Shown: positions 1 to 36,346 of the stretch, in pieces
Layout of the letters: each line of letters opens with the position of its first letter
Position numbering within the stretch: the first letter of the stretch is position 1
From: a virus
Length of the DNA stretch: 36,346 bases
IMG/VR virus record: IMGVR_UViG_3300037551_000025
Coordinates: 1-36,346 of that record
Reading direction: 5' to 3' (one strand)
Notes under the pieces: model-generated
Told to the model about the DNA's origin: nothing
The model's database searches: none
Seen by the model: only the letters and a program-made list of their open reading frames with translations
Program-made: the position numbers and the translations under genes

Positions 1-127
1 AGTGAGAGGCCTGATGTCGTTTTGAGCATCCTGCTTGAGCTTGTCGAGCAGGATGAACGAGTCATCGAGACCTGCTGTCTTGGCCTGTTGTCGGATGAGG
101 TCGATCGACCTGCGCGCGGCCCCCCCC
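1..127. repeat. Terminal direct repeat, left copy
   Basis: Bases 1-127 are identical to 36220-36346, ending in the same run of eight C. A perfect overlap of this length is typical of a contig that closes on itself in a de Bruijn graph assembly (127 is a commonly used k-mer size), so I read it as an assembly overlap marking circularity or circular permutation rather than a biological terminal repeat. It lies inside a minus-strand coding frame that continues across the junction. Confidence 0.95.
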
Positions 128-1212
128 TTTGCGATTCCGATGGTCGACGCACCACCGAATGCAGCTTTCTTGGCTGCATCGGCAGCGCCTGCATAGTCGG
201 CCTGGATACCGAGCGTCTTCGCAGCGTCCTGGATGTCCTGCACGGCCTGGCCCTTGACGTGGCCAACCATCGGCAGCATTTCTGACGCGTCCCTGTAGAC
301 GCCCTCTGGCGTCGAGCCGAAGGTGATGAGTCCTTCGTCCATGGCGCGCTTGGCGAGTTCTTGGCGGGCGTCAAATGGGTTATCGAACCCAAGTTTTTTT
401 AGCTGGTTACCGATGCCTGCTCGGAGTCCAAGGGCCCTGAGGGCGTTGTTCTCGGCCAGGCCTCGAAGGCCTCTACCGGCTGCGTCACCGAGAGCACCGA
501 GACCAACTGACGCGACTCCGCCGATTCCAGCCCCGAGCGCGGCGTTGCCGAGGTCTCCGGCCACCGTGTCCGACTCGGAGTTGCCGAGCCCCATCGCGGC
601 CCCCTGGCCAAGCCCGGTGAGAGCTCGAGCCCCAGCTGTGGTGAGGGCTCGTCCGCCGCCCAGCACCTGCCCAGCTCGAGCTGCCGGCATGGCGACGGTG
701 CCGGCGACAGTCCCAATGCCATGGAGCCACGGCGAGTCCTTCGAAGAAGCCTGGTCGATGGCTCGGTACTCATCCCGACCGCGCTGGTAGGACGACCCGA
801 TCGTCTCGCCCAGGCCAGGGCGGAGCTCGGCCCCGAGAGTCTGCCCTGCCTGCTGGCCAGCTCCAGCGATCGCCGCATCAAGCGCCTCGTCCGGAATCGA
901 GTCAGGGAGACCAGCGACCCTGCGGAGGAGCGCCTTCCCGGCCCCCGTGGAGGCCATGTCGACGCCTATCTTGGCTCCGGCCGCCAGGGCCGCACGGACA
1001 GTGCCGGAGAGCTCGTCGGCAAACCCTGCCGTAGCCCCTCCGAGAGCCCCGAGCCCAAGGGCGATACCTCCTCGAGCCACGGATGGACCTAGGCCTTTGG
1101 GTTTCGCTGTCGCCGCCGCCGCCAGCTTGGGCTCGTCGATGACGGCCCCTTCAGGCAGCTCGTCAAGGACGGCTCCAGGAGGAAGCTCGTCGAAGACTTT
1201 GGGGTCGCTCAT
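1..1212 (-). CDS. Putative internal virion / DNA-ejection protein, N-terminal part (runs off the window, continues at 36219)
   Basis: The frame opens at ATG 1212 and has no stop down to base 1. Joined through the terminal overlap it continues at 36219 and stops at 35737, giving about 564 residues. The N-terminus repeats a DELPxGAV motif (residues about 8-25), followed by long Gly/Ala-rich stretches that look membrane-active, then charged helices. No enzymatic motif is visible. Large Ala/Gly-rich proteins at the end of the tail gene block of short-tailed phages are often internal virion or ejection proteins, so that role is inferred from position and composition. The start shares ATGA with the stop of the upstream gene, which implies translational coupling. 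Confidence 0.75.
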   Translation of the reverse strand, partial: MSDPKVFDELPPGAVLDELPEGAVIDEPKLAAAATAKPKGLGPSVARGGIALGLGALGGATAGFADELSGTVRAALAAGAKIGVDMASTGAGKALLRRVAGLPDSIPDEALDAAIAGAGQQAGQTLGAELRPGLGETIGSSYQRGRDEYRAIDQASSKDSPWLHGIGTVAGTVAMPAARAGQVLGGGRALTTAGARALTGLGQGAAMGLGNSESDTVAGDLGNAALGAGIGGVASVGLGALGDAAGRGLRGLAENNALRALGLRAGIGNQLKKLGFDNPFDARQELAKRAMDEGLITFGSTPEGVYRDASEMLPMVGHVKGQAVQDIQDAAKTLGIQADYAGAADAAKKAAFGGASTIGIAKGGAARRSIDLIRQQAKTAGLDDSFILLDKLKQDAQNDIRPLT

Positions 1213-2636
1213 TGAATCGCCTCCCACTTGCCGTCAGGCCGCTGGCCGTAGCGCTCGCCGTTCTTCCCGGTGGCCGTCTTCTGGTACTGACCCGAGGCCG
1301 GAGTTGCACTGGACGGAGCCTTCTCCGGATGAGTTGTCTCTGCGTCGAATCCGAGAGGCTGGAAGAAACCCGTGATGAGCTTGTGAGCCATCGGGCGGAT
1401 CTGCCTCGATCGAGCTGTCATCTCCTGGACGGCCTCTTCCTTGGCCGCATCGTCTCCGGAAGCCCAAGCTCCAATCTCCTTCGCCAGAGAGGTGATGTTG
1501 GAGAGGTCGGCCATGTTCACGCCGAGACCTCCTCGGGCGGTGATTTCCTCGTGCGTCTGCATGGCGCCGCCTCCGATGGCCTGAACGAGGGCTTGGGCCG
1601 AGATGGATGAGTTCGACAGGAGTTGAGCCCGAGTCGTGGCGTTTGGCTCCCTGGCGAAAGCCTCGAGCTTGGCTGTGAGGTCGTCAGCGAGGTTGATCAT
1701 CTGACCCCATCTGGCCGCGTTGGTCACCGCCAGCTTCCCGGAAGCGGAGTCGACCTGCTTGTTGCCAAGTTTCCGGTTCCAGTGGAACTTGGTGTTGTCC
1801 ATCATGATGTAAGGGTTGTCGCTCGTGAGTCCCTGGCCGGCCTGTGCCGTCGCAGTCTTGGCGGCAGCCTTCAACTTGGCGTTGATGGCTCTGGTTCGAG
1901 CCTCGGAGTAGGCGAGGTCGGCTTTGCGCTTCTCGTTCTGACTCTCGACGCTGTCGGCGTAGGTCTGAGCCTTCCCTTCGGCGACGTCGACCTTCCTGTT
2001 TTCGGTGACATCTTTCTTGTTGCCGAGTTCCGTGAGCATCTTGATTCGCTCGGCTGCGATGTTGGCGCGCTGCTCGGCCGATGTGGCCCTTTGCTCAGTA
2101 GTGCGAGCGCTCGCGTCGTCTCGATTGCGGATGCTGAGGTACTGGAGCAGATCGGGCGACACCTGGCTCTTGGGGTCGAGCTCGAACATCGGCTGTCGCC
2201 CAGCCCCGATGAGCAGGATGTTCCCGACGCGCCGATTCTCCCGAGCCTCCGGGTCCTCCTCGGCGGCCATCTTGCGCGTGAGGTACTGCCACACGGCCTG
2301 GCTCTGAGGGTCCGCCGGAGCGCTGGCTCCCTGGTGCTGCATGCCGAGTCTGCGCAACACCTCCGCGGCGCCCACCTGCGACGTCGCCGGAGCGGTCGAA
2401 GGTCGAGGAGCTGGCGCTGGCTCATCTGGCGACGAGTCCTTGAGGGCCTCGGGCTTGGCGTAGGCCCCTACTGCCGCTGGCTCGTCTCCGGTGTCGTCGC
2501 TCGTCTTGTCGGTGAGGTCCAGGTCTGGGAGCGTGTTCCCGCCCTCTGGCTCGGTATCGAGAGTCGGGGCCGTATCGAGCGGGTTGATTCCGAGCCCGGA
2601 TTGCTTGCGGAGGTAGCTGTAGACGTCGCTGTTCAT
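1209..2636 (-). CDS. Virion-associated protein of unknown function (475 aa), internal-protein candidate
   Basis: Not recognised by sequence. The N-terminal ~130 residues are acidic and Pro-rich, residues about 175-270 are highly charged with few hydrophobics (coiled-coil-like, with repeated AEQRA elements), a more globular segment follows to about residue 430, and the tail ends in a GERYGQRPDGKW-type motif. ATG 2636 has an AGGA-type ribosome-binding site (GAGGACA). The gene sits between two other Ala/Gln-rich proteins and overlaps the next start by four bases. Position after the tail nozzle gene suggests an internal virion or ejection protein; this is inference. Confidence 0.8.
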   Translation of the reverse strand: MNSDVYSYLRKQSGLGINPLDTAPTLDTEPEGGNTLPDLDLTDKTSDDTGDEPAAVGAYAKPEALKDSSPDEPAPAPRPSTAPATSQVGAAEVLRRLGMQHQGASAPADPQSQAVWQYLTRKMAAEEDPEARENRRVGNILLIGAGRQPMFELDPKSQVSPDLLQYLSIRNRDDASARTTEQRATSAEQRANIAAERIKMLTELGNKKDVTENRKVDVAEGKAQTYADSVESQNEKRKADLAYSEARTRAINAKLKAAAKTATAQAGQGLTSDNPYIMMDNTKFHWNRKLGNKQVDSASGKLAVTNAARWGQMINLADDLTAKLEAFAREPNATTRAQLLSNSSISAQALVQAIGGGAMQTHEEITARGGLGVNMADLSNITSLAKEIGAWASGDDAAKEEAVQEMTARSRQIRPMAHKLITGFFQPLGFDAETTHPEKAPSSATPASGQYQKTATGKNGERYGQRPDGKWEAIQ

Positions 2637-2645
2637 CGTGTGTCC

Positions 2646-3587
2646 TCAGACCGACGTAAGACCACCGCCACCACCGCCTCCTCCACCTCCACCGCCAAAC
2701 ATATTCATCATGCTCTGCCAGTCCATTCCGCCGCCTCCACTACCACCACCTCCACCTCCGCCTTGGCTCCCCTTCCCGTAGCCGGCCATAGCCAGCGCGT
2801 CGTCGCCGAAGCCGCCGAAGCCTTGGCCAATCTGATTCGTCGGGCCCTGCTGGCCCTTCGCCCAGTCAATCCAGCCCTGCCCTGCAGCCGAGTTGGCGCC
2901 CATCTGCATGTGGGCTTTGGCCATCTCGTTTTGGTATTGCTGTTGAGGCACGTTGAGGTTGTGGAGTTGCGCATTCCAGCGCATCCCGGTGTTGAACTGG
3001 TTGATTTGGTTCTGCGCCTGTGCCCTGGCGCTCGCCTGCTGCCAGTCCTGCCCTCGCACGTTGCCGGCCTGGTTGCCGAGCTGCGAGAGCGCCTGCATGT
3101 ACCGCTGACGGTTCTGTCCGGCGATGTCGACGGCGTTGTTGTTCGCCTGGTTGATGGCCGACTGCTGGCCCTGGAGAGCGGCGAGCTGGCTCGACATCGC
3201 ACCACCCATGCCTCTCGCGGCCGCTCGCTGCTCGGCCGCACCTCGCTGGCCAGCCTCGAAGCGGCCGGCTTGCTGGAGCGCCTGTTGCTGCGCCGCCTGG
3301 TCCTCGGCGGTGAGGCCTTTGGTGGCGACCTCGTCTCCGAGTTTCGCGAGCGCCTGCATCTGGTACTCGCGAGTCGCCGGGTCCATCTGCGCCTCGTCGT
3401 AGGCGTTGCTCCCGACCTGCTCGGCTGCAGCCTGGAGCAGCTTTGGTAGGTCGAGGTTGCTCGCGATGCCTCGATTCTGCTCGAGCATCGCCTGTTGGAT
3501 GTCGTGTGCCAGGTCCAGATTGCCCGAGTTGATCAACCCCTGGACGATTCCTGCTATGTCGCTGAAAATCCCGCCGCCGTTCGCCAT
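2646..3587 (-). CDS. Gln/Ala-rich virion protein with poly-Gly tail (313 aa)
   Basis: Not recognised as a named family. Residues about 60-240 are rich in Gln, Ala and Asn with helical periodicity, and residues about 275-309 contain two poly-glycine runs of 8 and 12 residues flanking a short MDWQSMMNMF segment. Start ATG 3587 has a strong AAGGAGA site. Gln/Ala-rich helical proteins of this kind occur among internal (ejected) proteins of short-tailed phages, and the neighbours fit, but no catalytic residues are visible. The glycine runs are encoded by GGN codons and may vary in length. Confidence 0.8.
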   Translation of the reverse strand: MANGGGIFSDIAGIVQGLINSGNLDLAHDIQQAMLEQNRGIASNLDLPKLLQAAAEQVGSNAYDEAQMDPATREYQMQALAKLGDEVATKGLTAEDQAAQQQALQQAGRFEAGQRGAAEQRAAARGMGGAMSSQLAALQGQQSAINQANNNAVDIAGQNRQRYMQALSQLGNQAGNVRGQDWQQASARAQAQNQINQFNTGMRWNAQLHNLNVPQQQYQNEMAKAHMQMGANSAAGQGWIDWAKGQQGPTNQIGQGFGGFGDDALAMAGYGKGSQGGGGGGGSGGGGMDWQSMMNMFGGGGGGGGGGGGLTSV

Positions 3588-3596
3588 TGTGTCTCC

Positions 3597-4385
3597 TTAC
3601 GCGTAGCCTTTGACGCCTTCGAGCGGCTTGGGTGGTTTGATGGCGGTGTTTCGCGGCCCGGAGTCGTCCTGCTGGCCGTAGACAGGCGTGCCGTCTGCGG
3701 CGGTAGAGGTGGGCTTCGTCGTGGTTCCCTGCTGGGCCTTGCGGGCCGCCACGCTGGCATCGTAGGCAGCCTTATCGGCGGCGCTTCGGGCCGCGTACTG
3801 CGTCTTCATGGTATCGGCCTGCTTCTGCGCGTCTGCCCACGGGTCGGTGTACTGCGTGCGCGCCCCGTACATCGCATTCTGCCAGCCCGGGCCCGAGGTC
3901 GACTGGTATCCCTTGAACGCATTGGCCTGGCCAGCGTTCTGCGCGGCGATCAAGCTCGAGTAGGACGTGTCGATGGATTTCTGGCCGCCGCTGAGGTCGA
4001 TGCCGTTTTGGCCACGGGTGACGGACTCATCGCCACTGGCGATGACGTTGGCCTTGGGCACGACCGCATTGTACTGGGCCGCGCTGGTGAACTTGTTTTG
4101 CTGTGGGTCAGATGGGCGCGAGCCTGGGCTGGGGGCGGTGCTCGACTGGGAGGGCTTGCCGTACGGGTAGAGCTGCTGCTGGTCGAGGTACTTTTGGGAG
4201 TCGGCGTATTGCTGCTCCTCGTCGGTCGCCGCCTTGTCGTAGGTGGTGCCGAGCTGGGCCAGCGCGGCCTGCATCGCGGCCTGCTGCTCGGCCTGGCTCT
4301 GCTGCACCTTCGCGTCGTAGGCCTTGAGCTGGGCTTCGTTGGCGCCCACGAAGTCGCCCCAGTTGATCCACGAGTCATTGGCCAT
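3597..4385 (-). CDS. Virion-associated hypothetical protein (262 aa)
   Basis: Start ATG 4385 is chosen because it shares its A with the stop of the upstream gene (TGATG) and begins the sensible sequence MANDSWINWGDFVGANEAQL; the longer open frame upstream is only a shadow of two other genes. Residues about 15-55 are Ala/Gln-rich helical (an AEQQAAMQAALAQLG segment), the middle is Gln/Ser/Pro-rich, and the C-terminus is Lys/Pro-rich and probably disordered. No known motif. Its position in the block of internal-protein-like genes suggests a minor virion component. Confidence 0.75.
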   Translation of the reverse strand: MANDSWINWGDFVGANEAQLKAYDAKVQQSQAEQQAAMQAALAQLGTTYDKAATDEEQQYADSQKYLDQQQLYPYGKPSQSSTAPSPGSRPSDPQQNKFTSAAQYNAVVPKANVIASGDESVTRGQNGIDLSGGQKSIDTSYSSLIAAQNAGQANAFKGYQSTSGPGWQNAMYGARTQYTDPWADAQKQADTMKTQYAARSAADKAAYDASVAARKAQQGTTTKPTSTAADGTPVYGQQDDSGPRNTAIKPPKPLEGVKGYA

Positions 4386-4579
4386 CAGAAGCCCTCCGGG
4401 ACGTCGATTCGGTGGAGGAGGTTGAGCGCCCCGGCTGGGACCTTGACCTCGGAGGCGTCGACCTGGGCTCGATTGCCTGAGTCCTGCGCCGCCAGCTGAG
4501 CACCAGCCCACGGTCCCCCGCGGCCCGCCAGGATGGACTGCGCCGCCGCCCATGCCGCCTTGAGGTCTTCGGGGCTCAT
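4385..4579 (-). CDS. Small hypothetical virion-module protein (64 aa)
   Basis: The open frame starts MSPEDLKAAWAAAQSILAG at ATG 4579, overlapping the stop of the upstream gene by ATGA, and its own stop overlaps the next start. An N-terminal amphipathic helix is followed by a short polar segment ending LLHRIDVPEGF. I do not recognise it. Double coupling and clean codon use support it as a real gene. Confidence 0.7.
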   Translation of the reverse strand: MSPEDLKAAWAAAQSILAGRGGPWAGAQLAAQDSGNRAQVDASEVKVPAGALNLLHRIDVPEGF

Positions 4580-4929
4580 GCCGCCTCCACGAGGAGGAAC
4601 ACCAACTTGAACTTCCCGGCCGCAGGGAGGAACTGGTAGGTGATGAGGCAGCGACCATCGGTCAGCATGGCGAACGAGGCGCACGGGGCCGCGGTGAGCG
4701 TCAGGGCGCCGTCGAGCTGCTGGACGCTGGCCAGGATGACGGCTCCGACTCGGAACGGTGGGCGGTCGAGCGCCAGCGTCCCACTCGGCCCCAGCACCGG
4801 CCCGGCCGTCCAGAGGTACGAGCGAGGTCGCTGCTCGAGCGCCAGGGACGTGCCGCGGAGCGTGTTGAGCCACCGCAGCGCCTGGGGCGGATCGGCGAGC
4901 TCCTGCTCTCGGAGGGGTCCAGGAGTCAT
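4576..4929 (-). CDS. Hypothetical tail-module protein (117 aa)
   Basis: Starts at ATG 4929, overlapping the stop of the nozzle-like gene (ATGA). The sequence has alternating hydrophobic stretches (VGAVILASVQQ, GALTLTAAPCASFAML, KFKLVFLLVEAA) consistent with a small all-beta domain. It may be an accessory tail or decoration protein, but no family is recognised. Confidence 0.72.
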   Translation of the reverse strand: MTPGPLREQELADPPQALRWLNTLRGTSLALEQRPRSYLWTAGPVLGPSGTLALDRPPFRVGAVILASVQQLDGALTLTAAPCASFAMLTDGRCLITYQFLPAAGKFKLVFLLVEAA

Positions 4930-7442
4930 CGAGTCACCTCGTGGCCGCTGAACTCGTACCAGAGCCCGAATCCGTCGAGCGCGAAGTACTCCGACACGAC
5001 GGCGTGGGTGAGGGCGAAGAACATCCTCGAGCCGCGCGCCGCGTCACGAGGCACCATCACCCTCGCCTGGCTGTTGATGTACGGAGCCGATGGCCGCGTC
5101 CACGTCACGGTCTGCTCGGTCGACTGCATCTCCGTCTTGAAGCCGAACGTCAGCGCGCTCGGCGCCCCCATGACGGCAACGGTGTCGGACGGGGCGAAGA
5201 GCGCAGCGACCTCCATCCACTGGGCGACCATCTGCGCGTCTGGCGTCGCGTTCGTCCACCGCAACGTCGAGGTGATGGCGACGTCGGTCGCGGCGTTGGA
5301 GCGGTCGCGCCAGTCGGTGGCTGCGTTCGACGCGCTCTCAGCGACTCCAGACGCGTAGAGCCCGCCACCGGCCGAGTACCCCGGACCGTTGGTTTCGTCG
5401 CCGGCGTTGGGCGTTCCGCCTCCGTTGTCGGCGTTGCCCAGGAAGAACGGCGTCGCGACCCCGATGCGAGCTTGGCAAGCGCACGTCTTGGCGTTGGCGA
5501 CACCGTAGTCGTACCGGCTCCAGCGCCCGTTGACGGCAGCGCTGTAGGCCGTGGCGCCCATCGAGCCAGAGGCGTGGTAGACGAGAGCCCTGTTGGCGCT
5601 GGAGCCGAGCGCGTTCGCTGTGTTCACGTGGTTCGGGAGGAAGAAGATGACGCGCTTCCTGTTGCGATCGGTCACCGCCCATGCCGTCGAGACGCCGGCG
5701 ATCCTCTGCTGGTTGACGACGTCGCGAATGGCGGCGTCGATGAGCGTCACCCCGCTCGTGGTGATGCGTGCGATGCCCTCGTTGCCCCAGGCGTAGATCG
5801 CGTCGTCGAGCACGACTACAGTGTCTCGCGCCAGCAAGGTGAAGGTCGTGTCGAAGCGAGTCAGGCTGAAGTTGCTCGGGTCGTTGCCGGTGATGATCCA
5901 GATGCCATCGGCGGCGAAGACGAAGAGCGCGTCGCGAAGAGCGATCATCCGCATGATGGGGATGTCGCCGCGGCCAACGCGGATGTAGTTGACCGGCGGC
6001 ACTGCGTCAGGTTGCGAGTCCTTCGAGTAGGCGAGGCCGTTAGTCCAGTCCTCGCGCGTGGTTCTGACGGCCGCGGAGAGGTCCGGAATGAAGGCTGTGC
6101 CTGAGCCGCCAGAGGTGACGGCGATCGTGAAGAAGGCCGCTCGAGCCGTCTGGGTGGCGTAGAGCCGAATCTGCCCGACCGTACCAGGCGAGAGCGGACT
6201 CCCAACGTACTCCGCAGTCACGCCAGTCGTCGGAAGGACGTAGAGTCCGACGGCGCCTGCGAGAGACATCGCCGTCTTGCGGATGTTGTCGGAGATTGAG
6301 CCGCTCGTGTAGACGCCGAAATGGCTCCCGGCCGTGAGCGCGACTCCGGCCACAGTGACGACGTCTCCAGTCTTGAACTCAGCTCCGGTGGTGCCTGGAG
6401 CGATGAGGCTGAACGTGAGCGAATGGTGGAGCGTCAGGCCTGAAAACCACATCCGGTTGGCGAACGTGGCGACGTCGGTCGCTGTCGGAGGAGGGTCGTT
6501 GCGAGCCGCCAAGCCGAGCGAGACTCCGTTCTGCACCGTGTCGCCGCCGCTGATCGCGTTGGTGTAGAGGTACGCGCCCAAGGCCTCATCCGGGCACTGG
6601 TCGACGAAGCCGGCGATGGCCGATCCGTTCTTCTCGCTCGCGCTCAAGGTCTTGCGGTAGGCAAGCTGCATCTCGTCGTTCGGTGTGCCGGTGGTCGACT
6701 GGACGGCCCGGTACACTTCGAGGTCGATGCGTCGGAGGTTGGTCGGGTCGGCGTAGATGGCGGAGACGCCCGAGGTGACGGCGTTGACGGCATAAGGGGG
6801 CGGGCCGAGATATAACGGTCCGAAGGTGACGGCCTTGGCTACTCCGGTGGTGTTGGTGAGCGCCCCAGCAGCGCTCGGAGGGCCGCGCATGGGCACTCCA
6901 TCAGCGTCGTACTGGACGAGCACGAGCCGGTATGAAGTGGTCGCTCCGTTGGCGAACCAGGTGCCACCGGCAGAAGTGTAGATCTGCTCGACTAAGGGCC
7001 CACTCGACGGCGCCCCAGCCCACCACGCCACGCCGTCGCTCTCGAGCCGAACGACTCCGTTCTGCGTCGTCAGGTAGGTGTTTTTTCGCCCGATGGCGCC
7101 CTTCATCCGCGTCGTGACGTCGTTGAGCGCGGTGAGCGCGCCTGGAGTCGGAATGGCCGTCGAGTAGCCCCACCTGTCCAGCTTCGTGGCAACAGCAAGG
7201 CTAGCGTCGACAGCCAGGTTGGCAATGATGAATCCTGTCGGGTCCGCGCTCACCAACGACGCCGGCACGCCCTGGCCGGTGGACCCGAAGGCGAGAGTCC
7301 CGCGTCGCTTCTCCACCATGAAGCTGTTGGGGAAGTCGACGTTGTCGGCGACGCTGAACGCCCCGGGAGGCGCGCCGAGCTGTCCGTAGGCCGTGACGAG
7401 CCCGGCGAAGTTGTTGACGCTGGCCTTGTGCTTCGCGCCCAC
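4926..7442 (-). CDS. Tail nozzle-like protein (T7 gp12 / tail tubular protein B type, 838 aa)
   Basis: Start GTG 7442 lies one base after the stop of the adaptor gene and gives MGAKHKASVNNFAGLVTAYG, an NNF(A/G)GL-type opening followed by a PPGAFSVADNVDF segment as seen in podoviral nozzle proteins. The protein is long and beta-rich, with repeated short motifs (LVSADPTGFIIANL, IYAWGNEGIARIT, DGIWIITGNDPSNF) resembling propeller blades. In this family the protein closes the distal end of the short tail. An ATG 132 bases upstream would add 44 residues that overlap the adaptor gene; I reject it. Assignment is from family resemblance and position behind the adaptor. Confidence 0.75.
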   Translation of the reverse strand: MGAKHKASVNNFAGLVTAYGQLGAPPGAFSVADNVDFPNSFMVEKRRGTLAFGSTGQGVPASLVSADPTGFIIANLAVDASLAVATKLDRWGYSTAIPTPGALTALNDVTTRMKGAIGRKNTYLTTQNGVVRLESDGVAWWAGAPSSGPLVEQIYTSAGGTWFANGATTSYRLVLVQYDADGVPMRGPPSAAGALTNTTGVAKAVTFGPLYLGPPPYAVNAVTSGVSAIYADPTNLRRIDLEVYRAVQSTTGTPNDEMQLAYRKTLSASEKNGSAIAGFVDQCPDEALGAYLYTNAISGGDTVQNGVSLGLAARNDPPPTATDVATFANRMWFSGLTLHHSLTFSLIAPGTTGAEFKTGDVVTVAGVALTAGSHFGVYTSGSISDNIRKTAMSLAGAVGLYVLPTTGVTAEYVGSPLSPGTVGQIRLYATQTARAAFFTIAVTSGGSGTAFIPDLSAAVRTTREDWTNGLAYSKDSQPDAVPPVNYIRVGRGDIPIMRMIALRDALFVFAADGIWIITGNDPSNFSLTRFDTTFTLLARDTVVVLDDAIYAWGNEGIARITTSGVTLIDAAIRDVVNQQRIAGVSTAWAVTDRNRKRVIFFLPNHVNTANALGSSANRALVYHASGSMGATAYSAAVNGRWSRYDYGVANAKTCACQARIGVATPFFLGNADNGGGTPNAGDETNGPGYSAGGGLYASGVAESASNAATDWRDRSNAATDVAITSTLRWTNATPDAQMVAQWMEVAALFAPSDTVAVMGAPSALTFGFKTEMQSTEQTVTWTRPSAPYINSQARVMVPRDAARGSRMFFALTHAVVSEYFALDGFGLWYEFSGHEVTR

Positions 7443-7443
7443 G

Positions 7444-8367
7444 TCAGTACCCGAACCAACCGGCTCGTCGAGCGTTTTGCAGAATCCCCCGCATCTTGCG
7501 AGGAGCCCCATCGACGCGAGGAGTGAGACAGTTGAGAGCAACTTTTTCAAGACGCGCCACCTCCGCTGAGGCACGGTCGAGCTTGTCGTATTGGCCGAGC
7601 TGCTGCAACATGCGACACACCGTCAGCTGAGCAAGGAGTGAGTGCATCTCGGTCGGCAACTGCACCAGCGGCGAGGTGTCGCTTGGGCAGAGGTAGTCAC
7701 CGGCCTGAATGCCTGGTGAGACGCTGGCAAAGGTGATGTGAGACGGGTTCACGGCGACGGCGTCCGTGCAGGCGCCATCCATCGCCAGAAATTCGAAGGG
7801 TGGTCGCGCCGAGACGACGTCGTAGAGGTGGCCGTCCGTCGCTGTGGGCCCAAGGGTCTGGCCCAGCGTCGCGGTGAGTCCCGAGGTGGTCGCCGAGGTC
7901 AGCGCCGCGAACCCTGCCGCGGTCACCATTGCGCCGGGCCTAACGAAGTACCGCATGCGCAGGCTGAGTCCGATGGCGCTCGGAGTCGGCACCAACCGCA
8001 CGCCACCAGCCTCCATCACGAATGCCACCGGAGTGCCTGTCGCATTCGTCACGAACTGGTTGAGCATCTCCGGCTCGATGCGCGGCAGGTGGATGACCAC
8101 GTTCCCGGCGAGGAGCGTCACGTCGCGCAACTTCGAGCCCGCGCACCGGTCGGGCACGCGGTAGACGGCCTGCCCTCCAACCAACGGCACGTCGGTGGTG
8201 CTGGTGAGAAACTCCTCGTTCATCGACATGAGGAGCGGCACGCAACGCGACTGGAGCTCGTCGTTTGCGTGCGCCATCACGTCGGCGTCAGCCGTGCCAG
8301 GCGCGCTGCTCGAGGTGGGTAGCATGCAGCGAAGCTTCACTGTCGAGACAAGCGCACTGGCGAGCAT
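7444..8367 (-). CDS. Head-tail adaptor / tail tubular protein A-like (307 aa)
   Basis: Lies directly upstream of the nozzle-like gene and downstream of the capsid block, the usual place for the portal-binding adaptor of short-tailed phages. Residues about 30-60 are helical (DVMAHANDELQSRCVPLLMSM), followed by TDVPLVGGQAVYRVPDRCAG, a pattern often seen in such adaptors (helix, then variable and expected property strands). A beta-rich middle with a P..R.RYFVRP-like core and C-terminal helices about residues 235-280 complete it. ATG 8367 is the only convincing start. The specific function is inferred. Confidence 0.68.
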   Translation of the reverse strand: MLASALVSTVKLRCMLPTSSSAPGTADADVMAHANDELQSRCVPLLMSMNEEFLTSTTDVPLVGGQAVYRVPDRCAGSKLRDVTLLAGNVVIHLPRIEPEMLNQFVTNATGTPVAFVMEAGGVRLVPTPSAIGLSLRMRYFVRPGAMVTAAGFAALTSATTSGLTATLGQTLGPTATDGHLYDVVSARPPFEFLAMDGACTDAVAVNPSHITFASVSPGIQAGDYLCPSDTSPLVQLPTEMHSLLAQLTVCRMLQQLGQYDKLDRASAEVARLEKVALNCLTPRVDGAPRKMRGILQNARRAGWFGY

Positions 8368-8371
8368 CGGG

Positions 8372-8644
8372 TCACTCCTGGAGCAGGGCCATCAGCTTCC
8401 GCTTCGTCTCCTCGTCCATCTTGTCGTCTGCGTCAGGCTCAGGCTCAGGAGGATTGTCGTCTCCAGGAACTTCATCGAGGTTCGGGTCCCTGGGCTGGTT
8501 GTCGAGGGGGTAGTCCTCGTCGTTCTCCGGGTCGGCTGGGCGGCCTGGAGCGCCGACCTTGCCGGCCCGCTTGGCGGCGAATGCCTTGTTGGTGGCGCCG
8601 TCGTAGCCCTCCATGACCTTCTTCGCGATCTCTTGCCAGTCCAT
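8372..8644 (-). CDS. Small acidic protein (90 aa)
   Basis: ATG 8644 shares its A with the upstream stop (TGATG). An N-terminal helix (MDWQEIAKKVMEGYDGATNK) is followed by a strongly acidic, Pro-rich and probably disordered middle, ending in a short charged helix (DEETKRKLMALLQE). No recognised family. Its place between a capsid-associated gene and the adaptor suggests a minor head or head-completion role, which is speculative. Confidence 0.72.
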   Translation of the reverse strand: MDWQEIAKKVMEGYDGATNKAFAAKRAGKVGAPGRPADPENDEDYPLDNQPRDPNLDEVPGDDNPPEPEPDADDKMDEETKRKLMALLQE

Positions 8645-9537
8645 CACGCGTCTCCAATCAGCGCCCCGGTGGTGAGCCCCGTGCCGCGCTTGAGGCGAGC
8701 CTCGGCGTTGAGGACCGTGAGGCCGGTGCCGCTGACGGCGATTGTGGCCTGGTTCCCCTGCACCCCTTCCGTCGTCGCGCACACGCCGACGAAAGCACCT
8801 GCGGCAAGCGCCGCGACGTTGCAGGCGAGGTGAGCCGTCGAACTCGGGATGAGGGAGTTCCCGGGAACTCCCTGCGCGGACGACGGCCAGGCGAAGGTAA
8901 CGGTCCCGGAGAAGACGAACTGTCGCGCGAAGAGCCGCACCACGTTCGAGACGTCGATGGCGTAGACGTACCGGCTCAGCCCCGGCGAGGCGTTGATGGC
9001 CACGGCGAGCGCCGCTGCCGTCTGGGCGTTGGTGCCCGTCTGGAGGAACGTGTTGATCGCCGAGTTCGAGTAGATGGCGGCCGGAACGACAGCAACGGCT
9101 GTGAGCCTGGTGCCACACACGTCGACGTAGTCACCGGCCGCGACCGAGGAGCAGGTGATGGTCGCGGTGAGGTTGTTGGCGGTGATGAGGCCCTTCACCA
9201 GCGCGTCGGTGCTGGCGTTGAGCGCCGCCGCGAGGAGCCCGGCCGAGTTCGTGTCGCTGGTCGCCCAGGTGACGGCCGTCGCCACGCCGTTGATGGTGAT
9301 TTGCACTGAGCCCGAGCCGCTCGAGATGCCGACACCAGCGTTGGCGACCGCCGGGTCCGCGGAGTCGTACTGAAAGACGTACTCGTTGTCGAAGTTCGCG
9401 TCGCTCATGGCGGCCCTGAGGACGTTGGCGAAGCGGCGCATGAGTTCGGCGCCTGAGCGATTGAAAGTGGTGCCACCAGGAGTCACGCCGTAGTCGGCCG
9501 GCTTGCGGTGGCGAAGCTGAAGAGCGGAAACCGGCAT
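8644..9537 (-). CDS. Putative head-associated / decoration protein with repeated beta domains (297 aa)
   Basis: ATG 9537 has a good AGGAGA site and begins MPVSALQLRHRKPADYGVTP; the longer frame upstream is low-complexity shadow. After about residue 70 it contains two or three similar Ala/Thr/Val-rich beta segments, each with an A(A/I)N(A)S helix and a TxTxxSxxxGxxVxVCG strand turn, suggesting tandem related domains. It directly follows the capsid gene behind a strong stem-loop, a place often occupied by decoration or head-fibre proteins. No catalytic motif is seen. Confidence 0.7.
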   Translation of the reverse strand: MPVSALQLRHRKPADYGVTPGGTTFNRSGAELMRRFANVLRAAMSDANFDNEYVFQYDSADPAVANAGVGISSGSGSVQITINGVATAVTWATSDTNSAGLLAAALNASTDALVKGLITANNLTATITCSSVAAGDYVDVCGTRLTAVAVVPAAIYSNSAINTFLQTGTNAQTAAALAVAINASPGLSRYVYAIDVSNVVRLFARQFVFSGTVTFAWPSSAQGVPGNSLIPSSTAHLACNVAALAAGAFVGVCATTEGVQGNQATIAVSGTGLTVLNAEARLKRGTGLTTGALIGDA

Positions 9538-9558
9538 GGTCGTGTCTCCTGAATGGGT

Positions 9559-9586
9559 GAGGCTGGCGACTTGCGCCGCCAGCCTC
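9559..9586 (-). terminator. 10-bp perfect stem-loop after the capsid gene (attenuator-like)
   Basis: Arms 9559-9568 and 9577-9586 are perfectly complementary (GAGGCTGGCG / CGCCAGCCTC) around an 8-base loop. It lies between the capsid stop and the next ribosome-binding site and has no U-run, so it is not a canonical terminator. A strong hairpin here would partially terminate or stabilise the capsid transcript, giving more capsid than downstream protein. The structure is seen; the role is inferred. Confidence 0.6.
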
Positions 9587-9595
9587 GAAGGTGAA

Positions 9596-10909
9596 TCAGT
9601 AGGTGATGCCGGAGATGTTGACCGTGTGGCGCAGCGACTCGCAGAACGGGGCCTGGTTCGAGTAGATGCGCATCTCGGATCCGGCCGAGGAGCTGGACTC
9701 GAGGATGAGCTTATCGCCATCGCCGTGCCGCGTGATGAAGCTGATGTCGCTCGCTCCGACGCGGATGAATTCCTCGGGCACGATGATGTGCGCCGAGCCG
9801 TCTTTCTGAAACGGATGGGGCATCAGCTCGATCAGACCTGTCTGGCCCACGAAGGTCAACGTCTTGGTGCCCGCCTTCGCCTTGCTCTCGGCGTAGCTCG
9901 CGTCGAACTGGCGGAGGGCCGCCATGTCCGTGTTCATGACCTCGTACGCCTTGGTCGGGATGATGGCCACGACGTCGCGCACGAGGTTGTAGTTGGCCAA
10001 GATGCCGTCTGCCTCGAGCAACTTGCCGAAGCTGAGCACACCGCCCGAGGCGTACTGGTTGCCGCGGTGCAGGTCGTACGTCCCCGTCGGGATGTTCCAG
10101 AACGTTCCGGACGACGAGCTGATGGCCGAGATGGCGTCGATGCCGGGCGCCTCGGTCGTCGAGGTCCCGCCGACCGCCGAGCCGAAGAAGAGCACGTCGT
10201 TCGCCACCCAGCCGCTTGCCGTGGTGCCGTAGTTCAGCTCGACGGTCTTGTTGGCCGGGTCGACGCCCGACACGCGGCACCAGCCCGAAGCACCAGAGAC
10301 GACGCCGGTGTTGATGTTCGCCGCCTGGCGCGCGGTCGACAGGTCCGACTGGTAGAGGTCGATGAAGGCCCCCACCATGCCGGCCCAGAGGCCAGTTGAC
10401 CACGTCGCGTCAGTGAGCGTCAGGGTCGTCTTGTAGGCGCCCGAGCTTCCCGACTCCGAGCCGACCGTCTTAACGATGCCGATGCCCTTGGTCCCGTGCA
10501 GAATGCCGATCTCGAGCCGCTTCAGCGCCGCCTGCGAGAGCCGGCGCACGACGTGCTGGGTGGCCGACTTGAACGCGGCCTTCGAGTTGGCGGACCGAGC
10601 GATCGCCTCGTACGACACGAGGGCTCGGCCGAGAATCTGGGCCCCGGCGATCTGCGCGTCCTGCATCTGGCCGGCGGTTGCCGGGAAGAAAACGCTCGTC
10701 CCGGTGCCGATGGTGGTTCCGGCCGCGGCGTAGCTGATGCCGTGCTCGAGCGTCAGGTCGATGGGCTGGTGGTACAGATTTCCGGGCTGGAGCTCCTGCT
10801 CGACGAATTTGATTCGCTTCGCCAACTGGGCCATGAAGCCCCAGGCCTCGACGATGTCGCTACCGTACGTTTCCTTGAAGAGACCGATCAACGTGCTCTG
10901 CTGATTCAT
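9596..10909 (-). CDS. Major capsid protein, HK97-fold type (437 aa)
   Basis: The order terminase, portal, scaffold, two small genes, then this gene is the canonical place for the capsid. The N-terminal helix (STLIGLFKETYGSDIVEAWG) and a following QPIDLTLEHGISY segment fit P22/N4-type capsids of about 400-450 residues. The middle has a long helix (about residues 105-135, VSYEAIARSANSKAAFKSAT), and the C-terminal half contains beta-rich P-domain-like stretches and a conserved-looking AIIPTKAYEVMNTD segment. A GGAG site precedes ATG 10909. No N-terminal prohead protease cut site is evident. Confidence 0.82.
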   Translation of the reverse strand: MNQQSTLIGLFKETYGSDIVEAWGFMAQLAKRIKFVEQELQPGNLYHQPIDLTLEHGISYAAAGTTIGTGTSVFFPATAGQMQDAQIAGAQILGRALVSYEAIARSANSKAAFKSATQHVVRRLSQAALKRLEIGILHGTKGIGIVKTVGSESGSSGAYKTTLTLTDATWSTGLWAGMVGAFIDLYQSDLSTARQAANINTGVVSGASGWCRVSGVDPANKTVELNYGTTASGWVANDVLFFGSAVGGTSTTEAPGIDAISAISSSSGTFWNIPTGTYDLHRGNQYASGGVLSFGKLLEADGILANYNLVRDVVAIIPTKAYEVMNTDMAALRQFDASYAESKAKAGTKTLTFVGQTGLIELMPHPFQKDGSAHIIVPEEFIRVGASDISFITRHGDGDKLILESSSSAGSEMRIYSNQAPFCESLRHTVNISGITY

Positions 10910-11063
10910 TTGTGCGACTCCGTGTGTGAGTGAAACGAGAGGGAACTGCCTCGCGTCCTCAGGGAGTCGCTCACGGTGTCTGCGTCGGGAGTCGGGCCGT
11001 TGACGGGAACCGAGCCGAGGCCGTCACCAGCGGGCCATTGGGCTGCGTACTGCTATGGCGGCA

Positions 11064-11093
11064 ACGGTATCAGCTGTGCTTTGCCTGCGTCAA
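11064..11093 (-). promoter_or_regulatory. Possible sigma70-type promoter ahead of the capsid gene
   Basis: On the minus strand TTGACG (11088-11093) is followed 18 bases later by TACCGT (11064-11069). It lies in one of the few non-coding gaps of the structural unit (10910-11089), about 155 bases upstream of the capsid start, and could boost capsid expression. The -10 is a weak match, so this is tentative. Nothing else is obvious in the gap. Confidence 0.3.
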
Positions 11094-11317
11094 CTTGCCT
11101 CCAGTGGCCCGGCCATCTCCGACTCCAGCTCGACAAGCCGGTTCCGGAGTCGTTGCGCGTCCACCCGCTCGTCCCCGGCCCGACGAAGCAGATCGGCCTC
11201 GCGCTCCTTGTGGCGGGTCCGGGCCGCCAGGAAGAGCTCGACCAGCTCCGGGACCGGCAGCGTCGAGAGGAACTCCTCGTCGAGGTCGTCGACCCGCTCC
11301 ACCAGGGCGGAGCTCAC
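11090..11317 (-). CDS. Small charged helical protein (75 aa)
   Basis: GTG 11317 overlaps the upstream stop (GTGA), giving VSSALVERVDDLDEEFLSTL. The rest is a Leu/Glu/Arg-rich helix likely to form a coiled coil (VPELVELFLAARTRHKEREA and RVDAQRLRNRLVELESEM). No family is recognised. Lying between scaffold and capsid it could assist head assembly. Confidence 0.65.
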   Translation of the reverse strand: MSSALVERVDDLDEEFLSTLPVPELVELFLAARTRHKEREADLLRRAGDERVDAQRLRNRLVELESEMAGPLEAS

Positions 11318-11511
11318 AGCAGCCCCCGCAGCGCCTTCCGAACGGCGTCCTTGGCGGCCTCGACCTCGGCCATAGAGTAGTCCTCCGGTTGCGGCGGGTC
11401 GCACGGGCAATCAGCCATCTCGTAGACCTCTTTTAGCACTCTCTCACCATCGTCCATGGCGTAGATGACCGCTCCGACCACCTGCTTCAGAGCCTCCTTG
11501 GCCGACCTCAT
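11314..11511 (-). CDS. Small hypothetical protein (65 aa)
   Basis: ATG 11511 overlaps the scaffold gene stop (TGATG). The sequence starts MRSAKEALKQVVGAVIYAMD and contains CPCDPPQPED in the middle, then a helix ending RKALRGLL. No recognised domain. A GTG one codon upstream is possible but less likely. Coupling on both sides supports a real gene. Confidence 0.68.
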   Translation of the reverse strand: MRSAKEALKQVVGAVIYAMDDGERVLKEVYEMADCPCDPPQPEDYSMAEVEAAKDAVRKALRGLL

Positions 11512-12494
11512 CACCAGTCCCTCTTTCTCGGGTCCCACCTCGGGCCCGGTGGCTCAGTCCTGCTCGACTGCCCACCCTGAGGAGCAGCGGAGACTGACTG
11601 CCCGCCGCGCATCTGCTGGAGGACGGCGGCCTTGAATGCCTTCACGACGCCGGGACCGAAGAAATCGAGCAGCGGCTGGCCCTGGAGCTGCCCGGCAGTC
11701 CACTGCACTGCCGACTGATGGTACTCGCGCAGCTCTTCGGCGAGGGCCTTCGGGTCGAGCGGCTGGCCGGCCGAGATGCTGGCCGCCACCAGGGGGCGAA
11801 TCGCAGCCATCGACTGAGGGCCCAGCTCCTTCGGGAGACCGAGGCTGCCGAGAGCCTCCTGAACCATCGTAGCGACGTGCTGACTTGCTTGCTGGATGCC
11901 GGCTTGAGCCCGCTGCTGCTCCGCCTGTTGCTGGGCCTGCTGCTGCTGGCGCGTCCACTGCTCTCGCTCGCCCTTGAGCCGCTCGTTCTCGGTGAGCATC
12001 TGGCGCTCGCGCTCCGTCAGCCCCTCAAGGCGACGCTGCTTCTCGACCTCGCGCATGAGCCGCTTCTCAGCCACCTTGACGAGCTTCTCGTCGCCCAGGA
12101 GACCGCTCAGCACCTCGAGGGCCGAGTCCTCGTCACCCTCGGCCAGCATCTTGAGCGCCGCGGCGACCGGCTCCACCTTCGCGCGCTCGGAGGCAATCTC
12201 ATTGAGGGTCTGCTGGTAGGGCAGGCCGCGCTGAAGGATGCGCTCCATCTGCTCGCGCGACTTGATGTCGTGCTCTTTGCCCCCAGCCTTCACCTTGAAG
12301 GGGCGGAAGTCATCGGTCGGCTTCGTCTCGGCCTTCGGAGCGGAGCCCTTTCCCGTGTCGTTGGTGACGGTCTCGGACCCTCGGGTGCTGCCGGGAGCCG
12401 GGGTGCTCGAGGTGCCGGCGGCCTGGACCGGCTTGGTCGCGGCCGGTGTGGTGGTGCCTGGCGCTGGAGGTGCGGCGACTGCGGTGTCTGCCAT
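11511..12494 (-). CDS. Putative scaffolding protein (327 aa)
   Basis: Sits between portal and capsid. The N-terminal 65 residues are Ala/Pro/Thr-rich and probably disordered, followed by a FKVKAGGKEHDIKSREQMER motif like those at the start of many phage scaffold-type proteins. A long charged Gln/Glu/Arg coiled coil spans about residues 135-205, and the C-terminus is Gly/Arg/Pro-rich and basic (ending RWDPRKRDW), suitable for binding capsid. A scaffold directs procapsid assembly and is then removed or cleaved. ATG 12494 has an AGGAG site. Confidence 0.78.
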   Translation of the reverse strand: MADTAVAAPPAPGTTTPAATKPVQAAGTSSTPAPGSTRGSETVTNDTGKGSAPKAETKPTDDFRPFKVKAGGKEHDIKSREQMERILQRGLPYQQTLNEIASERAKVEPVAAALKMLAEGDEDSALEVLSGLLGDEKLVKVAEKRLMREVEKQRRLEGLTERERQMLTENERLKGEREQWTRQQQQAQQQAEQQRAQAGIQQASQHVATMVQEALGSLGLPKELGPQSMAAIRPLVAASISAGQPLDPKALAEELREYHQSAVQWTAGQLQGQPLLDFFGPGVVKAFKAAVLQQMRGGQSVSAAPQGGQSSRTEPPGPRWDPRKRDW

Positions 12495-12503
12495 GTGGTA
12501 CTC

Positions 12504-14753
12504 CTACGCCGCCTGAGGCAACGACGGCGAGACTGACGTCTGTTGGTCCTGCTGTCCGGTGAGAGGGTTTTTCGGAGGCTGTGGAAGCCCCGGCTGTCGC
12601 TCCGGCCGAGGGCCTGGCGGCTGGCCGCTGCCTGGCTGTGGAGCTGGGCCTTGCCCGTTCCCGAGGGCTGGCGCGCCACCGCCGATACCCGGCATCACGC
12701 CCATCGGCGCCATCGGAGGAGGAGCCGGGGTCCCGCCGAGGAGCATGATGACGGCGGGGTCCATCGCCCGCCACAGCGCGAGTTGGTAGTGGACGAGTTC
12801 GCTGACACCCTTCACGACCGCGGGGTTCTGCCGCGTCTCGGGCGTGGCGAGCACCGACAGCCACTCGGGGATGTCGAGCCAGTGCGTGTCGGTGATGAGC
12901 GGGCGGATGTGCTCGGCCCCGTCGTCCTGGAACTGGGGGAGGCCGCTCGGGTCGAGCACTGGACCTTGAGGACCCATCATCATCGGTGGGAGCCCAGTCC
13001 CCTTCATCAGCTGCTCTTTCACACGCTGAATCCGGGCCTGGTTGTTTCTCACGAAGTCGTAGATCGGCTCGTCGCGGCCCGTCTGGCAGATGCGCAGGTA
13101 CTGTTCGAGCGTGATGCGCCCGGTGTCGAGCAGCGGCTGGGCAAACGCAACGCGACCCGCGAGCGTCTTGGTGACTGGGTTGACGGCCTCCACCGCGTAC
13201 CTGGCCACCTTGCCGATGCTCGCCTGAGAGAAGGACCGGGCCGCCCACGCGGAGCCCTTGCCGGTGATTACCGCGACCCGCTCGCTCCGGGCGAAAAGCT
13301 GGTACATTTTGAGAATGTTTGTTCTATCGGTCTCCACCATTCGCTCGTAGCTGGCCTGCATCCGAGAGTGGAACTCGACGGCCTGGGCTCGTAGCAAGGC
13401 CATCGCCTGTGCCGGCATGCCCTTGCTCGTCTCGCCCACCACGACGTCGTTCATCGACACGCGCTGGCGCATCCACGTGACGCACATCTGGGCCCACTCG
13501 ACGATGGCGGGCGAGATGGCGACGTTCTCTTTTGCCTGGGGAGGCACCGTGCCGTCGAACTCGACCACGTTGAGGGCGCCCGTGAGCTTGGTGGCGGTGA
13601 TGTTCGCGCCGCGCGGCACGTAGAGGTTCTGGAGCCCTCCGCTATTGATGGCGCTCGCCATGATGGTCGCCGACAGGTCCACGCCCTCCTGTAGGCTGAG
13701 CAGGTCGAAGAACGCCGTGTGCCCGTCGATCAACCCAGGGATGTACTCGGGGGAGGCGAACGCTGCCATGAGCGACGCTTCGCCCTTTGAGTCCTGATAG
13801 GGGTAGCCAGCGTTGCCGGTGACGGGCTGCTCACCATCGGCTGCCGGAGACCTCACGGCGCCCGAGTCGAACAGAATCGTCTCCGCGTCGACGAAGCGGA
13901 TCAACCGGCCCGCGGGACACGCCGACGTCGGGAGGTGACGCAGCTCCCAGACGTAGACTTCGTCGCTGGTCGAGTCGACGCGAGCCTGGTTGCGCCTCCG
14001 AAGCTCGAAGACGTCGGACGCGCCGTTGGCATCGGCCGCTACGTCGCGATGGACGCTCGCAGACTTCAGGCGGTCGGCGTGCTCCGGGTAGTCGGCGGCC
14101 AACTCCCACTTCGAGACGCGGCGCCTCCAGCACATCCACCGGTGCGAGCCGACGTCCTGCACGTCCGGGTCGACGACGAAATCGAACGGCGTCAGCACGT
14201 AGACGCGCACGTCGCCCTGCTTGATGGCGCGACCCGCCTCGTCGACCATCTCGTCGGCGCCGACTCGAGCGTCCCAGTCCTGGAGAAGGCAGACCTCGGA
14301 CATCAGAATCATCGTCAGCGCGGCCTGGGCCTCGAGCTCTGGGGTGCGAAGGTCGCGCTCGCACGCGTCGTTGAGCGCGTCAGCGAACTGGGCCTGCGCG
14401 AGGGAGTCGAAGTCGCTCGAGGTTGGGACGGCTTTGATGGCCGGCTTGGTCCCGGTGATGAGGACACACGCCTGATTCGCGAGTGACGCGAAGTGGTTGA
14501 CGGTGATGTTGAGCAGCTCGCCCTGCTCACCACTGGCGCCGATGCGGCTCGCGTCGCTGTCGCCGCGGGGCCCGTAGCCCTGCCAGCAGATCCAGTTGCG
14601 CCGCATCTTCTCGGCGCGCCCGCTGACGCGCAGGCTCTCGCGGTACTTGCGGATTCGGCTCAGCGCGCCCGAGACAGCCTCGCGTGACTTGGGGTTGCCG
14701 GCGAAGTACTCCGACTCTCGAGGCTGCTCTCCGCCGCTGGCGACGATGCTCAT
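12504..14753 (-). CDS. Portal protein, podovirus (P22-like) type (749 aa)
   Basis: Length and order next to the terminase and scaffold fit the portal, the dodecameric ring through which DNA is packaged and to which the tail attaches. Recognisable features are the N-terminal RIRKYRESLRVSGRAEKMRRNW helix region split by short loops, WQGYGP, an ITVNHFASLANQAC segment, a DFVVDPDVQDV segment, and a long central region of crown and stem helices. The last ~80 residues are Pro/Gly/Gln-rich and disordered. The start ATG 14753 overlaps the upstream stop by ATGA. Confidence 0.85.
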   Translation of the reverse strand: MSIVASGGEQPRESEYFAGNPKSREAVSGALSRIRKYRESLRVSGRAEKMRRNWICWQGYGPRGDSDASRIGASGEQGELLNITVNHFASLANQACVLITGTKPAIKAVPTSSDFDSLAQAQFADALNDACERDLRTPELEAQAALTMILMSEVCLLQDWDARVGADEMVDEAGRAIKQGDVRVYVLTPFDFVVDPDVQDVGSHRWMCWRRRVSKWELAADYPEHADRLKSASVHRDVAADANGASDVFELRRRNQARVDSTSDEVYVWELRHLPTSACPAGRLIRFVDAETILFDSGAVRSPAADGEQPVTGNAGYPYQDSKGEASLMAAFASPEYIPGLIDGHTAFFDLLSLQEGVDLSATIMASAINSGGLQNLYVPRGANITATKLTGALNVVEFDGTVPPQAKENVAISPAIVEWAQMCVTWMRQRVSMNDVVVGETSKGMPAQAMALLRAQAVEFHSRMQASYERMVETDRTNILKMYQLFARSERVAVITGKGSAWAARSFSQASIGKVARYAVEAVNPVTKTLAGRVAFAQPLLDTGRITLEQYLRICQTGRDEPIYDFVRNNQARIQRVKEQLMKGTGLPPMMMGPQGPVLDPSGLPQFQDDGAEHIRPLITDTHWLDIPEWLSVLATPETRQNPAVVKGVSELVHYQLALWRAMDPAVIMLLGGTPAPPPMAPMGVMPGIGGGAPALGNGQGPAPQPGSGQPPGPRPERQPGLPQPPKNPLTGQQDQQTSVSPSLPQAA

Positions 14754-15073
14754 GCAAACCTCTTGAGGGCGGTGAGTGCGTAGCGAAGGTCCTCAGGCGT
14801 GGCGCTCGGTACACCTTCAGGCCCATTGCGCATGTCGACGGCCACCCAGCACGGCTGAGGCGCTGCGGTCGGGTAGTGGCGACGAGCCTCCACGCACATC
14901 GAGTCCCACCGGACGATGGCTAAGCGGCGACCTAACTGAATCACCTCAGCGTCGGCCCCGAGGTCCAGGTCACCAGCCCAGTTGCCGGTGCGAGGGGTCC
15001 GCGAGTCTCTCTTGGCCTCCGTTCTCGAGGACCTGGCGCGTGCCTGGCGCAGCGACGGGAGGAGTCGGCTCAT
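14750..15073 (-). CDS. Hypothetical packaging-module protein (107 aa)
   Basis: ATG 15073 is chosen because ATGA joins it to the 34-codon gene before it. The first 35 residues are Arg/Ser-rich and basic; the rest is a compact domain (VIQLGRRLAIVRWDSM, PQPCWVAVDMRNGP, TPEDLRYALTALKRFA). Not recognised. Its position between terminase and portal would allow a packaging accessory role. Confidence 0.7.
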   Translation of the reverse strand: MSRLLPSLRQARARSSRTEAKRDSRTPRTGNWAGDLDLGADAEVIQLGRRLAIVRWDSMCVEARRHYPTAAPQPCWVAVDMRNGPEGVPSATPEDLRYALTALKRFA

Positions 15074-15174
15074 CGACGTGCCATCGCCGACTCGTCGAGC
15101 AGTAGGTAGAGATGCCCCATGTCTATACAGCGCACGTAGCCTTGCGGCTCGGCGACCACCTTGGGCTCGCTCAC
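15070..15174 (-). CDS. Very small hypothetical protein (34 aa)
   Basis: GTG 15174 overlaps the upstream stop as GTGA, and the stop at 15070 overlaps the next start as ATGA, so the gene fits the coupling chain exactly at both ends. The peptide begins VSEPKVVAEPQGYVRCIDMG and ends in a short helix. Too short for family recognition. Confidence 0.6.
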   Translation of the reverse strand: MSEPKVVAEPQGYVRCIDMGHLYLLLDESAMARR

Positions 15175-15380
15175 GATTGCACCCACGCGCCGAAGCGGAA
15201 CCGGGTCGACTGCTGGGCCTTCTTTGGCTCACCGCCCCACAACTTCGTCCGGCCAGCGTCGTCCTTCCAGGCGTGGAGCCCCTCGTGCCCGGAGTCGAGC
15301 TGACACCGAACCGTGTGGGTGCTCCCGTAGTGGACGTGACGAGCAGTGGACTCAGCTTCGCAGCGGTTGAGGTCACTCAT
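15171..15380 (-). CDS. Small Cys/His protein, probably zinc-binding (69 aa)
   Basis: The motif C7, then CQLDSGHEGLHAW (C-x6-H-x3-H) matches a small C...GHxGxH zinc-binding pattern common in phage and actinobacterial small proteins. ATG 15380 follows the gap after the terminase. It is coupled to the following 34-codon gene. Possible nucleic-acid or protein binding; substrate unknown. Confidence 0.68.
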   Translation of the reverse strand: MSDLNRCEAESTARHVHYGSTHTVRCQLDSGHEGLHAWKDDAGRTKLWGGEPKKAQQSTRFRFGAWVQS

Positions 15381-15422
15381 GCGCCTGGAAGAGTGTCACT
15401 GGCTCTTACCGGCGTCAAGGTC

Positions 15423-15447
15423 GCCACGTATTGGGTCAGCACGTGGC
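15423..15447. promoter_or_regulatory. Inverted repeat downstream of the terminase gene
   Basis: GCCACGT (15423-15429) and ACGTGGC (15441-15447) form a perfect 7-bp inverted repeat around 11 bases, in the only gap (15381-15502) of this part of the unit. It could be a stem-loop tuning terminase/portal transcript levels or a protein site. A 21-codon GTG frame (15442-15377) with an ATGA junction to the next gene overlaps it; I do not call that a gene. Confidence 0.4.
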
Positions 15448-15502
15448 CAGCTGGGGTAGGACCAAGCTCCGTAGACCTGGACTGCCGGTTGTTCGCCCGG
15501 CC

Positions 15503-17035
15503 TCAGAATCGCCTACCCGTGAGGCCGGACGCAAGAGCCGAGAGCCCCGTCGACTGCTGGCTCTGCACCTGGGCGCCCACGAAAACGTCTCGAGGCGGGA
15601 CCGGGCGGCAGTCACGGTGCCAGCGCACGTTGCGGCCGAGGTAGACGAGGCAGTCGACGCCCTCACCGTGGTCGAGGCTGGTGCGCTCCCACTCGGTGCG
15701 AGCCTTATTCCACAGCGTGCCCGACATCTGCGCAAGCAGCCGCTTGCACCGCGGGTGCACGATGAGCCGTCGCTGGCGGATGAGCATATTGATGTTGTCT
15801 ACCTGGAGGTGCTTGTCGGCCTTGTCCGTGGGCATGATGGCGTACCCGTGGGGGCCAGACATCTCGGCGAGGAGCTGCACATCGTTGTCGCCGACGCGAA
15901 GGTATGGCTGTCGAGGTGCCTTGTCGGAGATGCATTTGGACAACCAGACGTCAGGCACCGTGCGCTCGAGAAAATCCTTCGCGCCCAGCAACGTGCCGTC
16001 GAAGCGGTCGGCGCCGTACAACCGCAGCTCGATGGCCTTCGCGTCGGCGGCAATCTCCGACAACGTCTTCGCTCGCCACTCGCACTCCTCCTCGACGACG
16101 ATGCGACTCGACGCCACGTCGTGCCACCCCCAGATGCCGAACGACGGGTCAGGCTGCCAGCCCCAGTCGAAGCTGACGTACGCGTCGAAGTGAGGCGGCC
16201 GCGGTAGTTCGAGGATGCCCTCGCGTTGCGCGGCCTCGTCCCATGCTGGCAGGGCTGCCCGAGTCGTCTCGACGATGCGCTGCGCCAAGTACTCACGCCT
16301 GAAGGCGCTCGACTCAAGCAACTCCTCGCGCGTCATAGCCAAACGCTCCATCTCGCCGTGAATGACGGCCTCGTGGTCGATTCTCGGGTTGCTCCAGAAC
16401 GTGTCGTGGGCATACCGCTGAACGAGCGCCAGTGCGTCGCAGCGAGCCGAGAACTCGTGCGCTGGTGTCTCGGCTGGGCTCGACTCGTAGACACCGATGC
16501 CTCCGGTCGTCTGGAGTTGAGGGACGTAAACCTGTTCGACGGCGACGAGGTCCGCATAGAAGCCAGCCTCGCTCAACACCACGATGTGCGCGTTGCGACC
16601 TCGGCTGCGGCGGAACTGCATGTTGTCTGTTCCGTAGACGGCGACCTCGCTCCCGTTGGCGAATCGCACCTCGCCGTCGACGAAGCGGACGTTCCATTCT
16701 GGGGGGAGGTCAGACTCAATCTCCGTCAGAAACGTGCTGGCTATTTTGTCGGCGTTCTGCCCAGTTTGCGCACAGAAGACGCCACGCATGTTCGCTCGCC
16801 CCAGCCGGCCGAACATCCACGCCAGGACGCAGAACGTCTTGCCGCGCTGGCGAGATACTTCGAGAGCCGACCAACCTCCTGGAGGCGTCGCCTCGAGCAT
16901 CCGCACCCACTCCTGTTGCCCGCCCGTTGGTCCGCTGCTGTCGAGCAGGTAGCTGGCCTGATCGCCGCGGCGCCACAGCTCACGACGCAGCTCCCGACGC
17001 AGGGCGAGTCTGTCGCTGGCGAGTCTGTCGCTCAT
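15503..17035 (-). CDS. terL: Terminase large subunit (510 aa)
   Basis: Packaging motor ATPase and nuclease. Walker A is SRQRGKT (residues 61-67), the Walker B region is IVVLSEAG (about 151-158) with the catalytic Glu kept but Ser where Asp is usual, and a YESSP coupling motif follows near 183-187. The nuclease domain has VSFDWGW (Asp290) and a C-terminal GEGVDCLVYL acidic motif, as expected for an RNase H-like fold. ATG 17035 gives a normal-length protein; GTG 17083 would add 16 residues. A recognisable small terminase is not adjacent; see the DUF5681-like gene at 29834. Confidence 0.88.
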   Translation of the reverse strand: MSDRLASDRLALRRELRRELWRRGDQASYLLDSSGPTGGQQEWVRMLEATPPGGWSALEVSRQRGKTFCVLAWMFGRLGRANMRGVFCAQTGQNADKIASTFLTEIESDLPPEWNVRFVDGEVRFANGSEVAVYGTDNMQFRRSRGRNAHIVVLSEAGFYADLVAVEQVYVPQLQTTGGIGVYESSPAETPAHEFSARCDALALVQRYAHDTFWSNPRIDHEAVIHGEMERLAMTREELLESSAFRREYLAQRIVETTRAALPAWDEAAQREGILELPRPPHFDAYVSFDWGWQPDPSFGIWGWHDVASSRIVVEEECEWRAKTLSEIAADAKAIELRLYGADRFDGTLLGAKDFLERTVPDVWLSKCISDKAPRQPYLRVGDNDVQLLAEMSGPHGYAIMPTDKADKHLQVDNINMLIRQRRLIVHPRCKRLLAQMSGTLWNKARTEWERTSLDHGEGVDCLVYLGRNVRWHRDCRPVPPRDVFVGAQVQSQQSTGLSALASGLTGRRF

Positions 17036-17120
17036 CACCCGCTGCACCACCAGCAGCTCGCCTGACCTCGGCGCGAGACACACGCCGGAGCTTGGGTCGA
17101 CGGCCGGTGGAGGTCGGGCC

Positions 17121-17825
17121 TCACGGCGTCCACCGCCTGAACCCGAGCGCCCACACCCACGGGTTCTCGGCCCACGACCCCGGGCCGTTGATGGCTCCCC
17201 AGATGAGCCTGTAGCAGTCTCGGGGTGTCCAGTCGCCCGTGTTCGCCGGGGCGCCGGGGTAGCCCGCCCGCCGGCATCCGTCGACGGAGGCGTGGCCTTT
17301 CAACAGCGCCTGGCTCGCGGTCAGAGAGTCCGCGCCCTCAGCCACAGCGTCGGCCTCGCTGATGGCCTGGACCCGCTCGACTCGCACCGACGTCAGCTCC
17401 AGCGTGATGCGCGAGAGTGCGCGAGGCATGAAGATCGACGGCGTCCATCGCATCTCTGCGACCGGCGATCCGTCGCTGCGCCTCGGTGGGTCGCCATCGG
17501 CGCGATACACCGTGCGGATGCCGTTCCCTGTGAGTCGACCGAAGGTCTCGCGCCCCCAGAGCCTGTCACCCGGCCCGCCGAAGGGGCTCCGCTCTGTGCG
17601 GCCGTCTGCGGTGCAGTCCCAGCCTCCGCAAGCCGTCTCATAGGAGTCGACCTGCTCACAGAGGTATCGGACACACTTTGGCCGGTGCACGACTCTGCGG
17701 GCGCCCCACCAAAACGGCTGAGCGACGTCCTCGACGGTGCCATTCACGAGTCGCCGCGTCTGGGTCTTGGTGCCGGCGAGGAGGGCGCGAACCATCGGCG
17801 CCGAGAACAGAATGGGGCGCTCCAT
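17121..17825 (-). CDS. ASCH-domain protein (234 aa)
   Basis: The start MERPILFSAPMVRALLAGTK, followed by TQTRRLV, matches the signature of phage ASCH-domain proteins (P(I/L)LF...MVxAxLxGxKTQTRR). A GDRLWGRETF motif near residues 100-110 and a C-terminal ENPWVWALGFRR segment also fit. ASCH domains have a PUA-like fold and are thought to bind RNA or modified nucleotides; the role in phages is not settled. ATG 17825 overlaps the upstream stop (TGATG). Six Cys/His residues in residues 55-85 may bind a metal. Confidence 0.85.
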   Translation of the reverse strand: MERPILFSAPMVRALLAGTKTQTRRLVNGTVEDVAQPFWWGARRVVHRPKCVRYLCEQVDSYETACGGWDCTADGRTERSPFGGPGDRLWGRETFGRLTGNGIRTVYRADGDPPRRSDGSPVAEMRWTPSIFMPRALSRITLELTSVRVERVQAISEADAVAEGADSLTASQALLKGHASVDGCRRAGYPGAPANTGDWTPRDCYRLIWGAINGPGSWAENPWVWALGFRRWTP

Positions 17826-18235
17826 CACCCACCACATTTCGCCTTGGCCAGGGCATCGAGAGCTCGGCACTGGTCGCACCAGGACTCGGCCGGCTCGTTG
17901 CGGTCGGCGCAGCCGTCACCCGCGACGATCAACCCGCAATCCAGCCCCAGCCTTTCCAACGCCGCGACCAGCTCGGCCTTCTCGTTCGTCAGCCTCTCGA
18001 CGTCGGCCTGGGCGGCCTCGGCAAGGTCCTTCCACACGGCTGCACGGGCGCTGGCTTTGACGGCTCCGTCGTGCTCGGCCTCGACCTCTCGCCACGCCTC
18101 AGTGGCGTCGGCTTCGGCCTCATCGAGCGCCCGGGTGGTGGCGAGGAGGATTTCCACGTCGACCATCAGGCCTGACGCCTTGTCGCGCGACAGATGCTCG
18201 ACTACGGCAGTCGTCAGCGGCTTCGCGTAGCTCAC
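17825..18235 (-). CDS. Helical protein with C-terminal CxxC (136 aa)
   Basis: GTG 18235 overlaps the stop of the preceding 34-codon gene (GTGA). Residues about 25-100 are one Ala/Glu-rich helix predicted to be a coiled coil (ALDEAEADATEAWREVEAEH, VERLTNEKAELVAALERLG), followed by a Cys-rich end (CADRNEPAESWCDQC). This layout is frequent in small phage early proteins of unknown role. Confidence 0.72.
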   Translation of the reverse strand: MSYAKPLTTAVVEHLSRDKASGLMVDVEILLATTRALDEAEADATEAWREVEAEHDGAVKASARAAVWKDLAEAAQADVERLTNEKAELVAALERLGLDCGLIVAGDGCADRNEPAESWCDQCRALDALAKAKCGG

Positions 18236-18336
18236 GACCACCTCCAGCCGGCCGCGGCGAGGAGCGCGCGGGCGCGCTCGATCGGCGTTTGCTCGGGTGA
18301 TGAGGCCGCCTTCAGCTTCTGCTTCACATCGCTCAT
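18232..18336 (-). CDS. Very small protein with strong ribosome-binding site (34 aa)
   Basis: ATG 18336 lies behind a strong AAAGGAG site and the stop overlaps the next start as GTGA. The peptide is basic at its N-terminus (MSDVKQKLKAASSPEQ) and ends in a Trp-rich stretch (AGWRWS). It is the first gene after the terminator and tRNA-like structure, so it probably leads the packaging/structural transcript. Confidence 0.65.
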   Translation of the reverse strand: MSDVKQKLKAASSPEQTPIERARALLAAAGWRWS

Positions 18337-18360
18337 TTCCGGCTCCTTTGCGTCGGTGAA

Positions 18361-18421
18361 TGGAGGCGGCCGGACTCGAACCGGCCCCCGGCACCGACTT
18401 CACCGGGTCCACCAGGCCTCC
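18361..18421 (-). tRNA. tRNA-like structure lacking a D-arm (61 nt), identity uncertain
   Basis: Acceptor strands GGAGGC/GCCTCC pair fully (one C-C mismatch at position 7/66), the T-arm is canonical (GCCGG, loop TTCGAGT, CCGGC) and the discriminator base is A. Between them only about 33 bases remain, with no room for a D-arm. The best anticodon loop is GTGAAGT on a weak 3-bp stem, which would read GAA (Phe). It could be a degenerate tRNA, a tRNA mimic, or an attP-like copy of a host tRNA 3' end; no integrase is visible. Confidence 0.4.
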
Positions 18422-18422
18422 A

Positions 18423-18464
18423 AAAACAGCACGCTCGCGAGGAGGGGGGACCTGCGAGCGTGCT
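18423..18464 (-). terminator. Rho-independent terminator (leftward)
   Basis: Arms 18454-18464 and 18428-18438 form a perfect 11-bp stem (AGCACGCTCGC / GCGAGCGTGCT) around a 15-base loop, followed on the minus strand by GTTTTT (18423-18428). It would end the leftward early transcript just before the tRNA-like structure and the packaging/structural genes. Read-through or an unseen promoter would be needed for the genes beyond. Confidence 0.75.
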
Positions 18465-18532
18465 GCCGTGCTGCGACTGCTCCGTGGGTTCGCCCCGATG
18501 AGAGGCGGTTTCCCACCCACGGTGGGGAGAAC

Positions 18533-19018
18533 TCATGCGGCCGGTGGCGTTGGCTTCGGGTCTGGCACCGGCTCCTCGGCCGGCTCCTGTTGCGGACGCG
18601 GCGCCGCCTTCGCGCCGGCCTGGGTGCGAGTCATCTGCATGCGGATCGGCTTCTTTCGAGGCAGGTGGACCTCGACCGTAGTCGACTTCGCGATGTCCGG
18701 CGACCCGCGCACGCGGATGGCCGTCGACTGCTCTCCCGTGAATGAGTCGGAGAACGGAGCCGGGAACAGCGTCACACGCTTGCCGAGCCACTGGTCAGTC
18801 TCGCGCCCCCACATGCCCTTGAGGCACTCAGAGTTGGTCCGATTCAACACCCAGAGCTTCGGCGTCTCCGCAAAGCCGACGATGCCCTTGGCCTTGGTGC
18901 CGCCACCATCGACCGCCAGCTCCTCGAGCTTGATGCTCGCGATGGTGAGCGTAACGTCTCGGCCCTTGAATTCGGCTGACTTCAGAAATCGACTCGGAAA
19001 CAGCAGGGAAACGTCCAT
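18533..19018 (-). CDS. Conserved phage protein accompanying the RecE/Cas4-like nuclease (161 aa)
   Basis: It contains the pattern FKGRDVTLTIASIKLEEL, then LNRTNSECLKGMWG, then WLGKRVTLFPAPF and AIRVRGSPDI. I recognise this as a recurring small phage protein found beside PDDEXK exonucleases, with a beta-rich core and a Pro-rich disordered C-terminus. The exact role is unknown; a ssDNA-binding or recombination helper role is a guess from context. ATG 19018 lies within a GGAGG site at the nuclease gene end. Confidence 0.75.
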   Translation of the reverse strand: MDVSLLFPSRFLKSAEFKGRDVTLTIASIKLEELAVDGGGTKAKGIVGFAETPKLWVLNRTNSECLKGMWGRETDQWLGKRVTLFPAPFSDSFTGEQSTAIRVRGSPDIAKSTTVEVHLPRKKPIRMQMTRTQAGAKAAPRPQQEPAEEPVPDPKPTPPAA

Positions 19019-19020
19019 GG

Positions 19021-19902
19021 TCAGTCCTCCAGAAACTTGAGGTCGGGGTCAACGGTGTCTTCGGCGTCGTCAAGCGGTCGGGCCCATCGCGGGAGCTGCA
19101 ACGGCATCTCGGTGGCAGCGTAGCCAGGCCAGAAGTTGTCGCGCTGGCACACGTGCAGCAGGTCGAGCAACTCTCGGTACCGGGCCCGACCGAGGTTGAG
19201 CGTCTCCTCGTCGGCTCGGTACACCTGCACCACGTGCGGCGCCGCGACCTCCACCACCACCCAGGCCCACGGCAGCTCCCGGCCCGTCATCTCTCGGTAG
19301 CCGTCGACGTACCATGCCGCCTGCACGTGGTACTCGAGCCGGATGACCTCGCGGGCAAACCCAGTGGGCGAGCCGTCTCGAGCCGTCTTGAGGTCGACGA
19401 TTCCCTCGGGGCCGACGGCGTCTAGCCGTCCCTTGCACGCCACCTCGTAGCCCTCGAGCCCGTTGACCTCGGGCCGTCGGTGCGTCCACTGAATCGTCTG
19501 CTCAGTGAGGCACCCGGTGAGGTAGCGCGCGGCCGGCTGGTGCGCCCTCACCGCTAGAGCCAGCGTCTGCGCCAGCTCAGCTTCACCGCGCTTGAGCACC
19601 TCGACGCTCGCCGACAGCATGCGTGCCTCGAACTCCTCCCAATCCTTTCCTCGGCGCGGATGTGGCCAGACCGAGTACCGAGCCGCGAACGTCTCAGGCT
19701 CCAGCGTCGCCACGTGCGTCGCCCGGCCGCGCTTGAGAGTCGCCGTGTCTGGTCGCCCATTCGTCGTCGCGTGGAGGTAGTGGGCCGGAGACTTCGAGAG
19801 CCATTTGAGCGTGCTCCAGTTGAGCGCCGGAATCTCGATGTAGTCCTCGAACGTCTCGGGCGGCACGTAGAGGAGTCGCTTCTTGGGTCGCTCAGTCAGC
19901 AC
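19021..19902 (-). CDS. PD-(D/E)XK exonuclease, RecE/DUF3799-like (293 aa)
   Basis: The N-terminal SxLKWLSKSPAHYLHA motif and GRATHVATLEPETF (about residues 59-72) are signatures of the RecE C-terminal/DUF3799 family. Catalytic elements are KGRLDAV (D161), GIVDLKTA (D170, K172) and YHVQAAWYVDGY (Q194, Y198), the order expected for PD-(D/E)XK exonucleases of the RecB/Cas4 type. It probably resects DNA ends for recombination or replication. GTG 19902 is chosen for its GAGGTGG site; GTG 19908 is possible. It overlaps the upstream gene by 11 bases. Confidence 0.82.
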   Translation of the reverse strand: MLTERPKKRLLYVPPETFEDYIEIPALNWSTLKWLSKSPAHYLHATTNGRPDTATLKRGRATHVATLEPETFAARYSVWPHPRRGKDWEEFEARMLSASVEVLKRGEAELAQTLALAVRAHQPAARYLTGCLTEQTIQWTHRRPEVNGLEGYEVACKGRLDAVGPEGIVDLKTARDGSPTGFAREVIRLEYHVQAAWYVDGYREMTGRELPWAWVVVEVAAPHVVQVYRADEETLNLGRARYRELLDLLHVCQRDNFWPGYAATEMPLQLPRWARPLDDAEDTVDPDLKFLED

Positions 19903-20155
19903 GGCCACCTCGTGCGGAGTCGAGCAGTGTTGACCTCGAGACGTTGCCGAGGTGCTGGGGCTCCTGGTGTGCATCGAGGCCATCGGCGATAGCGCGCGAG
20001 TAGAAGGCGACGTCGTCGTGGAACTCTCCATCTCCGTCGATGGCGAGCGAACGCGCCACATGTAGCGCCACCACCGTCAGCGCCAGGTCTCTCTCGAGGT
20101 CCGTGGCCGGGTGCCGCAGCGTGCGCAGCGCCTTCACCGCTTCGTCGACTGTCAT
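19892..20155 (-). CDS. Hypothetical helical protein (87 aa)
   Basis: ATG 20155 overlaps the upstream stop (ATGA). MTVDEAVKALRTLRHPATDL leads into further helices (LALTVVALHVARSLAID), then a polar C-terminus. It is not recognised. It sits between a zinc-ribbon-like gene and the nuclease in the early unit. Confidence 0.68.
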   Translation of the reverse strand: MTVDEAVKALRTLRHPATDLERDLALTVVALHVARSLAIDGDGEFHDDVAFYSRAIADGLDAHQEPQHLGNVSRSTLLDSARGGRAD

Positions 20156-20307
20156 CGTCGTGCCCTCTCGCTGATTCGAACGCCGTCGTGGAACCGCTTG
20201 CCAGCCACCAACTGACCGCACCGATGGCAGCTGTAGAAAATAGCCGTCGCCTCCATCCCAGGCGCCCAGTGCCGGTGCCCGAGGAGCCAGCAAATCAGTC
20301 TTCGCAT
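20152..20307 (-). CDS. Small zinc-ribbon-like protein, DUF1660-like (51 aa)
   Basis: MRRLICWLLGHRHWAP with a later YSCHRCG matches the compact C-LLGH ... CxxCG pattern of DUF1660-type prophage proteins, in which two His/Cys pairs bind zinc. ATG 20307 has GAGG five bases upstream and overlaps the previous gene by 13 bases. Function is unknown for the family. Confidence 0.72.
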   Translation of the reverse strand: MRRLICWLLGHRHWAPGMEATAIFYSCHRCGQLVAGKRFHDGVRISERARR

Positions 20308-20630
20308 CGTGCCTCCCATGCCTCTCGTGCCCTCTCGCACGCCAGCTCGTCGGCATCCTCGTCTCGGTACCACTCGTCCACGTCGGCGCACTCCTCGACC
20401 TGACGCACAGCGAGGCGGGCCTCGTCCTCGGTGAGTGTCCACGGCACGTCGCCCTGCCACGTCGCCGTCGAGACCGCGCTGTCCTCCACCAGCACCTCGA
20501 GCTCGTAGGTCTCGTAGCCCTCGTCGCACGCGCAGACGAGCGGGAGGTGGCGCTCCACCTCGAGCCGCGTCTCTCCGGTGGACAGCGCGGGCTCCGGCAG
20601 CGTCGTCAGGTAGCGGTCGAGGTCGGTCAC
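20295..20630 (-). CDS. Acidic hypothetical protein (111 aa)
   Basis: GTG 20630 overlaps the upstream stop (GTGA). The sequence VTDLDRYLTTLPEPALSTGE leads to a beta segment (RLEVERHLPLVCACDEGYET), and the C-terminal third is strongly acidic (EECADVDEWYRDEDADELAC). No recognised family. Strong acidity in a small phage early protein can indicate a DNA mimic or an inhibitor of a host DNA-binding protein, but this is conjecture. Confidence 0.68.
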   Translation of the reverse strand: MTDLDRYLTTLPEPALSTGETRLEVERHLPLVCACDEGYETYELEVLVEDSAVSTATWQGDVPWTLTEDEARLAVRQVEECADVDEWYRDEDADELACERAREAWEARCED

Positions 20631-21367
20631 GGCGCCTCCCAGTCGGCTGGTCGAGGGCACACGTGCGCGTAACCTGACTCGAGCAGCGCCACCGGGTTGC
20701 GGATTTGGGCTCGGTGAATCGGACTCGGCCGCTTGAGACACACGGTGAATTTCCAGCCCTCGGGCGGCGCGTCCTGCACGTCCGACAACATCGTCTGGTA
20801 CTCACCCCGGAGCGGAGTCGTCGAATGGACGGCCTCGTACTCGAGCGGGTCGGAGTCGCCGACTGCGTGACGGAGCCAGGCGACTCGGAGGACTGCTACG
20901 GACTCAGACGACGGGGCGGTGTAGATGTATAGACCTGGGCGCACGGTGAGACCTCGGGTGGAGATTGTGTTGGGTGTGGCGTCGGCGTCGGCGTCGGCGT
21001 GGGCGAAGGCGTAGGCGTAGGCGTCGGCGTCGGCGTAGGCGTCGGCGTCGGCGTAGGCGTAGGCGTCGGCGTAGGCGTAGGCGTCGGCGTCGGCGTAGGC
21101 GTCGGCGAAGGCGTAGGCGAAGGCGTAGGCGTAGGCGTCGGCGTCGGCGTAGGCGTCGGCGAAGGCGTAGGCGTCGGCGAAGGCGTAGGCGTCGGCGTCG
21201 ACGTAGGCGTGGGCGTGGGCGTGGGCGTGGGCGTCGGCGTCGGCGTAGGCGTGGGCGTGGGCGTGGGCGTCGTCGGATGGCCGGCCCCACCACCAATCAT
21301 CCGGCCCGCGCTCAGCCGACTCGTCTCGAGCTACCTCGAGTCCCTCACGACAGGCCTGGAGACTCAC
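20627..21367 (-). CDS. Protein with an Ala-X dipeptide repeat linker (246 aa)
   Basis: GTG 21367 overlaps the stop of a 20-codon gene (GTGA), fixing this frame over the two alternatives through the repeat. Residues 1-33 form a short polar/aromatic head (with GPDDWWWGRPS), residues 34-130 are about 48 Ala-X pairs where X is His, Tyr, Asp or Phe, and residues 131-246 look like a folded domain (TVRPGLYIYTAPSS, WKFTVCLKRPSPIHRAQIRN). The repeat is encoded by near-identical hexanucleotides. I do not recognise either flanking part. Silk-like or disordered-linker behaviour is possible for the repeat. Confidence 0.72.
   Translation of the reverse strand: MSLQACREGLEVARDESAERGPDDWWWGRPSDDAHAHAHAYADADAHAHAHAHAYVDADAYAFADAYAFADAYADADAYAYAFAYAFADAYADADAYAYADAYAYADADAYADADAYAYAFAHADADADATPNTISTRGLTVRPGLYIYTAPSSESVAVLRVAWLRHAVGDSDPLEYEAVHSTTPLRGEYQTMLSDVQDAPPEGWKFTVCLKRPSPIHRAQIRNPVALLESGYAHVCPRPADWEAP
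20981..21268. repeat. Hexanucleotide microsatellite, about 48 units
   Basis: On the plus strand the unit is GGCGTN-type (GGCGTA, GGCGTC, GGCGTG, GGCGAA). Read on the minus strand it is GCC followed by TAC, GAC, CAC or TTC. Only the codon after GCC varies. A unit of six keeps every reading frame when the copy number changes, so it can vary protein length but not switch the gene off. It is a likely site of slippage and of assembly error. Confidence 0.95.
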
Positions 21368-21426
21368 GGCGTCACCACGTCATCCAGAGCCGACTCGACG
21401 TGCTCAGACCCGTCGTCCGTGCTCAT
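21364..21426 (-). CDS. Micro-ORF (20 aa), coupled on both sides
   Basis: ATG 21426 overlaps the upstream stop (ATGA) and the stop overlaps the next start (GTGA). The acidic peptide is MSTDDGSEHVESALDDVVTP. Without it, the repeat-protein gene after it would lose its coupling to the upstream gene. It may be a translated coupling leader rather than a functional protein. Confidence 0.5.
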   Translation of the reverse strand: MSTDDGSEHVESALDDVVTP

Positions 21427-21812
21427 CGGAGCGCCTCGTGCGCGAACTGCTGCAGCCTGTCTCTGCGAGCCTGTGCCGCGGCGGCCCTGTCCTCCACCAG
21501 CAGTACCTGCGAGTCGGTAATGCCAGTGGCCGTCAGGGCAGCTCGGGCGTGACGCGTCTCCTCGTCACACCGGTCCACCTCGGCCCCGAGACACCCAGCG
21601 TAGTTCGTGCGCGCATAAAAGAGCATCTCCGAGTACATCTTGATGCCCTCCTCGGCCCGGCGCGACGGCATAAGCGCCGTGGCGGTGACCATGTGTGGCT
21701 CAGCTGCCTCGAGCGCCACGACGAGCCGGTGGGCTGGGAGGCAGAGCGGAGCGTTGGCGTAGAGCCACGTCTCCGTCCGGGACGCCAGGGGGCCGACGTT
21801 CGCGGCGCTCAT
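21423..21812 (-). CDS. Helical hypothetical protein (129 aa)
   Basis: ATG 21812 overlaps the stop of the 33-codon gene (ATGA). The N-terminal half has hydrophobic helices (LCLPAHRLVVALEAAEPHMV, IKMYSEMLFYARTNYAGCLG), and the C-terminal half is a charged coiled coil (VDRCDEETRHARAALTATG, AAAAQARRDRLQQFAHEALR). No family is recognised. Confidence 0.7.
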   Translation of the reverse strand: MSAANVGPLASRTETWLYANAPLCLPAHRLVVALEAAEPHMVTATALMPSRRAEEGIKMYSEMLFYARTNYAGCLGAEVDRCDEETRHARAALTATGITDSQVLLVEDRAAAAQARRDRLQQFAHEALR

Positions 21813-21910
21813 CGCCGCACCCGGCCAGCCGAGTCGACCACGTGCACAGCGCCGCCCTCCACAGCCGCCGTCAGTCTCCTCAGATCCTCGCACCGCTCGT
21901 TGTCGCTCAT
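21809..21910 (-). CDS. Very small protein directly after the tRNA (33 aa)
   Basis: ATG 21910 has a strong GGAGGAG site that begins two bases beyond the tRNA 3' end, and the stop overlaps the next start (ATGA). Peptide start MSDNERCEDLRRLTAAVEGG. The strong initiation signal makes it the translational entry point after tRNA processing. No recognised family. Confidence 0.6.
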   Translation of the reverse strand: MSDNERCEDLRRLTAAVEGGAVHVVDSAGRVRR

Positions 21911-21925
21911 GTTCGTCTCCTCCTG

Positions 21926-21999
21926 TACTCCGGGCGGGGCTCGAACCCGCGACCCCCAGCTTAGAAGGCTGGTGCTCTATCCAACTGAGCTACCGGAGC
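21926..21999 (-). tRNA. tRNA-Arg (anticodon TCT)
   Basis: A complete 74-nt cloverleaf: acceptor GCTCCGG/CCGGAGT (first pair G-U), D-arm GCTC/GAGC, anticodon stem CCAGC/GCTGG with loop CTTCTAA, T-arm GCGGG/CCCGC with loop TTCGAGC, discriminator A. The CCA end is not encoded. It reads AGA/AGG, usually rare in GC-rich hosts. It lies inside the leftward polycistronic unit, 6 bases after one gene and 15 bases before the next, so it must be released by RNase processing. Confidence 0.95.
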
Positions 22000-22005
22000 G
22001 AACTG

Positions 22006-22260
22006 CTACTGCTCGGTGGCGAGTCGGCGGGCTTCCTTAAGCCACGCTGCGTTGTACTCGTCGCAAGCGGTCGAGAAGGCGTCGGTGCCGGCCTCGACGC
22101 CGAAGAACCTCGACGTCGCCGCGAGTCCCATCGCGGAGATCAGTGATTCGTCAGCGCCCAGCTGGCCTGGCTCAATTGCCGCCAGCAGCTCCTCGGCGGT
22201 ATTCTCGTTGGCGAAGGTCCGCGCGTCGACTACTCCGTGCTGCTGTGCTTTCGTTGTCAT
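22006..22260 (-). CDS. Hypothetical early protein (84 aa)
   Basis: ATG 22260 has an AGGAGAG site. The protein is acidic and helical (RTFANENTAEELLAAIEPGQ, DAFSTACDEYNAAWLKEARR). No recognised motif. It immediately precedes the tRNA in the transcript. Confidence 0.7.
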   Translation of the reverse strand: MTTKAQQHGVVDARTFANENTAEELLAAIEPGQLGADESLISAMGLAATSRFFGVEAGTDAFSTACDEYNAAWLKEARRLATEQ

Positions 22261-22327
22261 GCGCTCTCCTGTTGCTTCAGTCGTGCCAGTCGTAACTTAA
22301 TATTTCTATTCACTTCGCCATCGACTA

Positions 22328-22357
22328 CCGCGCAGGCCCTGCGTTTCGCCTGCGCGG
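22328..22357 (-). promoter_or_regulatory. Stem-loop and AT-rich spacer after the Gly-Ser repeat gene
   Basis: CCGCGCAGGC and GCCTGCGCGG (22328-22337, 22348-22357) pair perfectly over 10 bp around a 10-base loop. It is followed on the minus strand by the only AT-rich patch nearby (about 22296-22315, containing AAATATTAAG), ahead of the next gene. A partial terminator plus an internal promoter would fit, but no U-run or clear -35 is present. Confidence 0.45.
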
Positions 22358-22372
22358 CGGCGCAAATGGTGC

Positions 22373-22788
<416 letters not shown>

Positions 22789-22792
<4 letters not shown>

Positions 22793-23109
22793 GACTGCTT
22801 CGCGTCCTCGATCGTCGCTCGCGCCTCCTGAGACGCCGGGAAAATATTGACGATCCCGGTGAGGTCCGTCACCCCAGGAGCCGGAGCTCCCACCCTCGAC
22901 TCTCCGGCCCTAGGCCCACAGAGCCCGTGCGCCGCGAGGCTGGTGATGCCTCCGCTCCTGCCGTACCACTGACACACGTGCCTGCACTCGCGCACGCCGA
23001 CCAGCAGCGTGCCGTCAGGCATCGGCGACATCGACACCACGATGCCGGCGTAGAGCCCGTAGGACTTGTTTGCGATGATTGCGTACGTCTCAGCCTTCTT
23101 GGTCGCCAT
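22789..23109 (-). CDS. Hypothetical early protein (106 aa)
   Basis: ATG 23109 has a GAGGGG site. MATKKAETYAIIANKSYGLY is followed by a beta-rich core (AGIVVSMSPMPDGTLLVGVR) with ECRHVCQWYGRSGG, a possible metal-binding C-x3-C/H cluster, and a helical end. No recognised family. Coupled to the Gly-Ser repeat gene by GTGA. Confidence 0.7.
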
Positions 23110-23168
23110 TTTTCGCCCCTCTCGCTGGTGGTCACCCCTCGGAGCGGCGAGCAGCGCCCCGAGGTGGG

Positions 23169-23186
23169 GCCCGACCGGAGTCGGGC
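23169..23186 (-). promoter_or_regulatory. 7-bp stem, 4-base loop hairpin between two early genes
   Basis: GCCCGAC (23169-23175) and GTCGGGC (23180-23186) form a perfect tetraloop hairpin after the first early gene. The same CGCCCGACTCCGGT string follows the matching rightward gene at about 29746-29758, so part of it belongs to the duplicated cassette. No U-run follows. Confidence 0.45.
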
Positions 23187-23197
23187 GGTGGCGCTGC

Positions 23198-23425
23198 CTA
23201 CGCCTTGATCGGCACCAGCTGGCCGGTGGTGGCTCGACCGCAGACCAAAACGATCCACTCCTCGTTGCCAGCCTCGTCGTAGTCGGAGACCTCGTAGGTT
23301 GCCTTTGGCTCGACGCTCGGGTCAGCTTGGTCGTCCGTGGGCAGATAGACGTTGCCTCCGTTGCAGCAGACATTAATGGCGGTTCCGTCTGTAATCCAGG
23401 TGTGCGTTGCGGTTGCGGTGGTCAT
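23198..23425 (-). CDS. First gene of the leftward early unit, unknown function (75 aa)
   Basis: ATG 23425 has a GGAG site in a leader shared with the rightward gene at 29517. The start MTTATATHTWITDGTAINVC resembles the other gene (MTTATTGHTLTI...) only for about nine residues. The rest is beta-rich and acidic (YEVSDYDEAGNEEWIVLVCG). It is the promoter-proximal gene and so probably among the most highly expressed early products. Function unknown. Confidence 0.75.
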   Translation of the reverse strand: MTTATATHTWITDGTAINVCCNGGNVYLPTDDQADPSVEPKATYEVSDYDEAGNEEWIVLVCGRATTGQLVPIKA

Positions 23426-23465
23426 TGTTGGCTCCGTTGTGTTGCGTTTAGATGAACACTCATAG

Positions 23466-23481
23466 AGCACCAACCGTGCCA
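23466..23481 (-). promoter_or_regulatory. Sigma-54-like promoter motif, leftward
   Basis: The minus-strand 16-mer TGGCACGGTTGGTGCT differs from the sigma-54 consensus TGGCACG-N4-TTGCW at one base (GTGCT for TTGCT) with correct GG/GC spacing, and lies 40 bases before the first early start. The same 16-mer occurs at 29460-29475 on the plus strand. The 11-mer ACGGTTGGTGC recurs 82 bases upstream (23549-23559), so a repressor or activator site is an alternative reading. Confidence 0.55.
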
Positions 23482-23621
23482 TAACCCAACCACGCGACAT
23501 CTCTAGACTTCGTCGAAACAAGCCGCGCATGTTCTGCATGACTTCTACGCACCAACCGTCAATCGCCAGCAAGTATCGAAGCTTGCGATGTCCGAAAACA
23601 CTACAGCCGACGCAATCTGAG

Positions 23622-23645
23622 ACGGTCTGGAAAAGTATAGACCGT
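23622..23645. promoter_or_regulatory. Candidate operator (7-bp inverted repeat)
   Basis: ACGGTCT (23622-23628) and AGACCGT (23639-23645) form a perfect inverted repeat with a 10-base AT-rich spacer that contains a TATAGA-like -10 element at its right edge (23636-23641). It lies about 40 bases ahead of the ribbon-helix-helix gene, the arrangement expected of an autoregulated repressor operator. Binding partner is inferred. Confidence 0.5.
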
Positions 23646-23683
23646 ACCTTGACGCCCGCGCTGTGCGGCGCTACCACTCTCTC

Positions 23684-23878
23684 ATGCGCGAAAAAACATC
23701 GGTCGTGTACGTGGAGGTCCCGAGGTCCCTGCGGAAACGGCTCGACAGGGAGGCCAAGTCGAGCGGTCGCACGCTGACGGCGGTCGTACAGGCCGCGCTG
23801 ATGTGCGACCTGTACGCACCGAGAACGAACCGAGAGCAGGCACAGCGCCGCCTGGACGACGGGGAGGAGCAGCTGTGA
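23684..23878 (+). CDS. Ribbon-helix-helix (Arc/CopG-type) DNA-binding protein (64 aa)
   Basis: The sequence VVYVEVPRSLRKRLDREAKS, then GRTLTAVVQAALMCDL, is a typical ribbon-helix-helix: a short strand, helix A, a G(R)T turn and helix B. Such proteins dimerise and bind inverted repeats. ATG 23684 is chosen; GTG 23663 would add seven residues. No clear Shine-Dalgarno site is present, so initiation may be near-leaderless. It heads the rightward replication unit and faces the leftward early promoter, so it is a good candidate for the early switch regulator. Confidence 0.78.
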   Translation: MREKTSVVYVEVPRSLRKRLDREAKSSGRTLTAVVQAALMCDLYAPRTNREQAQRRLDDGEEQL

Positions 23879-24063
23879 GCCCCGGCGACGTCTCGGCGCT
23901 GTGCAGGCAAGCCCAGGGGCATCTCGACAGCGTGGTGGCCGACCTCCTCCAGGCTCTCTCTGGGCTGGCTCCAGGGTCGCTGCTGGCGCGCGAGGTCGAG
24001 AGCGTGCTTGACGACTGCGTCCGGGCCCGGCGCAACCTCGAGAGGGCGCCCAGTACGCCTTGA
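23875..24063 (+). CDS. Small helical protein after the regulator (62 aa)
   Basis: GTG 23875 overlaps the regulator stop (GTGA). It is helical and Leu/Ala/Arg-rich (VSALCRQAQGHLDSVVADLL, SLLAREVESVLDDCVRARRN), probably forming a helical hairpin. No recognised family. Confidence 0.68.
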   Translation: MSPGDVSALCRQAQGHLDSVVADLLQALSGLAPGSLLAREVESVLDDCVRARRNLERAPSTP

Positions 24064-24148
24064 CGTGCGCTCGCGGTGAGCACAGAGTGACTCGAACATG
24101 TCCGGTTGCAGCCAGACAAACGCTGATTCCTTCCCAGATGCACGGGAG

Positions 24149-24199
24149 CTCCCGCCCGCTTGGTGCTGCAACATCAGGCTGCGGCGGGAGTAGTTTTTT
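24149..24199 (+). terminator. Terminator-like hairpin overlapping the helicase ribosome-binding site
   Basis: CTCCCGCC (24149-24156) pairs with GGCGGGAG (24183-24190), extended past a one-base bulge, and is followed by TAG and six T (24194-24199), directly before the helicase ATG. The 3' arm carries the GGGAG ribosome-binding site. It can therefore end transcription or hide the site. A palindrome CGGGAGCTCCCG (24143-24154) overlaps the 5' arm and could compete with it. Confidence 0.65.
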
Positions 24200-24200
24200 C

Positions 24201-25658
24201 ATGCCGCCAATCCTCAGGCCGTACCAGGTCGAGGCTGTCGCATCTGCTCGAGTCGCCATCAAGAGCGGTGCGCGTTCCGTCCTGCTCGTTTCCCCCACAG
24301 GCTCAGGCAAGACGGTGCTCGCCGCGGACATCATCCGCTCCGCCGTCGCCAAGGGCAGTCGCACCTTGTTCCTTGCTCACAGGCGCGAGCTCATCCGCCA
24401 GACGAGCGACAAGCTCTCTTCGTTCTCGGTGCCTCACGGCATAATCATGGCTGGGGAGCCAATGGCGCTCCAGCAGTCGTGTCAGGTCGCTTCTATCCAG
24501 ACGCTCGCTCGTCGACGAGATGTCCTTTCCGCGGTCGACCTCATCTTTTTTGACGAGGCGCACCACGCCGCAGCCACCACCTACCAAGAGGTGCTCAAGT
24601 GGTTCCCTTCGGCGAAGGTGGTCGGGCTCACTGCGACACCGTGGCGACAGGATGGGAGAGGGCTCAACGACATCTTCGTTTCGCACGTCATCGTCTCGAC
24701 CCCGGCTCAACTGCGCGACCAGGGCTTTCTCGTGCCGGTTGGGGGCTGGGCCTACGAGTCGATCGACACGAGCGCTGCGCAGGTGCGAGGCGGGGACTTC
24801 GTCGCTGCCTCGATGGTCGACGCTGCGAAGTCCAAGCGCGTAATCGGCGACGTCGTAGCCGAGTACGTGCGGTATGGAGAGGACAAGCGCGGCATCGTAT
24901 TTGCGGTGTCGGTCGAAGCGTCGCAGCTCATGGCGGCGGCATTCGTCGAGGCCGGGGTAGCGGCGGAACATCTCGACGGGGAGACGCCTCGCGAAGAGCG
25001 AGACGCCATTCTGGCTCGGCTGCGCAGCGGGAAAACGCGCGTCGTCTGCAACTGCAACGTGCTCACCGAGGGATTCGATTGCCCAGAGCTCGAGGTTTGC
25101 ATGCTGGCGCGGCCGACGCTGTCGCCAGGGCTCTACCTCCAGATGGTGGGCCGGGTGCTCCGTCCAGCTCAAGGGAAGGACCGAGCACGGATTCATGATC
25201 ACGCCAACCTCCTTGTGACGCACGGGCACCCGTACGCCGAGCGCGACTACCTCCCGTGCGAAGAGGAGTCGGTCAATGCCTCGCGCAAGGACGCTGAGGC
25301 GCGCGAGCCGAAGGAGCTCCACTGTCCGTCGTGCCACTCAGTGCGGAGCCGGTGGCCGTGCGACTCGTGCGGCTACTCTCCCACTCCTCAGGAGCTCCAG
25401 TACGAGGATGCGAAGCGGCGGGCCATCGAGGCTGACGGGCTGGCGAAGGCTCTGGCTCCAGACGCGAAGCGGGCGGCGATGGCGGCGAAGTTTCGAACGA
25501 CAGACTGGGAACAACGGAGGGAATTTTACATGCGCATGGTGACCAAGCACGGCCCCAGGAAGGCAGTCGGCGTGTACCGATGGTGGAGCGGCGAGACGTC
25601 GTGGCCGAAGCGCGAGTGGAAGGACGAAGCTGGGTTCTACTCTGAGGTCCGCTCGTGA
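24201..25658 (+). CDS. SF2 DEAD/DEAH-type helicase with zinc ribbon (485 aa)
   Basis: Contains ILRPYQVEAV (Q-motif-like), Walker A SPTGSGKT (residues 31-38), DEAHH (118-122), TATPW (144-148), a motif V-like NVLTEGFDCPEL (286-297) and motif VI QMVGRVLRP (314-322). A Cys cluster C375-C378-C387-C390 looks like a zinc ribbon. The family unwinds DNA or remodels forks at the expense of ATP. ATG 24201 starts just before the Q motif; a TTG frame from 24060 would add 47 unlikely residues. It overlaps the primase start by GTGA. Confidence 0.9.
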   Translation: MPPILRPYQVEAVASARVAIKSGARSVLLVSPTGSGKTVLAADIIRSAVAKGSRTLFLAHRRELIRQTSDKLSSFSVPHGIIMAGEPMALQQSCQVASIQTLARRRDVLSAVDLIFFDEAHHAAATTYQEVLKWFPSAKVVGLTATPWRQDGRGLNDIFVSHVIVSTPAQLRDQGFLVPVGGWAYESIDTSAAQVRGGDFVAASMVDAAKSKRVIGDVVAEYVRYGEDKRGIVFAVSVEASQLMAAAFVEAGVAAEHLDGETPREERDAILARLRSGKTRVVCNCNVLTEGFDCPELEVCMLARPTLSPGLYLQMVGRVLRPAQGKDRARIHDHANLLVTHGHPYAERDYLPCEEESVNASRKDAEAREPKELHCPSCHSVRSRWPCDSCGYSPTPQELQYEDAKRRAIEADGLAKALAPDAKRAAMAAKFRTTDWEQRREFYMRMVTKHGPRKAVGVYRWWSGETSWPKREWKDEAGFYSEVRS

Positions 25659-27946
25659 ACGCGCCGCAACCCGAGGTGAGAGAACTGCTCGTCCGCCTCG
25701 GCATGGACGCGCTGCTACACGAGGCCGAGTCGCGCGGGCTGTCGCCGCGGGGCATCCGGCTCCGTTGCCCATTCGAGGGCTGCTCCGACAAGGGCCCAGA
25801 GCGCGAACGTGACGCCGTGGTGTTTGCCGGCGGGCACCCTCGAATCCACTGCTACGCGTGTGGCGAGACGGGCGACCTCCTCGACCTGTACCAGCGCACG
25901 CGGGGGCTCACCGCTGCCGAGGCGATCGCTCTTGTCCGCGGCGCTCCGGTGGCTGACCGTCCAATGCCGACACTTCGCGTCGTCGGTCGCACACCACCAG
26001 ACGACGTCGGCAGACTGACGGCCAACGAGGCTCAGCGGCTGTGGGACGCGCTGGCGCGCACCGACGAGCTCGGAGAGAGGTACCTCACCGGCCGCCATCT
26101 CGAAGGCGCCGTCTCAGCCGACCTGGTGCGATTCGCGACCGAGGCCTGCAAGGACAAGGGCATCTCGGCGCATGGCCAGCGCGGGCACCGGGTGGCGCTC
26201 CTGCTCTCCGACGTCACAGGACAGGCCCGCGGGCTCCAGCTGCGGCTCGCGCGCGACGCCAGGTCGAAGGAGTCGAAGGTCATCAGCGCCAAGGGGAGCT
26301 CGCCGAGCCGGAGCTTCTTCGGTCGACCCGGGCTCGTCGAAGGGGCCCCGCTGGTGTGCGTCGCCGAGGGCATGGCCGACACCCTGGCCGTGTCTCTGTG
26401 GGCCGGTGACGCCGCCGTGGTAGTCGGAGCGGCCGGGAAAGGCTTCCTGCCCCGGCTCGCCGAGGAACTGGAGGCGGCCGGCATCGACGTCGAGGGGAAG
26501 CTCTTCGGGCTCTTCCCGCAGAATGACAGGCCGGCCAACGCGTCTCGTCGCGAATTCGTACGGCTTGCCCAGCTGCTCAAAGCCCGCGGGGCGCACGTAG
26601 CGTACGTACGCACGCCCGACGAGTTCAAGGACGTCGCGGAGTGGCGGGCAGCTCGGTCGGAGGCGACGTGGCCACCAGAGGACCTCGCCAGAGCCTTCGT
26701 GGAGCAGCCTGGCGACGACGTCCCGGCCGCGATGATCACGCCGCCTGGGCTTGCTGTGCATGTCCCCGTGCGCGTCACGGTGGAGCGCTACGAGCAGAGC
26801 TTCACCACGCTCTGCGCCCTGCTCGACGACCCAGTACACCGAGAGACGGCGATGGGCCTTGGCGAGCTCACCTGGTGTGAGATGGCCAGCAAGGCCCGGG
26901 TGGGAGGGCGAGCCATCGAAGAGGGTGACCTGCCAGCCATCAGGCTCGCCCTCGAGAGCCACACCAGGTCCACGGATGGCAAGCCGCTCAAGTTCACCTG
27001 CGGCGACATCGCCGAGGCCCTGACGATGCTGGCGCGCCGGTGCACGGTGCATCCTGTGCGCGACTGGCTCAATTCGCTCGTCTGGGACGGCACCCACCGC
27101 ACTGGGGAGTTGGGCTTGGCCCTCGGCCACGGCACTGCGTCCCTCGAGAGCTCTCTACTTCAGCGCTGGCTCCTCAGTGCCGTATCGAGGGCGCTGGTTC
27201 CTGGCTCCAAGGTGGATACGGTCCTCGTGCTCGTCGGCGACCAAGCGTCCTTCAAGTCGACGTTCTGCGACGTCATGGGCTCGCCCTGGTTCACCGACTC
27301 TCCAGTCGACACGCGCGACAAAGATGGCAAGATGGTGATGCGCCAGGCGTGGATCGTCGAGTGGTCCGAGCTCGACAGCATGAGGCGCTCCAAAGACGTG
27401 GAGCAGCTCAAGGCCTTCCTCTCGAGCCGGGTCGACACTTTCCGCCCGCCCTACGCCAAGACCCTCGTCACCGCGCCGCGTCATTGCGTCATCGTTGGGA
27501 CGACCAACGACCCCCAGTTCCTGCACGACCCCACCGGCAACAGACGCTTCTGGCCGGTGGCCATCAAGGGGCGGATTGACATCGAATGGGTCCGGCAGCA
27601 CCGAGAGCAGCTGTGGGCAGAGGCCGTCCACCTGTACCGAGCCGGGGAGCGCTGGTGGCTCGACGAGACCGAATCGGGCCTGCTCGAGGAGGCCAGCCAT
27701 GATCACGAGTCGCACGACGCCTGGTCGCCCCTCGTCGAGGACTGGTTGGAGGAGCACAAGACGACCCAGGAGGTGAGTGTCGGGGCTGTGCTGGAGCTCG
27801 GTCTCGACAAGGAGCACGACACCTGGACCCGCGGCGACGAGATGCGGGTCGCCGCCATCCTCCGCTCGCTCGGCTGGGGCGGGCCGACCAGGTCAATGCG
27901 AGACGGGGTCCGTAGGTACCTGTGGACTCGCCCAGAGACTGCCTGA
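25655..27946 (+). CDS. Primase-helicase fusion: CHC2-like zinc finger, TOPRIM, VirE-type ATPase (763 aa)
   Basis: Zinc finger C38-x4-C43 ... HCYAC (C66, C69), then a TOPRIM domain with CVAEGMADTLAV (E238) and LFGLFPQNDRPAN (D291), then a VirE/D5-type ATPase with GDQASFKST (528-536), AWIVEWSELD (565-574) and GTTNDPQFLHDPTGNRRFWP (615-634). It would prime and unwind at the phage fork. GTG 25655 overlaps the helicase stop. No phage DNA polymerase is visible, so host polymerase is probably recruited. Confidence 0.88.
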   Translation: MNAPQPEVRELLVRLGMDALLHEAESRGLSPRGIRLRCPFEGCSDKGPERERDAVVFAGGHPRIHCYACGETGDLLDLYQRTRGLTAAEAIALVRGAPVADRPMPTLRVVGRTPPDDVGRLTANEAQRLWDALARTDELGERYLTGRHLEGAVSADLVRFATEACKDKGISAHGQRGHRVALLLSDVTGQARGLQLRLARDARSKESKVISAKGSSPSRSFFGRPGLVEGAPLVCVAEGMADTLAVSLWAGDAAVVVGAAGKGFLPRLAEELEAAGIDVEGKLFGLFPQNDRPANASRREFVRLAQLLKARGAHVAYVRTPDEFKDVAEWRAARSEATWPPEDLARAFVEQPGDDVPAAMITPPGLAVHVPVRVTVERYEQSFTTLCALLDDPVHRETAMGLGELTWCEMASKARVGGRAIEEGDLPAIRLALESHTRSTDGKPLKFTCGDIAEALTMLARRCTVHPVRDWLNSLVWDGTHRTGELGLALGHGTASLESSLLQRWLLSAVSRALVPGSKVDTVLVLVGDQASFKSTFCDVMGSPWFTDSPVDTRDKDGKMVMRQAWIVEWSELDSMRRSKDVEQLKAFLSSRVDTFRPPYAKTLVTAPRHCVIVGTTNDPQFLHDPTGNRRFWPVAIKGRIDIEWVRQHREQLWAEAVHLYRAGERWWLDETESGLLEEASHDHESHDAWSPLVEDWLEEHKTTQEVSVGAVLELGLDKEHDTWTRGDEMRVAAILRSLGWGGPTRSMRDGVRRYLWTRPETA

Positions 27947-28319
27947 CTTGCCCAACCTGTGGATGAGCTTTTGAGGGTACCTCGGACACACATAAACACT
28001 CTGAATCATTAGTGGTTCTCCTCCTTTACCCTACCTACCTAACCTATTGATGATGATGATTATAGAGAGAGAGAGGAGAGAGGGGGGGGGGTGGGTGGTG
28101 GGGGTGGACGCGTAGCCACACCAGCCGAGATAGGAGCGATAGGTAGGGCAGGTCAGGCAAGACGGAATTACGCATAAGAATCATGATGTTGCGACATTTT
28201 TCATGGGGTGAGCGGTCAGTCACTGACGGGCAATTGGTCGGGCAGACTTGACAATAGAAGCACAACCGTCAATTCCGGGAATTGACAGAAGGGTCTAAAA
28301 TGTCAACTGAGGTGACTCG
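27947..28319. other. Non-coding region, probable replication origin and promoter
   Basis: The longest gene-free stretch in the window. It holds TGTGGATGA (27958-27966, one mismatch to a DnaA box), an AT-rich patch, a purine/G-rich tract (about 28063-28110, including ten consecutive G) framed by a 9-bp inverted repeat CCCTACCTA/TAGGTAGGG (28029-28037, 28140-28148), and palindromes GTCAGTCACTGAC (28215-28227) and GTCAATTCCGGGAATTGAC (28268-28286). Two TTGACA boxes (28248, 28282) suggest promoters, though -10 matches are poor. It directly follows the primase gene. A 7-codon leader (28300-28323) lies at its end. Confidence 0.55.
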
Positions 28320-28412
28320 ATGATCAGCGCCCACCTGCTCCTCCTCCGGGCCGCGCTCGGCGTCGCTGACAAAGGCATACCGATTGCAGATATGTCAGGA
28401 GGTGAGCCGTGA
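28320..28412 (+). CDS. Very small hydrophobic peptide (30 aa)
   Basis: ATG 28320 has a GAGGTG site, overlaps a 7-codon leader stop (ATGA), and its own stop overlaps the next start (GTGA). The peptide MISAHLLLLRAALGVADKGI continues for ten more residues and could form a short hydrophobic helix. It may be a translational leader or a small membrane peptide. Confidence 0.5.
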   Translation: MISAHLLLLRAALGVADKGIPIADMSGGEP

Positions 28413-28855
28413 AGCTCGAGACCCTGGCCGAGCTCAAGGCCTCCACGCCGACGGAGGAGTACCGGACGACTCGAGGGCAGGTGGCGACGCGGTACTCGCA
28501 CTGCGTCGTGTGCGGCGACCCGCTCGACAACGCGAAGGGACACGGAGGCCGCCAGAAGTGCGTCTGCGCCGACGAGATTTGCAAACGCGCGTACCTCCGG
28601 TGCTGGCGCCGAGAGCAGGCGCAGCGTCTCGGCCGCTGGCTCGGAGGTGACTACTACCAGCGAATCAGGCCACCCGGAGTGCAGGCGAGCCGGCGCCGAC
28701 CGTGCATCGTGACACCCGAGGTGGCGGCCCGAATCGAGGCGCGCGTGCTGGCAGTGGGTACGATTCGCGAGGCCCTCGTCGGGACCAGAGTCAGCACCAA
28801 AACGTGGTGGCGGTACCGGCTCCGCCAGGCGTCGCTGGCCGAGGTGACGCCGTGA
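28409..28855 (+). CDS. Zinc-finger plus HTH-like DNA-binding protein (148 aa)
   Basis: GTG 28409 has a perfect AGGAGGTG site. Residues 32-58 hold a zinc-binding cluster (CVVCG ... CVCADEICKRAY) of a type common in small phage/mobile-element regulators. The C-terminus (residues about 105-145, ARIEARVLAVGTIREALVGT then TKTWWRYRLRQ) resembles a helix-turn-helix. It lies beside the origin and before the resolvase, so a replication or late-gene regulatory role is plausible. Confidence 0.7.
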   Translation: MKLETLAELKASTPTEEYRTTRGQVATRYSHCVVCGDPLDNAKGHGGRQKCVCADEICKRAYLRCWRREQAQRLGRWLGGDYYQRIRPPGVQASRRRPCIVTPEVAARIEARVLAVGTIREALVGTRVSTKTWWRYRLRQASLAEVTP

Positions 28856-29343
28856 GGAGCGCTCGGCTCGACCGGCTGTCCGACGCACTCGCGGTGATGC
28901 TCCTCAGAGATCCGGTGCTCTCGGTGACGCTGCCGGTCCACCTCACAAACACCAGCAACGCTCGCCAGCACTGGGGTACCACCGCGCGCAAAGCCAGGGT
29001 GCGGCACACCGTCACGCTCGCAGTGCAGACCCGGGCCCGCCACGTCGGCTCCGTCCTCTCGGGCGTCGGCGTCGGCGACCTCGCCGTCCTCGCCGTCCGT
29101 CTCGTCTACATCGGCCCGCGGGAGCTCGACGACGACGGCGTGACGAGCGCGGTTAAGTCCCTCCGCGACGGTGTGGCAGACGCGCTCGGAGTCAACGACA
29201 GAGACCCGCGCGTTACCTGGGTGCCGGACCAAGAGCGTGGTGGAGTGCGAGAGTACGCTGCTCGAGTGGAGGTGTACGTTGCCGCTGCGCCCCGCGGCTC
29301 CGAGCCGCTCGGGCCAGCGCAAAAGTCGACCAAACCGACCTGA
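28852..29343 (+). CDS. rusA: RusA-family Holliday junction resolvase (163 aa)
   Basis: Contains the RusA signature: HWGTTARKARV (about 40-50), GPRELDDDGVTSAVKSLRDG (88-107) and VADALGVNDRDPR (108-120), with Asp93/94/95, Lys102 and Asp106 in the positions of the acidic metal-binding cluster and catalytic Lys. RusA enzymes are homodimers cleaving four-way junctions, useful for resolving branched DNA before packaging. GTG 28852 overlaps the upstream stop (GTGA). Confidence 0.85.
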   Translation: MRSARLDRLSDALAVMLLRDPVLSVTLPVHLTNTSNARQHWGTTARKARVRHTVTLAVQTRARHVGSVLSGVGVGDLAVLAVRLVYIGPRELDDDGVTSAVKSLRDGVADALGVNDRDPRVTWVPDQERGGVREYAARVEVYVAAAPRGSEPLGPAQKSTKPT

Positions 29344-29459
29344 ATTTAGACAACCCAACCACGCGTAATCACTTGCGATTGACCAGACGTCCGAGCCGGT
29401 CACGCAAGCAGTGCGCGCGTGATTGTGGAGCCCAGAAGGAGTTCCGCGCGTCTGCGTGG

Positions 29460-29475
29460 TGGCACGGTTGGTGCT
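29460..29475 (+). promoter_or_regulatory. Sigma-54-like promoter motif, rightward
   Basis: TGGCACGGTTGGTGCT, identical to 23466-23481 on the other strand. Downstream bases through the ribosome-binding site GGAGCCAACA and the first codons ATGACCACCGCAACC also match, with about seven differences in 65. A 14-mer AACCCAACCACGCG (29352-29365) upstream also recurs beside the leftward copy (23483-23496). It drives the gene at 29517, 41 bases downstream. Confidence 0.55.
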
Positions 29476-29516
29476 TTATGAGTGTTCGTCAACAACGCAG
29501 CACAATGGAGCCAACA

Positions 29517-29735
29517 ATGACCACCGCAACCACCGGCCACACTCTCACCATCAACCCGGACGCGATGACGCTCACTATTTCTGGACCCACTGAGACAATG
29601 GACTCGATCCCAGACATCGAGTTGAGGACCGCCGCTCTCCAACTCGGCCTGGCTGTGGATTTCGAGCGCGGGCCGCTCAACGAGACCTCGTACGCCCTCA
29701 GGCAGATCGAGACGCTCGCCGACCTGTTTGACTGA
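29517..29735 (+). CDS. First gene of the short rightward unit, unknown function (72 aa)
   Basis: ATG 29517 sits in the leader duplicated from the leftward early gene. MTTATTGHTLTINPDAMTLT is followed by helices (PDIELRTAALQLGLAV, ALRQIETLADLF). Only the first residues resemble the gene at 23198, so the leader, not the whole gene, was duplicated or recombined. Function unknown. Confidence 0.7.
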   Translation: MTTATTGHTLTINPDAMTLTISGPTETMDSIPDIELRTAALQLGLAVDFERGPLNETSYALRQIETLADLFD

Positions 29736-29833
29736 CTCAACCCGCCCGACTCCGGTGAGATGGACTGCGGGGAGGGCTGATGGCCCCCCGACTGGGCTGG
29801 CGCGAGGTGCTCGAGTCGGAGTAGGCTGACGAG

Positions 29834-30160
29834 ATGGCAAATGACATCAAGCCCAAGCAAAAACGGGGCCGCGGAAACCCGAACTGGGTGAAAGGTGTCA
29901 GTGGGAACCCGGCCGGTCGACCCGGAGGCTACGAGGAGTTCCGAGCCCAGTGTCGCAGCGCGTCACCCGAGGCCTTCGCGGCGCTGCGCACGGCAGCCAA
30001 AGACGGCGACGTCCAGGCGGCGAGGGTGCTGCTCGAGTACGCCTGGGGCAAGCCCTCGTCGGCGCCAGAGGACCTCGAGGCCGTGCGCGAGGCGTCTCCG
30101 TTGTCGGGCCTGACGCTGGAGCAGCTGCGAGAGCTTGCGAGTCGAGCGGAGGAGGAGTGA
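29834..30160 (+). CDS. DUF5681-like protein, possible small terminase (108 aa)
   Basis: The N-terminal KRGRGNPNWVKGVSGNPAGR then PGG segment is the hallmark of the DUF5681 family (KGxSGNPxGRPxG). The C-terminal part is helical (PEAFAALRTAAKDGDVQAAR). Members often lie beside large terminases and have a DNA-binding-like basic start, so this could be the missing small terminase, even though it is about 12 kb from terL and on the other strand. Not proven. Confidence 0.7.
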   Translation: MANDIKPKQKRGRGNPNWVKGVSGNPAGRPGGYEEFRAQCRSASPEAFAALRTAAKDGDVQAARVLLEYAWGKPSSAPEDLEAVREASPLSGLTLEQLRELASRAEEE

Positions 30161-30489
30161 TGGAGCCGTTCTGCGGGGGCCGCCACGGGCGGACCGAGAA
30201 CCTCTACGAGCTCCGGGGTCCTGGCGACTGGAGCCGTAGGTCAGACGTCGCGGAACTGCACCGCGGTGACCCGGCCCACGTCGTCGGAGAGCTTGGCCTT
30301 GAGCGCCTCCAAGGCCGCCCGCTGCTCATCCGGGCTGGCTCCGCTGGCCACGATGGCCTGCACGGCCGTCACGACGTCAGGTGCGAGACGAGCCAGGGTC
30401 GCCACCAGGTCCACCACCAGCGAAAAAATCGTCATCATGGAACACCTCCATCAGCCAGACCCGCCACCGCGAGCGATGCCTGGACGTAG
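30160..30489 (+). CDS. Doubtful ORF overlapping the antisense lysis gene (109 aa)
   Basis: ATG 30160 overlaps the DUF5681-like stop (TGATG) and its first ~27 residues (MEPFCGGRHGRTENLYELRG...) look plausible, with CGG/His residues. The remaining two thirds lie antisense to the gene at 30241-30438 and have an Arg/His-rich composition typical of a shadow frame. It may be a real short gene that lost its stop, or no gene. Confidence 0.25.
   Translation: MEPFCGGRHGRTENLYELRGPGDWSRRSDVAELHRGDPAHVVGELGLERLQGRPLLIRAGSAGHDGLHGRHDVRCETSQGRHQVHHQRKNRHHGTPPSARPATASDAWT
30241..30438 (-). CDS. Small helical protein at the end of the lysis unit (65 aa)
   Basis: ATG 30438 overlaps the lipoprotein stop (ATGA). 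The N-terminal half is hydrophobic (MMTIFSLVVDLVATLARLAP DVV segment), consistent with a membrane-associated helix; the rest is charged helical. It could be a holin or antiholin-like component. Last gene of the leftward lysis/fibre unit. Confidence 0.6.
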   Translation of the reverse strand: MMTIFSLVVDLVATLARLAPDVVTAVQAIVASGASPDEQRAALEALKAKLSDDVGRVTAVQFRDV

Positions 30490-30824
30490 TAGTCGGCGAG
30501 CTGGGAGACGAGCGCTGCGATGACGGCCGTGGCCGTCTGAGTCTCGGCGTCGCCCTCGGTGGTGCGCGCCACCTCCCACGCACGCACCGCGAGCGGGTAG
30601 GCCACCTGGTAGCGGCGCCCGAAGGCGGACCACGAGCGGTACTGCTCCGGCGTCACCGCGCCCTGATCGAGAGCGCGGTCCATGAGGGCGGCTGTCTCGA
30701 CGAACGTGTCAGCAGCGACATGGAGGGTCTGTCCGCTGGCAATCAGCGCGGTGCGAGCGGTGGCGCAGCCGAGCCCAGCCAACAAGACGACCGAGAGCAA
30801 CCATCCGGTGAGTTGGCGGCTCAT
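30435..30824 (-). CDS. Lipoprotein (129 aa), possible outer-membrane spanin partner
   Basis: A basic n-region and hydrophobic core end in a lipobox LLAGLGC (Cys20), so it should be cleaved by signal peptidase II and lipidated. The mature part is helical. Phage lipoproteins in lysis clusters are commonly o-spanins, which bridge to an inner-membrane partner and fuse the membranes at lysis; the 129-residue length is larger than usual. ATGA coupling on both sides. Confidence 0.68.
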   Translation of the reverse strand: MSRQLTGWLLSVVLLAGLGCATARTALIASGQTLHVAADTFVETAALMDRALDQGAVTPEQYRSWSAFGRRYQVAYPLAVRAWEVARTTEGDAETQTATAVIAALVSQLADYYVQASLAVAGLADGGVP

Positions 30825-31138
30825 TGCCCGATCACCGTGGACGGCGAGGTGGGGGCGAGCACCGGAGCATCGAGCTGGGCGAGCGCGGCATCATTGGAGG
30901 CGCGCACGGCCGAGACGACCGACACCTTGGCCGTGTGGTGGTCCTTAAGCATCGCCCGGAGGTTGCTGACCAAGGCATAGAGCGGCCCCGAGGCGGCCAC
31001 GATGGCGTCGATTACGGTGAGCGTCGACTCGACCGCCGGCGCAACGTCGATGCCTCGCAGCGCCAGCAGCGCCATGAGCGGAGTCGCGATGCTCGCGATG
31101 ACCCTCCGAGTGCTGCCCCAATCGAATTTCGGCTCCAT
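30821..31138 (-). CDS. Putative holin (105 aa)
   Basis: ATG 31138 overlaps the endolysin stop (TGATG). MEPKFDWGSTRRVIASIATP is followed by two hydrophobic stretches (residues about 13-29 and 40-60), consistent with a two-TM holin in an N-in layout, then a charged C-terminus. Placement next to endolysin and lipoprotein supports a pore-forming lysis role. Family not recognised. Confidence 0.6.
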   Translation of the reverse strand: MEPKFDWGSTRRVIASIATPLMALLALRGIDVAPAVESTLTVIDAIVAASGPLYALVSNLRAMLKDHHTAKVSVVSAVRASNDAALAQLDAPVLAPTSPSTVIGQ

Positions 31139-31653
31139 CAGGTCTCCTTCGGTGTGACGGGTGGCACAGACGGCATGGGCGGCTCGAGCACCAGGCACAC
31201 GGCGTCGAACGCGGCGTGGAGGCGCTTGGCGTACTCGGCCGGCGCCAGGGTGTAGTAGCCGGCGCTGTAGAGGAGCCTCGGGAACGAGTCGAGGTCGCCG
31301 CGCTCGAGGGCGTTGCGCGCGAGGGCGTACCGGCCAGCGTTCTGGAGGGGCCCAAGGAAGCGCCAGTAGTCGGCGAGGAAGGCGTTGACGGTCGGGTAGA
31401 TGCGCCACGTCTGCGTGATGGGTTGGCCCTTCGCGTCGACGTCGCCGCCAACGTCGACCCACTTGGGGCCAATCCACGCCGACCCAGCGGTCAAGTTGGT
31501 GAGGTTGAAGCCGCGGGCCGCCGCCCGGCTCTTGCCCCAGCCCGACTCGAGCGCGCAGTGGGCGACGACGAGGCGAGCGGCGGTCGCGCCGAGGAACGGG
31601 AGCACCCCGTTGACATCGCACCTCAGGTTCCGGGTCCACGTCGGGTCAGCCAC
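31138..31653 (-). CDS. Endolysin, glucosaminidase/lysozyme-like (171 aa)
   Basis: GTG 31653 has a strong GGGAGGG site. Residues 28-54 contain LVVAHCALESGWGKSRAA and FNLTNLTAG, the ...A..ESGWG...........N..G pattern of FlgJ-like/GH73-type muramidases with a catalytic Glu36, and later YPTVNAFLADYWRFLG and SAGYYTLAP..YA segments also fit. It would cut the peptidoglycan glycan strand at lysis. No signal peptide is seen, consistent with holin-dependent release. Confidence 0.82.
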   Translation of the reverse strand: MADPTWTRNLRCDVNGVLPFLGATAARLVVAHCALESGWGKSRAAARGFNLTNLTAGSAWIGPKWVDVGGDVDAKGQPITQTWRIYPTVNAFLADYWRFLGPLQNAGRYALARNALERGDLDSFPRLLYSAGYYTLAPAEYAKRLHAAFDAVCLVLEPPMPSVPPVTPKET

Positions 31654-32044
31654 GGTCAGCCCTCCCAAGCAATCTGTCGACCTCGCGGCGCTGCTCTGAC
31701 TGCGCCTGCACCAGTCGGCTCAGCTCCTCGCGCTGGGCGAGCAGCGACTTGTCCACGTGCTCCTTGAGCGCCCCGAACGAGGCGTCGAGACGTCCCAGAA
31801 GGATGTGGTCGCCGTTCTGTGTGAGAGCGAGCGCCGTCTGTCCGTCCTTGAGGGCCCCGAGGCTGGCCCGCGTCTCGGTGCGCTCGGACTTTGCGTCGTC
31901 CTGCAGTTCCTTCATCTTCGCCTCGACGGATTTGAGCGAGGCCTCGATGCTCGTCTTGAGCGAGCCAACGCGCATCGCCAGACCCAGCCCAGTCCCAATG
32001 AGCGTCACCACCTCGATGACCAACTTGAGCAGCTCAGCGTCCAT
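31646..32044 (-). CDS. Membrane-anchored coiled-coil protein (132 aa), possible inner-membrane spanin
   Basis: Residues 5-25 form a hydrophobic helix (LLKLVIEVVTLIGTGLGLAM), followed by a long charged coiled coil (SIEASLKSVEAKMKELQDDA, EHVDKSLLAQREELSRLVQA). This single-TM plus coiled-coil layout is that of i-spanins and of some phage holin partners. ATG 32044 has a GGAGG site and overlaps the gene upstream by 11 bases. Confidence 0.68.
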   Translation of the reverse strand: MDAELLKLVIEVVTLIGTGLGLAMRVGSLKTSIEASLKSVEAKMKELQDDAKSERTETRASLGALKDGQTALALTQNGDHILLGRLDASFGALKEHVDKSLLAQREELSRLVQAQSEQRREVDRLLGRADRG

Positions 32045-32324
32045 TTGCCAGCGCCTCCAGTCGTTCCAGCGATGCCTTGATGGCCGCTACGGCCGCCGAG
32101 ATGGCACCGACCTCGAAGACGAGCGCGCCGAGCGTCGCGGAGTTTTTCCGGTGCCCGCCCTCGAGGTCGATGGCCTTGGCCGTCAACGCCCGCTGCTCCT
32201 CGCGAATCTCGACCAACGTCACCGCCGTCGCGTCGGCCCGGTCCGCCTCGAGGCGGCAAGTCTGGAGCAGCTCAGCGATGGTCTTCGGCGTCTGATCCTG
32301 GAGGTCGAGGGTCGTCACGGTCAT
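32034..32324 (-). CDS. Helical coiled-coil protein (96 aa)
   Basis: ATG 32324 overlaps the upstream stop (ATGA). Entirely helical, Ala/Glu/Leu-rich (TIAELLQTCRLEADRADATA, FEVGAISAAVAAIKASLERL). No membrane segment and no recognised family. It precedes the TM-coiled-coil protein and may partner with it. Confidence 0.65.
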   Translation of the reverse strand: MTVTTLDLQDQTPKTIAELLQTCRLEADRADATAVTLVEIREEQRALTAKAIDLEGGHRKNSATLGALVFEVGAISAAVAAIKASLERLEALANGR

Positions 32325-32656
32325 GGCACCGGTGCAAGAGGGTCTGCGCCTGCGACGACTGAGCAGCGCGCCGGCAGACACTCGGAGCCCACGGCATACT
32401 CGGCCGCGAACACCGAGCACCCACGCCAGCGCGGCGGGCCGCCCATCGCGTAGGGCCCACCCGCCAGGCAGTCGACGGGCGCGTGTTGCTCATCCCACCC
32501 GGACGGGAGGAGGCGTGAGCGGCAGTCTGGGATGACGCAGCCGGAGCCTCCGTCCGTCGAGGTGACGAGGAAGACGGTCGGCCGCGTCTCGACGTAGCCA
32601 GCGCCAGCGGCGGCGAGAGTGAGTGCGATGGAGCCGGCGATGGTCTTGGTGTTCAT
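32321..32656 (-). CDS. Secreted Cys-rich protein (111 aa)
   Basis: A short Sec signal peptide (MNTKTIAGSIALTLAAAGAG) is followed by a mature part with six Cys (C40, C45, C63, C80, C93, C98) suitable for three disulfides in the periplasm or outside. It is rich in Pro/Gly and has no recognised family. It directly follows the fibre-like gene with an ATGA junction, so expression is coupled to it. Confidence 0.68.
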   Translation of the reverse strand: MNTKTIAGSIALTLAAAGAGYVETRPTVFLVTSTDGGSGCVIPDCRSRLLPSGWDEQHAPVDCLAGGPYAMGGPPRWRGCSVFAAEYAVGSECLPARCSVVAGADPLAPVP

Positions 32657-34611
32657 GGCGCACCTCCATCAACTACGAGGTCGACAAGTCCTAGAGAACC
32701 TACCGGACTTGGGTGGAGGCCGTCGCCGCTGCTGTTGGCTGCAGTGAGAGCGAGCGGGCTCCCTGTGCCTAGCGAGTCGGTGCTGACGTAAGCGGCCCCG
32801 TTGGCTCCAGCCCACGTCGACTGGGCAGAGTTGTAAGCCTGGCGTTCTGTTTCCTTTGGCGCTGTCCACCCGAACGTCGAGCCCCACGGCATGATGCTCG
32901 TGATGACGACCTTCTTCCCAAGGCTGCGCATGTCGGCGAGAAACACCTGCGCAGCGGTCGCCGTGGTGGCGCCGGCAGTCCCGGCTATGATGTCGTTGAT
33001 TCCGCACGACCACACCACCGTCGAGGCCGGCGTCGAGCGAAGTGCAGTCCAGCGCGCGCCGCACTGTGCGACCGTGTCTCCGCCCACGCCCACGTTGTGC
33101 ACGACGCGTGGATAAAGCCTGGAGTGCAGCAACTCAGGAGGAGTCGCAGGGTACGAGAACGCGCCAGCCACAATGGAGTCACCTACCCAGACGACGTCAG
33201 TCGCAGTCTGGGCCACTGCGTCGCTGTTTCCGCATCCGGCATCGAGTTGCGAGGCGCAGACACGATTGATGACTCCGCCAACAGACTGTGTCGCCTGGGC
33301 CGAGTTGCCGCCGATTTGTAGGTACCGCAGCGCAGGGTGGGTTCCAGCCAAGTTCGCCATCGGCTTCGATGTCGCCAGACCAGCACTCCCAACTGGAGCC
33401 GTCCCGTTGCCGTAGTACCTGCACGAGTTCCGGCCCGTACGAGCCACCGGCGCGTAACTCGAGTACGCCTTGTCAGGAACTGTGTTGTAGTAGGAACATT
33501 CAAGATATCCGGCACCGTTGGTCATGCTTGAAATGTTTGAGTCGAAAATCCACGCAGCTCCATTCGCAGACGTGTCTACGAACGAGACCGGTGATGCGTA
33601 GATGTAGCCAGGATAGTAGGCATTGCTGGCGCCGACGAGAGACCACGCGAAGGATGCGTAACCGTCGACGATTGGCGACCCTGCTCCCAAGTCGTACTGG
33701 ACGATATCGGCTGCCCGCGTGACGTTGGTCGCAGTGCAGGCAATCGGAGACGACGGAGCCACAGCTTGCTCTATTTGGGCGAAGTCTAGTGCAACCTGGT
33801 CGCCGGTCGTACCCAGCTGCACGCAGATAGTCGGGTTGGCTGCGTTGATGAACATATTAGGCACGAGGATGCAGTTACCTCCGATGCAGCCAGCGGTCTC
33901 GACGTTGACAACGCGTCGCCACAGCGTGGCGCTTACCCGACTCGTGACGGAGTACCAGTTGGACCCACCGTTCATCGAGACGTTGATGGCTCCGGTGCCG
34001 GTCACGCGCTTGGCGTGAAGGCTGCCGGTGTACTGAGCCGATGGGGCCCCAGTAGCCTGACAGACGTACCCGTTGTCAGATGTCGCCGTGAGCAAGCTGG
34101 CACCGTTGGCATCGCCGCGCATGCCGGTAGCTGTCTTGGTGCACGTGGTGTTCGTCTTAGCCCACGCCGCATTGGAACAGTCACGTGTGTATGTCATATA
34201 ATTGGCGCGCGTCGGGTCCGAGTAGACGCCAAGCACTGAGCTGTCGATGCGGCCCGAGGAGACTCGCGGCTGCCCGGCTGGGAGTTGCGTCAACGTCTGG
34301 CCGTCATTCGAGTAGCACTCTGCCGCTGATGCGCGAGCGAAGGCGATGGCCGCAAGCGCCTGCCCGCCGTCGAGCACCGCGTACACACCTCCGTCGCCGC
34401 ATTCGGTCGGCATGCCGAGCCCGGTCGACGGGGCGAACTCGAAGAAGGCGTACTGGTAGGGCGTGCCGGCGTCGACGACGACAGGCATCGATCCGGCGTC
34501 GAAGGCTCCAGCCGTGGCTGAGCGAGCGAACCGACCGAACCTAGGCGTGTCAACGGCCGCCATGAGGGCAATGCCGAGGAGCGCCGTCGCGAGAAGTCCG
34601 AGCCGCTTCAT
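32653..34611 (-). CDS. Fibre-like protein with SGNH esterase domain and signal peptide (652 aa)
   Basis: Residues 1-22 look like a Sec signal peptide (MKRLGLLATALLGIALMAAV). Residues about 135-285 form a carbohydrate-binding jelly-roll type (YMTYTRDCSNAAWAKTN ... WRRVVNV). The C-terminal domain is an SGNH hydrolase: GDS (477-479), GVGGD (508-512), GIND (537-540) and GDGLHPSP (629-636, Asp630/His633 pair). Such domains deacetylate host surface glycans and sit on phage tail spikes or fibres. A cleavable signal peptide on such a protein is unusual for a virion component. Confidence 0.8.
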   Translation of the reverse strand: MKRLGLLATALLGIALMAAVDTPRFGRFARSATAGAFDAGSMPVVVDAGTPYQYAFFEFAPSTGLGMPTECGDGGVYAVLDGGQALAAIAFARASAAECYSNDGQTLTQLPAGQPRVSSGRIDSSVLGVYSDPTRANYMTYTRDCSNAAWAKTNTTCTKTATGMRGDANGASLLTATSDNGYVCQATGAPSAQYTGSLHAKRVTGTGAINVSMNGGSNWYSVTSRVSATLWRRVVNVETAGCIGGNCILVPNMFINAANPTICVQLGTTGDQVALDFAQIEQAVAPSSPIACTATNVTRAADIVQYDLGAGSPIVDGYASFAWSLVGASNAYYPGYIYASPVSFVDTSANGAAWIFDSNISSMTNGAGYLECSYYNTVPDKAYSSYAPVARTGRNSCRYYGNGTAPVGSAGLATSKPMANLAGTHPALRYLQIGGNSAQATQSVGGVINRVCASQLDAGCGNSDAVAQTATDVVWVGDSIVAGAFSYPATPPELLHSRLYPRVVHNVGVGGDTVAQCGARWTALRSTPASTVVWSCGINDIIAGTAGATTATAAQVFLADMRSLGKKVVITSIMPWGSTFGWTAPKETERQAYNSAQSTWAGANGAAYVSTDSLGTGSPLALTAANSSGDGLHPSPVGSLGLVDLVVDGGAP

Positions 34612-35021
34612 TCGTCGCCCCGTCGCGAGTAGATGTGGCAGGTCACGGCACCGGCCCCGCCGATTCTGAGGACCGCGCCGCCGTTGGCTGGATTCACGCC
34701 GCCGTCGGACAGTAGCGTCGAGGTGATCCTCACCATCGTACCGAGCGACGTTGGGAACTTCTCCCAGGCGGCCAGCGGAAGCCCAGGGTTTGCCCCTGTC
34801 GAGTCGGTCACCGCGGTGGTGGTGTCGGTGATGACGTAGGCGCTCGCGTTGCAGAACATCGAGATCTTGCTCACCGGCGACAGGTAGAACGGCGTCGCTG
34901 TGGTGGCGTTGGTCGTGTCAGCCCCGGCCGTGCTGACGATCTTCCCGAGGTACACCTCGCCGGCCATCGCCGGAGGAGAGACGAGGACGACGAGAGCAGC
35001 AAGGACGAGAGCGGTGCGCAT
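34608..35021 (-). CDS. Small secreted protein upstream of the fibre-like gene (137 aa)
   Basis: A signal peptide (MRTALVLAALVVLVSPPAMA, AMA|GE cleavage site) is followed by a beta-rich mature domain (VYLGKIVSTAGADTTNATTA, ISMFCNASAYVITDTTTAVT, GTMVRITSTLLSDGG). Two Cys could form a disulfide. The start has an AGGAGA site. ATGA joins it to the fibre-like gene. Function unknown; it may be an adhesin accessory or a chaperone-like partner. Confidence 0.68.
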   Translation of the reverse strand: MRTALVLAALVVLVSPPAMAGEVYLGKIVSTAGADTTNATTATPFYLSPVSKISMFCNASAYVITDTTTAVTDSTGANPGLPLAAWEKFPTSLGTMVRITSTLLSDGGVNPANGGAVLRIGGAGAVTCHIYSRRGDE

Positions 35022-35057
35022 TTGAGTCAGTCTCCTGGTGCGTGTAGGGTAGCAGGC

Positions 35058-35330
35058 ATGGAACCAGCCAAGAAGCAGGTCCCCCAGCCGTCAGGCCCCA
35101 AGGGCCGATTTCTGGGGTTGGTCGCGACGGGCAAGGAGCTGTACCAGGTCCACCTGCTCGAGACGGTCGGCGATCGGATCGTCACACACGCGGTGGTCGA
35201 CAAGGGCCGCGAGAACACGCAGGATGGCAAGACGGTGATGGGCATGAGTCTGGCCGTCGCGGCCGGGCAACTGACTATCGCCGTCAGTCGACGACTCATC
35301 GCCGAGGCGAGCAGCCTGTGGCAGCCGTAG
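35058..35330 (+). CDS. Hypothetical protein, first of a rightward trio (90 aa)
   Basis: ATG 35058 lies only 36 bases from the divergent start at 35021, so the promoters must overlap. The protein is beta-rich then helical (FLGLVATGKELYQVHLLETV, MGMSLAVAAGQLTIAVSRRL). No recognised family. A longer TTG frame from 35022 is unlikely. Confidence 0.65.
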   Translation: MEPAKKQVPQPSGPKGRFLGLVATGKELYQVHLLETVGDRIVTHAVVDKGRENTQDGKTVMGMSLAVAAGQLTIAVSRRLIAEASSLWQP

Positions 35331-35539
35331 CCGCTGTGGTGCTGTCGGTGGCGGTGCTGGCCGCCGTGGCCGCCGCGGCGCTGCTGGTGGCCGTGGTGCG
35401 AGTGCTGGGCTACCTCCGGGCTCGTGACGAGAACCAGGCAAAGGCGGTCGACGAGACCGAGCGTCAGAAGTGGGCGCAGACCGTCGAGGAGCTCCAGCGG
35501 CGCCTGCGCGCTCTCGAGCTCGGAAAGGGAATCCGATGA
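35318..35539 (+). CDS. Single-TM coiled-coil protein (73 aa)
   Basis: GTG 35318 overlaps the preceding gene by 13 bases. Residues about 2-32 are a long Ala/Val/Leu membrane helix (VVLSVAVLAAVAAAALLVAV), followed by a charged coiled coil (EETERQKWAQTVEELQRRLR region). This resembles a small holin-like or i-spanin-like membrane protein. Confidence 0.65.
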   Translation: MAAVAAVVLSVAVLAAVAAAALLVAVVRVLGYLRARDENQAKAVDETERQKWAQTVEELQRRLRALELGKGIR

Positions 35540-35769
35540 GCCTCGTCCCTTCCGTCTGTGCGAAGTGCCACCGGCCGTTGGCTTTGGCTGACGCGGCGTT
35601 CTGCGACGTCCACTGGCCGCTCCTGTCGACCGAGACGCGGAGGCGGTACGTCCGCGCCCGGAACGCGGCACGACGAGCCGGGAAGCCCTCGAAGGACCTC
35701 CTTCTCGCCGTGCGTCGTGGGCTGATTGAGCTGGCCTCACTGGCCACCCTGACCCGCGACGAAGGCTGA
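35536..35769 (+). CDS. Small zinc-binding protein (77 aa)
   Basis: ATG 35536 overlaps the upstream stop (ATGA). CAKCHRPLALADAAFCDVHW has a C-x2-C ... C-x2-H zinc-binding layout, followed by a basic helical tail (RRYVRARNAARRAGKPSKDL). Its end overlaps the convergent end of the internal-virion gene by 33 bases. Function unknown. Confidence 0.68.
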   Translation: MSLVPSVCAKCHRPLALADAAFCDVHWPLLSTETRRRYVRARNAARRAGKPSKDLLLAVRRGLIELASLATLTRDEG

Positions 35770-36346
35770 GCCGGCGAGTTCGGCTTTCGACTCCGGCTTG
35801 CGGCCGAACTTGCTCGCGAACCAGTCGACGGCCGTCTTGGTGGCGAGCGCTGCGGCTGGAGCACCGGCTTGTGGAGCCGCCTTCGATGCCGCGTTCTCGG
35901 TCACGGCGAATGCTGACGGGAGCCTCGGCATGAGGTAGCGCTGGGCCATCTGCCCCATGAATGCCCCTCCAGCGCCGCCCATCGGTCCACCTCCAGCACC
36001 AGCTGCGGCACCGACAGCCATCCCGAGCGCCCCTTTGCGACCGATGGCCCTGGTAGCTTCGTCCGACGACAGGGCGATGACGTCCTTGAGGAATCCATAC
36101 TTAGAGTTGTGGGCCTTGAGAGCGTCGGCGAGGTCAGGAGCGAACGCGTTCGACTGCTGCTCCATCTGCTCTCGGAGGACGTCTGCCACCTTGTTGAGCT
36201 GCTCCCTGCTCAGGTCGGTAGTGAGAGGCCTGATGTCGTTTTGAGCATCCTGCTTGAGCTTGTCGAGCAGGATGAACGAGTCATCGAGACCTGCTGTCTT
36301 GGCCTGTTGTCGGATGAGGTCGATCGACCTGCGCGCGGCCCCCCCC
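35737..36346 (-). CDS. Putative internal virion protein, C-terminal part (continues from 1-1212)
   Basis: The frame enters from the window end (last 127 bases duplicate 1-127) and ends at TGA 35737. It adds 160 residues to the 404 encoded at 1-1212. A charged helix (ADVLREQMEQQSNAFAPDLA) is followed by a Gly/Ala-rich, possibly membrane-active stretch (ALGMAVGAAAGAGGGPMGGA) and a polar C-terminus. It is the last gene of the structural unit. Confidence 0.75.
   Translation of the reverse strand, partial: GGAARRSIDLIRQQAKTAGLDDSFILLDKLKQDAQNDIRPLTTDLSREQLNKVADVLREQMEQQSNAFAPDLADALKAHNSKYGFLKDVIALSSDEATRAIGRKGALGMAVGAAAGAGGGPMGGAGGAFMGQMAQRYLMPRLPSAFAVTENAASKAAPQAGAPAAALATKTAVDWFASKFGRKPESKAELAGSAFVAGQGGQ
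36220..36346. repeat. Terminal direct repeat, right copy
   Basis: Exact copy of 1-127. Removing one copy gives a 36,219-bp circle in which the minus-strand gene is continuous. Confidence 0.95.

Follow-up and report, generated by a model that had tools for sequence, protein, structure and literature searches.

The window analysed here, the whole 36,346-nt record of an uncultivated phage, begins and ends with the same 127 bases, as is typical of a complete circular assembly, and has a GC content of 66%. Its genes run leftward from position 23425 and rightward from about 23660 to 30160. Two copies of a promoter-like cassette, A and B, were identified in this layout: A lies where the two arms diverge, and B close to the far end of the right arm. 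The features discussed below are collected in Table 1; tail proteins are also among the annotated products of the phage genome.

Table 1. Features of the two cassettes, the third site and the surrounding genes (positions in the window)
Feature	Positions	Strand	Remarks
Capsid (437 aa)	9596-10909	-	named by position and by conservation in relatives
Portal	12504-14753	-	annotated
Large terminase	15503-17083	-	annotated; left arm, downstream of copy A
Exonuclease VIII	19021-20061	-	annotated
84-aa ORF behind site C	22006-22260	-	
Site C, TGGCACGACTGAAGCA	22273-22288	-	third, weaker site; 28 nt before start at 22260
Upstream dyad of C, CGCAGGGCCTGCGCG	22329-22343	-	-55 from core
Post-stop 15-mer after A ORF, CCGCCCGACTCCGGT	23174-23188	-	
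First ORF behind A (75 aa)	23198-23425	-	no family match
Conserved block, copy A	23411-23481	-	core, leader, RBS, start codon 23425, five codons
Core, copy A, TGGCACGGTTGGTGCT	23466-23481	-	sigma-54-like -24/-12
Diverged upstream homology with B, copy A	23482-23601	-	51% ungapped
14-mer beside core A, AACCCAACCACGCG	23483-23496	+	relative to A, directed into the other arm
Upstream dyad of A, TGCAGAACATGCGCG	23524-23538	-	starts -57 from core; candidate activator site
Ribbon-helix-helix (Arc/CopG-like) protein	23684-23878	+	first gene of right arm; candidate private regulator
Helicase	24060-25658	+	annotated
VapE-like primase/helicase	25655-27946	+	annotated
Uncharacterised 148-aa protein	28409-28855		candidate regulator in the operator model
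Diverged upstream homology with A, copy B	29340-29459	+	51% ungapped
14-mer upstream of B, AACCCAACCACGCG	29352-29365	+	same as beside A
Upstream dyad of B, CGCAAGCAGTGCGCG	29403-29417	+	-57 from core
Core, copy B, TGGCACGGTTGGTGCT	29460-29475	+	identical 16-mer; sigma-54-like -24/-12
Conserved block, copy B	29460-29531	+	core, leader, RBS, start codon 29517, five codons
First ORF behind B (72 aa)	29517-29735	+	no relation to A ORF beyond about codon 6; no family match
Post-stop 15-mer after B ORF, CCGCCCGACTCCGGT	29742-29756	+	identical to that of A
DUF5681 protein behind B	29834-30160	+	probably small-terminase-like, judged by adjacency to the large terminase in relatives
Endolysin	31138-31668	-	annotated

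The 16-mer at the head of each cassette was found on the strands and at the positions given by the first-pass annotation, and the genome contains no further site within three mismatches of it. A 22-mer, TGGCACGGTTGGTGCTYTATGA, likewise occurs twice in the genome, while none was recovered from 100 dinucleotide shuffles, even when three mismatches were allowed. The near-identity previously noted for the leader, RBS and first five codons, put at about seven differences, was borne out with six, one of them an indel. Comparison of the two copies revealed a sharp boundary at the first T of the 16-mer, where identity jumps from 51% upstream to about 90% downstream; from this T until close to the indel, ungapped blocks match at 9-10 of 10 positions. 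Over the 120 bp upstream of the boundary, 61 of 120 positions match without gaps (51%, compared with 28% expected), and approximately 20,000 random pairs gave a mean of 33.2 matches (sd 5.4) with a largest value of 59. Since conservation sets in precisely at the 5' border of the sigma-54-like element, A and B appear to be an old duplicate under differential constraint rather than a fresh copy.

The coding sequences behind the two cassettes displayed no detectable homology, their protein and nucleotide alignment scores being no better than those of shuffles. As CCGCCCGACTCCGGT is found behind both stop codons, the entire gene unit was probably duplicated, its ORF having since been swapped or altered past recognition. 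Behind the stop codon of A lies a hairpin (-34.8 kcal/mol, z -3.0) that is not preserved in B. Each copy had been described as the head of an operon facing away from the other around the replication genes, and as driving one of two early arms. The outward orientation stands, and A heads the left arm, including the exonuclease, terminase and structural genes, whereas B heads only the 72-aa ORF and the DUF5681 gene, which are closely followed by convergent minus-strand genes. Neither copy is oriented toward the helicase and primase genes, and transcription from A or B would not enter the replication region (24060-27946, +); the view that both early arms are driven therefore does not hold. Internal promoters within the left arm are possible. 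In two relatives, L069 and G003, the large terminase gene is preceded by the DUF5681 gene, in L069 with one small gene intervening; this arrangement suggests that the DUF5681 gene has here been split from the terminase and that copy B may keep both on one programme.

Comparison with the sigma-54 consensus TGGCACG-N4-TTGCW identified a single mismatch in the shared core (T-15 to G) and correct GG-N10-GC spacing, in agreement with the initial description of the motif as one base from a correctly spaced -24/-12 element. A and B are the only genome sites with no more than one mismatch (0.42 expected). They also rank first in a genome scan with a weight matrix, an approximate one written from the published consensus, and likewise under three simpler scoring schemes. 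The genome-wide probability of one match this good is about 0.2, with A and B counted as one event and not as independent, so the sequence match alone is weak and its position in the leader matters: in one strand of the 96-nt leader, approximately 0.0003 matches this good are expected. From a sigma-54-type start about 12 nt past the GC, the predicted leaders of A and B would measure 30 and 31 nt and would contain the RBS. Between about -120 and the ATG of either copy, no TAnnnT hexamer of a sigma-70-type promoter is present, and no consensus match to a -10 hexamer with a -35 hexamer at 16-18 bp was found for A or B. Neither a sigma-54 activator nor a sigma-54 domain was detectable among the phage proteins in searches whose controls matched; under the sigma-54 reading, the host would therefore supply both. 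The fourth-ranked sigma-54-like site, 28372(+), was dropped because it lies inside a small ORF.

Site C has TGGCACG and the GC in common with A and B, ranking third by the matrix and third to sixth depending on the scheme. Its predicted leader would be about 2 nt long, and its RBS would stay untranscribed. Upstream of all three sites we identified a dyad, YGCA-N5-TGCGCG, in which the positions of the arms are kept and the spacer is free. Four such strings occur in the genome, the fourth inside the primase gene. When random genome stretches took the place of C, an equal three-way match was obtained in 0.19% of trials (P 0.0019), the dyad having been seen before the test. From its arrangement, the dyad could be a sigma-54 enhancer (activator) site. 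Of the sigma-54 promoters of Desulfovibrio, the largest share is found less than 100 nt from the nearest activator site (PMC4641369).

Taken together, A and B are very probably coordinated promoter/start cassettes for two units. As paralogous promoter and translation-initiation cassettes, they would place two separated units on one expression programme, namely the left arm (exonuclease VIII, large terminase, portal, capsid and tail) and the short unit that ends in the DUF5681 gene. Of the single explanations of the core, sigma-54 fits best, and whether it is the factor that reads the core we regard as evenly balanced. Here, host RNA polymerase with sigma-54 would bind the -24/-12 core as a closed complex, and a host enhancer-binding protein on the YGCA-N5-TGCGCG dyad, whose centre would fall near -77 relative to the predicted start, would open it. 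Transcription would then begin close to the conserved GTGTTC, and the resulting leader, about 30 nt long, would carry the shared RBS and start. More tentatively, the packaging/structural arm and the detached small-terminase-like gene might form a private regulon with duplicated sigma-54 promoters and a dedicated enhancer dyad, its timing being set by firing only while a particular host enhancer-binding protein is active. If so, virion production would be tied to an ATP-driven, signal-dependent host switch, and the sigma-54 dependence of the structural arm could be tested by two point mutations. The timing of phage gene expression is usually accounted for by sigma-70 promoters, phage RNA polymerases or antiterminators. 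We found no described case of a phage structural-gene arm under sigma-54 in the open-access literature searched, which does not prove that there is none. The same start and post-stop element around different ORFs further suggests that a phage may relocate a gene and retain its expression programme.

The main rival to sigma-54, and a serious one, is a private phage operator, in which a phage regulator (for example the ribbon-helix-helix or the 148-aa protein) would bind the dyad GCAC-N5-GTGC within the 16-mer and control both units from an otherwise unrecognised promoter. The 4-bp arms of this dyad are perfect, the right arm opens, beside A, with the gene of the Arc/CopG-like protein, and the three occurrences of GGTTGG near A, together with AACCCAACCACGCG upstream of both copies, fit such an operator. 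The structure predicted for the 148-aa protein was too poor (pLDDT 42). However, the dyad accounts for 8 of the 16 conserved positions, whereas T-26, G-25, G-20 and T-11 fit sigma-54 and not the dyad. Moreover, site C retains TGGCACG and GC without the right dyad arm, and a core promoter would still be required, with no sigma-70-type one visible. On this evidence, we consider the operator possible but doubtful. The span of conservation over the leader, RBS and five codons would also suit a post-transcriptional element, namely a leader RNA/translation-start module transcribed from elsewhere whose promoter likeness is due to chance, and both predicted folds have the RBS paired with the 5' portion of the leader. 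This explanation appears unlikely, as the folding is no better than that of shuffles (z -0.67 and -0.86), no Rfam family matches the block (the only Rfam matches are to tRNA), and the block reaches exactly to T-26, with the RBS-pairing strand preceding the predicted start.

Two further explanations were considered. The blocks might be alike simply because the copy is young, produced by recent copying or by gene conversion in the absence of selection; in favour of this, copying took in the whole gene unit, as indicated by the 15-mer shared after both stops. Yet identity in the same ungapped alignment is 51% immediately upstream, and no similarity between the ORFs is detectable, so identity is not uniform over one duplicate, and we regard recent copying as improbable. 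Local gene conversion may still have occurred. The inverted orientation of the copies on either side of the replication genes raises the idea of an invertible segment, in which recombination between the repeats would flip the 6-kb replication block. We give this idea very little credence, since no tyrosine integrase or serine recombinase was found in the phage, in searches whose controls matched, and the ends of the repeats coincide with promoter and gene-start boundaries.

The coordinated-cassette reading can be placed alongside known systems. T7-like phages with their own RNA polymerase reuse one conserved promoter at several gene starts; in contrast, only two strong copies are present here, and no single-subunit RNA polymerase was recognised among the annotated phage proteins. 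Bacterial sigma-54 (RpoN) promoters resemble A and B in the TGGCACG-N4-TTGCW element (with one mismatch), the GG-N10-GC spacing, a dyad, here a candidate activator site, some 50 bp further upstream, and a leader with RBS downstream. Unlike these promoters, the putative sigma-54 promoters A and B lie on a phage and are duplicated together with the translation start. The SAS/ESAS elements of cluster K mycobacteriophages are phage-specific repeats at gene starts, in some cases preceded by an inverted repeat, and have been proposed as leader RNA/translation-start modules (PMC3203893, PMC12699233). The cassette shares with SAS its nature as a phage-specific repeated element tied to gene starts, but the 13-mer of SAS, GGGATAGGAGCCC, occurs many times over and has 17-bp inverted repeats nearby, whereas the cassette consists of two long copies of a different sequence with a -24/-12-like core. 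With up to two deviations allowed (PMC3203893), GGGATAGGAGCCC was not found before either start; directly before the two starts lie ACAACGGAGCCAACA and ACAATGGAGCCAACA instead.

Database searches returned the 16-mer in 66 IMG/VR contigs, and many of its contexts there are one and the same repeated sequence. These contigs were rejected as relatives of the cassette, as none carries the leader and none is a structural relative, L048 giving only a weak exonuclease match. The cassette leader had no match in the viral or bacterial genomes searched, no relatives were found by primase or portal, and no bacterial genome matching the phage was present among those searched. Myxococcota and Desulfobacteria are rich in sigma-54 activators (PMC12316311), and there was no sign here of such a host. 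Searches with the terminase and capsid recovered distant structural relatives without the cassette; these have no comparable repeated leader and no strong sigma-54-like site clearly before a gene start, as far as placement could be judged by eye. Among cultured phages, only one infecting Silvanigrella has related structural proteins, at 20-25% identity. A separate pattern scan yielded unrelated phages in which sigma-54-like sites are over-represented.

Identical 127-bp ends were found in the record (window positions 1-127 and 36220-36346), and the genome is, therefore, probably complete and circular as assembled. Within its left arm, two long tandem-repeat ORF regions were identified, along with a tRNA gene.

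Repeat, tRNA and non-coding features of the window
Feature	Position	Strand	Remarks
Tandem-repeat ORF region	20978-21272 (ORF 20627-21367)	-	Left arm; translates to Ala-Asp/Ala-Tyr repeats
tRNA-Arg(TCT) gene	21925-21999	-	Between two left-arm genes
Tandem-repeat ORF region	22376-22788 (ORF 22373-22792)	-	Left arm; translates to Gly-Ser/Gly-Tyr repeats
Non-coding stretch, 460-bp	27947-28408		Directly after the primase gene

Besides a run of G residues, the non-coding stretch has a palindrome that is perfect over 19 bp (GTCAATTCCGGGAATTGAC, at 28268-28286) and additional TTGAC/GTCAA half-sites; it may be an origin or operator region. The 148-aa protein encoded at 28409-28855, a candidate private regulator, contains paired cysteines and a C-terminus that, as judged by eye, resembles a helix-turn-helix. 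A family search with this protein returned no match, and its structure prediction gave no usable model.

Sigma-54-like sites were also observed in phages unrelated to the window. L116 (IMGVR_UViG_3300032893_000226, also G015), a record selected for having one such site, carries them at 4544-4757 and 6815-6830, and two (4742 and 6815) sit ahead of an RBS and ATG. It gave nine matches versus 4.1 expected, a count reached in 3 of 200 shuffles, and, across the whole record, eight matches to the pattern versus none to its reversal. In L115 (IMGVR_UViG_3300025000_000141), a stretch of 474 bp (2331-2804) lying upstream of a gene holds five sigma-54-like sites on both strands; the locus gave 13 matches versus 5.5 expected (0 of 200 shuffles), and the same cluster is present in the related record L114.
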